From positions 1 to 53,212 of IMG/VR virus record IMGVR_UViG_3300023119_000036: DNA of 53,212 bases. One strand, 5' to 3'. Below the pieces are notes generated by a model. It searched no databases. It saw only the letters and a list, made by a program, of their open reading frames with translations, and was not told the origin of the DNA. The position numbers were made by a program, and so were the translations under genes. Shown in pieces: positions 1 through 53,212 of the stretch. This DNA comes from a virus. Numbering within the stretch: position 1 is the stretch's first letter; each line of letters opens with the position of its first letter.

Positions 1-1279
1 GTTCAAATCTAGCAATTTGGTGTGGCTTGAATCCTGTCCATCGTGTTTCTCGTTGTCCATCAGGATGAGCTTTCATAAACTCTAATGCAGATTCTGCATA
101 ATGCCAATGTTCTTGTGGTGCAAGTTTTAGACTTTGCCAAGCAGGATGATGTAGTGCAGGTGTATCAACAAACACACGATGACTGCCGTAGTACGTTAAT
201 TTACCTGTAGCATCGTCTCTGCGTACTTTACGCACGTTGTGTGCCTTTTGCAGCGCATATACGCCCTCTAGCAAGCGTTTAATGCTAGGCAAGCTCAACA
301 TATTAAATGTAACAATAAACGTTACTAGCCCGTTGTGTGTCTTTGCTAGATAGTTGTTTACGTTGTTCCATAAACGATCAAAGTCTAGACCATCACGCAT
401 ATATTCTGCTTGCTTTCCCCACCCGTCTACACTTACAAATAGTCTAAACGAATTTAATTTATTATATTCTGTAATAAAACTTACAGTGTCTACAAAACGA
501 TTCCAGTTTTTTTCAGGCACACTAGCGTTACTAGTAATACTCATATCTAGATCAGGACGTCCGTTGTCTACAACATAATCTAACACACGAAATGTATTCT
601 TGTCAAGTAGCGGTTCACCGCCTGTCATACGGAAATGTTTTAGTTTAGGATATAAGTCAGGCCACCATTTCCAAAATGCTTCTACATATGGATTGTGTTC
701 CCTAACAGGTATTGGATATTGTCCTGTTTGTTTAAAATACTCTATACTGTTGTGTGGTACTAGCGTAGGATAAGGACCGTTTGCTTCAATATCCTCTGCC
801 CACTTAGAACTTAGATGTGGAGAACAGTATGAACACGCTAGATTACAAGCATGATTAAAGTTTACTTCTAGATAACGTGGTTCAATATCACCTTCTGCAC
901 CTTTAGCAATTACATCATCCCAGCCTTCTTGTGCCCAGGGTTCTGATGAACGATAAAATCTATCACTAAGATGATCTCCCTGCATTGCTTCTACACGCCA
1001 ACAGGTTGAACAACCTTCTGGTTTTTCTCCGCATAGCATTGCAGCACGTTCTTTTTTCTTTTGTGCTGTATTATGTAATGCTTTAGGATTTACTTCTACT
1101 TCTGCTGCATCTATTTTATGCAAAGGTGGTAGAAAACAACTGTTGGTTAGTCCAGTTGTTAAATGAATACTTGACCACAGCCACTTGGCCATACACATGC
1201 TAGGTGATATTTCCTCTAACAAAGGAATCACTTCTAGTGCCGCTGCTTGTGGATCTGTTTCTGTTAGTCTTTTAGCCAA
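1..1279 (-). CDS. Twitch-type radical SAM protein, C-terminus cut by window edge
   Basis: About 426 codons are visible and the frame runs off the window at base 1. The radical SAM cluster motif CNLACSYC (CxxxCxxC) is read near bases 830-860, and MTGGEPLL, the usual SAM-binding GGE region, near 605-635. An N-terminal cysteine set (MCMAKW, NSC, EGCSTCW) precedes the motif, as in phage radical SAM proteins with an N-terminal twitch domain that can hold a second Fe-S cluster. It is a clear paralogue of the gene at 3153-4556 (467 residues), so roughly 40 residues are probably missing. The start is inferred: an in-frame stop lies just upstream and no ATG precedes the first cysteines, so TTG at 1279-1277 is chosen. 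An AGGGGA Shine-Dalgarno sequence lies six bases before it. It overlaps the SGNH-like gene by 16 bases. The substrate is unknown. Family call is strong; function is open. Confidence 0.85.
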   Translation of the reverse strand, partial: MAKRLTETDPQAAALEVIPLLEEISPSMCMAKWLWSSIHLTTGLTNSCFLPPLHKIDAAEVEVNPKALHNTAQKKKERAAMLCGEKPEGCSTCWRVEAMQGDHLSDRFYRSSEPWAQEGWDDVIAKGAEGDIEPRYLEVNFNHACNLACSYCSPHLSSKWAEDIEANGPYPTLVPHNSIEYFKQTGQYPIPVREHNPYVEAFWKWWPDLYPKLKHFRMTGGEPLLDKNTFRVLDYVVDNGRPDLDMSITSNASVPEKNWNRFVDTVSFITEYNKLNSFRLFVSVDGWGKQAEYMRDGLDFDRLWNNVNNYLAKTHNGLVTFIVTFNMLSLPSIKRLLEGVYALQKAHNVRKVRRDDATGKLTYYGSHRVFVDTPALHHPAWQSLKLAPQEHWHYAESALEFMKAHPDGQRETRWTGFKPHQIARFE

Positions 1280-1926
1280 GGATATTCCCCTAGTATGTAC
1301 TCAGCAAACCTTTGATGCGTTTTAGGTCCAGGGTGACTATTATCTAGTGCAGTATCTGCATCAGGAAACAGATTCTTTTTGTGGTAATGCACTAAATTTA
1401 TATCATCTGTTTTAAAATCGTATTGCAAATTAAGATTTGTTATAATTTGCTCCATATTAGGTTCTAGTATAGGTGAAAAATTAATAATTTTTTTTATTCC
1501 TATATTTTTTAACTTGTAATTTGCATAGTTTAAAAAAATTCGTGTTTTATCATACATATTTAATTCGTTTTCTAATGCATAATACTTTTTAGCAAGTACA
1601 AGCCCTTTTGATTTACTATAATGCGGCATTATCTTGACTATATCATTTTTTATTGTCCTATACATTGCTCTGTTACAAAAACTCCAATGTATTATTACAG
1701 TATCATTCACTTCAAAATTAAAGCGTTCTATTTGCCATAATATTTGTTGATTGCTAGATCCGGGATCACTTTGGTTAATACATTCTAAATTTGCAACATT
1801 TGCTACAAGTTGTGGCCAAGCAAACTTGCTAGGATACAATCCTGGACCAGAACCGTTGCTGGCTATACAATCTTGCAAACCATGACCATATGTGTAGCTA
1901 CAACCAAAAACAATTAATCTATTCAT
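1264..1926 (-). CDS. SGNH/GDSL-hydrolase-like protein
   Basis: This 220-residue protein has the block pattern of SGNH hydrolases. GCSYTYGHG at residues 8-16 places a candidate nucleophile Ser10. PGSSNQQI at 55-62 resembles the block II glycine region. DNSHPGPKTH at 195-204 supplies the block V Asp195/His198 pair. Families with this fold remove acyl groups from sugars or lipids, and phage versions are usually uncharacterised. No signal peptide is visible, so a cytoplasmic or virion role is inferred. It overlaps the upstream gene by eight bases (ATGAATAG) and the downstream radical SAM gene by 16. Placement among glycosyltransferase-like genes suggests trimming or deacylation of a glycan, but that is inference. 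Confidence 0.65.
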   Translation of the reverse strand: MNRLIVFGCSYTYGHGLQDCIASNGSGPGLYPSKFAWPQLVANVANLECINQSDPGSSNQQILWQIERFNFEVNDTVIIHWSFCNRAMYRTIKNDIVKIMPHYSKSKGLVLAKKYYALENELNMYDKTRIFLNYANYKLKNIGIKKIINFSPILEPNMEQIITNLNLQYDFKTDDINLVHYHKKNLFPDADTALDNSHPGPKTHQRFAEYILGEYPWLKD

Positions 1927-3160
1927 TTAAAGCCTCTAACAAATTTTCACGTAAATTAATATGTATCGTCTGTTGTCTATATAACCAATGAAAAAAGTTA
2001 TGAATTATAATATCATTACATTCTTTATACATTTCAATCCATTGTTCATCGGATAAGTTTATTAATCTATCTATTTCTTTAGATACAGCTACTAATCGTT
2101 CTTCATGACTACTTATGTCATCATACCGTTCATCAATGATAGGATGAAATGTTTTATAACCTAAACTTTGCAAGCCTTTAAGATCATGTTGTGCTCCGAC
2201 TAATATAAACATTTGCTGGAAATAAATTGGCTTAAATATTTTTTCACTAAAAAAAGTTTGGCCATTCTCTTGAAAAGTTTCTGTAACAATATGCAAATAG
2301 CTGTTATGAAATTTATCCCAGTTGTTATCTACAGTAGGATTATCATCTGCTGCATTTATATTTTCTTCGTATACAAATGGCAGACTTTTTATAAATTTAT
2401 CTGAAATCAAAGGTTTTAAATTAGTATATTTTTCTTCAATACGTGTCATTGAATTATCAAAAACAAATAAACTGCCGTTATCAACCTCTTTACCGCAAGT
2501 TAATATACCCTTGTCTCTATAATTTTCTAATAATGCTGTTAACAATAATCTATGTGGGTGCGGACGTCTGTTTAAACATATAAACTTATTAGGTCTTTTT
2601 TGTAATTGACTGTTTCTTCCTTGTATAATTAACTCTTGCGCATTTTCAAAGTACATGTGAAACTCCCACCAATTATGATAAACGTTAATTGTGCCAAAGC
2701 CTGTATCATCTCTATTACCAGTCAACAAAACAAAGTTTTTTGCTGTGAGATTATACATATCACATATGATACGTATTAGAGTTGTTGCAAAATTATCATG
2801 ATTCCACCCTTCCATTGTATTATAAATTAATATTTTGCATCTACCTGCTCTAATGTTTTTTAGATGTCCAGGTTCTATCTCAGTCATTTGTTTTATTAGT
2901 TCCGGATCTTGGCCGAACATCGGGATAGGATAGAAGTACCTTTGTTTTTTTGTTTTTGTGATAATCTGGAAGGTATAAACTGCTTTATCTTTAACTAATC
3001 CTAAATGTATCCACGGATCGCCGTGTATTTGAATTTGAAATTTAGGATCCCGTAAACACTTTTTCTTTACGCCACAAACAAATCCTGCTCTAGGTACTCC
3101 ATCTAACGAAATACCTAAATCATTTACATCTTGTCTACACCAAATAGGAACTTTAATCAT
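1919..3160 (-). CDS. Unknown protein, possibly glycosyltransferase-related
   Basis: This is a 413-residue protein with no confidently recognised domain. The C-terminal third carries FFSEKIFKPIYFQQMFILVG followed by a GYKTF...IIDERYD stretch. This pattern recurs in phage proteins next to sugar-modifying genes and loosely recalls the TEK motif of fucosyltransferase-like (GT10) enzymes. An N-terminal zone (residues 1-180) is rich in aromatic residues and lacks a DxD motif near a predicted strand. The ATG start is preceded by AAAGGATTAG, a good Shine-Dalgarno, and overlaps the upstream radical SAM gene by eight bases. No signal peptide or membrane segment is visible. The glycosyltransferase link is weak and based on one motif plus neighbours. 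Confidence 0.4.
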   Translation of the reverse strand: MIKVPIWCRQDVNDLGISLDGVPRAGFVCGVKKKCLRDPKFQIQIHGDPWIHLGLVKDKAVYTFQIITKTKKQRYFYPIPMFGQDPELIKQMTEIEPGHLKNIRAGRCKILIYNTMEGWNHDNFATTLIRIICDMYNLTAKNFVLLTGNRDDTGFGTINVYHNWWEFHMYFENAQELIIQGRNSQLQKRPNKFICLNRRPHPHRLLLTALLENYRDKGILTCGKEVDNGSLFVFDNSMTRIEEKYTNLKPLISDKFIKSLPFVYEENINAADDNPTVDNNWDKFHNSYLHIVTETFQENGQTFFSEKIFKPIYFQQMFILVGAQHDLKGLQSLGYKTFHPIIDERYDDISSHEERLVAVSKEIDRLINLSDEQWIEMYKECNDIIIHNFFHWLYRQQTIHINLRENLLEALNE

Positions 3161-4556
3161 TAACTAATCCTTTACATTTGTAGTAAAATTCTACTAATTC
3201 AGGAAAAGTTTCTAAGAAATTTTTGTCTCTTCTCAAATCATACTGTTCAAAATATTTGTAAAACTGTTTCATTTCTCTTGATTTATCTTTAGTTAAATTT
3301 GATTGAACAAAGTCTACGGCACGTTTCATTTTATCTACTTCTGTATCTTGAAAACCGTGATGCCCTACTAGTTGTTCTTTATTTGCTTGCATAAACGCTA
3401 AATCTTCTTGCATTATACGCAGTTCTTTTTCTCCTGCTAGTGCCACAGTTTGCCAATCAGGGTATGTTAAATAACTTATATCTAGCCACAACTTTTTCCA
3501 AGTGTTAGATCCGTTTTGTGTTCTCCATTCTAATAACCACTCAAGTAATTTTCTAAAATTAGGAATGCTTAATAAATTATAAGTTGCCATAATAATTGTT
3601 TTGGCTTTCCAATCTAACATAGGTATTTGTGTTGTTACCCTATTGAGATTTCTTATAAATGTATCAAATTCCATACCGTCACGTATATATTCAGCTTGTT
3701 CACCAAAACTCTCTACACTTGTATACAGATCAAAATCTTTTATTTTATTGTTTTGTATGAGATCATTTGCAATTTCAATAAGTCTATCTATGAATACATC
3801 TTGAACACCAAGATTAGTGTTTATTCCTAGCACAAGATTAGGGTTAGGGTTTTGTTGTATGTATTCTAATATGCGCCAAGTATGTTTGCTTAGTAAAGGT
3901 TCTCCGCCTGTGATACGAAATACTTTTAGGTTAGTATATAGTTCAGGCCATATTTTCCAAAATGCATCAATATACGGATTTTCTTCTCTTGCAAGTATTG
4001 GTATTAGATTTTTTTGTTTCATGTAATCTAAGTTGTGTACTTCATAGTCTCCAATATCGTAGCCTCCGCTTTGTTTTATATCTTCCATCCATTTGCTAGA
4101 TATTTGGGGACTACAATACATGCATGCAAAGTTACAGGTATTATTGAAACTGACTTCCACATAAGTAGGCAAAAACTTTTCATCTAAAGGATTTAATTTT
4201 ATTTTTTCTAATTGTCCTTCATTCCAATCTTCACCACTTTTATAGTGTCTATCACTTAGGTGTCCTTGATTTAAATTTTCAATATTCCAACAGTAATTAC
4301 ATTCTTCAGGTTGTTCGCCTGCCAACATTTTTTTACGTTGTTGTATTTTATGCATAGAATTATGCAATGCATGCGGATTTTTCTCTAGCTCATTTAGGGG
4401 AACAAAATGCGGAGCAGGGTGGTGACAACTGTGCGTATGGCCGTTATGTAAGTGCATAGTAACCTGTGTCCACTTAGCAAGACACATTGAACAACTTACA
4501 GAATTTAATTTTTCTCTTGCAATTTCTGCATTAGAGTTATATGAACTTTTTGACAA
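3153..4556 (-). CDS. Twitch-type radical SAM protein
   Basis: This is a complete 467-residue radical SAM protein. The cluster-binding motif CNFACMYC gives Cys141, Cys145 and Cys148, and ITGGEPLL follows about 75 residues later as the SAM-binding GGE region. Extra cysteines come first: Cys22, Cys25 and Cys44, then the ECNYCW pair Cys86/Cys89. This matches the N-terminal twitch arrangement, which may bind an auxiliary Fe-S cluster. Translation is read from TTG at 4556-4554, because GAGGAGT lies five or six bases upstream and no ATG occurs before the first cysteines. The paralogue is at 1-1279, two genes downstream. No short precursor-peptide gene is seen nearby. Radical SAM enzymes of this kind often modify peptides or sugars; which applies here cannot be told. 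Confidence 0.88.
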   Translation of the reverse strand: MSKSSYNSNAEIAREKLNSVSCSMCLAKWTQVTMHLHNGHTHSCHHPAPHFVPLNELEKNPHALHNSMHKIQQRKKMLAGEQPEECNYCWNIENLNQGHLSDRHYKSGEDWNEGQLEKIKLNPLDEKFLPTYVEVSFNNTCNFACMYCSPQISSKWMEDIKQSGGYDIGDYEVHNLDYMKQKNLIPILAREENPYIDAFWKIWPELYTNLKVFRITGGEPLLSKHTWRILEYIQQNPNPNLVLGINTNLGVQDVFIDRLIEIANDLIQNNKIKDFDLYTSVESFGEQAEYIRDGMEFDTFIRNLNRVTTQIPMLDWKAKTIIMATYNLLSIPNFRKLLEWLLEWRTQNGSNTWKKLWLDISYLTYPDWQTVALAGEKELRIMQEDLAFMQANKEQLVGHHGFQDTEVDKMKRAVDFVQSNLTKDKSREMKQFYKYFEQYDLRRDKNFLETFPELVEFYYKCKGLVND

Positions 4557-4566
4557 AGTTACTCCT

Positions 4567-5484
4567 CTACTCTATATCAATTATTTGATCTATCCTATTT
4601 GGATTAGTATATACCGTTTTAAAAAATTTACTTTGTTGACTATTTAGAGGTTCCTCTGCGATAGGTACCTCAAGTTTACTAATCAACACTTTTCCTAAAT
4701 CAGTTATTTTTTCGTGTAATTCTTCTTCAGTGATTTGTGCTACTTCGTTATTGTAAAAATCGTTGAGATATTCAAAATCACGTACATTGATGTAGTCCCA
4801 ATCTGTGCACATAGTTTTATACAATCCATCTCTTGCACCGTACACTGCCCATAAACCATTGTCTACATCAGCACCTACCATTAACCAAACATAAAGCCTA
4901 TGTAAATTTTTCCAATGATTTTTATGAAATTCATCTATAGTGACCTTTACTCCGCGATCAAGTGCCATTTTCACACCTTCACGGAATCCTGCTCTCCATG
5001 CTTGTTGAGGAGTAGCATTATTATACACATCCGAAAAACAGCTATTCTGTTGTATGTATTGCACATCCCAACAAAAGTCAACCTGTGCATGAGCATTGTT
5101 TGGATCTGCATTTTCATGGGTGCGCATACGTAATACAAAATCTTTAGGCCAACATTTTATGCCGCCATTTCCATACATAAGTCCGTTTACAATATTTCTT
5201 CCTGCCCAACTTATTACACAGTTTGACAAATCGGTATGTTCTTCAAAATCAATTTCTTGGTTAAGAAAGTTTTCATCTATTATATTGTCGCCATCAATTG
5301 TTATAAAACGATCAGTTTCGCTAAGTCTAGCACACGCTTTATGTGCTTCATCTGATCCTTTTACGCCATGCACACGTTTTGCCCAAGGCACTTTGCTACA
5401 TAAGTCTGCGTAATTTTTTTCCGCATTAGGCTCGTCATAGCTAAGATAAATGATATCGTAATCAATGGGCTTAAATTTACTCAT
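4567..5484 (-). CDS. Glycosyltransferase-like protein, GT-A type
   Basis: A 305-residue protein whose first 110 residues look like a GT-A nucleotide-sugar fold. It opens with DIIYLSYDEPNAEKNY, then FITIDGDNIIDENF at about 60-73, where Asp64-Gly-Asp66 would be the metal-binding DxD. YGNGGIKCWPKD at about 124-135 resembles an acceptor-side loop of family-2-like enzymes. The remaining part (residues 140-305) is helical and unassigned. The start follows GAGGTAA about nine bases upstream, and the gene begins immediately after the stop of the 446-residue protein with no spacer. No membrane segment is visible, so a soluble enzyme is inferred. Donor and acceptor are unknown. Confidence 0.6.
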   Translation of the reverse strand: MSKFKPIDYDIIYLSYDEPNAEKNYADLCSKVPWAKRVHGVKGSDEAHKACARLSETDRFITIDGDNIIDENFLNQEIDFEEHTDLSNCVISWAGRNIVNGLMYGNGGIKCWPKDFVLRMRTHENADPNNAHAQVDFCWDVQYIQQNSCFSDVYNNATPQQAWRAGFREGVKMALDRGVKVTIDEFHKNHWKNLHRLYVWLMVGADVDNGLWAVYGARDGLYKTMCTDWDYINVRDFEYLNDFYNNEVAQITEEELHEKITDLGKVLISKLEVPIAEEPLNSQQSKFFKTVYTNPNRIDQIIDIE

Positions 5485-6825
5485 CTAATTTATTACCTCA
5501 TGTCCATAATTTTCAAAATACTTTGTAGTATATAAACTTGTTTCTATTTTAGTAAAATCAGTACCGTCCTCAAATTTAACATTTACATATTCATTGCTTA
5601 TTAAATCTTGTACAGGAATTGATAAAGATTTATATAATATGTTTGGATCATACTTTTCAGTAACGCTAAAATAAACTACGTCATCTGTTGAAAACCCTGC
5701 TGTTTTCAAAAACTTTTTAGTAATTGGATTCAAACTAAACTCCCATTGCTTTAGTTTATTATTTTGTTTAATTACTAAATCAAACTCTCTATCTACATGA
5801 AACAGATACAGTTCTTTACCGATTAAAATTTTAGATCCATTACGCAAATCTTCAAGTGCATCAATATGCAAGAAATTTTTATCTACAGAATATATATCAC
5901 TTGTTGCAAGGTTGATAACACTAATTTCGCCATCTTTAACTTCTATTAAATTGTTTCCAGAATAAAAAAATGTTTCTCCAAATTCTCTTTCATGATAAAT
6001 TTCATGCAGATCTCTCATGTAAAGTTTATTATGATCTAAAAACTTGTCGCCTATACCATTAACTTCATCAAATTTTAAAAGTTTATTTTCATCGTTGTAT
6101 AATAACACATTTTCTACAACTACTTCACAGTTAGATTTTTTAAATTTTGTATTCTTTTTTTGGTCTGCTTTAAGTTTATATACTACATCCTTATAAAAAA
6201 TATGTTGTCCTGCAACATGATCTAATTCTTCGTACCAAACATCTACATGAATGCCATCATATATAGGTGTGGTTACTTCTAATGCAACTGTGTGATCTAT
6301 AGTAGAAGCATTAGTAAGTTTAACATCTTCTACAAACAAAAGAGAATTTTTTATATCAAATTCTTCATCTGCTTTATTATCGCACGACAATTTATAAACA
6401 TTATTATTATAAAAAACAAGTTGTCCTGCTTTATAACTGTCTTGTTTTATCCAGATGTCGACACTTATACCTTCATAGATTTTATCAAAATTACTGTGTC
6501 CGTCTCTTGAAGTGCTTACCCGTGTAAATTCGTGCATAAACAAATTAGCTGAATTATAATGATCTTCATAATTGACTTGTTTTACTACAACCTGTTTTGC
6601 TGCAAAATCGTATATAACTGTATAGTCAGCTGCACTTTTTGTTCCTTCAAGTATAGGAGCAACAACATCCGACGGAACAGCGATAACTTCGTAAGATGTT
6701 TCTAGTGGACGCTTGCTAGTAATTTTGTAGATTTTTCCATCAGCTTTATCATAAGATACATAGCTTTCATTTTGTTCGGCTTGTTGTATCTTGATACTAT
6801 TAATTAAATCTTTTAAGTTAGACAT
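5485..6825 (-). CDS. Repeat-bearing adhesin-like or virion protein, unknown
   Basis: A 446-residue protein not assigned to a family. It contains two similar modules at about 117-172 and 188-243. Each starts IYEGISVDIW or IYDGIHVDVW and continues with an aGQ.vFY...VYKL core. That core (aromatic, spacing, GQ/GD, V-x-Y, Y) resembles small chitin-binding type 5/12 or similar carbohydrate-binding modules, also seen in the giant protein of this window. The first 100 residues and the C-terminal 200 are beta-rich by appearance. It sits between glycosyltransferase-like genes, overlaps the upstream one by eight bases and abuts the downstream one. It could be a glycan-binding adhesin or the protein that the neighbouring enzymes modify. 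Both are inference. Confidence 0.45.
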   Translation of the reverse strand: MSNLKDLINSIKIQQAEQNESYVSYDKADGKIYKITSKRPLETSYEVIAVPSDVVAPILEGTKSAADYTVIYDFAAKQVVVKQVNYEDHYNSANLFMHEFTRVSTSRDGHSNFDKIYEGISVDIWIKQDSYKAGQLVFYNNNVYKLSCDNKADEEFDIKNSLLFVEDVKLTNASTIDHTVALEVTTPIYDGIHVDVWYEELDHVAGQHIFYKDVVYKLKADQKKNTKFKKSNCEVVVENVLLYNDENKLLKFDEVNGIGDKFLDHNKLYMRDLHEIYHEREFGETFFYSGNNLIEVKDGEISVINLATSDIYSVDKNFLHIDALEDLRNGSKILIGKELYLFHVDREFDLVIKQNNKLKQWEFSLNPITKKFLKTAGFSTDDVVYFSVTEKYDPNILYKSLSIPVQDLISNEYVNVKFEDGTDFTKIETSLYTTKYFENYGHEVIN

Positions 6826-7660
6826 TTAATAACACCTTATATCTTTCTAACACAGGTGTTTTATTTACAAAATCATTTTCTGTATAATGTAAAATACCTG
6901 ATTGCGAATAATTGCCAATTTTTATCTCGCACTTTGTATTAATATAACATCCTACTTTATCTAACCAACTTTTTGTAACATCTTCCCATCCTTGACAGTA
7001 AGATTTCATATGTGTAAATGTAGGATTTTTTACAAATGGATTAGTTATATTGTCTACACAATCTAAATTTATAGCAGCTATTGCTGCGCATACGTCCATA
7101 CTAGGAAAACTAGGAGTAGATTTTGGCACAACAGTTTCGTAAAATTTACCATAGTCTTTGACAACAGTTTCTAGTTCTTTATAAAAATTCATAGCAATGT
7201 CATTTTTCTTAAAATAATGAAATCCTGAAAATAGATTAGGTAAATTATTTTCTATGAATGCTTTTCTGTAGTATGTTGTGTCAGCAACATTTCCTCTATA
7301 GTCATAGACTTTACTTGTATAATATACATCGTAATTGCTAAGAAAATCCCACCAACTGTCTATATTTTCTAGTACTAACATATCGGTATCTAGTACAACA
7401 GTTTCCTCATAAGGCGAGGCGTGAAAAAGTTTCCATCTATTTTCTATTTTCCATTCTTTGTCAACTGCATCATCGCCAAAAGGAATAGGAATTATTTTAT
7501 CAAACAAAGATACATAATTATTAGGAACATCGTCGTTAGTTACTAAACTAATAGGCAAATTATTAGTAGCTTTTAAACTCATAGCTAACAAGCATGCTTG
7601 GCCTATATAATCGCCCGAGTCAGAATCTTGTGCTAAAACTAAAAATCCTCTATTGCTCAA
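6818..7660 (-). CDS. GT8-like glycosyltransferase
   Basis: A 280-residue protein with the layout of GT8-like (glycogenin/LgtC-type) enzymes. It opens with GFLVLAQDSDSGDYIGQACL, where such enzymes bind the nucleotide. EETVVLDTDMLVLENI at about 85-100 provides the Asp91-x-Asp93 metal motif in its usual hydrophobic frame. The start is read as TTG at 7660-7658: GGAG lies seven bases upstream, and no nearer ATG fits the alignment to the neighbouring paralogue. It overlaps that paralogue's stop by 11 bases, which points to coupled translation. The pair with 7650-8504 is probably an old duplication. The acceptor is unknown. Confidence 0.65.
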   Translation of the reverse strand: MSNRGFLVLAQDSDSGDYIGQACLLAMSLKATNNLPISLVTNDDVPNNYVSLFDKIIPIPFGDDAVDKEWKIENRWKLFHASPYEETVVLDTDMLVLENIDSWWDFLSNYDVYYTSKVYDYRGNVADTTYYRKAFIENNLPNLFSGFHYFKKNDIAMNFYKELETVVKDYGKFYETVVPKSTPSFPSMDVCAAIAAINLDCVDNITNPFVKNPTFTHMKSYCQGWEDVTKSWLDKVGCYINTKCEIKIGNYSQSGILHYTENDFVNKTPVLERYKVLLNV

Positions 7661-8504
7661 CTGCCATCTCCTGATCTATAATTCTTGAAAGACTAAACTT
7701 ATTCATTACATGCACATTCATGTCTTTTACTGCGATGGCGTGATATTCACCTAGATAATCTTTTTTTGCAACTAAGAATGTCATAGTTTCGTCCTTAGTA
7801 TTCCAAAGTATATCTTGGTCTGTTATATACGTTAATTTACCTGGCATTTGCCCAGCAAAGTTTCCTTTATTAAATCCGTTTAGAATATGTATTGCAATAC
7901 TAAAAGCAAAATCGTTTCTAAAAAGTTGTGATTGTATTTGATACAATCTTCTGTAATGATTCCATTCTTCTTGTATGTGCTTTATTAAATCGAAAAACAT
8001 TTTATTTGTTTCTGTTTTTCTAAAAAACACACACGTTGCCCAATAAAAGTCACACCCACTGTCGCTTATAAATTCAAATTCTTTAGTGTTCCTATTATTA
8101 CTCAAATCATATGAATCTTTATACAATAACAAGTCTTGATCGCTGTCGAAGCAATTCAAAAATAAGTTATTGTTAACTACAAAGTCACTGTCTAGCAATA
8201 ATGTTTCGTCATATGGTGTTAGATCGTATACTGACGACCTTGAAGAATTTTTAAAATTATCTGTTTTAGATGCCAATCCGCCATCATAAAAACTTCTTGT
8301 ATTTGTTTTGGATTCATATCCAACAGAAATAATATGATCAAATACTTCAGGATCAAATGACTTATTTAGATATTCTATATTATCTGTAATTATTGATGTA
8401 GGAAGATCTAAATGTTTTTTAACTTTTTTTGCTAGATAAACAGCTTGTTTTACATAATCTATATTATTGTTGTTTCTAGCAATTACTAATACACCTTTAT
8501 TCAT
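7650..8504 (-). CDS. GT8-like glycosyltransferase paralogue
   Basis: A 284-residue protein, distant paralogue of its downstream neighbour. It opens with NKGVLVIARNNNNIDYVKQA, equivalent to the other's GFLVLAQDSD stretch. YDETLLLDSDFVVNNN carries the DxD motif (DSD, about residues 105-107). The ATG at 8504-8502 is preferred over the in-frame TTG three bases upstream, because it overlaps the previous stop in the same eight-base ATGAATAA style seen elsewhere in this operon. No strong Shine-Dalgarno is visible, so translation probably depends on coupling. Assigning GT8 rests on the DxD frame and on similarity to its neighbour. Confidence 0.6.
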   Translation of the reverse strand: MNKGVLVIARNNNNIDYVKQAVYLAKKVKKHLDLPTSIITDNIEYLNKSFDPEVFDHIISVGYESKTNTRSFYDGGLASKTDNFKNSSRSSVYDLTPYDETLLLDSDFVVNNNLFLNCFDSDQDLLLYKDSYDLSNNRNTKEFEFISDSGCDFYWATCVFFRKTETNKMFFDLIKHIQEEWNHYRRLYQIQSQLFRNDFAFSIAIHILNGFNKGNFAGQMPGKLTYITDQDILWNTKDETMTFLVAKKDYLGEYHAIAVKDMNVHVMNKFSLSRIIDQEMAVEQ

Positions 8505-8850
8505 CAATTTCTACTAATTTTGATACACTTCTTTTTTTCTTTAAATTTACAAATTCATTATAATATTCGTTAGATGCAGTAAAGTATACATCAAGAATAT
8601 TAGCATGGAAATTTTCTAAATCTGTAATTTGTACTGGAGATCCGTTATCGTCAACTAATACAACTTCTGTGTTATCAGTAGAAACAAGAGTATAACAAAA
8701 ATTAATTAACTCCTTTGTCACTGTAAATTGTGCACCAAGATGATAATAAAGTAAGTCTTGATTGTATTTTTCTGCTAATGCACGTTTTTGATTATTAAAA
8801 GTAACCATATAGTTACTAAAGTCAAGTGCTTTTTGAAGACGTTCGTCCAT
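8497..8850 (-). CDS. Small protein of unknown function, first gene of the surface-chemistry operon
   Basis: A 117-residue protein. The first half is helical (MDERLQKALDFSNYMVTFNN), followed by GAQFTVTKELINF and VLVDDNGSPVQI, then a second helical stretch ending in a lysine-rich tail. No family is recognised, though small proteins with this look sit beside tail-fibre genes in marine T4-like phages. AGGAGA lies six bases upstream of the ATG. It is the first gene after the promoter at 8880-8908 and overlaps the following glycosyltransferase gene by eight bases. It is probably cytoplasmic. A regulatory, chaperone or structural role cannot be separated. Confidence 0.6.
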   Translation of the reverse strand: MDERLQKALDFSNYMVTFNNQKRALAEKYNQDLLYYHLGAQFTVTKELINFCYTLVSTDNTEVVLVDDNGSPVQITDLENFHANILDVYFTASNEYYNEFVNLKKKRSVSKLVEIDE

Positions 8851-8879
8851 AGAGATTCTCCTAGTATACTTTAACTTAT

Positions 8880-8908
8880 AGTATATAACAGATTTTTACG
8901 ATTGTCAA
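8880..8908 (-). promoter_or_regulatory. Sigma70-type promoter for the surface-chemistry operon
   Basis: On the minus strand TTGACA (8908-8903) is followed by exactly 17 bases and then TATACT (8885-8880), about 30 bases before the ATG at 8850. This is near consensus for bacterial sigma70. The start of the spacer (TTGACAATCGTAA) resembles the promoter of gp47 (TTGACAACCGTTAA). It implies that the operon is transcribed early by host polymerase instead of with the late structural genes. No clear terminator is visible between it and the upstream gene ending at 8921. Confidence 0.8.
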
Positions 8909-8920
8909 TGAAAGTTTGGC

Positions 8921-10225
8921 TTAAAAATTAGAGACGTTAGAACCTACAGGTGTGTCAGTATAGGAAACTGTTGTGTATGTTTGTCCGTTAAATGATACTT
9001 CGCCGTTTGGCACTCTAAGAAATACTGAATTAGTAACTACACCCTGTACATATTCATCTATTGTTTCGCTATGATTGTCTAATAATTGTAATTTAAATTG
9101 AACCTGTGTTGTCGACGGGATTAGTGCGTCTAATGCAATCACACTATTTGTATAAGCAACACCGCTATTACTTGTGTAAACTCTTTTATATGTACCTGTC
9201 AAGTTGTTATAGCCTTGAGTAACAACTTTTCCTGTGCTATCTACTGTATTTGTAGCACCCATTTGAACACTTCCTACATCATTACACAACTGTTGCCACG
9301 TTAGTGTCTTTGCTTGTCCGCCAGTGTAAGAAATTCTAGGAGAGCATCTAACTTGTCCGCCTGCATTAAAAAATGCATCGCGACTTGCCTGGCTTGGAAA
9401 CGTTACTGTAAAAATATGATTGATGCTAGTATTCCATATTAAACTTCTACTAGTTGTTAACGGACTTGAACTAGAATCTTCTAGTTCTAAAATGTCTGCT
9501 TGTCCAACAGCATCAATACTGAATCTATTTGTATCCAGTGCGGACATTTTAGATTCTAAACCAGCAATGTAAGCTTCTTCAACTAGATCAGTATTTCCTG
9601 CATTAGTATCGTAATCGCCTACAACAAAGGGTTGGGTAGTGATAGCTCCTGCTCCATTCTGATGAGCATCAATTCTTACTATGTCAGCATATAGTGCAAT
9701 GTACTGAGAGTCATCAATTTTTGAAGTATTAGGATTTACAGGACCAGAAAGGAGCGTTTGGCCGTAACCATATCCACTTAATCCTCTATCAGATACCACA
9801 GTTCCTACTCCAGAATATAGAAAACTTTTACTAGAAGTTAATGATCGTTGAGCATCTGTTTGACCGTCTGACTGAACAGTTGTACTAAGACTTGCAGCAT
9901 AAAAGAAGTTATCTATGGTTTTTGATTGGGTGATACCGTTAGTTAAGTCATTTACCCAATATGCTACACCCAATGCCTTTGCTTTTCTAAACAATCCGTA
10001 TCTAGTGCCTAGGCTTGTACTAAAAGTATCATTACTCTCGTATAAATTTACAACAAAGTCTTTGTAGGCAAGTACAGTTGATTTTGCTGCGCCGCCCCAA
10101 TATGTATTTTTGTATTCATCGTACCAATCGTCCCAGTCATAAGTTGGAGCAATGGCGGGTCCGAGAAGTTGTTGTACTTGGGAATATAAATCGTTATATC
10201 TCGATGCAGCTATAGTAACAGGCAA
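8921..10225 (-). CDS. Modular tail fibre/adhesin-like protein with DUF4214-like module
   Basis: A 434-residue protein. Residues 1-27 and 151 onward match the N-terminal region of the adjacent 1358-residue protein: a QQLLGP-type helix, GYGYGQTLLSGPVNPN, then LYADIVRIDAHQNG, then FFNAGGQVR. Between these halves, residues about 28-150 hold a separate module starting YDWDDWYDEY, with YGLFRKAKALGVAYWVNDL. That resembles DUF4214 (LYR..LGR.PDaaGlayWv), found in bacterial surface proteins. The start is TTG at 10225-10223, with TAAGGAG eight bases upstream and no ATG nearby. A late-promoter-like box lies 17 bases upstream. It is probably a virion adhesion protein; the exact location is unknown. Confidence 0.6.
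   Translation of the reverse strand: MPVTIAASRYNDLYSQVQQLLGPAIAPTYDWDDWYDEYKNTYWGGAAKSTVLAYKDFVVNLYESNDTFSTSLGTRYGLFRKAKALGVAYWVNDLTNGITQSKTIDNFFYAASLSTTVQSDGQTDAQRSLTSSKSFLYSGVGTVVSDRGLSGYGYGQTLLSGPVNPNTSKIDDSQYIALYADIVRIDAHQNGAGAITTQPFVVGDYDTNAGNTDLVEEAYIAGLESKMSALDTNRFSIDAVGQADILELEDSSSSPLTTSRSLIWNTSINHIFTVTFPSQASRDAFFNAGGQVRCSPRISYTGGQAKTLTWQQLCNDVGSVQMGATNTVDSTGKVVTQGYNNLTGTYKRVYTSNSGVAYTNSVIALDALIPSTTQVQFKLQLLDNHSETIDEYVQGVVTNSVFLRVPNGEVSFNGQTYTTVSYTDTPVGSNVSNF
9776..10144 (-). repeat. DUF4214-like module, copy 1
   Basis: This stretch encodes about residues 28-150 of the 434-residue protein, from YDWDDWYDEYKNTYW to VVSDRGLS. It aligns with the module at 12558-12950 over its whole length: DWDDWY/TWDDWY at the start, YGLFRKAKALGVAYWV/FGLFRRPDAAGLAYWV in the middle, SDGQTDAQRS/SDGRSDSQRS later, and a V.SDRG/V.GDRG end. 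The DNA is well diverged, so the duplication is not recent. Confidence 0.7.
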
Positions 10226-10242
10226 TTTCGTTTCTCCTTACA

Positions 10243-10252
10243 GTATTTATTT
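10243..10252 (-). promoter_or_regulatory. T4-late-like promoter box
   Basis: The minus strand reads AAATAAATAC, followed by TGTAAGGAG, with 17 bases between the box and the TTG start at 10225. It matches the boxes before 20427, 39347 and 48263 (consensus A-T/C-AAATAC). T4 late promoters use TATAAATA read by gp55, which is encoded in this window. Confidence 0.55.
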
Positions 10253-10277
10253 GTTTTAGGATCTGTAGGAAAGAAAC

Positions 10278-13200
10278 TTACGGTATTTCTGCGCCTTCGT
10301 CTGTGCGTATTATAACAGTAACAAATGCTGTTTCTACTATTTCGCCTGCTTGTCCGCCTGTCTTTAGATAGGCCGTATATAGCGCATCTATTTCAGGACT
10401 ACTAGGTGTATAAGCAAACTGTGCAGTACCGTTAGCACCTACAGTAACCACACCAGATGCATCTGCGACATTTGCATTTGAATTTGGACCTACATGCCAG
10501 TATAGCTGTGTTCCTTGCGGTACATTCGTAGTTGTCGCTGTAAAGAATACAGCACCGCTTCCGTAGTTACTGAAAACAGTCGAACTTTGTGGACTTAGTT
10601 CGTAAGTTGGAGCAGGTGTAATAGTCAATGAACTTGAAGCAACAATTGGTCCAGAATAGCTACCTGTTCTTACATTTACACTATAGTCACTTGCAGGAAC
10701 TAGTGTTCCTTGTACTAATGTAATATTGAAGCTGTTAGAATTATTATTTATAGTAGGATTGCTGACAGATCTTGATGCTCCGTTGCTGGCTTTGTCTATA
10801 GTAACATAAACTTCTGTACCGTCTGAAACATCTGTAGTTGATAAGGTAAACACTCCTATACTTTCTCCATCAACCTTAGTCATTGAGCTAGGAAGCAAAC
10901 TATATGTTGGCACTACAGGATCTACTCTGAGCAAGCCTGTTGCAACAACTACGCCATCATAAACAGTGTTAAATACGTCTAAACTATAAATGCCTGTGCT
11001 GATTCCTGTAGTATCAAACGATATACTTGCCTCGTTGTTGAAAACTGTGTCTTCTAGAGTATAAATTTCAGACGCATTAAGTGAATTAACAAATTTAAAG
11101 TATATTGTAGTACCATTTGACACATTTGTGGTTGTAAGGGTAAATGTTACTGACTGTCCACTCGTTGTACTAGGTGTCAAAGGTGAAAGTGTATAACTTG
11201 CTTCGGCTTCTGTAATTACTAGTGTTGCTGTTGCAAGAATTGTATCGTCTTCCGCCTGTGGTTCAATGGCAACAGTATATGTGCCTGGGTCTAAAGTTCC
11301 TGCCTCGATACGGAAAGAAGCAGTTCCATTACTTATACCACCAGTAGCTAGTGTTGCTATAGGGCTTCCTTGACCTACTAGTGTTGTAAGATAAAATTGG
11401 CTTCCATCTTCCACATTTTGTGTGGTTAAAACAAATTCTGCAACTTCGCCGTCAACTATTGAAAGAGAGGACGGTGTTAATTCGTATTCTGGTTCTAGCA
11501 CTGCATTAACAGTAATAGTGTCTGTGCCAATAATTGTGCCGCCTTGTCCACTGGCTGTCATAGTTATTACATGCGAGCCTGCTGTAGTGAATGTTAAATT
11601 AGGTGTGTAGTATCCTACACCACTACTTAAACCTGTGGTTCCAGACTGGTTTGAGAATGACGGACCTGATGCACTCCAAACAATTGTGTCAACATCGCCT
11701 CCTGCTTGCGCAAAACCTCTGCCTGTAGTGCCTACTGTTGTAGACTGTAGTAATCCACTCCATTCAGGCTCAACCATCCAGTAAGCAGCTTGGGGCTGAT
11801 ATGTACTTTGGGCTGTAACCGTGATAGTTCTCGTTATTTCTCCATCGTCATTTCCAGCAAAAAGTGTCCATGTTTTACTACCTTCCGAGGTAAATGCGTA
11901 TGCACCTATTGAATCTTCTTCTGTTATGTCTGTTATGTCTGGATATCTATTCCAAACGCTATCGTTCGAATCTCTAGTTAATTCAATATATGTTGCATTT
12001 GATACCCTGAATGCAAAGAAAACAGGGTTGTTGAGTCCAACAGGGCTTGTCGGATCACTGTAAAAGTAATCAATTATCGGTGCAGGAGCTGTAACTTCTA
12101 ATGTTGTACTTGCTGTTCTAGATTCTCCTGCACTATTAGTTGCAGTAATTGTAGCAATTAAGTTTCCAGAGTCTGACGGAAGATTAAATGTGTCAGTGCT
12201 TCCGCTTGCACTTGTAGAAGTAACTGTAGTAGTAGTGCCCAATCCTGAAATACTTATTGTAACACTTGTACTATTTTCTACTGTCCAGTTGACGTTTACA
12301 GGATCGCCGTAATTAGCACTCTGTCGATTCCATGCAAATGATCGTATTACTGGATCGGGTATAGGTGCAGGTGGTTCTTCTCCAGGTGTCGGGGTTCTAC
12401 TTGTGTCATTTACAGAGATACTAGCTGTTGCTTGTCCATTATCTAGTGTAATAGTTAAAGTTTCTGGACCTTCTGTAGTATAATCAGGCACTAGATTATA
12501 ATTTACCACTGCTGTATTACTGTAAACAGTAAACGAATCTGTAAGATTTGTTGACACGCCGCCGCCCGGTGTGCCTCTGTCTCCTACCACGCCTGCGGCG
12601 GTTCCACGTAAAAATGGTTTGTCAAATATTTGCGATCTTTGTGAATCGGATCTTCCATCTGAATCTATCCAAGGTATAACTGCTGTACTTTGGAGCACTG
12701 AACTAAAGAACACATTAGTAAATGATTCTCCTGTTCCATACTGCTGAAGCGAAACATCTACCCAATATGCTAAACCGGCAGCATCAGGTCTTCTAAACAA
12801 TCCAAATAACTGTCCAAAATCTGTGTTATACGCATCATTACCTTCATAGTAAGGTTTTATAATATCTTTTCGTGCAAGCACAGATGCCTTGTTAAATCCA
12901 GACCAATATACAGTAGAAAATTCATTATACCAGTCATCCCATGTATAAAGTCCACTAGATAAATCTTCTCTTTGTACACCACTAAGTGTAAATGGCACTT
13001 GTGTACCTGGGCTTACATTGGTTGTATTAAGAGTAAAGGAAATTGTACCGCCTTCGTTCACAGAAGCATTGCTTGGTACAATCTGATAGCTAGGTAATTG
13101 CGGTGTTTGACTTGTATCGTTTATTGCAACCCTAACTGTAGATCTTCCATTGTCTAGTGCTAGATCAAAATATTCTACCCCTTCTGTAACACTATCTGAA

Positions 13201-14354
13201 ACTAGTGCAAAAGATGCAACTCCTATTCCATTTCCGTCTGTAGTAAACTGTCCAGTTAAACTACCTGATGCTAGGTCTGCTTGGCTTACACCTGTGATTG
13301 TATATGGAACATTAGATCCTGTAGGCACATTAGATGTACTTAGTGTAACTGTAAACTGTCCTCCTTCGTTGACAGCAGATGTGCTTGCAGTCAATATGTA
13401 AGTAGGTAATGATCCTGACTGAACTCCGCCCAAGGATACATTTGTAAATACACCAGGTACAGGCACAGCAACATCACCTGATGCTCTGTAAATACTAACT
13501 GTATTTGTTAGTGTGCCATCAACATTGTTGTCAATTGCATTATCGCCAACAACGTCATTAAATTCTACTCTAAATGATATTTGTGTTGAACTGATGTTTC
13601 TTGCTTTTATAACAAGTGTGTTACCTGCATAAACTCCGCTATAAGACCCTGAGCCGATTTTAGTGAAAATAGTATTATAAGAACTTGTTAAATCGTAGTT
13701 ACCTGTTGCGCTACCGCCTGATATAGTGCTAGAAGTTGAATCTCTATCAAATATTATTACTCCAACTTCGTTTGTTAATTGGGCCCAATCAAGTCCTTTA
13801 GGCTGTGAAGCATTTACATTTGATGGATCAATGCGAATTTGGCCGCCTGTGTTAAAAAAGTGTCTTCTTGCATCTGGAGAGTTAAATGTAATAATAAACT
13901 CGTGTACAATTAATCCATTCCATACTGTTGTTCTTGAAGAAGAATCGGCTATTGCAGTGCTTGCTTGACTAGGATGGATATTTCCTTTATCAGTTTCAAC
14001 TTGAGACATCAATTCTTCAAAGTCTGCAAGTCCCTTTTTAAAACCATCTGGATCATCTGCAACAATGCCAGCATCACTTACTGTAAATGATGTTTCATCT
14101 GCAACAACATTTAAATTCTCTAAAACTTGTGCAATTGTTTGCACACTAGGATCACTTGGGCCTACTTGGTGTATTCTTGCTTTGATTATATCTGCATATA
14201 AATTGTTTATGTCATCAGCATCAATTATCGAGTTAGGTACTATAGGTACACTTTGTAAAGTTTGGCCGTAGCCATTAATACCCGATCCGTTACCTAATAT
14301 TAATTCAATTCTAGATTGCAGATTGTTAATTCGTGCTGCTGTAATTTCTGCCAT
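10278..14354 (-). CDS. Large modular tail adhesin with Calx-beta-like and Ig-like domains
   Basis: A 1358-residue protein. Domains in order: an N-terminal region (1-65) with GYGQTL and LYADI shared with the 434-residue neighbour; a region with FFNTGGQIR shared likewise; a Calx-beta-like domain (about 318-415) with VNEGG.FTVTLST and VTEGVEYFDLALDNG; a second Calx-beta-like domain (about 418-660) split by a 131-residue DUF4214-like insertion at 469-599; three PKD/Ig-like domains; then four tandem Ig-like repeats (about 975-1350) starting EYELTPSS, SYTLSPLT, TYSLLPSS and TYELSPQS. Such beta-sandwich arrays are typical of phage and bacterial surface adhesion proteins. Good AAGGACC Shine-Dalgarno before ATG. 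Probably a host-range fibre. Confidence 0.65.
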   Translation of the reverse strand: MAEITAARINNLQSRIELILGNGSGINGYGQTLQSVPIVPNSIIDADDINNLYADIIKARIHQVGPSDPSVQTIAQVLENLNVVADETSFTVSDAGIVADDPDGFKKGLADFEELMSQVETDKGNIHPSQASTAIADSSSRTTVWNGLIVHEFIITFNSPDARRHFFNTGGQIRIDPSNVNASQPKGLDWAQLTNEVGVIIFDRDSTSSTISGGSATGNYDLTSSYNTIFTKIGSGSYSGVYAGNTLVIKARNISSTQISFRVEFNDVVGDNAIDNNVDGTLTNTVSIYRASGDVAVPVPGVFTNVSLGGVQSGSLPTYILTASTSAVNEGGQFTVTLSTSNVPTGSNVPYTITGVSQADLASGSLTGQFTTDGNGIGVASFALVSDSVTEGVEYFDLALDNGRSTVRVAINDTSQTPQLPSYQIVPSNASVNEGGTISFTLNTTNVSPGTQVPFTLSGVQREDLSSGLYTWDDWYNEFSTVYWSGFNKASVLARKDIIKPYYEGNDAYNTDFGQLFGLFRRPDAAGLAYWVDVSLQQYGTGESFTNVFFSSVLQSTAVIPWIDSDGRSDSQRSQIFDKPFLRGTAAGVVGDRGTPGGGVSTNLTDSFTVYSNTAVVNYNLVPDYTTEGPETLTITLDNGQATASISVNDTSRTPTPGEEPPAPIPDPVIRSFAWNRQSANYGDPVNVNWTVENSTSVTISISGLGTTTTVTSTSASGSTDTFNLPSDSGNLIATITATNSAGESRTASTTLEVTAPAPIIDYFYSDPTSPVGLNNPVFFAFRVSNATYIELTRDSNDSVWNRYPDITDITEEDSIGAYAFTSEGSKTWTLFAGNDDGEITRTITVTAQSTYQPQAAYWMVEPEWSGLLQSTTVGTTGRGFAQAGGDVDTIVWSASGPSFSNQSGTTGLSSGVGYYTPNLTFTTAGSHVITMTASGQGGTIIGTDTITVNAVLEPEYELTPSSLSIVDGEVAEFVLTTQNVEDGSQFYLTTLVGQGSPIATLATGGISNGTASFRIEAGTLDPGTYTVAIEPQAEDDTILATATLVITEAEASYTLSPLTPSTTSGQSVTFTLTTTNVSNGTTIYFKFVNSLNASEIYTLEDTVFNNEASISFDTTGISTGIYSLDVFNTVYDGVVVATGLLRVDPVVPTYSLLPSSMTKVDGESIGVFTLSTTDVSDGTEVYVTIDKASNGASRSVSNPTINNNSNSFNITLVQGTLVPASDYSVNVRTGSYSGPIVASSSLTITPAPTYELSPQSSTVFSNYGSGAVFFTATTTNVPQGTQLYWHVGPNSNANVADASGVVTVGANGTAQFAYTPSSPEIDALYTAYLKTGGQAGEIVETAFVTVIIRTDEGAEIP
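12558..12950 (-). repeat. DUF4214-like module inserted in a Calx-beta-like domain, copy 2
   Basis: These 393 bases encode residues 469-599 of the 1358-residue protein. Left of it the host domain reads VPFTLSGVQREDLSSG; right of it VSTNLTDSFTV continues to EGPETLTITLDNG. Joining the two flanks restores a normal Calx-beta-like domain when compared with the uninterrupted copy next to it (DLASGSLTGQFTTD). The glycines at the right edge (GGG, 12558-12566) may be a linker. Confidence 0.7.
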
Positions 14355-14363
14355 GACAGGTCC

Positions 14364-15830
14364 TTATACTTTTAGTACGCATTCTACAAGTTTTTCTTCT
14401 TCATTATTATCTGTCGCCAAAGCAATGCCTACTAAACTGCCACCGTTAATAGCTGTACTTGCACAACCGTTGTCATCAACGTATACTGCTTCACCTTTAT
14501 TAACAGGGCCTATAATTCTTACTGGCAATCTACCTTTTAGACCAATATATTGACCTTCCGCTTCACTGTTCATCATTACAGCTGGGTCTGTAGATACTAC
14601 ACCAATTGCAATACAACCTCTGCTTGCTGCTTCAACTTCATGATCGCCATGTTTGCATACACAAACTACTGTGCCTGCAGGAAGTTCTTCTGCTGTAGAA
14701 TACTTTTCTGCTAAGTCAGCGTAGCGAGCTTGAGTTGCAGTACCTTGGAATAAGTTTGCGTTTACATTTCCGGTTGCATCTCTAATCACAACAGTATTAT
14801 TAGAAGTGTTTACTCTACCTTGTCTGAAGTTGCCGCTGCCGTCTGCTAGTGTAGTTGCTTTTGATGCTGTACCTATGAAGTTAGTTGCATAGACATCGTT
14901 CCATACTAATGATGCGCTGCCTAGATCATAAAAATCATTTTGGCCTGGAATCATTCCAGTTGAAGTGACAGTTGCAACATGGATAGCAGTGCCGTTTGTA
15001 TTTGTTGCTTTAAATTTAATTTTGCTATTTAATCCAGTTGTATTGGATATTACACCTTCAACACCATTTTCTACAAATAATCTAAGATCTTGCGAATCTC
15101 CTATTTGTATTCCTGCATCAGGGAATGAAACTGCTGAAGTAAAATTTGGGTTAGACTTCAAAACAAAATCTTCTTTAGGAGTGCCTTCTAGCTTGTCGGC
15201 ATCAGAAGCTGTTCCCCAAAAACGGTGTGTTGTTGAAGTTTCACCTGTGCTAGAATTAATTAGGGTTACACCTCTGTTTATAAAGTCAAAACCTGTAATT
15301 GGATTTGTAATGCTGTCAAGTGTAAAAGGGCTTGGACTTACAATCATTACTACTTCGTCATTTACAGTCGCAGCAATAATACTTCTTGAAGTGCCACCAT
15401 TATCCAACACTTCTCTACTCTGCATTTGTGTAACACCTTCTCCAGCATTTTGTGGACCTATTAGTATGAAAGCTGTGCCATTGAAAACATAAAGTTGGTC
15501 ATTTGTAGTATCCCACCAAAAATCACCGTCAGTTAATCCGGTAGGTTCTGTTACAGCAACTTCTGCACCTCCTGTAGTGCGCCACTGATTACCGTCGTAG
15601 AATTTTAACTTAGCATTGCCACTATCAAACCAAACTTGGCCACTTAATGGCCTTCCTGGTTCGTTTGCCCCGCTGAAATTTTCTAACAAATACAAAAAGT
15701 TTTCATTTTGTATTTCACCGTATCCGGCATAGTTTTTACCAATAAACTTAAGATCGGTAGTTTGGTCTACTGTACCATCTTCAACTATGGTTAAAACAGT
15801 ATTATTATATCTATCAATTTGATATGCCAT
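14364..15830 (-). CDS. Tail fibre protein, paralogue 1 of 3
   Basis: A 488-residue protein sharing its first 130 residues with the next two genes: a LKFIGKNYAGYGEIQNENFL block, then GQVWFD, YDG..W and an ILIGPQ end. The middle contains a GSASLVWNDVYATNF-type repeat typical of phage fibre shafts. The C-terminal 120 residues, with AEKYSTAEELPAGTVV, IGVVS and YVDDNGCAS, form a small compact tip domain seen at the ends of phage fibres. It probably forms part of a trimeric fibre at the baseplate, inferred from repeats and location. It is followed ten bases later by the 1358-residue adhesin. Confidence 0.7.
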   Translation of the reverse strand: MAYQIDRYNNTVLTIVEDGTVDQTTDLKFIGKNYAGYGEIQNENFLYLLENFSGANEPGRPLSGQVWFDSGNAKLKFYDGNQWRTTGGAEVAVTEPTGLTDGDFWWDTTNDQLYVFNGTAFILIGPQNAGEGVTQMQSREVLDNGGTSRSIIAATVNDEVVMIVSPSPFTLDSITNPITGFDFINRGVTLINSSTGETSTTHRFWGTASDADKLEGTPKEDFVLKSNPNFTSAVSFPDAGIQIGDSQDLRLFVENGVEGVISNTTGLNSKIKFKATNTNGTAIHVATVTSTGMIPGQNDFYDLGSASLVWNDVYATNFIGTASKATTLADGSGNFRQGRVNTSNNTVVIRDATGNVNANLFQGTATQARYADLAEKYSTAEELPAGTVVCVCKHGDHEVEAASRGCIAIGVVSTDPAVMMNSEAEGQYIGLKGRLPVRIIGPVNKGEAVYVDDNGCASTAINGGSLVGIALATDNNEEEKLVECVLKV

Positions 15831-15845
15831 TTGTTCAAGCCCCTA

Positions 15846-15870
15846 AAGTATCTATTATACTTATTTATTC
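15846..15870 (-). promoter_or_regulatory. Possible weak late promoter with small inverted repeat
   Basis: The 44-base gap upstream of the ATG at 15830 contains GAATAAATAA (15870-15861 on the minus strand), similar to the late box but lacking the final C and sitting about 30 bases from the start, further than the others. Next to it AAGTAT and ATACTT (15846-15862) can pair around a five-base loop just before the AGGGGC Shine-Dalgarno. Either could be fortuitous in AT-rich DNA. Confidence 0.25.
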
Positions 15871-15874
15871 AATT

Positions 15875-17776
15875 TTAAGGATACGCTGTATCACTTACAA
15901 AGTTCCAACTTACTCCGTCAGATGAGAAAGTTAATAGTTGTCTAGATGGTGTTAAAACAGCACTACCAGACGCTGTTGCGTTTGCAACAATATCTCTAAC
16001 GACAGGTCCTTGGCTACCATCAGCATAGTCTACCTGTTCATAAGATTTTTGCAAAACACCTGTGTTATTTTCTGCAACAGTAATAGAAATTCCGCTAACT
16101 GTTGCGCCTGCATACGAAGTAGCATGTATTCTTGCTACTTTGCCGTTATTTTCTAGTACAGCAGGATAAAGATCATTCAAAAATACAATTACATTATCAT
16201 ACAAAGTTGCACCAGTGCCTAAACCTGTGATATCCATAGAAAAGACAATAGGTTCAGTAGCAACAACGTTGTCAACATAATATTTTGTAGCAGCATCTTG
16301 ATTTTCAGTTGGATCTGCTAATCCTGTTATTTTTTGACTATCAGTAACATGGATATCTCCTGTGCCTGTGATTAATATTCCCCTGCCATCGACATCAACG
16401 TTTCCTGAAGTAATATTCAATGTTGTTGTACTTTGTAAAGTATTGCCATCCATTGCAATATTATCAACATTGAGATATTCTAATGTGCCAACTCTAACAA
16501 GACCAGTAGCATAAATTACACTAGATCCTAGTCTATCATTTAAAACTTTAGCCACACCTCCAATTTTGTAACTGTCGGCTGTGCTTGTAATATCAAAATT
16601 TGTGTTTGCAGTCCATGAATTTGTAGAAGTTTTCCATGTTAAAGTTTTATTACCATCACTAGATAATAGTGTTAGGCCGCCGTCGTCGACAGCAGCGTTA
16701 TTTCCATAAGTTCCGCCATTGACATGTGCTATTTCTATGTTTTTATCTTCTACTACTAGTGTAGAAGTTTCTATAGTTGTAGTATCACCTTCTACGACCA
16801 AATCACCTGTTACTCTAAGATCACCGTTAACATCTAAAGTGTACTGAGGAGTATTGTTAAATATACCAATTTTTTCTTCTGATGCATCTATATAAAGTGC
16901 ATCAACAATAATTGCTCCTGACGGTGTTGTTCTAACTCTTAAACTTATATCATGATCAAGTAATTGATTTTCGAAATAATATCTTGGTCCGACAACCTTT
17001 TGTACATGGTTTTGTGATAAGCCAACTGTTAAACCACCTGAATTTTGTATTGTTAATGTTCCAACTGTTACACCGTTAGCATCTGATGGTAAAAATTGAT
17101 CAGCTGTACGAACTTGGCCTGTGCCTGTGATAAGTGCATTAGCGCCGCTAGATGTTCCGAAAAACTTGAACGTATCTGGAGAAATTACATTTATACCTTC
17201 GTATATTATACCATTAGGATTATCATTTGTAACTAGTTCTAAAACTCGTTGACTATATACCGGAGTAAATGCTATCGAGCTTAAAATTGCAACTCTAGTG
17301 TTGCCAATATATAAACTAGCAACGGTCCTAGATCTAGATTGGCTATCTAAAATACTTTCGATTTTGAAACCGCTTACACCTTGTGCTTCAGTATATTGTG
17401 GACCTACTAGAATTAAATCTGAACCATCGTACGCATACAATTGGTTACGTAAATTATCTATCCACAAATCGCCTGCAACCATAGACGGTTGACTATCTTG
17501 TACATACGGTCCGCCTGATGCTTTCCATGCTGTTCCGTCATATACGTTTAGACGCTGTGCACTCTTATCGTACCACAACTGACCTACTAGTGGATTACTA
17601 GGAGCAGCAGTATTTGCAAAATTTTCTAAAAGTTTTATAAAATTTTCATTAAAAAATTCGCCATACCCGGAATAATTTCTTCCTACTAGAACTAAATTTG
17701 TAGACGAATTATCAATTTGCCCGTCTATTAATTCTGTAAGTAATGCTCCGTCAGTTTTGTTAAGTTGATAACTCAT
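15875..17776 (-). CDS. Tail fibre protein, paralogue 2 of 3
   Basis: A 633-residue protein. The N-terminal block (LVLVGRNYSGYGEFFNENFI, LLENFANTAAP, VGQLWYD, VYDGTAW, LILVGPQYT) is shared with both neighbours. Residues about 315-350 read VNGDLRVTGDLVVEGDTTT, a beta-strand shaft motif common in phage fibres, and KYYVDNVVA at about 500 is another fibre hallmark. The C-terminal 130 residues are a unique domain with IVFLNDLYPAVLENNG. It lies between its paralogues, one base from the upstream stop, so the three were likely made by tandem duplication and diverged at their tips. Confidence 0.7.
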   Translation of the reverse strand: MSYQLNKTDGALLTELIDGQIDNSSTNLVLVGRNYSGYGEFFNENFIKLLENFANTAAPSNPLVGQLWYDKSAQRLNVYDGTAWKASGGPYVQDSQPSMVAGDLWIDNLRNQLYAYDGSDLILVGPQYTEAQGVSGFKIESILDSQSRSRTVASLYIGNTRVAILSSIAFTPVYSQRVLELVTNDNPNGIIYEGINVISPDTFKFFGTSSGANALITGTGQVRTADQFLPSDANGVTVGTLTIQNSGGLTVGLSQNHVQKVVGPRYYFENQLLDHDISLRVRTTPSGAIIVDALYIDASEEKIGIFNNTPQYTLDVNGDLRVTGDLVVEGDTTTIETSTLVVEDKNIEIAHVNGGTYGNNAAVDDGGLTLLSSDGNKTLTWKTSTNSWTANTNFDITSTADSYKIGGVAKVLNDRLGSSVIYATGLVRVGTLEYLNVDNIAMDGNTLQSTTTLNITSGNVDVDGRGILITGTGDIHVTDSQKITGLADPTENQDAATKYYVDNVVATEPIVFSMDITGLGTGATLYDNVIVFLNDLYPAVLENNGKVARIHATSYAGATVSGISITVAENNTGVLQKSYEQVDYADGSQGPVVRDIVANATASGSAVLTPSRQLLTFSSDGVSWNFVSDTAYP

Positions 17777-17777
17777 T

Positions 17778-19829
17778 TTATGTTCCAGTATAAATTATAT
17801 AATTGACAGCTAAGTAAGGATTCATTATATTCAAATCTTGTCCAACTTCAGATTCTGTTTTCACTCCACCACTTGCAGGATAAGCTTGTGTGCCGCCTGT
17901 GCCGGGGTCTATTTGGAAAGTAATTGCTTCTTCATCAACAGGTTCTCCTGAACCAACTCTAAGTCCATAATATTGGGTACCTGAAGGGGCTTCCATGTCG
18001 TGTTCGTGGTCTGGTAGATTTTCAGCAGCAATTCCTCTAGCTTCAGCACCTGCATTACCGCCAATTGCATCTGCTGCAATATCTGTAACTCTATTTGCTG
18101 AGATGCCTCCCATGTTGTCTGTACCCATTGCAAACCTACCGCGCAGATCCGGTAAGGCAAAAGAGTTGACACCTTGATCAGCAAGTAACGATGCGTCTTT
18201 AAAATTGAAACCTATAGCATTAAACAGTGTTGTATAATCTGATTTTAAAACTTCCGAACCATCACAAAGTAACCAACCTTCTGGTGCTTCTTGGCCGCCG
18301 AAGGGCATAATTGCACCTGCCGGTACTAGAGGTATAGTTTTTAGAAAATTTCTTTTACTAACTTTATATACACCTGTGTTACCAGATCTTTTGTTAAGTA
18401 AAATTTCATCTTGGTTGTCAACATCATAAATTGTTTCTTTATTAGAAATAAAACTGTTTGCTATTCTAATATCAAATTGTTTAAGAGTTCCGCCTGTTTG
18501 TCCATCGAACTCTATCGTATTCGTTTCTACATCTCCACCTACTGCAAATGTTGTTGCACTAACTAGTCTATCAGCAGAGCCTGCTCTGCCAGTAACTGTG
18601 CCATTTACGTTACCTTGGATGTTTCCTACAAATGTATTTGCAAAAATTTGGTCATATTTGTTGTTAGCTGTACCTATGTTGCGTGTTCCGGAGCTGTCTG
18701 GAGATATATTTCCTGACAGTAAAACTCCGCCAATGTCAACATCACCACCTACATTTAATGAACCTGCAATTCCTACGCCGCCTGCTGTTACTATTGAGCC
18801 GGAGTTAATACTTGTACTAGGAATATTGTTTTCTAGCGTTAAGCTACCAGAATCGGGGAATCCATCTCTTGGTGATAATTTGATATCACCTTTTACATCA
18901 AGTTCTACTTCAGGGCCTATATTATTAATACCAACAAAACCTTCACTGTCTATACGTACTACTGTAGGAAATGCAGTGGATGTTTTTAATCTAAAGTCAA
19001 TATTTGATCCTACAATGTTTTGTGATACAATAGCTGCTTCGTTTTCTATAGAAAGTTTTAATTGATTACCTGTACCAATTGTAATACCTTCGTTATTTTT
19101 AATTGTTAAGTCAAAATTAGATTGGCTAGAAGCATTACCCCTTAAAAAGTTTCCTGCAGGAATAACTTGGTTTCCTATAACTAGTGCTTCTGCTTTTTCC
19201 GAAGTTCCGTAATATTTTAAATCTTCGTTCACTAGCTGATTAGATGTAATATTTAAGCCAGCTTTTAATCCTGTTCTAAAACCAGGTATAGTTGTTTTTG
19301 GGATAAACGATTGATCAGTAAGTATCAAAGCTGGCTTATCTTTAATCTTAATACTTAATACAGTGTAAGTAACATCATCGTCGCCTACTATTTCTTCGCT
19401 TTGCGTGCCTGTAAGTAAACCGTCGCTAAACTCTGGACCAACTAATACCCAACCAGAACCTGTAAACAAGTATAATTGTTGCGATTCTGTATTAACCCAT
19501 ACATCTCCTGCTGTGCTATTAGAAACTTCTGGCTGCGTAGATGATTTTTTTAGGCCGCCGCTGGCTACCCATGTTGTCCCATCATAAATTTTTAACTGGT
19601 TTACACCTTCCGAAGTATCATACCAAAGCTGCCCTTCTACCGGACGCTCAGGTGCAGATGAATTTGCAAAATTTTCTAATAAATGTAAAAAGTTTTCAGA
19701 AACTGCTTGTCCATATGACGTTACATTCCGTCCTGGTAAAACCAAACTAGTTTCATTATTCAACGTGGCATCTTCAACAATTATTGCGCCTTTATTTACT
19801 ACGTCAGTATAATTAATCGTATATGCCAT
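17778..19829 (-). CDS. Tail fibre protein with phage tail collar domain, paralogue 3 of 3
   Basis: A 683-residue protein. The N-terminus shares the fibre block (SLVLPGRNVTSYGQAVSENF, LLENFANSSAPERPVEGQLW). The shaft contains repeats such as NIGTANNKYDQIFANTFVGN. The C-terminal 190 residues are a tail collar domain: IPLVPAGAIMPFGGQEAPEG, WLLCDGSEV, YTTLFNAIG, FALPDLRGRFAMG. Collar domains of this kind sit at the tips of phage short and long tail fibres. AGGATAAT precedes the ATG by a few bases, and the gene starts four bases after the 197-residue gene ends. It is the best-supported host-binding candidate in the window. Confidence 0.82.
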   Translation of the reverse strand: MAYTINYTDVVNKGAIIVEDATLNNETSLVLPGRNVTSYGQAVSENFLHLLENFANSSAPERPVEGQLWYDTSEGVNQLKIYDGTTWVASGGLKKSSTQPEVSNSTAGDVWVNTESQQLYLFTGSGWVLVGPEFSDGLLTGTQSEEIVGDDDVTYTVLSIKIKDKPALILTDQSFIPKTTIPGFRTGLKAGLNITSNQLVNEDLKYYGTSEKAEALVIGNQVIPAGNFLRGNASSQSNFDLTIKNNEGITIGTGNQLKLSIENEAAIVSQNIVGSNIDFRLKTSTAFPTVVRIDSEGFVGINNIGPEVELDVKGDIKLSPRDGFPDSGSLTLENNIPSTSINSGSIVTAGGVGIAGSLNVGGDVDIGGVLLSGNISPDSSGTRNIGTANNKYDQIFANTFVGNIQGNVNGTVTGRAGSADRLVSATTFAVGGDVETNTIEFDGQTGGTLKQFDIRIANSFISNKETIYDVDNQDEILLNKRSGNTGVYKVSKRNFLKTIPLVPAGAIMPFGGQEAPEGWLLCDGSEVLKSDYTTLFNAIGFNFKDASLLADQGVNSFALPDLRGRFAMGTDNMGGISANRVTDIAADAIGGNAGAEARGIAAENLPDHEHDMEAPSGTQYYGLRVGSGEPVDEEAITFQIDPGTGGTQAYPASGGVKTESEVGQDLNIMNPYLAVNYIIYTGT

Positions 19830-19833
19830 TATA

Positions 19834-20427
19834 TTATCCTGTCAAACTCTGTACTCTTACAGTATAATCTATCTGTATTAGTCTATTCAGACTCTTTTGC
19901 ACTGGATGAAAAATTACATGAGTAATAAGTCTACCTGTGCCGTCTGCGCTGTAACTTCTCAATCCTAATTCATCAAAAACGTAAGCATTGTTTTGTGACG
20001 ATGCTGTATCAAATGCTTCTTGGCCGTTGGGCTCTCCGTAGTCTAACAAACAAGTAACTAAAATGTCTGTGTAATTTGTGCCGCTTACATGCCTAGTTTC
20101 TATTTTGTTTCTAGTAGGGTCAAGATTGTTTACACTTCTATCATCAACCACTTTGCTGTAAGTCTGATTATATAAACTAGCATTTGTTCCTGTGCTATTA
20201 GGAGTCAAATAGGTAATGATACCTGTAGGATCAATACTTGTTCCACCATTGCCAAAACTCATTTCATAAATGAATCCTTCTCCTGCATTAGCAAGACTTT
20301 CAGCCAATGCAATACTCATATTTTCGTAATGAATTGCATTTCTTTTGTTTATATAAATTTCGTTGGTTTTTGGGTCAAATATTTTTATATGACCTTGCAC
20401 CATTATTCCATGAGTTTCTTGCATCAT
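19834..20427 (-). CDS. Probable baseplate or fibre-attachment protein, unknown
   Basis: A 197-residue protein with no assigned domain. It opens with two ATG codons and the stretch GIMVQGHIKIFDPKTNEIYI. The middle contains FIYEMSFGNGGTSIDPTG, the end LIQIDYTVRVQSLTG. A FGNGG-type turn near a fibre gene is common in proteins linking fibres to the baseplate. A position between the giant baseplate protein and the fibres supports this, but a match to gp8, gp9 or gp10 of T4 cannot be shown by eye. A late-type box lies 20 bases upstream. Confidence 0.5.
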   Translation of the reverse strand: MMQETHGIMVQGHIKIFDPKTNEIYINKRNAIHYENMSIALAESLANAGEGFIYEMSFGNGGTSIDPTGIITYLTPNSTGTNASLYNQTYSKVVDDRSVNNLDPTRNKIETRHVSGTNYTDILVTCLLDYGEPNGQEAFDTASSQNNAYVFDELGLRSYSADGTGRLITHVIFHPVQKSLNRLIQIDYTVRVQSLTG

Positions 20428-20447
20428 ACTATCCGTTTTCCTATACT

Positions 20448-20457
20448 GTATTTATTC
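20448..20457 (-). promoter_or_regulatory. T4-late-like promoter box
   Basis: The minus strand reads GAATAAATAC, then AGTATAGGAAAAC before the ATG at 20427. The box contains the TAA stop of the giant gene (20454-20452), so the promoter is embedded in the coding end of the upstream gene. Confidence 0.55.
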
Positions 20458-23400
20458 AGGATGCTCATATGTTCCTGCACGTAAGAATCGTGCTATAGAA
20501 TTTTGTGCTGTTCCTAGTGTTTCGTTATCTTTTTTCCAAATTTGGCCTTGCTTTTTAATAACTGTAACTCTAGTTTGTTCCTGTGGTATTTCATTTAAAA
20601 CTAAGCTGTTATTTGCGACATCAAACTCAGCTGTGACTATTACATCTCCGTCCGGGCTTGTTTGAGCTTTGGTAGGATCGTATACAGCAATAGTATTTTT
20701 ATTCAGTCTTCTTCCGCCAACAAACACTTCGACTTGATTTTTATCTGTTACATCAAAGTTTACTGCAAATGTGTTTGTATATCCATCTGCAATGGCATTA
20801 TAAACCAAATTTGTATCTCTATATGGTATTGTTTTATCTCTATTTTGGTTATAAACTTTAGTTCCTGTTGCATGCACATTAGGAACGCCTGTTCCTAGAG
20901 TTCCTCTGCGTAATTGTCTAAGTGTATTACCTTCTTTGACAAAATATTCTATACGTTCTCCATTTACAAACAATATACCAGGAAGATTTTTGCCTTTATC
21001 TGGCTCCGGCAAATCTGTTCCATCAACTACTTCTATACGTAAATCATCATATGCTAAATCTTGCAATAAAGTCGTTGCTGCTGCATCTAGTCTTTTAAAG
21101 TGTGTTCTATTAAGAATGTCTTTAAACTGTCTATAACTAAAGCCATCAACACTAACATCGGCAGCAAAATGTATTACTTCAATAACATCATTTTGGTCTG
21201 GTAATTCTGTTAATCTAACTTTCCTACGATTGTCTGTGATATAATAATCAACGCTAGGAGTAAGAAGTGTGCCGTTCTTTGTTACCCAAACATACTGTGC
21301 ATCTAGTGCAGGCTTGCGTAATTCAAGTTCTCCTGTTGTCAATCTTAAATAAGATCTTACTTCTTGGTCACTTATCAAATTCATACGTCTTACAACATCG
21401 TATTGAGATTTTTCTATATCCTTTAAGTCATGATTACTATACTGATAAACAAATATCTTTTCGTCCGCTGCTGGCACATCATTAAGTACAAGTTGTGTTC
21501 CTGCTATAGTGTATTCGCTTTCTGAAATATTGTAAATTTCTACACTATCACCTGGTACGCCGTATTCATCACTAAGTAAAATTGCGCTATTTGCAATATC
21601 TAAGCGCCATTGTTCAGGAGTAAATATTTCTTGGCCATTCAAAAATACCTTAAGTCCATCTGCAGACAATGATCCTGGAGGTTGCTGGAAAGACTCTAAT
21701 CTGTATTCACGTTGATTATTTTGCGGTATAATATGGTTTATACTATATCCACTATTAAGTATAGTTTGTCCTACTTGGACAATTACGTTGTGCTCAGTAG
21801 GTTGTGCATAAAATGGTGTGCCTTGTAGAGTAAACGTATTGTTTATACCATTACCTGTAAATTGATCAGTAACTACTTGGCTGTAACTAATTGCTTCGTT
21901 ACTAGAAAATACAGAGTAATTAATAACATCACCGCCTTGTGCTTCTTGTTCAAGTATGACTGCAAATCTATTGTCTCCTTCAACATCATCCGCATAGTTG
22001 TAAGCAGTATATTCTACCGGCTGTCCATTTTTTGTTATAAAAATAGATTTTTCTTCGCTATATTCTTCATCAATCACAAACTGTGAAAGCACTCCTGTCA
22101 AAACAATTTCACCTAAATATTTTATACTTGCAGAAGTGCTTTGTTCTTGCACAATTATAGATAATTGCTTGTCAGCTTCTACAGGAATTGTGACAGATTT
22201 TGCACTCCAATCTATAGTATATTGAGTATCATTTAATATTTGTCCATCATATTTTACTAATACGCTATCTGCCGAACCAGGTAATTGTCTAAATATATGT
22301 GTGTAATCACCACTAGTTGTTGTTTCATAATTAAAACAATAAACAATACCTTGCCCGCCGCTTTCTTTTGTATGAACCTTAATATCTAAAGTATCATATA
22401 CTGTACCAGGCACTAGTTCTTCTGTTTTTGCTTGTGTTGGTGACACAAATAGATCACCATCAGTAATTATTTCTTCTGCATTAATACCTTGTGCAGTAGT
22501 ATAACCTAAATCGCCTCCTTCTAATGCAGTATCATAACTTGCTAAATCAGGGATAATACTACCATCACTAGTAATTTTTCTAACAATGAATATGTCACCA
22601 TCATTTAATTCAATTCCTAAATCTTGTGTATTGATTATTGTCTGTTGTCCATCGCCAGTAACACTGTTAACTACTGCAAATGGATTAGCAGGATCACCTT
22701 CATCAAAATTAGGATCATCTATTCTCACACCATTTTTGTATAAATTATAAACTACACCATCTTCTAATGCTTGGGTTAGTTCAACTGCAATAGTTGATCC
22801 GTCACTATAGAAAACTTCATCTTCAAATGTATTTTCGTATGAATCCCAAGAATCAGTAAACCATGGTTGACTATCCCATCCGCTTGGGCCACCGAAATCA
22901 AAACTTCTTACTTCAACTCCGCCGTAGTCTATTCCTGTCATTAATTGGTTTAGTTTTTTACCAAACATATTTCCTGTAGGATTGTAGGCAAAATTTATTC
23001 TGTCTGCTGCGTCTAACAGTTCAATAGACTTATAATATTCTACTCTAATAGTTGATACAGCGTTAAATGGATTAGTGAATGTAATTCTACCATGTTTGTA
23101 TGTATAACTGCCTTCACTAACTTCAACATTTGTTACAGTATATTTGCTTCTCAACTGCTCTTCATCGTTTACAAAAATCTTAATTTTATCTACTTCTACG
23201 TTTACTGGCCATTCTAAATCGTAAACTGTGTCTATATTTGTTGCAGTGAATGTTTCTGTAACATCAAGATTTTCTAAAGTGAATTCTCCGACAGTTCTAT
23301 CAAACTTAATTTTTACTGTAGGTGTTCTTACAACCCCTTTTGTAAGTCTTGCATATGCTTTTGCCTGAGTTCCAGTTTCATTTTGTGATCCTTCAATTGT

Positions 23401-26400
23401 TATAGTAGGAGGACTAATAAATCCTTGTCCAGGATTCAAGACTTGTATTTTTGTAACTCTGCCATAACCTAAAAACGCTTGTGCAGTTGCAGTTGTATTA
23501 CCATCGCCTATGACTACTTTTGGCGGCAATGTATAACCAGAACCTCCATCTTTGACTATTATTTCATCAATACTAAATCCTAAATTATCAAAGAAGTGCT
23601 TTCTAGGATAAATGTTCACAGCATCAGCTACATTAGATTTTACAATCCCGTCGAGCACTTGGGTGCTAATTGGTTGTATATTACCAAACTGATCGTTGTA
23701 TTGCGGTGGCAAATCAAAATCTGTCACAACTGAATTTGTAGGTTGAGTATAATCGACACTAGATACAAACTCTCTAATATTAGTTTTATACGGTTTAACT
23801 TCTTTTACATATTCTTCAAAATATTCTTTATTATCTTGTTCGAATGTTCTATCCTGTGTAAGTGCACCTAGTTTGTGATTAATTTTTATAAAACTACTCT
23901 TGAACATCCAATCAACATTTTTTTGCTCTGCAAAAATGTATCTCAATGAACTAAAAAATAATTGATTGTATTCTACAGATAAATCATTAATAAAAATATT
24001 ATCTCTTATACATTCTAAAATTATCCTTAATTCTATTGCAGGATTATTATCATAAATTCCATTATCAAAACTTCTATTATCATAACCTGACGCATTAGAA
24101 TTGATATTATATAAAGAATCATTTAATTCAATTGTACCGTTTTGTCTGCCTATAGTCTTATAATCTGATGTATAATCTTCTGCACCACTTGTACCAATTC
24201 TTTCTAATAATAACCATCCAGAAGATCCTATGTCTTTTATTTTTACTATAGATCCAAAACGTGGATTTAGAGCTTTTAATTGGTAGCTTTGATCAATTTC
24301 ATAATCAACCTGTGTAAATTGATTGTAACCGTTTGCATACCAATCAATGTAATTCCAATAGCGTCTTACATCAAAAGATTGAGATTGTCTTCTAAACCAA
24401 GTTTTACTAATTTCATTATAGCCATAAATTGTCCAATAATTTATACTTGTGCTGTCAGACGCAACTAAAACACTGAAGCGTCTAACAAAGATTGAAGTTG
24501 TATTGTCATATCCTGATCCTTGTTGAATTATATTTGCAGAAGTAACTCTACCTAAGTTATCAATAGATAACTCAATTTCTGCACCTGAGCCTTTACCTCT
24601 TAATTCAAAAGTGGGCGGTGTTTTATATCCACGTCCTGTTTGTTCTATATCAACTCTTACCACTCGTCCATTTAACACAATAGGTTTGAGTATAGCTTGA
24701 GATAATTTGTTTGTACTTACATATTGTAACTCTTCAAACGTATCTATTTGTAAATCATATTCATTTGTTTTTTCTGTAGGTAAATTATCAAATCTATTTA
24801 ATTCACTTATATCAAAATCGTCTGTGATTAAATTATCTTTGAAAATTAAATTAATTCGTTCTATAGACTGCTTTAGTGCTTCTATGCGATTAACAAACAT
24901 ACTTTGTCTTGGTCTATTCAAAATACCATATTTTTGTGGTATAGGTAATGATGAATCAGGAACATTCCTACCATTAGTGTCAAAACCAATTAAGCTATCA
25001 TGCCACTTGCGGTCTAAGTCTTCCGGTATTTCAGATGTAGGATCACCGTCTGCAATAAGTTTGTATTGCTTGTGTAGATTAGAATCCAATGACGGTTTTT
25101 GCTTATATTTTATGTTGAGAACAATATCATTACTAGATACTAGATTATCAAAATTATTTAGAATTATCCTGTCTGTACCTACAAATGAAATATACCTATA
25201 ATTATTTTCTCTAGGACGGCTAATTAATTGTGCAATATCATAAACACTAAGATTTCTATTTTTTATAGACGGTATTGTTTTCTTATTTTTCACCCAGAAA
25301 TAATAACGTGTAGTGAATGATTGAGACAAGTCATCATAAATTAATTTGGCACTATATTTTCCATCTCCGTATAACGGCTCTCCTGAAATACCTTGCGGTG
25401 TCCCTTTATCTGTGTCAGCTAATGCAGACCATCTGCTAGGAAGTATATTACTTTCTACCCATTCGTATACATCAATTGTTGCACCTTCTGTAAGTAAGTT
25501 CCAATTATTTTTTTGATAGTTTATACTACCTTGGTAAGGATAAACAAATCTTGCCGTGCTTAGATCCCACCAAACTTGTCCTACATGATTATCTAACCAA
25601 GCCTGTTTTGTATCTACGTTTGATGACCCAATTACACCTACGTTATAGTATGCAGGATCAAAAAATGTTTTAAATGTAACATCTTGTTCAGCAGGACCTG
25701 CTATCTTGCCCTGCAAAGGATCAATATAATCTACATAACTAACTATTTTATTTTCTTTTTTATTATAAAGGAAAGCACCTTCTATCAAATCTAAATTGAC
25801 AGGTGGACTAATGTTTTTATATATATTCCAGGCAAAAGTATTTTTCGGCTTTCGATAATCTAAAAATACACCCTTTATATCCTGTTCTGCATAGAAAGGA
25901 ATACCGACATAAACATGATTGTTGTTTGCTAATAAATTTTTGCCAAATTCATATGTTGAATCTTCAAATCTAAAATTCTCGCTATATGTATATTCACCTT
26001 CAATATTTTCATATACATATACCATTCCTGCATCTATACTTGTATTAGAAAATTCAGTAAATCCTAAATCAAATGTAGTTTTTTGACTATCAAACGTAGT
26101 TGGATTTTTTTGATCTCCATTAAGACTTGTTATTACTAAATTATCATTTGTAATATCTACTTTATATCCAAATAATTCAGAAAGTTCTTTAGTAGGGCTT
26201 GTTATAATTTGAACGTTATCAGAAAAACTACCAGCACTTTGAGTATAAATGTAAACAGCACCTTGATTTAATCTGTTGACTGTAGTCTTTGGAGCTGATA
26301 CAGCAATTTGTAAGCCATCAGGTTTAACACTTATCTCATTGCCCCAGTCTTCAATTTCGTTTGGTGCTTCTATAATTTCGTAGAGTTTGTACTTACTGTC

Positions 26401-29400
26401 TTCTTTTCTATAAATTACAAGATTTTTAGACTTTGTGCTATCAGATTTAGTAAGTTCTGCAATGACTGCTAAAACTTGACCGTTCTGATTTGCATCAAAT
26501 TTTTTGCTGAACTCTAGGATATTTGTTTCTGGATCATATACATCTTCACCATAAAAGTTGTTACCTGTAAGATTTGGCAAGTAACCTACATAATCAAATT
26601 CGTTAGTAACTAATCTCCAGAAAACCGTATTAAACTCTACGCCTGCTGCTACATTAGTAGATGCTTCGTAAAACGCATTGTCTTTTAATACAATAGAACC
26701 TTGTTGATAACCATAAGTATTGTCCCAATTTCCTCTATATGCAGGATCGACTCCATAGCGCCAACTAATATTATCCCAGTTTACTGGGTTGGTAATTGAC
26801 TGTGTAGCAGATTCGTCTGAGTCTTTATTTGCACGGTAATAATTATCCTGATAGACAACTATATCGCCTGCATTATACTGGGTAAGTTGATAATTGCCTC
26901 TGAATCTATCTACTTCTTCAGTACCATGGTAGAATATTTCTATTGAACCAGGATCGAATCTTGTTTCTTTATCTAAGTCTCCTCTAGATCCTACTAACAG
27001 CGTATATAGTTTATCTTGTTTTTTTATTTTTACTTCGTCACCAAAATATCTTTCAGCACTATTGTACTGGCTAACAAGAAGTTTATCATAATCATATGCA
27101 CCGTTCTCTTGTCTTCTAAATATTGCAACTACACCTTCATTAGCATAACCGCTAGAAGTTCCTCTTGCATCTCCTTGGATATTGTAAACTTGTGTATAAT
27201 CTTTGTTTAGTTTTGTAGGATGATTAGGTAGTCTTGCAATACCACTTTCAAAATTCTCTCTATAGAAATAATATTCTGCATCTAGCACTGCTGGATTATC
27301 TACAACATCAAAGTTTCCTGACTGATTTTCAAAAACTAATAAATCTCCAATTACAGCACTTCCTAAAATAATATTATTGTTTACATCTTCGATAGTTCCT
27401 ACTACACGGTCTACATCTAATTCGTCTCTTGCTGTTCTACGTATTTGGAATCTACCTATATTAGACAATTGTGTCCATGATCCGCTTATAACTTTTACAT
27501 ATACTCTTACATTATTAAACTGTTGTTGAGCAAAAACTATCTCAGCTGAAGAAGTAGTTGTGCTTGTAAGGGCTAAGCCGCCCTGACCGTCTCGTGGAAA
27601 TTGTACATCTTCAATAATATCGCCAACTTGTATTCTAAAAGGATTTCCCTCGAAATCAAATTCTGTGTACTCAAAGTCAATATACCCATCCCAAATATCA
27701 TAAATTTGATGTGATTGATTTAATTGCTGTATATCAAATCCCGAGCCATTAAGTGTAACTGGTGAATTATCTAAATCATAAAAATTAAACAATAATGATT
27801 CGTTTGCAGGATCACCCTTTCCTACAAAGAAGTTATTTGATGCGATATCTTCTTGGAATGATTTTCCTATTCTCACAACCCATAAATTACTAGGCTGCGG
27901 TGCTTCAATTCCATCCGGATCTCCTGTATAAGACAAATGGGTCATAAAGCTAGAACGATTATTCTCATTTACAAAGTTTCCTACAATAGAAACAGTGTCT
28001 TGAATATTAGAGTAAATGTTTAAAGGACGTTCACTATCTGCAGGTTTAACATCTGCATAAACTAATCCTCGTCCTATATCAGAATATCTACCATTATTGC
28101 TATAAGTAAATCCAGTATCTATATACCAAAATCCACCTACAGCGTCTGATGTTGCAAATGTAGATTCTTGTGTATAAAAACCTACAAAGTTTTTTGTAGC
28201 ACTTACATACAGTTCGTCTGTTACAGCCATTACACCGTTTATATCTTTGAGATAAATTACAGCACTGTCTCTGTATATTGCAATATAATACACAATACCG
28301 CTACCTGTATCTGTTTCTATTTGATCACCTACACTAGGCAAACTAACAAAAGTCTCAACAAAAAGAACTGCATCTATTTTTGCTACTATTTCGTGCTCTT
28401 GCGATAAAAACTCTGGCGTTATACTTGGAATTTGGCCGTCAAATGGAATATAAATATCTTGGGTAGGATATGCATAACTTTTTCTGTTCCAGTATAAATT
28501 AATTCTATCGCCTGTACCTACTTCATCATTAATCCTGCCAGTAGTGCCTAAATACATATCAATAGGTGCTCTAATTAACAAATGGTCTATATTTGAAGTA
28601 GGCAATCCAAAGTTTCCTGACAGTAATAATTTTAAAGTTGTACTGTCAGTATCTTCTTGGTTTACAAGGTTAACATAGCTATCAAAAGTAGAGTAAGGTT
28701 GTGTAGAAATTTGCGGTTCTATTTTTTTGTTAGCTTTCCAAAATGACTCTCTGTATTTTACAATCTGATTTTTTGAATACGTAGTGTCTGGATCAAAAGT
28801 ACCTTTGAATTGTGTTTTGACCCCTGATGCATGCGGGACACCTACAACTAAATATTCTCCATCTTCGCTTACATCTATAGAATAACCAAATTGATCATGA
28901 GAATCAATAATATCATTTGCTTCTCTAAGGTCTAGTTCTTGTGTAAGTTGTAGCCTTGCAGTTTCTTTACTTCTTTTGTAGACAAATACCTTGCCGCTTT
29001 CGTCGCCACTAGCAGCTACAAAGAAATTATTGTTGTCTGCTGTTGCAGCCATTGACCCTGTAAAATCTTGTCTAGTGCTATCCCATTCGGATGGATTATC
29101 ATACTGGTCTAATAAATTATATACTTTTTTGTTTTGCAGTACTGACCAATTATTATTAGAATAATTATCTACCCAAATTTTCTGATTATCATATATTTTT
29201 TCATTTACAATAGCATTGACATTTGATAGATTATTTGTCCTTACTTCCCTTAGTGTTGTTACAGTAAGTTTTTCATCTGCAAAACCAATTATGTCATTTA
29301 CAGTTGGTACAACAATAAATGCTAATTGATTTTGTATTTCATATATTTCGTAAAATCCATTGAGATTGTAAGATTGGGCGCCTCTTACAGCGATAAAATC

Positions 29401-32400
29401 TCCTACTTTCACATAAGAATCTAACCACTTATCTACTTCTAGTGTATAAATTAATTTGCCTTCAGGATTTAGAGCTGTAGCTTCTGTCAAGCTTAGAGCT
29501 GTCAAATTTAGATTTTCGTGTTGATACACCGTCCAATTTTCATTTATTTGATTAGTCAGGTGTATGTATCCGCCAAGTTTGAATACATTTACATTTCCTA
29601 AAGCAAGATCTTCTTTAGCAGAAACATTAAAATCTATATCAGCTTCGTCTACATATCCTACACTTTTGACATATTCAATAGTATTATCTAAAACAGGAAA
29701 AACCTGACTTGTATAATCGCTAGGCTTATCTTTTAAATCCGAAGGTAAAATTCTATAAATTTTATCAAAGTTTTTTGTTGGTAATGAATCTGTAAACAAT
29801 ACCGCTTGCGGGCTTTCAGTAAGTTTAGTGTCGGATAATTCTACTTCAATTTGTTTAATATCTTCTGTAGATCCGTACATAGCGGAGCGCACTGCCCATT
29901 CTTCATAAAAGTCAATGCTATCTTCTCCACTAGAACTTAGAGCACCAAAAAGTTTTGTAATTGCATTTTGAGAACCTTTTTCTTGGATCATACCTTGGTA
30001 GAATTTCAGTTGGCTTACATCATCTACAATCAAATTACTTAGATATTCTCTTTTTTGAAATCCAATAAATCTTTCGGCGAGTTCTTGTAAAGAATTGTCA
30101 AAACTTGCACTATTATTATCATAATAATCATTAAATTGATTAATTCTATAATCAAAATTTGTAAGTAAGTCAGGTTCTGGCTTTTCTGATAATCTATACC
30201 ACTGATTGTAGTTTATATCAGCAGAACCTGACACGTTTTCAGTCGCAACATAATAATACTGCTTATATTTTATAAGACTTCCTATTTTGTAATCTTGGAA
30301 TGGTGTGAAATCTTTTGTTACTGCATCGTCATATAAGAAACCAGGAATATTTAAACTGCCATCCCATTCGTCTGAACGATATCCAGATACTCTCATTCTT
30401 TTTTGCCTGTATCCAGAAGCAGGATGATAAATCACATCATTAAATATTGTGGTATTGTCAATTACAACAACGTGTTCTTTTTGCACTAAGGGCAAGTTTG
30501 CGCCATACAAACCTAAATCTGTGTCAATTAGTTGTATTCCAAAACTATTACCATCTCTCAGTAAACTAGCAAAGTTTCTTTCTAAAATATCCCCGTTACT
30601 TGATATAACATGACTGTCATAAAATTTGTCGAATATATCGTCTACAACAAGATAATTTGTACGGAATCTTAATTCATTTGCTGAAGGACTTAAACTAATT
30701 ACTGTTCCATTAGACCAGCCTTGTGTTGTCCAAAACATAAATTCTTTTGCAACAGATGTCCAATCATTTACAATTTCATCTGTTACATCATCGAAAATAA
30801 AACCTAGTGTTTCGAGGTATTTTCCGTATCCTAATAAAAAGTCTACAACCTCTTGAACAGTAGGTAGAATTGATCCGTATGGTAACTGATTAATTTTGTA
30901 TGTATCGTAATTTTTATAAAACTCAGCAACTCTGCCGCCTACACTAGGTAAGTTAGGAAGTTTTGCTAAAAATTCTTGATCAAAAGTATTACCACTTGTA
31001 AAATCTGTAATGACTCGATAGTATGCATTTAAATGAAATACAATTGAATCTTTCTTAAAAACTTTTTGCTCAGTCCATAATGAAAATTCTTCGCTTATTC
31101 CGCCTACAGATACAGAATATTTTGTAGATCCAACCAAAGGATTTAGGAAATTAAATAATGGATAATTTTGATTATATCCAGATATTTTGAATCCTCCTGG
31201 TGTTTTTTCTACAATTACTCCACTATATAAAAAGTTTTCTACAGGTGAACTTGTGTTAAAAACTAAGTTATAATTTTCTTGTGGAACAAACACACCTGAA
31301 GTGCCTATATCATGCTTAGGAGATTTACTTTCTAAAATTAGATTCAGTTTTGCTTTGTCTGAAAAACCTGCAAGTCTAAAACTTAAATTAATTTCTAATT
31401 TTTTGACTTCTTCGACATAAGTTCTGTGTACAGACAAAATATCACTAGCAACTAGATTATAGATATAATTTACTAAGCCACTTGTCAAATTTCTTTGCGT
31501 TTCTTCATACGTATTTGGAAAAACTATATTTTTGTTTTCTATAAATTTGCCTGTATGTTTATACGTCCTTTGATTTCCTATGTTTATTGTCATATTTGCA
31601 ACGTCAAATGCTTTTGCAAATGTATCTGCAGGATTTGACAACAGCATAGCACGAATGCAAGCAAAAGGAAAATCAGAACTCTTCCTCCATGCAGACTCTA
31701 CAGGACTATAGTCGCCAAATTCAAAAGATTTGCTTGCAGCCCGCTGATTAAAATTTTGTACTACATTTGCTTCTAGAGGCGCTAGTAAATGCCCCTTTTC
31801 ATCAACTGGAATAAAATTACGCAATCCGGGTCTAGCATATTTTTTATCTATTCTCGAATTATTAGGATCAGCAATTAATCCTTTTTCTATATTATCCCAA
31901 AGTATTAAATTATCACTTGTATAAGGAGCAGGTCCATAAACTTCTTCCCACCAGTCTGGTTTATTATTATAACCTTGTATATGCCACGGATGACTATGAG
32001 GTTTATCTGTATTAAAGACATTAAAATAAATTTTGCGCCAGAAGCCAGGAAGTTTATCTCCTCTTTCTGTGTTTCCTGCACTATAATTGAATGTGAAAGA
32101 ATTATTCAAATCGTATGCATTATTTGTAGCATAATCTAATTGCACAAATGTTTGCCATTCTGTAAAGTCTCTCAACATTATGTTATTTTGAATTTGTTGA
32201 GGAACTTTATAACCTATGAAATCATTTCCTAAGAAACTATATACATCAATAGTGTTTTGATCATAGTCTACTTTAATGTTGTTATAAATTCTTTTTTCTA
32301 ATTCTAATTGCAGGCCATCTTTATAATCTTGGTAGCATAGAATTTGGCTACCATCATGTCCTACTATAAACGGTACACCTATAGGATAAGTTTCGTAGTC

Positions 32401-35400
32401 AAAACTATCATTACCTGCATAAGTGCTTATACCTTGTGGCATGTAAAACTTTGTATTAGATCCTCTAAAAAATATTTCTTCAATTACACCATTAGAATCA
32501 TTTGCTACGGAATATTCTTCTGCTGACTTTTTAGTTGTAAACACTGGATAAAACCATCCATGTTTATTTGCATATTTTCCTTTTTCTGGTTGTGCATAAA
32601 TTTTATACGGACCTGCTGATAATAAAACTTCTCTATTCATAGAAGTATCATCTAATGTAATGTGCGGATACCAGGTTGGATATAAACCTAATTTAGATGG
32701 AGTAGGCGGAATAAAACTTCCGTCAGTAGAATTGTATTCGTAAATGTCTATTACATCGCCATCATTTTTTTCTGCTGTAACAATTACAAATCCTTCATTA
32801 TTAAAAGTATAGTCACGTTTATAAACTAATTGTGTTCCGTTTAGATAGATATAAACTGATTTTTCAGATAGATTATCTAAAGAAAATGGATTAGTTAAAG
32901 GATAGTAGTCTATATTTTTATCAACTACAGCATATGTATTTCTAATGCTCGGTCCATATGCAATCATATCGCTAAAATAAAAAGGTCGTGTTTTATTTTT
33001 GTCTTTGTTTAATTCTTGTAATATTTTATCAAAGTGTATATTTACTTCGCCGTCAAAACCTAACTTATCTGACATATCTGCAAAATTTCTTTTGAAATCC
33101 ATATATTTAGATTTAGAATATTGCAGAGCCTTAATAATATTAAAATCTTTACTTGTGAAATGGTAAATTGCGTTTGCTAAGCCTGCATCATGCTTGACAA
33201 ATCTTTTGCCAAATCTTGATATATTTTTTATATCTCTCAGATTATTGTTACCAGGGTATATACCTTCAAAATCGTTTATGTCTTCTATCATGCTTCTAAC
33301 ATGATCAAAAACTTCTCCTAATGTAAACTCTTTGATATCTTCATTTAATGGATTTCTCTCAAGTGAAATAGGAAGTTCATAATATCCATTTTCGTTTTTA
33401 GTTGCAGAACTATGAGTTTTAACAGTAATAAATTCGCCTTCTTGCAAATCATTTGTTAAATTAATATAAACGTTTTTATCTCTAGATTCTAAATTATAAT
33501 CTTTACCTTTTGCTAGTAATAAATCTCGTTTGTAGACGTGGACAGTAAGATCATCTAAATCTGCTGGATTTTTGTAAACATCAATTTTAAAATTATTTTT
33601 ATTTCCAAGCGAATATTGTATATCTCTAACAACATATTGTTTAAATCTAGTAGGTGTTGTTGACCAACTATTTACATACGCAAAAGTTTCTCTACTTCTA
33701 TATTTTCTCAAAAACGCTGTATCAGTTTTTATTGTTATTAAAGTATCTTCATCTTGGATTGAAAACCTATCTGTCAATAAGTTAAATTCAAAAAGTATAT
33801 CACCTGAATTTTGTATGTTACGATAGGATAAAGGAAATCCTAATTCAGGATCATTAGTTCCTGTTCCTTCCTTGTAAGAAAATATTTTTGTACCTTTGAA
33901 AGTTGTACTATTGAAAACTGTAGGATCGTTATATGCATTTCCTTGTGGACAACATAAATCAAATAAAGGAGGTTGATTAATTTTATTTTTTGTTTGAGCT
34001 TGTATCCATTTATTTTCATGAAAATGGAATGTTGTACCAGCAAACTTTTTTCCTTTAGTAACAAATACAGTTTCTAGGTCAAGAGGATCAGTGTCTTCTG
34101 TCTCCAAAAGTTGTATAAGTCTATCATTATTGACTGTAACAAAATTTACTGTGAATATTTTACCATAAACTAAAGGATCTTTATCCTCAGTGAACAAAAC
34201 TCGCATGCCCTGTTCTAAATTTTGTCCGTCGACGCTATATCCTTGTTGTCCTTGTATTTTAGAAAAAATATCTGTTGTAAATCTATCTATTAAATCAATA
34301 TCTTGTTTTGCAGAAACTCCAAAATTAAATAACTTTATGCCTGCGTCAAATTCAATAATAGGTCTAGCTGCACGATAGTTGTCATCTAGATTTTCAGAAA
34401 TATTATTATATTCAAAACTTTTTAGAACTACATCTTTATGAAACCATCTATTATTTCTACTCCAAGGATTTTTATCAGCTGACGATCTGTTTATAGTAAT
34501 ATAATCTTTTTGTAAGGGATAATTATTAGCACTTGCAAAAGGAAAAACATCAAAGTTTTCTGCGTCGAAAGGAACGTCTATATCTTCTGTGTATGCAGAT
34601 GGAATAGTTAAACTTTGCTTCGATACTAGTGTAATTTTATCGCCTACACCTTCAATGTACCAGTCACCAGTAGTGTATTTTTCAGGATATATATCTCCTT
34701 GGAATCTTATACACAATCCATTTGTAAATTCAATACCGTTAGAAGAAGTATATTGTTTTTTTCCTAAAACGTCATCTTCAATATTCAAAAATGTATTATC
34801 TTCGATATCAAATATTCTAATTTGTCCACTAGTATTAACATCATTTTGGCTGATATAAAACAGTCTTTCGGGTGCATTGAATGGAATAGTAAATTCTATT
34901 GTACCTGATTCTACAAAAGCTACTGCTACTTCGTTTCCAACCTCGTCAAATTTTCTAATACCATCAGGATACAATGTTGAGACGTTTTCGTCAGGTTCTA
35001 TAGTAAAACTTGCATCTTCAGGTAAAACAACAAATTCGCCGATGTCATATTCGTTACCGTATAGTTCTGCATCGAAAAGACCATCGCCTCTAATTCCTTG
35101 TTGTCCTGCAACTAACAAAGCTACTCCAGGAGTAAATGATCTACTTATTGCAAATGCAATTGGATGACCCGGAGTATCTATTTCAAATCTATACGTTTGT
35201 CCTCTATATAATTTTAATTTTGGATTACGGGTAAATCCATCATTAAAAACATACGCAAAATTATCTCCTTGGTCTTCTAGTGTAACTGTGTATGTGCTTG
35301 TAACTTCTCTAGTCTGTCCCCTTACAGGCACTGTCATAGGGCCATTTGGCAACCAGTAATATTCTCTGAAATTAGTAAAAGTATCCCAATTTATATGAGG

Positions 35401-35802
35401 TGTCCAACTATAGCTGTTTACTGTGTTAAGTAAATCATGATTATCAATATTACCGCCAAAGTATTTTATTATGTTTACAAAATCTTTGTAATCTTTAACT
35501 AAATCTACATTTTGTAGGTTGTCTCTCAAAACTATGCTAGGTTCAAGTTGATAATTATTTCTTTGCGTAGAAATATCCTCGACATAATTATCGCCTATTT
35601 CAAACGACTCACTATATTTTCTTCCAACGTAGCCATCAATTTTCTCTGCTACACCATTTGAAATTAATTGGTCTAGTGTTCCTTGTAAAAATTTTCTATT
35701 AGCTTCTGTTCTAAAAAATTTAGGTAAAAAATTTATAGATTTCTTTTTATTATCATCTGGCGTAGGTAGTGCACTTTCATTTTGATTGTCGTTAAGAGCC
35801 AT
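20452..35802 (-). CDS. Giant virion structural protein, probable gp7-equivalent baseplate wedge
   Basis: A 5116-residue uninterrupted frame. The start KSINFLPKFFRTEANRKFLQ and GVAEKIDGYVGRKY is typical of giant structural proteins of marine T4-like phages. Placement directly after gp6 suggests the role of T4 gp7 (about 1030 residues) and perhaps gp8. Visible pieces: FG-GAP/propeller-like segments near residues 2260-2320 (DQFGYSIDVSEDGEYLVVGV) and near 3100-3310 (ELFGYKVDITNDNLVITS); carbohydrate-binding-like modules near 2330 and 2970-3040 (AGDIVVYQDNYYRA); two GxGY..PP repeats near 3735 and 4090; and C-terminal beta modules ending NSIARFLRAGTY. The ATG overlaps the gp6 stop by one base (TAATG). 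No frameshift signs. Identity as gp7 is by position only. Confidence 0.65.
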   Translation of the reverse strand: MALNDNQNESALPTPDDNKKKSINFLPKFFRTEANRKFLQGTLDQLISNGVAEKIDGYVGRKYSESFEIGDNYVEDISTQRNNYQLEPSIVLRDNLQNVDLVKDYKDFVNIIKYFGGNIDNHDLLNTVNSYSWTPHINWDTFTNFREYYWLPNGPMTVPVRGQTREVTSTYTVTLEDQGDNFAYVFNDGFTRNPKLKLYRGQTYRFEIDTPGHPIAFAISRSFTPGVALLVAGQQGIRGDGLFDAELYGNEYDIGEFVVLPEDASFTIEPDENVSTLYPDGIRKFDEVGNEVAVAFVESGTIEFTIPFNAPERLFYISQNDVNTSGQIRIFDIEDNTFLNIEDDVLGKKQYTSSNGIEFTNGLCIRFQGDIYPEKYTTGDWYIEGVGDKITLVSKQSLTIPSAYTEDIDVPFDAENFDVFPFASANNYPLQKDYITINRSSADKNPWSRNNRWFHKDVVLKSFEYNNISENLDDNYRAARPIIEFDAGIKLFNFGVSAKQDIDLIDRFTTDIFSKIQGQQGYSVDGQNLEQGMRVLFTEDKDPLVYGKIFTVNFVTVNNDRLIQLLETEDTDPLDLETVFVTKGKKFAGTTFHFHENKWIQAQTKNKINQPPLFDLCCPQGNAYNDPTVFNSTTFKGTKIFSYKEGTGTNDPELGFPLSYRNIQNSGDILFEFNLLTDRFSIQDEDTLITIKTDTAFLRKYRSRETFAYVNSWSTTPTRFKQYVVRDIQYSLGNKNNFKIDVYKNPADLDDLTVHVYKRDLLLAKGKDYNLESRDKNVYINLTNDLQEGEFITVKTHSSATKNENGYYELPISLERNPLNEDIKEFTLGEVFDHVRSMIEDINDFEGIYPGNNNLRDIKNISRFGKRFVKHDAGLANAIYHFTSKDFNIIKALQYSKSKYMDFKRNFADMSDKLGFDGEVNIHFDKILQELNKDKNKTRPFYFSDMIAYGPSIRNTYAVVDKNIDYYPLTNPFSLDNLSEKSVYIYLNGTQLVYKRDYTFNNEGFVIVTAEKNDGDVIDIYEYNSTDGSFIPPTPSKLGLYPTWYPHITLDDTSMNREVLLSAGPYKIYAQPEKGKYANKHGWFYPVFTTKKSAEEYSVANDSNGVIEEIFFRGSNTKFYMPQGISTYAGNDSFDYETYPIGVPFIVGHDGSQILCYQDYKDGLQLELEKRIYNNIKVDYDQNTIDVYSFLGNDFIGYKVPQQIQNNIMLRDFTEWQTFVQLDYATNNAYDLNNSFTFNYSAGNTERGDKLPGFWRKIYFNVFNTDKPHSHPWHIQGYNNKPDWWEEVYGPAPYTSDNLILWDNIEKGLIADPNNSRIDKKYARPGLRNFIPVDEKGHLLAPLEANVVQNFNQRAASKSFEFGDYSPVESAWRKSSDFPFACIRAMLLSNPADTFAKAFDVANMTINIGNQRTYKHTGKFIENKNIVFPNTYEETQRNLTSGLVNYIYNLVASDILSVHRTYVEEVKKLEINLSFRLAGFSDKAKLNLILESKSPKHDIGTSGVFVPQENYNLVFNTSSPVENFLYSGVIVEKTPGGFKISGYNQNYPLFNFLNPLVGSTKYSVSVGGISEEFSLWTEQKVFKKDSIVFHLNAYYRVITDFTSGNTFDQEFLAKLPNLPSVGGRVAEFYKNYDTYKINQLPYGSILPTVQEVVDFLLGYGKYLETLGFIFDDVTDEIVNDWTSVAKEFMFWTTQGWSNGTVISLSPSANELRFRTNYLVVDDIFDKFYDSHVISSNGDILERNFASLLRDGNSFGIQLIDTDLGLYGANLPLVQKEHVVVIDNTTIFNDVIYHPASGYRQKRMRVSGYRSDEWDGSLNIPGFLYDDAVTKDFTPFQDYKIGSLIKYKQYYYVATENVSGSADINYNQWYRLSEKPEPDLLTNFDYRINQFNDYYDNNSASFDNSLQELAERFIGFQKREYLSNLIVDDVSQLKFYQGMIQEKGSQNAITKLFGALSSSGEDSIDFYEEWAVRSAMYGSTEDIKQIEVELSDTKLTESPQAVLFTDSLPTKNFDKIYRILPSDLKDKPSDYTSQVFPVLDNTIEYVKSVGYVDEADIDFNVSAKEDLALGNVNVFKLGGYIHLTNQINENWTVYQHENLNLTALSLTEATALNPEGKLIYTLEVDKWLDSYVKVGDFIAVRGAQSYNLNGFYEIYEIQNQLAFIVVPTVNDIIGFADEKLTVTTLREVRTNNLSNVNAIVNEKIYDNQKIWVDNYSNNNWSVLQNKKVYNLLDQYDNPSEWDSTRQDFTGSMAATADNNNFFVAASGDESGKVFVYKRSKETARLQLTQELDLREANDIIDSHDQFGYSIDVSEDGEYLVVGVPHASGVKTQFKGTFDPDTTYSKNQIVKYRESFWKANKKIEPQISTQPYSTFDSYVNLVNQEDTDSTTLKLLLSGNFGLPTSNIDHLLIRAPIDMYLGTTGRINDEVGTGDRINLYWNRKSYAYPTQDIYIPFDGQIPSITPEFLSQEHEIVAKIDAVLFVETFVSLPSVGDQIETDTGSGIVYYIAIYRDSAVIYLKDINGVMAVTDELYVSATKNFVGFYTQESTFATSDAVGGFWYIDTGFTYSNNGRYSDIGRGLVYADVKPADSERPLNIYSNIQDTVSIVGNFVNENNRSSFMTHLSYTGDPDGIEAPQPSNLWVVRIGKSFQEDIASNNFFVGKGDPANESLLFNFYDLDNSPVTLNGSGFDIQQLNQSHQIYDIWDGYIDFEYTEFDFEGNPFRIQVGDIIEDVQFPRDGQGGLALTSTTTSSAEIVFAQQQFNNVRVYVKVISGSWTQLSNIGRFQIRRTARDELDVDRVVGTIEDVNNNIILGSAVIGDLLVFENQSGNFDVVDNPAVLDAEYYFYRENFESGIARLPNHPTKLNKDYTQVYNIQGDARGTSSGYANEGVVAIFRRQENGAYDYDKLLVSQYNSAERYFGDEVKIKKQDKLYTLLVGSRGDLDKETRFDPGSIEIFYHGTEEVDRFRGNYQLTQYNAGDIVVYQDNYYRANKDSDESATQSITNPVNWDNISWRYGVDPAYRGNWDNTYGYQQGSIVLKDNAFYEASTNVAAGVEFNTVFWRLVTNEFDYVGYLPNLTGNNFYGEDVYDPETNILEFSKKFDANQNGQVLAVIAELTKSDSTKSKNLVIYRKEDSKYKLYEIIEAPNEIEDWGNEISVKPDGLQIAVSAPKTTVNRLNQGAVYIYTQSAGSFSDNVQIITSPTKELSELFGYKVDITNDNLVITSLNGDQKNPTTFDSQKTTFDLGFTEFSNTSIDAGMVYVYENIEGEYTYSENFRFEDSTYEFGKNLLANNNHVYVGIPFYAEQDIKGVFLDYRKPKNTFAWNIYKNISPPVNLDLIEGAFLYNKKENKIVSYVDYIDPLQGKIAGPAEQDVTFKTFFDPAYYNVGVIGSSNVDTKQAWLDNHVGQVWWDLSTARFVYPYQGSINYQKNNWNLLTEGATIDVYEWVESNILPSRWSALADTDKGTPQGISGEPLYGDGKYSAKLIYDDLSQSFTTRYYFWVKNKKTIPSIKNRNLSVYDIAQLISRPRENNYRYISFVGTDRIILNNFDNLVSSNDIVLNIKYKQKPSLDSNLHKQYKLIADGDPTSEIPEDLDRKWHDSLIGFDTNGRNVPDSSLPIPQKYGILNRPRQSMFVNRIEALKQSIERINLIFKDNLITDDFDISELNRFDNLPTEKTNEYDLQIDTFEELQYVSTNKLSQAILKPIVLNGRVVRVDIEQTGRGYKTPPTFELRGKGSGAEIELSIDNLGRVTSANIIQQGSGYDNTTSIFVRRFSVLVASDSTSINYWTIYGYNEISKTWFRRQSQSFDVRRYWNYIDWYANGYNQFTQVDYEIDQSYQLKALNPRFGSIVKIKDIGSSGWLLLERIGTSGAEDYTSDYKTIGRQNGTIELNDSLYNINSNASGYDNRSFDNGIYDNNPAIELRIILECIRDNIFINDLSVEYNQLFFSSLRYIFAEQKNVDWMFKSSFIKINHKLGALTQDRTFEQDNKEYFEEYVKEVKPYKTNIREFVSSVDYTQPTNSVVTDFDLPPQYNDQFGNIQPISTQVLDGIVKSNVADAVNIYPRKHFFDNLGFSIDEIIVKDGGSGYTLPPKVVIGDGNTTATAQAFLGYGRVTKIQVLNPGQGFISPPTITIEGSQNETGTQAKAYARLTKGVVRTPTVKIKFDRTVGEFTLENLDVTETFTATNIDTVYDLEWPVNVEVDKIKIFVNDEEQLRSKYTVTNVEVSEGSYTYKHGRITFTNPFNAVSTIRVEYYKSIELLDAADRINFAYNPTGNMFGKKLNQLMTGIDYGGVEVRSFDFGGPSGWDSQPWFTDSWDSYENTFEDEVFYSDGSTIAVELTQALEDGVVYNLYKNGVRIDDPNFDEGDPANPFAVVNSVTGDGQQTIINTQDLGIELNDGDIFIVRKITSDGSIIPDLASYDTALEGGDLGYTTAQGINAEEIITDGDLFVSPTQAKTEELVPGTVYDTLDIKVHTKESGGQGIVYCFNYETTTSGDYTHIFRQLPGSADSVLVKYDGQILNDTQYTIDWSAKSVTIPVEADKQLSIIVQEQSTSASIKYLGEIVLTGVLSQFVIDEEYSEEKSIFITKNGQPVEYTAYNYADDVEGDNRFAVILEQEAQGGDVINYSVFSSNEAISYSQVVTDQFTGNGINNTFTLQGTPFYAQPTEHNVIVQVGQTILNSGYSINHIIPQNNQREYRLESFQQPPGSLSADGLKVFLNGQEIFTPEQWRLDIANSAILLSDEYGVPGDSVEIYNISESEYTIAGTQLVLNDVPAADEKIFVYQYSNHDLKDIEKSQYDVVRRMNLISDQEVRSYLRLTTGELELRKPALDAQYVWVTKNGTLLTPSVDYYITDNRRKVRLTELPDQNDVIEVIHFAADVSVDGFSYRQFKDILNRTHFKRLDAAATTLLQDLAYDDLRIEVVDGTDLPEPDKGKNLPGILFVNGERIEYFVKEGNTLRQLRRGTLGTGVPNVHATGTKVYNQNRDKTIPYRDTNLVYNAIADGYTNTFAVNFDVTDKNQVEVFVGGRRLNKNTIAVYDPTKAQTSPDGDVIVTAEFDVANNSLVLNEIPQEQTRVTVIKKQGQIWKKDNETLGTAQNSIARFLRAGTYEHPE

Positions 35803-38800
35803 TAGTAACTATATCCTCCGCCGTTTGAACTGTTTGATCCGCTCGAACTTGTATAAGTTGTAGTTGGGTTAGAATTAACAATTATATTTCCAGTATTTAC
35901 TGCTTGTGCTGAACTAGTAGACTGGCTACTAGTTACTTGAGACGCAGTAGTTGAATTAGAGCTAGTAATTATATTACCTGTGGTTTGAAGTTGTGTAGCT
36001 GTTAATTCTTCAATAATTTCTATATCTGAAACTCCTGCGCCGCTAATGAATATTTCGTCTAATTCGCAACGTATTTCAAATAAGCTACCGAAACTTTGAT
36101 TGCCTTGTCTAGGAACAATTACAATGCTTACTAATTTAGGACTTAATTGATTCATAATATAAGCAGCTAATTCTTGGAAGTAAAAAGTTTCTCCAAAATC
36201 CCAGTTTTCAATTGTAAAAAATCTATTAATTGCTTCTACTACATCAGCTTTTAATTCATTGTCATTTACAACTAACGCTTTATTTCTAACAATTTTAAAT
36301 ATCACTTGTAAATCTTCTTTTGCTTTTTCGCCAAATAGTATTTTATATTTTACAGGATGGTAAATTACTTCATCACTAATTGATTTGATCTTGGATATTT
36401 GGGATCCATAATTCCTAAATAATTCGTCATTACTTTGAGGTAAAGGTAATGACTCAATAGCTCCATTTAAATATTGTCTAATGTTAGTGTCATAACTTTT
36501 AGTCAACAAATACGTATCAATTATATTGCTTGCTGCGGGATCGATTCTATAATTTGAATCAGCTACATGTGTGTATTCAAATCTTAGATTATCTCTACCT
36601 ACAAAGACTTTATAATCTGTAATTGTAGTTTGATTATTTAAAGAAGCATTAATTTGTACAAAAATATCTTCTTCAATCAAGTAAAAAATTTGTCTAGGAT
36701 TATCATATTGACTGTATGCACCTATTTGGCTTAAATTTGTCTTTGTAATTATTGTGTTATCTGTATTATCAAAGTATCTAAATTCTTCTACATTATCGCT
36801 TGTTGTATATTTTTCTAAAAATATTATTTTACTAGAAGGATTTATTAAAGGCTGTACAATCTGATTAAACATATCAGGATCATCAATATATCCATCGTCA
36901 TCTAAATCATAAAAATCAACTTGAATTTTTTTATTATCAATATATCCTTCAGTATCTCTAAAAGCATCTGTGATATTCCAATCAAAATTTCTAGACATTG
37001 GATTGTTATCATCAGGTTGTGTATTGATATCTAAAATTCTAATTTTATCTCTTACTATTTTTCCTGACTTGTAATCATAGATTTTATCAGAGCTATCAAA
37101 AAAGAACTTCATTTCAGAATCACTTTCAAATACATAACGTAAATTTCTATTAGTAATTGTATATTTTTCGCCGTCTGTTTTAAAATATAATAGCCAACTT
37201 GCATCAAGATTTTCACCGGAAGTGTCTCCTGCTTTTCCTAAACTAAATTTGCTTATGGTATTAATATTTTCCGCAAGGACAACTTTCCACTGCGATTGTA
37301 CCCTGTCATATCGCAAAGCAAAATCTTTATAAGCGAAAGTTTGATCAATAATTTGATATTTGAGATCGTTAGGAAAATCTAAATTAAACACAGGAACAAC
37401 TTTTTCTAATAAACTACCAGATGGTATTAAATCATTCAATACAATGCCACCTTGATTTGTAGCAGAATCGATAGTAGTTCCGTCATCTGTCACACTAACT
37501 ACTCTTGTCCATTTATAATTTGAACTGCCAGAATGACCTGCTTCTCCTTCCATTAATGATCCATCTTCCATATAATGGTAACCTTCTGGTGGAATAAATT
37601 TTAAAAGTGATCCTGGTACAATTGTTTGTAAATTATTTGCTGTAAAACTTCCTACTGCAACTGCTGTATTATCTTGATCTACAAGAGTTCCTATGTCACG
37701 ATTTGTTGCAGTAGTAAAACTACTCCACGAAGCATTAAGATCGTTAACTAGTAAATCAGGATATTCACTTAGATAAAAATTTCGTAATTTGTTAGATCTA
37801 ACAATTCCTTGTATAGTGTTAACTATTATGCCTTCTATATCACTTTGACTGCTAAAACGAAAATCTTGTTTTGTATTATAAAGTTCTTTATATATTATTC
37901 CGTCATCAGCATAAAGTTTAGTTGTACTATATTTTCCACTAGGATCATTTAAATCAAAATATCTACTTATGCCACTTGAAATTCTGTTTACACTCCTAGT
38001 TTTAATAATATCCTGACTGACCGATAAAGGCCCAATATTATAATCTTCTCCTGTAACAAGTCTGTTTTGTGTGTAATATGTAGAAGGCGCATTAAGTTTT
38101 ATTTCAGCATTAGATTCAGATCTAGAACCATTAGCAATATTGTACTGTAATCTTAGTCCAATTGTTAAAGTTTCTTGTGCACCGCTTTTGCTTTGATATG
38201 GAACACTTAAATTTACATTACCTATAGATCCTGGTGTAATATTAATAGAATTATTTAAACTTGTTCTGTAGTAAATTCTAAAATTGCCAGAGGGCAAATC
38301 GCCAAATACACCGTCACTGAATACAAGATTGATTCTATCACCTACTCTAGTTTGCACTGAATAAATATTTCTAACCTGATTAAACAAACTATTGTAAATG
38401 ACGTTGTTTCCTTCAACTGCATCTAATTTTGTCCATGCATTTGTTTCAGTGCCCTTTGTGTCAATGTTGTATAACCAAACATCTGTGTCATTAATATTTG
38501 CTGCATCGATTGCAACTAATTGATTAGGAACAGGACTTGTTATATTAAATGTACCTTGTTGTAAATTTCCTTGCCTCATATACATGAAGAAACCTGTATT
38601 TGTAGAGCCTGCTCCTTGGCCGTCATCTCTAAACAACATTGCTGGGCTTGTTCCAGGCAATGGTGGTTCTTCAACAATACTTGTGTTGTTTATATCTGAA
38701 CTTACAACTTCGAATTTTACATTATTTCCTTCAATTACTTTTGTAAAAGGAAATATAGCAGAGTCGGTGTTAATAGAATTAAATCTATATTTTTGGGTTG

Positions 38801-39347
38801 AAACACCTTCTATATTTAATGCTTTAAGGGGATTTCCTATTTGATTAGATACAGGCAATGCTGCATTTATAATTTTTGTGAATTGTTCAAAATAGTTTGC
38901 ATTTGTATTATCATTCCATTTTACAACAGTATTTGATAAATTTAAACCGTTACTGTCAAAAACAGACTCACTGGTTTTTACAGATGTAATTTTAAGCAAT
39001 CCGTTTGCTGCTTGATTTCTGCGTGGATTATACGATAGCATACGTGCAAGACGTAGCACACTTTCTCTGCGTTCTGCTGTTTCAAGAAAATTTTCTCTAG
39101 CATTTAAATCAACACGGAATGATAAATTTTGCCCAAGGAAAGCAATCATATCAATTAGTGCAAGATATTCACTAGATTCAATATAATCGTTAAAATCTTC
39201 AGGATAGTTCTGACGCAAATAGTTAATCATCGCTCTGCGAAGATTATCAAAATCATAGCTTTGAAATTCTGCATTTCTAAAGCTTTGGTATACTCTTTTC
39301 CAGTCCTCTGCTACTAGCAATTTTGACTGTCTATCACTTGAAGACAT
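35802..39347 (-). CDS. gp6: Baseplate wedge subunit, gp6-like
   Basis: A 1181-residue protein that matches the gp6 family of T4-like phages. The N-terminal hallmark runs FDNLRRAMINYLRQNYPEDF, then YIESSEYLALIDMIAFLGQN, LSFRVDLNARENFLETAERR and RLARMLSYNPRRN. Gp6 joins gp7, gp25 and gp53 in the baseplate wedge. It is much longer than T4 gp6 (about 660 residues). The last 66 residues are a Ser/Thr/Asn/Gly-rich low-complexity tail that is not part of the family core. A late-type box lies 21 bases upstream of the ATG. It is followed by the giant gene with a one-base overlap. Confidence 0.9.
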   Translation of the reverse strand: MSSSDRQSKLLVAEDWKRVYQSFRNAEFQSYDFDNLRRAMINYLRQNYPEDFNDYIESSEYLALIDMIAFLGQNLSFRVDLNARENFLETAERRESVLRLARMLSYNPRRNQAANGLLKITSVKTSESVFDSNGLNLSNTVVKWNDNTNANYFEQFTKIINAALPVSNQIGNPLKALNIEGVSTQKYRFNSINTDSAIFPFTKVIEGNNVKFEVVSSDINNTSIVEEPPLPGTSPAMLFRDDGQGAGSTNTGFFMYMRQGNLQQGTFNITSPVPNQLVAIDAANINDTDVWLYNIDTKGTETNAWTKLDAVEGNNVIYNSLFNQVRNIYSVQTRVGDRINLVFSDGVFGDLPSGNFRIYYRTSLNNSINITPGSIGNVNLSVPYQSKSGAQETLTIGLRLQYNIANGSRSESNAEIKLNAPSTYYTQNRLVTGEDYNIGPLSVSQDIIKTRSVNRISSGISRYFDLNDPSGKYSTTKLYADDGIIYKELYNTKQDFRFSSQSDIEGIIVNTIQGIVRSNKLRNFYLSEYPDLLVNDLNASWSSFTTATNRDIGTLVDQDNTAVAVGSFTANNLQTIVPGSLLKFIPPEGYHYMEDGSLMEGEAGHSGSSNYKWTRVVSVTDDGTTIDSATNQGGIVLNDLIPSGSLLEKVVPVFNLDFPNDLKYQIIDQTFAYKDFALRYDRVQSQWKVVLAENINTISKFSLGKAGDTSGENLDASWLLYFKTDGEKYTITNRNLRYVFESDSEMKFFFDSSDKIYDYKSGKIVRDKIRILDINTQPDDNNPMSRNFDWNITDAFRDTEGYIDNKKIQVDFYDLDDDGYIDDPDMFNQIVQPLINPSSKIIFLEKYTTSDNVEEFRYFDNTDNTIITKTNLSQIGAYSQYDNPRQIFYLIEEDIFVQINASLNNQTTITDYKVFVGRDNLRFEYTHVADSNYRIDPAASNIIDTYLLTKSYDTNIRQYLNGAIESLPLPQSNDELFRNYGSQISKIKSISDEVIYHPVKYKILFGEKAKEDLQVIFKIVRNKALVVNDNELKADVVEAINRFFTIENWDFGETFYFQELAAYIMNQLSPKLVSIVIVPRQGNQSFGSLFEIRCELDEIFISGAGVSDIEIIEELTATQLQTTGNIITSSNSTTASQVTSSQSTSSAQAVNTGNIIVNSNPTTTYTSSSGSNSSNGGGYSY

Positions 39348-39368
39348 ACGTTAATTCCTTATTATAGA

Positions 39369-39378
39369 GTATTTATGT
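39369..39378 (-). promoter_or_regulatory. T4-late-like promoter box
   Basis: The minus strand reads ACATAAATAC, then TCTATAATAAGGAATT before the gp6 ATG. It is the closest of the set to TATAAATA of T4, and sits in the 50-base gap between gp25 and gp6. Confidence 0.6.
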
Positions 39379-39397
39379 GAGATAATTATCTGAGTAT

Positions 39398-39835
39398 TTA
39401 ATTTACTAAGCCAATATTTTGATCAAAACTAAAACGCATTTGTTCTGTTACTGCATAATCTTTATAGGTAACTGTTGCAATAACCTGTATGCCATTTTCA
39501 TATGTATCGACGTACACTTCTTCAGCTTTAATCCTTGGATCGTAATTGATAATAAATGTTACATTTTCTACAATGGCACGTTTTAATGCCGGAGTAAAAG
39601 GTTCAAACAAAATGTCCCATATAATACATCCAAAAGTTGGATCTCCTAATTTCTCTCCTTGGCGAATATGGAAATGATTGATTAGGTCTTGCTTTATAAT
39701 TTCAAAATCGTAACGCTTGAACCCTTTACTTGGATCGCCTGAATAGAAGCCTCTATAAGCCCTTGATGGTTTTGGCTCGATGTTTGTACTAGGAACTTGT
39801 ACCCTTTTGTAAATATTTTGTTCTAATTCACTCAT
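39398..39835 (-). CDS. gp25: Baseplate wedge subunit, gp25-like
   Basis: A 145-residue protein of the gp25 family, which initiates sheath assembly at the baseplate. Recognisable parts are RGFYSGDPSKGFKRYDFEII, KQDLINHFHIRQGEKLGDP, TFGCIIWDILFEPFTP and YDPRI. T4 gp25 is of similar length (about 130 residues). The gene lies 11 bases after the gp5-like gene and 50 before gp6, the usual gp5-gp25-gp6 order of marine T4-like phages. The ATG has AGGT upstream, a weak Shine-Dalgarno. Confidence 0.9.
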   Translation of the reverse strand: MSELEQNIYKRVQVPSTNIEPKPSRAYRGFYSGDPSKGFKRYDFEIIKQDLINHFHIRQGEKLGDPTFGCIIWDILFEPFTPALKRAIVENVTFIINYDPRIKAEEVYVDTYENGIQVIATVTYKDYAVTEQMRFSFDQNIGLVN

Positions 39836-39846
39836 AACGTATTTAC

Positions 39847-42576
39847 CTACTGTACATTAGACGTTCCGTCTGCATTTTGTGGGCCAGGATCGTTTGTATT
39901 TTCTGGTTCAGTTGGTGCTTCTTGTGCTTCTTCTTCTGAAATTTCTTTAGAAGGAGCTGTATAATAGTCAGATCCTCTCGGGTCACCTTCATCGTGAATT
40001 TGTTGGTCAGTGCTAGGACCTTGTGGAATAATACCTGGGACAATCCTATAATTGCCGCCTTCGTTTGCTGCTACACTAAAATGCATTGCATCATCAATGC
40101 TAGTCCAAGCGCCGCCCCAGCCCAATCCAAACGATTTAGCAAGATCTCCTGTACCTTCTGGCATATCAGTAATTGGTGCATCTGCAGGCCTTGGGCTAAA
40201 CAATCCATTTGGAATTCCTCTTTGAACAGGATTAGGAGGATTAATATCTATTGCTGCACCACTTGCATGAGTACTCCAATTACTAGATCTACCAATATTT
40301 CTTTTACAGTATCCTAGTAATGTTTTGATAGTATAACCACTATCTTCTAATGCATCAATAAATCCTTGGAAGTTTGGCACCCAAATTTCAGCAACTTGTG
40401 CTGTAAGTCCACGTTTTTTAGTAGTAATTGTACCAAGGGGACCGTCTCCCTTAAAGAATCTATTACAATAATTATCTGTAGACCTTTCTCTATCAAGCTC
40501 AAAATTTGGAATAGATCTAAGTTCTGCTGCACCTGGTATATTTTCTGGTGGAACAACTTCGCCGTTTATGATTACATCATCTCCTGTAGTTCCGTAACTG
40601 CTGCTTCCTGCTGAGCCGTAAATAGGAGTAGATAGTTCTCTATTTGACTTTGTTTTAGTAAATGTATCTGGGGTCAAAATTCTATCTGATGGCATTAATT
40701 GTCCTGGCGATTCCCTGTCAGTTTGAACAGGCTTGAATGATAGTGGATTTAAATTTTCGTGGTGTAAATACGGTTCATGTTGCGGAGCTCTTGTAAGTAT
40801 ACTTTCATACGGAACAGTATCTTGTGCGCCAGGAAAAGTATATGGTAAAACAATTTGCGGTAATGGTGTAATACCTTCTGCAGGTTTAGCTAGTGTTGCT
40901 GATGTAGCACTTAACGCTGTAGTAGCTGCTGTACCTGCAACTGCTTTTTGTGTATTCCAAGATATTTTGTCTGCATCGCCTGCGATTGCTGCTCCACCTA
41001 TCATATTAATGCCGTTTTGTGCATCAAAATGTTGTGTATCTGCCTGCACATCGAAAACACCTGTAACAGTAGCATGCTGATCGCCTTGAGTGATAGTGTC
41101 AAAATTTGACACACTTAGTATTTTTGTATTAGACAATGAATGTAAATTTATGCCATCTGCTTTGTTTAGATAACTTCCTGCACTCAAATCATTAATATTA
41201 CTTGCGCTTTCTCTATAAAATGAATGTGCAGATTTTTGATTAAATGTTCCTTTAGAGGTATCAAATATATTACCAGCAGTTGTTTCTTGATTATTTTCAA
41301 CTGTGATATAACTACTATCATCTATTTTTACCTGACTAGTACCTAAAACATTTCTTTTATAATTGTTTCCTACAAGGATATTTGTATCAAAGGCGCTTTC
41401 TATTTGTATTCTGCCTGATTCAATACCGTCATATGTTTTTTGCCCATCACTGTATCTAGCTTGTGCTCTCATATTAATGTTTCTACCAGCATCAATATTA
41501 AAATCTCTTTCAGCCGTAAAATTAATATCTTGATTACTCATAACACTAATACTATCTTGTGCATGAATATCTATTTTTCCATCACTTGTTAATTCTACCC
41601 ATGCAGTTCCTCTACTGTTTGTAATATAGATTAAGTCTTCTGAATTGTGTAAGAGTATTTGATGTCCGGTCCTAGTTCTCAGTCTAAGTAATTCATTTTG
41701 AGGAATAGTTTCGTCGCCGCCTGCATCTCCGTTTGCTTTGTTTACATATACAGGAGGGCCATCTTCTGCGTGAGTAGCTCTGACAAATCTTTCGTCGCCA
41801 TCATCCATTACAAAACTAGATCCGCCTAGTCTGTTGTATGGAATATTTGCTTTTCTGTCTACAGATCCTACATCAAATTTAGGATTATTTTTTCTTTTAT
41901 CTTTAGGCCCAGGAGTACTCCATCCAAAAACCATGCTAGGAAAATCACGTCTAGCACTACTTGTTGTAATACCACGAGCTTCATCTAGAAGCAATCCTTG
42001 TACTTCTAAAATTTGGGTAAAGTCTTTGTTGTAAGGTTTACTAAAAAGTGTTGTATCTACTTTATCCCCAGTTTCAATTTTCTTATTATATTCTCCAACT
42101 GGTAATTTTACTCCTCTAAGATTGTCAGGAGTATTTTCAGTAGTTAGTGTAGTAGATGCACGGCCATCAGGAACCATAAAGTTCATATAGTCATCTTGTA
42201 CGCATCCTATCCAATATCCAAAGTTTTTATTACCTTCTGCAAATATAACAAGAACCTTAGTTCCTATATCAGGCGGAACTGCCCAAAATCCATAACTCTT
42301 CTGGGTAAATTCATAACCATCATTATTTTGCACACCTGCAGATGGAGTTACTCCATAAAATGGACTTAGATATCTTACAGTTTCCAATTGGCCTGTTTTT
42401 TGAGGTAAGTTAGCGCCTTGGGTGTACTTCAAAAGTTCTACTTCTAAAGTTCCCATGTTGTTTACATCAACATTATTAACAATTATTGCTTCATAAGGAA
42501 CACCTGCTTTAATAGCAAAAGAACTATCTCTGCTTGTGCGGGTATATGTAGTACCTCTTCTAGGATTTCTTGCCAT
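39847..42576 (-). CDS. gp5: Baseplate hub spike, gp5-like with C-terminal peptidase M15 domain
   Basis: A 909-residue protein. Residues 1-165 form an OB-fold-like hub domain (PYEAIIVNNVDVNNMGTLEV, GFWAVPPDIGTKVLVIFAEG, YWIGCVQDDYMNFMVPDG). The centre contains needle-like beta repeats (INFTAERDFNIDAGRNINMR). Near 765-830 are STHASGAAIDIN and GWGGAWTSIDDAMHF, the SxHxxGxAxD and DxxHF zinc-site motifs of M15 D-Ala-D-Ala peptidases. T4 gp5 instead carries a muramidase. The protein likely trims peptide cross-links during entry; a separate muramidase is encoded next door. An acidic, Pro/Glu-rich tail ends the protein. It ends 11 bases before gp25. Confidence 0.85.
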   Translation of the reverse strand: MARNPRRGTTYTRTSRDSSFAIKAGVPYEAIIVNNVDVNNMGTLEVELLKYTQGANLPQKTGQLETVRYLSPFYGVTPSAGVQNNDGYEFTQKSYGFWAVPPDIGTKVLVIFAEGNKNFGYWIGCVQDDYMNFMVPDGRASTTLTTENTPDNLRGVKLPVGEYNKKIETGDKVDTTLFSKPYNKDFTQILEVQGLLLDEARGITTSSARRDFPSMVFGWSTPGPKDKRKNNPKFDVGSVDRKANIPYNRLGGSSFVMDDGDERFVRATHAEDGPPVYVNKANGDAGGDETIPQNELLRLRTRTGHQILLHNSEDLIYITNSRGTAWVELTSDGKIDIHAQDSISVMSNQDINFTAERDFNIDAGRNINMRAQARYSDGQKTYDGIESGRIQIESAFDTNILVGNNYKRNVLGTSQVKIDDSSYITVENNQETTAGNIFDTSKGTFNQKSAHSFYRESASNINDLSAGSYLNKADGINLHSLSNTKILSVSNFDTITQGDQHATVTGVFDVQADTQHFDAQNGINMIGGAAIAGDADKISWNTQKAVAGTAATTALSATSATLAKPAEGITPLPQIVLPYTFPGAQDTVPYESILTRAPQHEPYLHHENLNPLSFKPVQTDRESPGQLMPSDRILTPDTFTKTKSNRELSTPIYGSAGSSSYGTTGDDVIINGEVVPPENIPGAAELRSIPNFELDRERSTDNYCNRFFKGDGPLGTITTKKRGLTAQVAEIWVPNFQGFIDALEDSGYTIKTLLGYCKRNIGRSSNWSTHASGAAIDINPPNPVQRGIPNGLFSPRPADAPITDMPEGTGDLAKSFGLGWGGAWTSIDDAMHFSVAANEGGNYRIVPGIIPQGPSTDQQIHDEGDPRGSDYYTAPSKEISEEEAQEAPTEPENTNDPGPQNADGTSNVQ

Positions 42577-42579
42577 TTA

Positions 42580-43884
42580 TTATATTCCGCCTGTGTTTAC
42601 CCAACTTTTTGATGCTTGCTTTGCTGCATCAATAGCTTTTTGTGCTTCATTTTCCACTAACTGCGTAGCTTCTCCTACTGCATCATCTATAGCATTAGTT
42701 AATTGATCTGTAATGCCTTCTTTGCTAAGACTGGCACCATCTAATATAGAATCCACACAAGGAGTAAAATCTGGTATTTTCTTACTAATAATTTCTATAC
42801 CTTTGTTTACTGCGTCTTTGATATCGTCTACGCTGAACGGTAATCCTGGTGCTGACTCATCTTTATTAGTTTCTGCTTCGGTAGGAAGGGGATCTGGAAC
42901 ATCTTTAGGAACTAGATCAGGCAGTGTTTCTTGTCCCGATGGATTTGCTGCATCAGGATCAGACGGTGCTTCTACAGGAGCAACGCCTGCATTTGTAGCT
43001 GTGTCAGATGCTCCTACAGAACTTGTAGTAATTGGTGTAGCGGCTGCTGAACTAATTCCATGAATTAATATATCTTTAACCTTTTCGCCAGTTCTAAAAT
43101 CATACCTGTCATCTAGTGGATCCATTCTTCCGTACACATAAGGATTATTAGGCTCAGGCAGTGCTAAACTATTAATTGGATATTCTCCTGCTCTCGTTTG
43201 CCTGTATGCACCAACACCTGCTCCTGCGGCTACACGTTCTACTTGTGCTCTATCACTTACTCCACTAACAGGTAGTGCTCTATTAGCTCCAGAAGTAGTT
43301 ACATCTATTTCTTTTATTTCTCCAGTTCCGCCATTTTTAATATCTTCAAGTGCTTGATATAAATGATCAGGATCATGATTAGCTTTGTTTAAGCCGTCGC
43401 CTGCATAAAAACTTTGACCTTTTCTTAGATTACGTCTGGGCTGTCCACTATAAACACTACCTGCAGGAACATCAAAAGGTACAGGCATACTAGCAAATTC
43501 AGCGGCTAAAAATACCATAAACTGTCCTGTACTAACACTACCTGTTTTCCATTGATTGTATCTACGAAATTTCTCTAGTCTCTTTATAATCATTGCATCT
43601 TGGACATCTGGAGAAAATACTGTCCGTAAAGGATCGCATCCTAAATATCCAGTACACTCTTCTACTACTCCTTTAAGCATTTGATACTTGCCACATGCAC
43701 TTGATCTTCTACCAGCATCTAAACGATTTTGCTGATAAGCTTGGACTTGAGATATAGTCATAGATGTAAGTTCTGGTTCTACGTGTCCTGGCCAAACACT
43801 ACAATAAGGATTGCTTCTTACAGCTTCGCCGTCTGCTATAAGTCTTAGTAATGCTCTATCTTGGTCTGAAACTGTAACTGCCAT
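42580..43884 (-). CDS. Lambda-lysozyme-like muramidase/transglycosylase, probable tail-associated
   Basis: A 434-residue protein. The first 170 residues resemble lambda lysozyme (R, COG4678): DRALLRLIADGEAV with Glu20 at the place of lambda Glu19, RSSACGKYQMLK like its STGAGRYQLLS, FSPDVQDAMII like FSPKSQDAVAL, and FLAAEFASMPVP like IWASLPG. R is a lytic transglycosylase cutting the glycan chain. The C-terminal half is Pro/Ala/Asp-rich followed by helices (VDDIKDAVNKGIEIISKKIP, DAVGEATQLVENEAQKAID), probably for virion attachment. It has no signal peptide or holin neighbour, which favours a baseplate role. It is flanked by hub genes with gaps of zero and three bases. Confidence 0.72.
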   Translation of the reverse strand: MAVTVSDQDRALLRLIADGEAVRSNPYCSVWPGHVEPELTSMTISQVQAYQQNRLDAGRRSSACGKYQMLKGVVEECTGYLGCDPLRTVFSPDVQDAMIIKRLEKFRRYNQWKTGSVSTGQFMVFLAAEFASMPVPFDVPAGSVYSGQPRRNLRKGQSFYAGDGLNKANHDPDHLYQALEDIKNGGTGEIKEIDVTTSGANRALPVSGVSDRAQVERVAAGAGVGAYRQTRAGEYPINSLALPEPNNPYVYGRMDPLDDRYDFRTGEKVKDILIHGISSAAATPITTSSVGASDTATNAGVAPVEAPSDPDAANPSGQETLPDLVPKDVPDPLPTEAETNKDESAPGLPFSVDDIKDAVNKGIEIISKKIPDFTPCVDSILDGASLSKEGITDQLTNAIDDAVGEATQLVENEAQKAIDAAKQASKSWVNTGGI

Positions 43885-46800
43885 TTACACTAATCCCCTA
43901 AGCTTAATTGGAGAATTTTCTAATGCTTGATCTAGTGCCTCTTGCGCTACTTCTAATTCGGCCTTTATCTGAGGTGGTGCAGTAAACAAGCTCTTAGAAG
44001 GTGACCATGTTATTCCAGCAACAGTCACTGATGGTATTTGTGACATCACTGCATCTCCTGCAACTGTGCTCAAATCAGGAAATAAGTTACTTGCTACATT
44101 ATCTATTGCATCACCTATTTTAGTTTCTAATTGCTCAAAAGAATTACAAGGTTGATCTGTGTTAGGATCTTGTCCGTTTTCACCGGAATTGCCTTCTTCA
44201 CTATTTAAAGGATTATCGTTTACAGCAGAGTCTGAATTTGAAGTTATAAACGTTCCTGATTCGCCTTCAACTTCTTGTGCTCGTGATCTTACCATTCCTA
44301 ATTCTTGATAAAATTTGCCACCTTCAAAAATATTTTCTACATCTAATACTTGGAATACACCACTAAATTCAGGAATCAACTCAGAGTATACAACGTTATC
44401 GCCTGTTATACTATAATCGATAGGTGTTTTAAAATTTACATTTACATAAACTTGATTTTCTAAATAAGTCATGTATCCGTCTTGAGTGATAGACGGAGAA
44501 TTAGGATCTCTTTCTCCAACGTAATTTCCGGTTTGGGTTGGAATGTAATATGGATCTCCCATTATTGTCATATTTGCTGTAATTAAGTCTACATCTGAAT
44601 TTAATAATCTATGGTGAAAGGTTTCTGCCAATCGTTTTCTTATATCAGTAGTTCGACTATCACCAGTAATAGTCATTCTATTAGATTCTACTACTTGTCC
44701 GCCTCCTAATGCTTTTCTTTCACTTTGTGCATTACTTGTAGACGCACCGTCTTGCTCTCCTGTATTTTGGTATGATTTTCTGTCGCTACCTGCAGATGAT
44801 CTTGCACCTTGGTTCATGCCAAAATTTGCATATGCTTCTTGTAAAAAAGCGTTATTAAAGTTTATATCAAACTGCAATACATCATCATTTTTACCTGTAT
44901 AGATATAGTTGTATTCTTTAACTGCTGCTTTTTTGATTCCGCCGCGATTAGGTGCAACAGCATTAGGTGCAGTGTAGCTTGCTTCGTCAGCATAAAACGG
45001 AACAACAACATAAACAAAAATTTTAGGCGATCTTCCTAATTTTTTTACAGTTTCTTCATTGGTGTCAAAATACACATGGGTATTAATTCTGTACATTTTA
45101 CGTACACCGTTTTCAGATTGTTCTTCTGCATTTTCAGCTGCATATTCGCTATCTACTAAAACTTTTTCAATTATTTCATCAATACGCTGACCTGTTGGAA
45201 ATGATTTTGTCCTAGTCTTTTGTGCTGGAGCTGCCTCTGCATTGTTTACATCAATTTGATCTCCATTTTCGTCATACAAAATATCACTATCAGGTACAGG
45301 TTGATTGCCGCCTTCAGCATCGTCATTTAGTAAAAGTGATAATCCAATAGGATTCATAAAATCTTTATTTCTAGAAAAAGAATCTAAATTTTGGAATATA
45401 CTGTTTTCAGAAGTTACGACAACTTCTTCTAAGGTTTCTTTCTTAACAGCAGATTCTTCTGGTCTTTCTGCAAGCCCTTTTTCTATTCTAGTTTGTTCAG
45501 CAGCATCTATATCTTCTGTAGTAGCATCTCCTGACTCAAATTCACCTTCAACAATTGCCTGAATTGCACCAGGATCTTTAGGGAAACAAATTACATATCT
45601 ATCACCTTGAGGTATTGCATCTACATCTTCTAAAGTATCTATTCTTTGATTGAGAACAGCCGCTACCGACTTATCTGGGCCGTTAAGTATTTCTGCAACT
45701 GTTGAACCTGTTGCAGTTATGTCAGACAATGTAGTTGCCGCAGTATCTCCTAGTGCTACTTCACTTAGCGGAACACATGATACATTGTAAACACTTCCTT
45801 GCCCACTAACTTCAAATCCCACATCAAGTATTTGTATAGGAATAAATGCAGGAGTTTGTACTAAAGATCCTCCTTGCTCATTATTGCTTTCGTATCCTAT
45901 AAAGTCAATCTTTATACAAAACGGTGCATCATTAAAATTTTCATATCCTAGATCAGCAGCGCCTTCAACAAGAGCTTGTAAAAAATTGCCCATACTATAT
46001 GGTTCTTGTATTTCAAAACTTAGATCAGTACCCAAAGAAATACCTGTTCTTGTATTTGGTTGAATTACTGCTTTAGTCCTTAAATTATCAATAAAGTATT
46101 CTGCGTGTATTCCTAAGTCTTGTTCTAAAGGTATTTGATGCCTTTTGTCTATTTGTCCGCCAGCAGATTTGCATATAATTTTTTTGAAACTATCATCACG
46201 AATGATTTGAGGATTGTTTACATCATTTATAGTTAGAACACCTAATGTGATTATATAATTGAATGTGTTATATTCTTTTAATGGATTTGCTATGTAGTTT
46301 CCTGTGCCAGATCCAGAAAAATCTATATCTAGAGAAATACCTGATCTATCTTCAAACTCTTCAATAAGTTCGCGTAAAACATCAAATTCGCCACCTACTG
46401 CTCCAAGAATAGATTCAAAATCTTTAGGTATGACATTAATTGTATTTGTAACAAAATTTTCAATATTACTAAAGCCGCCTATTATATTGTTTAATTTGTC
46501 AAATCCAAAATCTAAAACAAAATCGCCAGGAGAAGTAAATGTTCCTAATTTTCTTTCAATGGCATTAGTTATTGCTCCAATTTCATCAGAACCTAAACCA
46601 GCAAACAAAGCATTAGTATCTAAGCTTGCACTTAATGCTTGGGCAGGAGAAAGTGTTGGATTAGAAGCAAAAGTGCTTAATAAACTATCTAGTTTGAGCA
46701 CTCCTTGCTCTTGCAAATAATTAAAGCCCCCAGACTGAAACTTATCTAACTGCTGTGCACTAAAAGAAGAATTAGCAAAAAAATTACTTACTGCTCCTAT

Positions 46801-47010
46801 TGCAGCACTTGTCTTGTCGTTACGCAGCCCTGAAAATACATCATTGACTCCTTGGGTTAACGCACTGCCTGGATCTGAAAATTCTTTAGCATTTTGTCCT
46901 GCTTGCTGCACTCCAGAAGATGCATTTTTTATAGGAGCCGTTAGAGAATCAACAGTTGAATCAACAGCTTGTGTGAGAGAGTCAGATGTGTCTTTCCAGG
47001 TATCGGCCAT
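43885..47010 (-). CDS. Large baseplate hub structural protein, unassigned
   Basis: A 1041-residue protein. The first 200 residues are Ser/Ala/Asn-rich with helical heptad-like stretches (LTQAVDSTVDSLTAPIKNAS). The middle contains FNYIITLGVLTINDVNNPQI, AEYFIDNLRTKAVIQPNTRT and FCIKIDFIGYESN, typical of large virion proteins of marine T4-like phages. Position between gp53 and the hub lysozyme suggests a gp27-like or other hub function, but no firm T4 match is visible. It starts immediately after gp53 and ends at the muramidase start. Low-complexity tails occur near 735-770 and 945-965. Confidence 0.6.
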   Translation of the reverse strand: MADTWKDTSDSLTQAVDSTVDSLTAPIKNASSGVQQAGQNAKEFSDPGSALTQGVNDVFSGLRNDKTSAAIGAVSNFFANSSFSAQQLDKFQSGGFNYLQEQGVLKLDSLLSTFASNPTLSPAQALSASLDTNALFAGLGSDEIGAITNAIERKLGTFTSPGDFVLDFGFDKLNNIIGGFSNIENFVTNTINVIPKDFESILGAVGGEFDVLRELIEEFEDRSGISLDIDFSGSGTGNYIANPLKEYNTFNYIITLGVLTINDVNNPQIIRDDSFKKIICKSAGGQIDKRHQIPLEQDLGIHAEYFIDNLRTKAVIQPNTRTGISLGTDLSFEIQEPYSMGNFLQALVEGAADLGYENFNDAPFCIKIDFIGYESNNEQGGSLVQTPAFIPIQILDVGFEVSGQGSVYNVSCVPLSEVALGDTAATTLSDITATGSTVAEILNGPDKSVAAVLNQRIDTLEDVDAIPQGDRYVICFPKDPGAIQAIVEGEFESGDATTEDIDAAEQTRIEKGLAERPEESAVKKETLEEVVVTSENSIFQNLDSFSRNKDFMNPIGLSLLLNDDAEGGNQPVPDSDILYDENGDQIDVNNAEAAPAQKTRTKSFPTGQRIDEIIEKVLVDSEYAAENAEEQSENGVRKMYRINTHVYFDTNEETVKKLGRSPKIFVYVVVPFYADEASYTAPNAVAPNRGGIKKAAVKEYNYIYTGKNDDVLQFDINFNNAFLQEAYANFGMNQGARSSAGSDRKSYQNTGEQDGASTSNAQSERKALGGGQVVESNRMTITGDSRTTDIRKRLAETFHHRLLNSDVDLITANMTIMGDPYYIPTQTGNYVGERDPNSPSITQDGYMTYLENQVYVNVNFKTPIDYSITGDNVVYSELIPEFSGVFQVLDVENIFEGGKFYQELGMVRSRAQEVEGESGTFITSNSDSAVNDNPLNSEEGNSGENGQDPNTDQPCNSFEQLETKIGDAIDNVASNLFPDLSTVAGDAVMSQIPSVTVAGITWSPSKSLFTAPPQIKAELEVAQEALDQALENSPIKLRGLV

Positions 47011-47331
47011 TTATGTTCCTAAAATTGATCTGAGATGCTTTCTTTGAGGAACATAAATTTTTGTTCCTGCAATAAAATCAAACAACGGATCTTTGATTAT
47101 GTCTGGATTCCTCTGCGCAAATATCCACCACAATTCACGAGCTCCATATAAATCGTGTGCAAGTAAATCAGGTCTGTATGTATAAGCAGGAGTTATTTCA
47201 TATAATAAATCGTCGCCTGCAACGGGAACAGGTCTAGGCTTTAATATATCAAGATAGCCAGCACCATTAATTTTAGTTTTTCCGTACGGACCTTTATTCC
47301 GTATTTTTTTGATATTTAGATCTAAAGCCAT
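47011..47331 (-). CDS. gp53: Baseplate wedge subunit, gp53-like
   Basis: A 106-residue protein that matches the gp53 family. Conserved parts are TYRPDLLAHDLYGARELWWI, FAQRNPDIIKDPLFDF and AGTKIYVPQRKHL, the last resembling a LysM-like end. Gp53 clamps wedges together in the baseplate. It is shorter than T4 gp53 (196 residues), as is common in cyanophages. The ATG overlaps the gp48 stop by one base (TAATG), and the stop abuts the following gene. Confidence 0.85.
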   Translation of the reverse strand: MALDLNIKKIRNKGPYGKTKINGAGYLDILKPRPVPVAGDDLLYEITPAYTYRPDLLAHDLYGARELWWIFAQRNPDIIKDPLFDFIAGTKIYVPQRKHLRSILGT

Positions 47332-48263
47332 TAGATAAATCCTTGATCTCTGTTAACAAAATCACCACGTGCAAATTTTTCTAAGCTAAACTGACTTGTA
47401 GCAGATCTTGCATAATTTGGTATAACTGTCACAGTAAATATACTCTGTGTAGGAACATATGTGGTTTGTCCACCTACTGTACATTCTATGTAGTCTACAT
47501 CAGCAGGCATATCTGTTGTGAAATTAGTAATTAGTACAGGTATATTGTTGAAAACATGTTTGCCATAACCATTCAATCTACAAACTGGAGGAGGGTTACC
47601 AACAGAATCACTTTCTCCATAATACATTTTTGTCATTGTTCTTAAAAAATGCAAACATGCTATCCAATATTTTGCATCTGCTTGATTCTCACTAAAAAAT
47701 TCGCCCGTTATAGTAATGTTGTCTGTTTGGCTGTTTTCATATGCATAAAAAGGGTGATTAGTGTGTACAGGATGAACTGCATTATAGTTTGCACTTGATC
47801 CTAAAATTACAGTAGGAGTAAACGGAAATAGCATACTGTTGTCAGTGCTAACAATAGGTGCCATAATTTCTCCGTCTAACAAATCTCCAGGAGCTGTTAT
47901 CTTTACACGCCAATCAAGAGCATCTACTGTTGTGTAATCATCTCTAATTATAGCACGTATAAAATTATCAAACTGTGGTGCTGCTCCATAACCTAAACCT
48001 TGTAAAGCATTAGATGCCATTCTAATAGCAGAGCCAACTCCACTAGAACTACCTCCTCTATTAATTAAGGAATCAACAGCACCTAGTGCATTTGCAACAT
48101 TTTGTAGATTGTTGCCTCTTCCTGAACCAAGATTAGAAAAGGAGGTAGCAACGGTGTTCAGGTCACGTGTGACTCTGTTCACAGTAGATACTGTGTTTAC
48201 CACATTAATCGTGCCTTTGACAATGTCGCCTGCAAGATTGTTAAAAGATGAAAAAATTGACAT
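47331..48263 (-). CDS. gp48: Baseplate tail tube cap, gp48-like
   Basis: A 310-residue protein like gp48/gp54 of T4-like phages. After a helical N-terminus come NFIRAIIRDDYTTVDALDWR, LMFPFTPTVILGSSANYNAV, NHPFYAYENSQTDNITITGE and FLRTMTKMYYGESDSVGNPP, the characteristic tube-fold order. Gp48 caps the baseplate hub and starts the tail tube. It heads the long late transcript on this strand, with AGGAG and a late-type box directly upstream. Confidence 0.82.
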   Translation of the reverse strand: MSIFSSFNNLAGDIVKGTINVVNTVSTVNRVTRDLNTVATSFSNLGSGRGNNLQNVANALGAVDSLINRGGSSSGVGSAIRMASNALQGLGYGAAPQFDNFIRAIIRDDYTTVDALDWRVKITAPGDLLDGEIMAPIVSTDNSMLFPFTPTVILGSSANYNAVHPVHTNHPFYAYENSQTDNITITGEFFSENQADAKYWIACLHFLRTMTKMYYGESDSVGNPPPVCRLNGYGKHVFNNIPVLITNFTTDMPADVDYIECTVGGQTTYVPTQSIFTVTVIPNYARSATSQFSLEKFARGDFVNRDQGFI

Positions 48264-48280
48264 ATAAGGTATCTCCTATA

Positions 48281-48290
48281 GTATTTAGTT
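48281..48290 (-). promoter_or_regulatory. T4-late-like promoter box for gp48 operon
   Basis: The minus strand reads AACTAAATAC followed by TATAGGAG, 17 bases before the gp48 ATG. The box overlaps by two bases the -35 element of the divergent gp55 promoter, so early and late promoters overlap at their upstream edges. Confidence 0.55.
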
Positions 48291-48317
48291 GACAAAATTA
48301 TCCTAGTATATTATAAT
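48289..48317 (+). promoter_or_regulatory. Consensus sigma70 promoter for gp55
   Basis: TTGACA (48289-48294), 17 bases, then TATAAT (48312-48317): a perfect match to the bacterial sigma70 consensus in both boxes and spacing. AGGAG (48331-48335) and the ATG at 48341 follow. It implies strong early expression of the late sigma factor by host polymerase. Confidence 0.88.
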
Positions 48318-48340
48318 AAGTACTGTACATAGGAGTCGTT

Positions 48341-49183
48341 ATGAGAAAAAGAAATTACCTCAACAACAAAGATATTCTAAAGGAAATACATAAATCAAAA
48401 AATACATATAATAGCTTTATAGACAAAGATTATCATCAGTTTGATATTATACTTCCAGATATCGAGAAAATTAATATCAGAACCATTGCTGAAGCAAAGC
48501 GTAACAAGGCAAAAAGACTAAGCACAGAAGATTACGAACTTCGTAAAGGTGCAGGTGAAAAAGTCAAACAGGCAGATTGCGAAATAGATTATAAAACAAT
48601 TACTAAGGAAGAATTAATCTTTCGCATTATGACATTTGATCACATACCAGACGAGCCAGGACGTAAGAAAAATCCTAAGACAGTAGCAGATACCAAAACA
48701 AAATTAAATTTTCCTCCATTTCAACATTATAAATTTAATGAAAACGACGAACTTGTTTGTGTAGGCAAAAGCCATTGGGTAGGCGGAATGGAAAATGGTC
48801 ATTTTTCAAAAGACCACGGTAAAGCAACAGACAATTTAGCACTAATGTGGATGAAGCTATGTGATCGCTATGCAACACGAGGGAATGTACGTGGCTACAC
48901 CTACAATGACGAAATGCGTGGACAAGCAATACTGCAACTTGCACAGATTGGCTTACAGTTTGACGAAAGCAAGTCACAAAACCCATTTGCATATTACACA
49001 GCAGCAGTTACAAACTCGTTTGTGCGTGTTATCAACATTGAAAAACGCAATCAAAACATTAGAGACGACATCCTTGAAATGAATGATCTTAATCCTAGCT
49101 ACACAAGACTGCATGAAGGAGAATGGGAAGCTGCCGTAAAGAGAAACGAAGAAGCTTCTGCAACATCTTTTTCAAAAAAGTAG
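48341..49183 (+). CDS. gp55: Late transcription sigma factor, gp55-like
   Basis: A 280-residue protein. The start YLNNKDILKEI parallels T4 gp55 YVNNKELLQAI. The core near residues 178-240 aligns with T4: GYTYNDEMRGQAILQL, GLQFDESKSQNPFAYYTAAV and NSFVRVINIEKRNQ. Gp55 directs polymerase to late promoters, with the sliding clamp as co-activator. It is longer than T4 gp55 (185 residues) because of about 120 extra residues (35-155) with FPPFQHYKFNENDELVCVG, as in cyanophage homologues. It starts the plus-strand operon, divergent from gp48. Its AGGAG is five bases upstream of the ATG. Confidence 0.9.
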   Translation: MRKRNYLNNKDILKEIHKSKNTYNSFIDKDYHQFDIILPDIEKINIRTIAEAKRNKAKRLSTEDYELRKGAGEKVKQADCEIDYKTITKEELIFRIMTFDHIPDEPGRKKNPKTVADTKTKLNFPPFQHYKFNENDELVCVGKSHWVGGMENGHFSKDHGKATDNLALMWMKLCDRYATRGNVRGYTYNDEMRGQAILQLAQIGLQFDESKSQNPFAYYTAAVTNSFVRVINIEKRNQNIRDDILEMNDLNPSYTRLHEGEWEAAVKRNEEASATSFSKK

Positions 49184-49212
49184 TTGACAACCGTTAAGAA
49201 ATAATATATACT
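49184..49212 (+). promoter_or_regulatory. Sigma70-type promoter for gp47-gp46
   Basis: TTGACA (49184-49189) begins right after the gp55 TAG, followed by exactly 17 bases and TATACT (49207-49212). It gives gp47/gp46 an early promoter apart from that of gp55. No terminator is visible between them, so read-through is also possible. Confidence 0.8.
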
Positions 49213-49239
49213 TTAACAAAGCTATGGAGAATATTAGAT

Positions 49240-50256
49240 TTGTTTAATAAAGCTGCGGTGTTTACGGACATCCATTTTGGTCTTAAAGGCAATAGTCGTG
49301 TTCATAACGAAGATTGCGAAAATTTTGTTGATTGGTTTATTCAAACTGCAAAAGAAAACAACTGTGATACTGCTATTTTCTGCGGAGACTGGCATCATAA
49401 CAGAAATAGTCTAAATCTAACTACAATGGACGCAACTATTCGTAGTTTAGAAAAACTTGGCAAGGCATTTGATAAGTTTTACATGTTTGTAGGCAATCAC
49501 GACTTGTATTACAAAGATAAACGTGAAGTAAGTTCTACAATATTTGGTAAACACATTCCAGGTGTAACTTTTGTTGATGAAATTGTTGAAACAGAAGATG
49601 TAGCACTTGTTCCTTGGCTTGTAGGCGACGAATGGAAAAAAATTCCCAAAATTAAAGCCAAATACATGTTTGGACACTTTGAATTGCCCAGCTTCTACAT
49701 GAATGCTATGGTACAAATGCCAGATCACGGTGAATTAAAGTCAGAACACTTTAAGAATCAAGAGTATGTGTTCTCAGGACACTTCCACAAGCGGCAGAAG
49801 CAGGGTAAGATCCACTACATTGGTAATGCTTTCCCGCACAACTATGCAGATGCTTGGGATGATGAACGTGGCATGATGATATTGGACCGTGAAAACGATG
49901 CAGAACCAGAGTATATCAACTGGCCAGACTGTCCAAAGTACCGTACAGTCAAGTTATCACAATTGATTGACGAGAAAGACACTCTGATCAAACCAAATAT
50001 GTACTTGAGGGTGACTCTTGACTTACCAGTTAGCTATGAAGAAGCAAATTTTCTTAAAGAGACATTTATACAACAGTATAAATGCAGAGAAATCACACTT
50101 ATACCACAAAAACAACTAGAAGAAATTACAACAGACTTAGATATTGCACAGTTTGAAAGTGTAGATCAAATTGTTGCAAGTGAAATTGTTGCACTAGACA
50201 CTGAAAGTTTTGACAAAAACTTATTATTAGACATTTATCATGGATTAGAACAATAA
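49240..50256 (+). CDS. gp47: Recombination nuclease subunit, gp47-like (Mre11/SbcD family)
   Basis: A 338-residue protein with the metallophosphoesterase motifs of Mre11/SbcD: FTDIHFG (Asp10, His12), FCGDWHH (Asp50), VGNHDLY (Asn86, His87), GHFELP (His146) and SGHFHKR (His181, His183). With gp46 it forms the nuclease that resects DNA ends for recombination-dependent replication. The start is TTG at 49240, with GGAGA ten bases upstream; the earlier ATG at 49223 opens only a seven-codon frame ending just inside the gene. The stop lies one base before gp46. Confidence 0.93.
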   Translation: MFNKAAVFTDIHFGLKGNSRVHNEDCENFVDWFIQTAKENNCDTAIFCGDWHHNRNSLNLTTMDATIRSLEKLGKAFDKFYMFVGNHDLYYKDKREVSSTIFGKHIPGVTFVDEIVETEDVALVPWLVGDEWKKIPKIKAKYMFGHFELPSFYMNAMVQMPDHGELKSEHFKNQEYVFSGHFHKRQKQGKIHYIGNAFPHNYADAWDDERGMMILDRENDAEPEYINWPDCPKYRTVKLSQLIDEKDTLIKPNMYLRVTLDLPVSYEEANFLKETFIQQYKCREITLIPQKQLEEITTDLDIAQFESVDQIVASEIVALDTESFDKNLLLDIYHGLEQ

Positions 50257-50257
50257 T

Positions 50258-52030
50258 ATGATTCGTATTAAAGATTTAACAGTTAAGAACTTTATGAGCG
50301 TAGGAAATCAAACACAAGCTGTTGATTTTAATAACGAACGTTTAACACTTGTGCTAGGAGAAAACTTAGATCAAGGCGGAGACGACAGTGGAAGTCGTAA
50401 CGGAACAGGTAAAACGACTATTATTAACGCTCTTTCTTACGCACTGTACGGACAAGCACTTACAAACATCAAAAGAAACAATCTAATTAACAAAACAAAC
50501 TCAAAAGGAATGTTAGTTACACTACATTTTGAGAAAAATGGATTAGATTATAGAATTGAAAGAGGAAGATCTCCAAATGTTCTTAAATTTTATGTAAATG
50601 ATCAAGAACAGGAACTAGTTGACGAATCTCAAGGTGACAGTAGAAAGACTCAAGATTCTATTAATGATCTATTAGGTATGAGTCATGATATGTTTAAACA
50701 TGTTGTTGCACTTAATACGTACTCGGAACCTTTTTTAAGTATGAGAGCAAACGATCAACGTGCCATTATTGAACAATTACTAGGAATAACCCTATTAACT
50801 GAAAAAGCAGAAGCACTAAAAGAACAAACTCGTATTACAAAAGATGCAATTACACAAGAAACTCTTAAAATAGAAGCTATCCAAGCAGCTAACAGTAAAA
50901 TAGAAACAACAATTGAAAGCCTTAAGAAAAATCAAAAGGCATGGTTAGCAAAAAAGAAAACAGATACCGAAAAATTATCTAAAAATATCGAAGAACTTGA
51001 ACGTGTTGACATTGAACAAGAACTCGATAATCACGAAAAATTGCAAAACTGGCAAGAACTGAACAATGCAATTACGGCTCTTAATAAAGAAAAAAGCACA
51101 TTAGAGAGTGCACTGTTACGTGCAACTAAGTCTGTAGAAAAAGCTGAAAAAGAAATCGGAGATTTAGAAGATGCAACTTGTTATACTTGCGGACAAGAAC
51201 TTCATGCAGACAAAAAACAAGAAATTGAGTTAAGAAAAACAAAAGAATTAAACGATGCAATGGCATATCAGACAGAAGTTGCTGGCAAATTACAAGATGT
51301 GCTTAACGGTTTAGATGAAATTGGAAACATTAATGGACGTCCAAACACATTTTATGAAACAATTAAAGAAGCTTACGATCATAGACAAAACGTTGATAGT
51401 CTAAAACAGTCTCTTCTGTCAAAAGAACAAGAAGAAGATCCATACGAAACACAAATTGTAGATTTACAAGAAACCGCACTACAAGACATAAACTGGGATT
51501 CTGTAAACAAACTTACATCGTTCAAAGAACACCAAGAATTTTTGCTAAAATTACTTACAAACAAAGATTCATTTATTCGTAAGAAAATTATTGATCAAAA
51601 TCTTGCATATCTCAATAATCGTCTTACATATTATCTTGATAAACTAGGTTTACCACACCAAGTAGTTTTCCAAAACGACCTTACTGTTGAAATCACACAG
51701 CTAGGACAAGATTTAGACTTTGATAACTTATCGCGAGGCGAACGAAATAGACTAATACTTGGTTTAAGTTTTGCATTCCGCGATGTTTGGGAAAGTTTGT
51801 ATCAGCACATAAACTTATTGTTTATTGATGAGCTTATTGACTCAGGTATGGATACTGCTGGTGTTGAAAATTCACTAGCTATACTAAAGAAAATGACAAG
51901 AGAACGTGATAAAAACATTTTCTTAATTTCGCACAAAGACGAATTAGTAGGTAGAGTAAATCACGTTCTCAAAGTAATAAAGGAAAATGGATTTACAAGT
52001 TATGCTAATGACATTGACATAGTAGAATGA
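50258..52030 (+). CDS. gp46: Recombination ATPase subunit, gp46-like (Rad50/SbcC family)
   Basis: A 590-residue SMC-like ATPase. Walker A is GSRNGTGKTT (about 45-54). A coiled coil runs from about 180 to 440, broken by the zinc hook CYTC (Cys309, Cys312). The signature LSRGERNRL (492-500) is followed by Walker B LLFIDELIDSGMD (521-533). It partners gp47 in end resection. The length is close to T4 gp46 (560). Its TGA overlaps the next ATG (ATGA), so the small ORF is probably translated by coupling. Confidence 0.94.
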   Translation: MIRIKDLTVKNFMSVGNQTQAVDFNNERLTLVLGENLDQGGDDSGSRNGTGKTTIINALSYALYGQALTNIKRNNLINKTNSKGMLVTLHFEKNGLDYRIERGRSPNVLKFYVNDQEQELVDESQGDSRKTQDSINDLLGMSHDMFKHVVALNTYSEPFLSMRANDQRAIIEQLLGITLLTEKAEALKEQTRITKDAITQETLKIEAIQAANSKIETTIESLKKNQKAWLAKKKTDTEKLSKNIEELERVDIEQELDNHEKLQNWQELNNAITALNKEKSTLESALLRATKSVEKAEKEIGDLEDATCYTCGQELHADKKQEIELRKTKELNDAMAYQTEVAGKLQDVLNGLDEIGNINGRPNTFYETIKEAYDHRQNVDSLKQSLLSKEQEEDPYETQIVDLQETALQDINWDSVNKLTSFKEHQEFLLKLLTNKDSFIRKKIIDQNLAYLNNRLTYYLDKLGLPHQVVFQNDLTVEITQLGQDLDFDNLSRGERNRLILGLSFAFRDVWESLYQHINLLFIDELIDSGMDTAGVENSLAILKKMTRERDKNIFLISHKDELVGRVNHVLKVIKENGFTSYANDIDIVE

Positions 52031-52227
52031 TAGACGACGATACACAAGATAAACTTGCAAAAGCATATTTAGAATATTTTAAAGCAAACGAAATATTTGA
52101 ACAGCGCAATTCTGTGCGAACACACAGATATGTTAGAAAGTGTCTTAGAGAAATTAGAGAACTTGCCAAACTTAGAATGGACGAGATACACGTAAAGCAC
52201 CAAACTACAAGGAAAACAAAAAATTGA
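52027..52227 (+). CDS. Small basic protein of unknown function
   Basis: A 66-residue protein, DDDTQDKLAKAYLEYFKANE then a basic helical part (RYVRKCLREIRELAKLRM). No family is recognised. It is translationally coupled to gp46 by the ATGA overlap, and its own TGA overlaps a TTG start of the next gene. Similar small ORFs follow gp46 in other T4-like phages. The lysine/arginine-rich half might bind nucleic acid or a partner; this is a guess. Confidence 0.6.
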   Translation: MIDDDTQDKLAKAYLEYFKANEIFEQRNSVRTHRYVRKCLREIRELAKLRMDEIHVKHQTTRKTKN

Positions 52228-52889
52228 TTACAAATTTTAGAAGTATGCGTCCCGAAACACCCTTTACTCCAGAATGGAATATACACCTCTGGACAACACA
52301 ATATACCAATTTAGAAAATCTAAAGATTATAAGAGATTGGATCACAACTAATGGTCCTATTATCATAGAAAAATACAAAAACGAAAATAAAAATGACGGT
52401 GGTACAGGATTAGGTGACAAAAGTTTAACAGCTACTTTTAGATACTTTGATCTTTTTTATGAAACTAGTAATATAGACGCATTTTTAGATCTAAAAAAAT
52501 TCTTAGAAAGCGAATATAGAAAATTTTGCAAAGAACTTAAAATAAAAACAGAAAAATGTTTTGTAAATTCATGGGCTAACATTGCTCACACTGGACAAAA
52601 AATAGAAAAACACAATCACGGTGCTACACATTATGCGTATCTTAGCGGAAACATGCATTTAGATAATTATGATACACAAACAATATATCATAATCCGTTT
52701 GATCATAATGTTCAATATGCAGTGCCTAATATAGAAGGCGGCATAACCTTATTTCCTAGCTATCTTTATCACAGTTCTACGACCCACAAAGAAGATAACG
52801 ACCGTGTAAGTCTAGCATTTGATATTTTAGTAGAAACTATCTCACCTAAACCAGAAGGCAGACTTTGCACAGACTTTAACAATATATAA
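52224..52889 (+). CDS. 2OG-Fe(II) oxygenase-like protein
   Basis: A 221-residue protein, or 214 if the ATG at 52245 is the start. AAGGAAAA before TTG at 52224 and the TTGA overlap with the previous gene favour the TTG. The C-terminal half has the pattern of phage 2-oxoglutarate oxygenases (2OG-FeII_Oxy_5-like): EKHNHGATHYAYLSGNMHLD, then GGITLFPSYLYHSST, and DRVSLAFDI, which would place two histidines and an arginine in the usual metal and 2OG sites. The substrate is unknown. Such genes are frequent in marine T4-like phages; roles proposed for them are modification of nucleic acid or protein. Confidence 0.72.
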   Translation: MITNFRSMRPETPFTPEWNIHLWTTQYTNLENLKIIRDWITTNGPIIIEKYKNENKNDGGTGLGDKSLTATFRYFDLFYETSNIDAFLDLKKFLESEYRKFCKELKIKTEKCFVNSWANIAHTGQKIEKHNHGATHYAYLSGNMHLDNYDTQTIYHNPFDHNVQYAVPNIEGGITLFPSYLYHSSTTHKEDNDRVSLAFDILVETISPKPEGRLCTDFNNI

Positions 52890-52893
52890 GTTC

Positions 52894-53212
52894 ATGCATT
52901 GGACTTATGAAGGCAAACAAATTGATACTATACCAGATGAATACGAAGGCTTTGTTTATCTCATAACCAATCTAAAGACTGGGCAAAAGTATATAGGCAA
53001 GAAACTAGCAAAGTTTAAAACTACAAAGCCACCTTTAAAAGGCAAAAAGAACAAACGCAGAGGCTACAAAGAATCAGACTGGCGTGACTATTGGGGATCA
53101 TCTGATAGACTCAACGCTGATGTTGAAGCACTAGGCCCAGAAAACTTCACAAGAGAAATTCTATACCTATGCAAAGGCAGGGGCGAAATGTCCTACATAG
53201 AGGCAAGAGAGC
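52894..53212 (+). CDS. GIY-YIG endonuclease, C-terminus cut by window edge
   Basis: The frame from ATG at 52894 stays open to the window end (106 codons). FVYLITNLKTGQKYIGKK is a clear GIY-YIG core, with the catalytic-type arginine expected in the YWGSSDRL region and the Glu in SYIEARE at the edge. It resembles the Seg-type freestanding homing endonucleases of T4. It starts four bases after the oxygenase gene with only a weak TAAG as ribosome site. A repair or other role is possible without the C-terminal DNA-binding part. Confidence 0.8.
   Translation, partial: MHWTYEGKQIDTIPDEYEGFVYLITNLKTGQKYIGKKLAKFKTTKPPLKGKKNKRRGYKESDWRDYWGSSDRLNADVEALGPENFTREILYLCKGRGEMSYIEARE

Follow-up and report, generated by a model that had tools for sequence, protein, structure and literature searches.

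What does a phage do with an operon that joins radical SAM (rSAM) genes to glycosyltransferase (GT) genes beside its tail fibres? The virus record IMGVR_UViG_3300023119_000036, analysed over its whole length of 53,212 nt (the window), carries nine tightly packed minus-strand genes between positions 8850 and 2, downstream of tail-fibre genes on the same strand and transcribed in the order g9, gtC, gtB, adh, gtA, rSAM2, g3, SGNH, rSAM1. Successive junctions are overlaps of 11, 11 and 8 bases, zero spacing, a 10-base gap and overlaps of 8, 8 and 16 bases. An earlier sequence-only reading had described eight genes with such spacing; all features that it listed are present on the minus strand and the spacing is as described, and counting the 117-aa g9 brings the number of genes to nine. 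The operon extends past the contig end, where rSAM1 is cut. The closest relatives show it going on past this point, with further g3-like genes along with hexapeptide-acyltransferase, DegT-like and UDP-sugar-dehydrogenase genes, and the sugar genes downstream in relatives also include a dTDP-sugar epimerase and an NAD epimerase. The baseplate protein of the contig is nearest to those of jumbo T4-like myoviruses. A search against Rfam gave no matches. The features are as follows.

10278–14354, minus strand: fib2, large repeat protein of the fibre region, position kept in relatives
10244–10251, minus strand: late-type promoter AATAAATA ahead of fib1, same motif class in relatives
8921–10225, minus strand: fib1, tail-fibre-region protein directly upstream of the operon (weak DUF4214)
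8880–8908, minus strand: sigma70-type (early-type) promoter TTGACA-17-TATACT, conserved in relatives at a near-fixed place
8497–8850, minus strand: g9, 117 aa, always first in the operon, conserved across relatives
7650–8507, minus strand: gtC, predicted GT-A glycosyltransferase, GT8/glycogenin-like, LDSD motif (profile and invariant DxD)
6818–7660, minus strand: gtB, predicted GT-A glycosyltransferase, gtC paralogue, LDTD motif (profile and invariant DxD)
5485–6825, minus strand: adh, soluble protein with CBM5/12-like repeats (two here)
4567–5484, minus strand: gtA, GT-A-like glycosyltransferase, IDGD motif (invariant D64/D66, motif, genetic context)
3153–4556, minus strand: rSAM2, N-terminal-twitch radical SAM enzyme (NF033640, E 3e-93)
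1919–3160, minus strand: g3, GT-B-fold protein, probable fourth glycosyltransferase (AlphaFold2 and Foldseek)
1264–1926, minus strand: SGNH/GDSL-like protein, possible O-acyl esterase or transferase (weak PF00657, motifs)
2–1279, minus strand: rSAM1, second N-terminal-twitch radical SAM enzyme, cut by the contig end (NF033640, E 1e-86)

The TTGACA-17-TATACT promoter pointed out before is indeed present at 8908–8880 on the minus strand (an 11/12 match). About four 11/12 sites are expected by chance per 53 kb, and a single one is not special; the promoter is credible because it is conserved, with a site of at least 10/12 lying about 50–60 bases before the g9 start codon in 42 of 49 non-redundant relatives, compared with 5.7% in shuffles. 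A late motif precedes the operon in none of the 49, and a late-type motif stands before fib1/fib2 in 32 of 35 relatives. With a sigma70 promoter of its own for the operon, no late motif there, and late promoters at the fibres, early-type expression is well supported at the level of sequence, and to that extent the earlier claim of early expression is supported.

Both rSAM proteins, previously called twitch-type, exceed the curated cut-off of NCBIfam NF033640 (N_Twi_rSAM; 170 bits), with 291.2 and 313.0 bits. The rSAM2 cysteines are C25, C44, C86, C89 and a CxxxCxxC at 141–148, and the seven cysteines (CxxxCxxC plus the N-terminal four-Cys twitch) are all present in 45/45 full-length copies, among which the auxiliary-cluster pattern C-x18-C-x(37-55)-CxxC is invariant. 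This pattern predicts an auxiliary cluster that is fully cysteine-ligated, BtrN-like and N-terminally placed. With a profile, the N-terminal domain could be matched to the BtrN twitch (4m7t 186–259, E 3.9e-7); phmmer with the domain alone returned no PDB relative. Four cysteines ligate the cluster of BtrN, an enzyme that oxidises a cyclitol (PMC6231123, PMC9012708). The phage enzymes share with BtrN (2-deoxy-scyllo-inosamine dehydrogenase) the radical SAM core and a four-cysteine twitch of similar sequence, and by analogy might be expected to oxidise a sugar-like alcohol; however, the twitch is C-terminal to the core in BtrN and N-terminal in the phage enzymes.

Three DxD glycosyltransferase-like proteins and a possible fourth had also been proposed. 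The motifs are found in gtA (D64/D66), gtB (D91/D93) and gtC (D106/D108), each pair invariant in alignment. The gtB/gtC profile A4 matches glycogenin (E 6e-5), whereas Pfam assigns neither single sequence to GT8; gtA has no Pfam match. The AlphaFold2 model of g3 (pLDDT 81, pTM 0.82) resembles the GT-B enzymes trehalose-6-phosphate synthase and VldE in Foldseek (probability about 1, TM about 0.4), which makes g3 a probable fourth glycosyltransferase of the two-Rossmann GT-B fold. The predicted structure was more informative here than a PDB profile search, which gave weak, implausible matches only, or Pfam on 22 g3 members, which gave chance matches only. The SGNH protein matches PF00657 weakly, below the cut-off, and contains GCS and DxxHP-like motifs. 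For g9 we found no convincing Pfam or PHROG family and no homologue among 50,697 phage records. In adh, conserved N- and C-terminal domains flank the CBM5/12-like repeats, and the protein shows similarity to tail fibres with which Agrobacterium phages 7-7-1 and Milano bind their receptors; its description as adhesin-like is partly borne out by this likeness and these modules, but not by any membrane segment or hydrophobic signal stretch. Membrane segments were found in none of the operon proteins within the window.

The same gene arrangement occurs in many other uncultured aquatic phages. Among 65 non-redundant loci, the order g9-gtC-gtB-(adh)-gtA is invariant in all 63 in which it is testable, and all core junctions there overlap or lie at most 15 bases apart. 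In 56 of the 64 loci scored, the gene after gtA is a radical SAM gene (an N-twitch rSAM in 53, and in 3 c35, which Pfam classes as a radical SAM), and in all 64 this slot holds only a radical SAM or a glycosyltransferase-like gene. Well-supported branches of the rSAM tree force at least four changes of rSAM in the slot after gtA, so that by phylogeny at least four radical SAM lineages appear to have filled it by repeated arrival. When the radical SAM served as bait, a GT adjoined it in 73 of 79 loci; with gtA as bait an rSAM adjoins, with gtB it lies downstream. Run in both directions in this way, a search for rare co-occurrence or unrelated partners did not refute the grouping that the sequence-only reading had proposed: the coupling recurs. 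Direct observation covers which genes are present, their order, their coupling and the classes of promoter. These observations bear on the idea that the region past the fibre genes merely gathers unrelated cargo. The cassette downstream of the core is variable among relatives, and hypervariable host-recognition clusters are known (passages of PMC7029224), but the invariant core order with overlapping junctions, the restricted slot after gtA and the independent arrival of radical SAM lineages already disfavour this explanation, which we consider very improbable.

A second architecture shows the same coupling with a glycosyltransferase set unrelated to gtA/gtB/gtC: with c1 (a GT7 carrying a fused laminin-G domain) as bait, an rSAM comes directly after it in 74 of 78 loci. 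No separate early promoter was found in this architecture, which counts against the explanation that we prefer below; NATAAATA is hardly enriched between its genes, so the late-promoter analysis is uninformative there and we make no timing claim for it. We weighed a 70-aa conserved protein of this architecture as a candidate precursor peptide but discarded it, since it resembles an ordinary helical protein. The coupling recurs independently in the cultured Vibrio phage K566, where an rSAM-GT8-rSAM-rSAM-GT4-like array and a further rSAM-GT8 pair lie close to a pagP gene.

In both architectures the GT-rSAM block lies downstream of fibre genes. This position supports the main rival explanation, in which the enzymes would attach sugars to the phage's own fibres (or adh) and alter them by radical chemistry in the cytoplasm before assembly, early synthesis letting them stand ready for the late fibres. 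Other points in its favour are the fibre-like sequence of adh, the resemblance of gtB/gtC to self-glycosylating glycogenins, the PqqD and stand-alone S74 fibre chaperone genes adjoining Bdellovibrionota relatives, and the known glycosylation of mycobacteriophage virions (cited in PMC12619734). Indeed, virion modification accounts no less well for the invariable fibre-gene linkage and for a fibre-like protein within the GT block. On the other side stand the operon's own sigma70 promoter and the 0/49 late motifs, although late read-through from the fibre genes is still possible, and phage K566, whose annotation places no fibre gene inside 14 kb of the rSAM-GT8 block. We regard virion decoration as possible but rather unlikely.

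The closest cellular relatives often adjoin PqqD and a stand-alone S74 fibre chaperone; in the tree, rSAM1 groups with a Bdellovibrionota copy. PqqD is a peptide-binding partner, and this neighbourhood points to a protein substrate. It counts against the explanation that we prefer below, as does KVP40, with two N-twitch rSAM genes and no GTs. The enzymes could then act as in RiPP synthesis, with adh, g9 or a fibre among the possible peptide or protein substrates that the radical SAM modifies and the GTs then glycosylate. The radical SAM core profile does match peptide-modifying enzymes such as SkfB, among others, a PqqD HMM finds PqqD near rSAM in 12 bacterial loci, mostly Bdellovibrionota, and phages carry many paralogues each (as many as 13 matches in a single record), which hints at site-specific enzymes. 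Yet no phage locus contains a PqqD/RRE match by that HMM or a recognisable precursor peptide, and the genes adjoining rSAM are sugar genes in phages and bacteria alike, which leaves a RiPP-like role improbable.

Modifying DNA is a common role of phage GTs (PMC12619734, citing others), and GTs with radical SAM enzymes might decorate modified bases against nucleases. A thymidylate synthase family member occurs in 5 of 9 relatives, where it may be an ordinary enzyme, but an HMUDK helper match occurs in none of the nine (a search without a positive control), the block adjoins tail fibres instead of nucleotide genes, and it is not evident what adh, LamG and SGNH partners would do in DNA modification. 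This makes base decoration most unlikely.

At a probability of roughly 0.4, we favour a soluble, early glycan assembly and radical tailoring unit of the adsorption module, with the host envelope as the likeliest acceptor. In its favour are the invariant core with its rSAM neighbour, the independent couplings, the repeated arrival of rSAM lineages, the BtrN-like cysteine pattern, the sugar genes downstream, the promoter split and the lack of membrane segments. We infer its activities, order of steps and acceptor as follows. Host RNA polymerase would transcribe the operon early, while the neighbouring fibre genes await a late sigma factor. The GT-A enzymes gtC, gtB and gtA, with the GT-B protein g3, would assemble a short glycan, and adh probably holds or presents the acceptor through its carbohydrate-binding-like repeats. 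The radical SAM enzymes would take a hydrogen atom from a sugar of the glycan or of its nucleotide-sugar donor, and one electron would then pass to the four-cysteine auxiliary cluster for a net oxidation, as BtrN does with 2-deoxy-scyllo-inosamine. SGNH and, beyond the window, the DegT-like, hexapeptide-acyltransferase and UDP-sugar-dehydrogenase genes may add amino, acyl or acid groups. The acceptor would most likely be the host envelope glycan recognised by the neighbouring fibres, and its modification would mask the infected cell against further adsorption; the operon contains no O-unit flippase or membrane anchor, which counts against this proposal. The overall interpretation offered earlier is partly supported, through gene co-occurrence, the early-type promoter and the fourth GT, the adhesin-like character holding only in part and the unusual sugar, with a host-surface or virion target, being still an inference.

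More broadly, and tentatively, these loci may represent a widespread "glyco-radical" pathway of aquatic phages, in which a conserved GT core and an exchangeable N-terminal-twitch rSAM, repeatedly swapped into one slot, write radical-made sugar modifications on phage fibres or host receptors and so diversify adsorption specificity. The repeated, independent coupling to GTs beside fibres points one large rSAM family to a probable class of substrate and to a role in adsorption that can be tested, and the split between early-type enzymes and late fibres makes a clear timing prediction. If the proposal is true, it would bring radical chemistry into phage-host surface conflict and would supply enzymes for altering glycans.

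Several known systems invite comparison. In T5, the early gene for the receptor-blocking lipoprotein Llp lies beside the late receptor-binding protein gene; the early-late pairing is alike, but Llp is a protein blocker without glycan chemistry. Gtr serotype-conversion cassettes use a phage GT to alter host O-antigen and need the membrane flippase GtrA and GtrB, whereas the operon encodes no membrane protein within the window. Jumbo-cyanophage capsular polysaccharide modification clusters similarly combine several GT families with sugar-modifying enzymes and a proposed masking against other phages, but PMC7824862 does not mention radical SAM genes. A further likeness is the pelagimyophage host recognition cluster, where GTs (GT8 commonest) and radical SAM "cassettes" were noted earlier in the fibre region of T4-like marine phages and a change of the host O-chain was proposed (passages of PMC7029224). 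That cluster occupies the island from VrlC to gp14; the window has fibres and GTs past baseplate genes, and the contig stops before gp14. The two differ in that the window's baseplate protein is nearest to jumbo T4-like phages, and the fixed GT-rSAM order, the rSAM architecture and the early/late promoter split are absent from the passages of PMC7029224 on the cluster. Our literature search found no description of this conserved GT-rSAM system or its promoter logic. Radical SAM genes, common in marine phages, mostly appear in lists of auxiliary metabolic genes with no role assigned (e.g. PMC7150976), and the name of model NF033640 gives no function; the genomic coupling of this family to glycosyltransferases is what the present analysis adds.

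The assembly and tailoring of a glycan is the safest part of what can be assigned to the operon, which comes after the tail-fibre region and comprises g9, gtC, gtB, adh, gtA, rSAM2, g3, SGNH and rSAM1. Neighbouring genes in it overlap by 8-16 bases, apart from one junction with zero spacing and another with a 10-base gap, and both radical SAM (rSAM) proteins score above the 170-bit cut-off of NF033640, the NCBIfam model for N-terminal-twitch radical SAM proteins, so that the tight packing and the two radical SAM genes of the sequence-only reading were borne out. Among the glycosyltransferases (GTs), the GT-A enzymes gtB and gtC are paralogues with an invariant DxD, and their joint profile matches glycogenin; the DGD motif of gtA is invariant. 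No family match was found for g3, earlier taken as a possible fourth GT; it is likely a genuine one, since its predicted structure (pLDDT 81, pTM 0.82) matches GT-B enzymes. The SGNH-like assignment is backed by motifs and a Pfam match below threshold. The adhesin-like adh was sampled in 56 distinct versions of 173 to 469 residues; all 56 keep its N- and C-terminal domains, and the longer ones have CBM5/12-like repeats in between. In Foldseek, parts of it resemble chitin-deacetylase CBMs and the receptor-binding fibres of Agrobacterium phages 7-7-1 and Milano; the TM is low, as the alignment covers just one domain. Membrane segments were found in none of the operon proteins.

Rather than co-occurring rarely or with unrelated partners, a possibility that the sequence-only reading had raised, GT and rSAM genes were coupled with all four independent baits used in viral contigs: rSAM2, gtB, gtA and c1, a GT7 glycosyltransferase/laminin-G fusion that is unrelated to the window's GTs and belongs to a second architecture. 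With rSAM2, 80 loci plus the window contained from one to eight radical SAM ORFs each, 279 in all, and a GT immediately precedes the first of them in 73/79 loci. A radical SAM gene lies downstream of gtB in nearly all loci extending far enough. The order (fibre-)g9-gtC-gtB-adh-gtA was kept in 49 of the 52 non-redundant gtA loci compared, rSAM being the next gene in 40, and rSAM follows c1 in 42/43 loci, or 74/78 with the rSAM-bait loci added. When 65 non-redundant loci were pooled, the core order was intact in 63/63 testable loci, with all core junctions overlapping or spaced by at most 15 bases. Of 64 genes following gtA, 53 were N-twitch rSAMs, 3 were c35, also a radical SAM, 7 were the GT-B gene g3, and one was a further gtA. 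Near relatives (L084-L087, L181-L182) represent a natural variant without rSAM2, in which g3 directly follows gtA. The GT7-type GT/laminin-G fusion (L045 4853-6271 and about 120 relatives) usually forms a tandem pair ahead of a radical SAM gene, and a conserved ~70-residue protein (KALEKIAxSLDALTLWFEEIDKEEW) lies between c3 and c1 inside the second-architecture GT block in L022, L043, L259 and others.

In a tree of 99 radical SAM proteins, built by a quick method and with some long branches, the first rSAM of the second architecture fell nearly always within one clade, and the slot after gtA was filled by several lineages; the well-supported branches require at least four changes there. This pattern argues that the GT-rSAM adjacency arose repeatedly, by independent coupling rather than mere inheritance. 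The coupling is strong, yet not universal, because KVP40-type phages have two N-twitch proteins that score under the NF033640 cut-off and have no accompanying GTs; in KVP40 itself (L313, 7019-9125) the two genes are convergent. Bacterial copies, mostly from Bdellovibrionota chromosomes, are interleaved among the phage copies. The grouping of rSAM1 with one of them (L120), together with its G+C of 39.7% versus 27-36% across the other operon genes, makes a separate acquisition of rSAM1 likely.

The window (IMG/VR virus record, 53,212 bases, 34% G+C) carries T4-like baseplate, late sigma factor gp55 and SbcCD-like (gp46/47) genes, and its features are arranged as follows:

8850 to 2, minus strand: operon of nine ORFs
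2-1279, minus strand: rSAM1, cut by the contig end
10251, minus strand: late-type NATAAATA site ahead of the structural gene fib1 (tail-fibre region)
15869, 20456 and 39377, minus strand: late-type sites of the same kind ahead of further structural genes
20452-35802: giant ORF (5116 aa) between baseplate and fibre genes, perhaps a VrlC counterpart
48289, plus strand: TTGACA-17-TATAMT site, as before the operon, ahead of gp55
49184, plus strand: the same type of site ahead of an SbcD-like gene

Its gp6-like baseplate protein is nearest to jumbo T4-like phages (~38% identity; e.g. Agrobacterium phage Atu_ph07, Salicola phage SCTP-2, PA5oct) and a 357,559-base record (L010) holds a relative of the operon, so the window is probably part of a jumbo myovirus genome. 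The same phage operon was also binned into a Neomarinimicrobiota MAG (L102, L103), probably as phage contigs, a possible hint at the host.

A sigma70 site (at least 10/12) lies ~50-60 bases upstream of g9 in 42/49 non-redundant relatives, versus 5.7% for shuffled sequence, its spacer nearly always 17 bases, and the late motif was found ahead of g9 in 0/49. Ahead of fib1/fib2, the late motif occurs in 32/35 relatives, and sigma70 sites showed no clear enrichment among these 35. The promoters thus strongly indicate early-type transcription of the enzyme operon, separate from the late fibres, in line with the early expression proposed before; late read-through into the operon is possible. The two promoter sets could serve for timing genes across this phage group. 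Early-type transcription kept apart from that of the fibres makes an early target, and with it the host envelope, the favoured reading, and the linkage to fibre genes would then reflect that a modified host glycan must match fibre receptor specificity.

Glycosylation of the virion comes close behind, and its best argument is found in bacteria. The neighbours of this radical SAM family in Bdellovibrionota include GT4, ABC-2 exporter, carbamoyltransferase, DegT and SGNH genes as well as PqqD and a stand-alone S74 chaperone (rSAM-PqqD-S74 in L151, L155 and L171). Together with the phage-fibre-like, S74-containing MAT proteins displayed by B. bacteriovorus (PMC10769870), this context hints that the substrate may be a glycan on, or part of, a fibre-type adhesin. 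Bdellovibrionota chromosomes are rich in N-twitch radical SAM genes (L102-L178), and in several loci, including those three, the rSAM-PqqD-Peptidase_S74 genes adjoin a ~765-residue pilin-like protein and polysaccharide genes. Nucleotide-sugar genes follow beyond the window, where the operon of the closest relatives runs on into g3 paralogues and genes for a hexapeptide acyltransferase, a short DegT-like protein and a UDP-sugar dehydrogenase; further loci carry NAD epimerase and dTDP-4-dehydrorhamnose epimerase.

The seven cluster cysteines are conserved in every one of 45 full-length radical SAM copies (N-terminal C-x18-C-x(37-55)-CxxC; core CxxxCxxC). The profile core aligns with SkfB, viperin-like and cytosylglucuronate decarboxylase enzymes, and the N-terminal part with the twitch of BtrN (4m7t 186-259, E 3.9e-7), which is C-terminal in BtrN but N-terminal in the phage proteins. 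The BtrN auxiliary cluster, fully ligated by four cysteines unlike that of MoaA, is thought to accept an electron during aminocyclitol oxidation (PMC6231123, PMC9012708). This analogy suggests that the phage enzymes carry out an oxidation, with a sugar as the most plausible substrate; the fold alone does not settle the substrate, and PMC6231123 cautions that function in this subfamily does not follow from sequence networks.

Among 50,697 phage records, gtA, gtB and g9 had no match. Vibrio phage K566 (L312, 13839-22626) carries rSAM-GT8-rSAM-rSAM-GT4-like genes plus a facing rSAM-GT8, with pagP within a few kilobases, and thereby offers an experimental handle in a cultured phage. Radical SAM and GT genes within phage host-recognition islands have been noticed before (PMC7150976, PMC7029224), and masking by phage polysaccharide clusters has already been proposed for cyanophages (PMC7824862).
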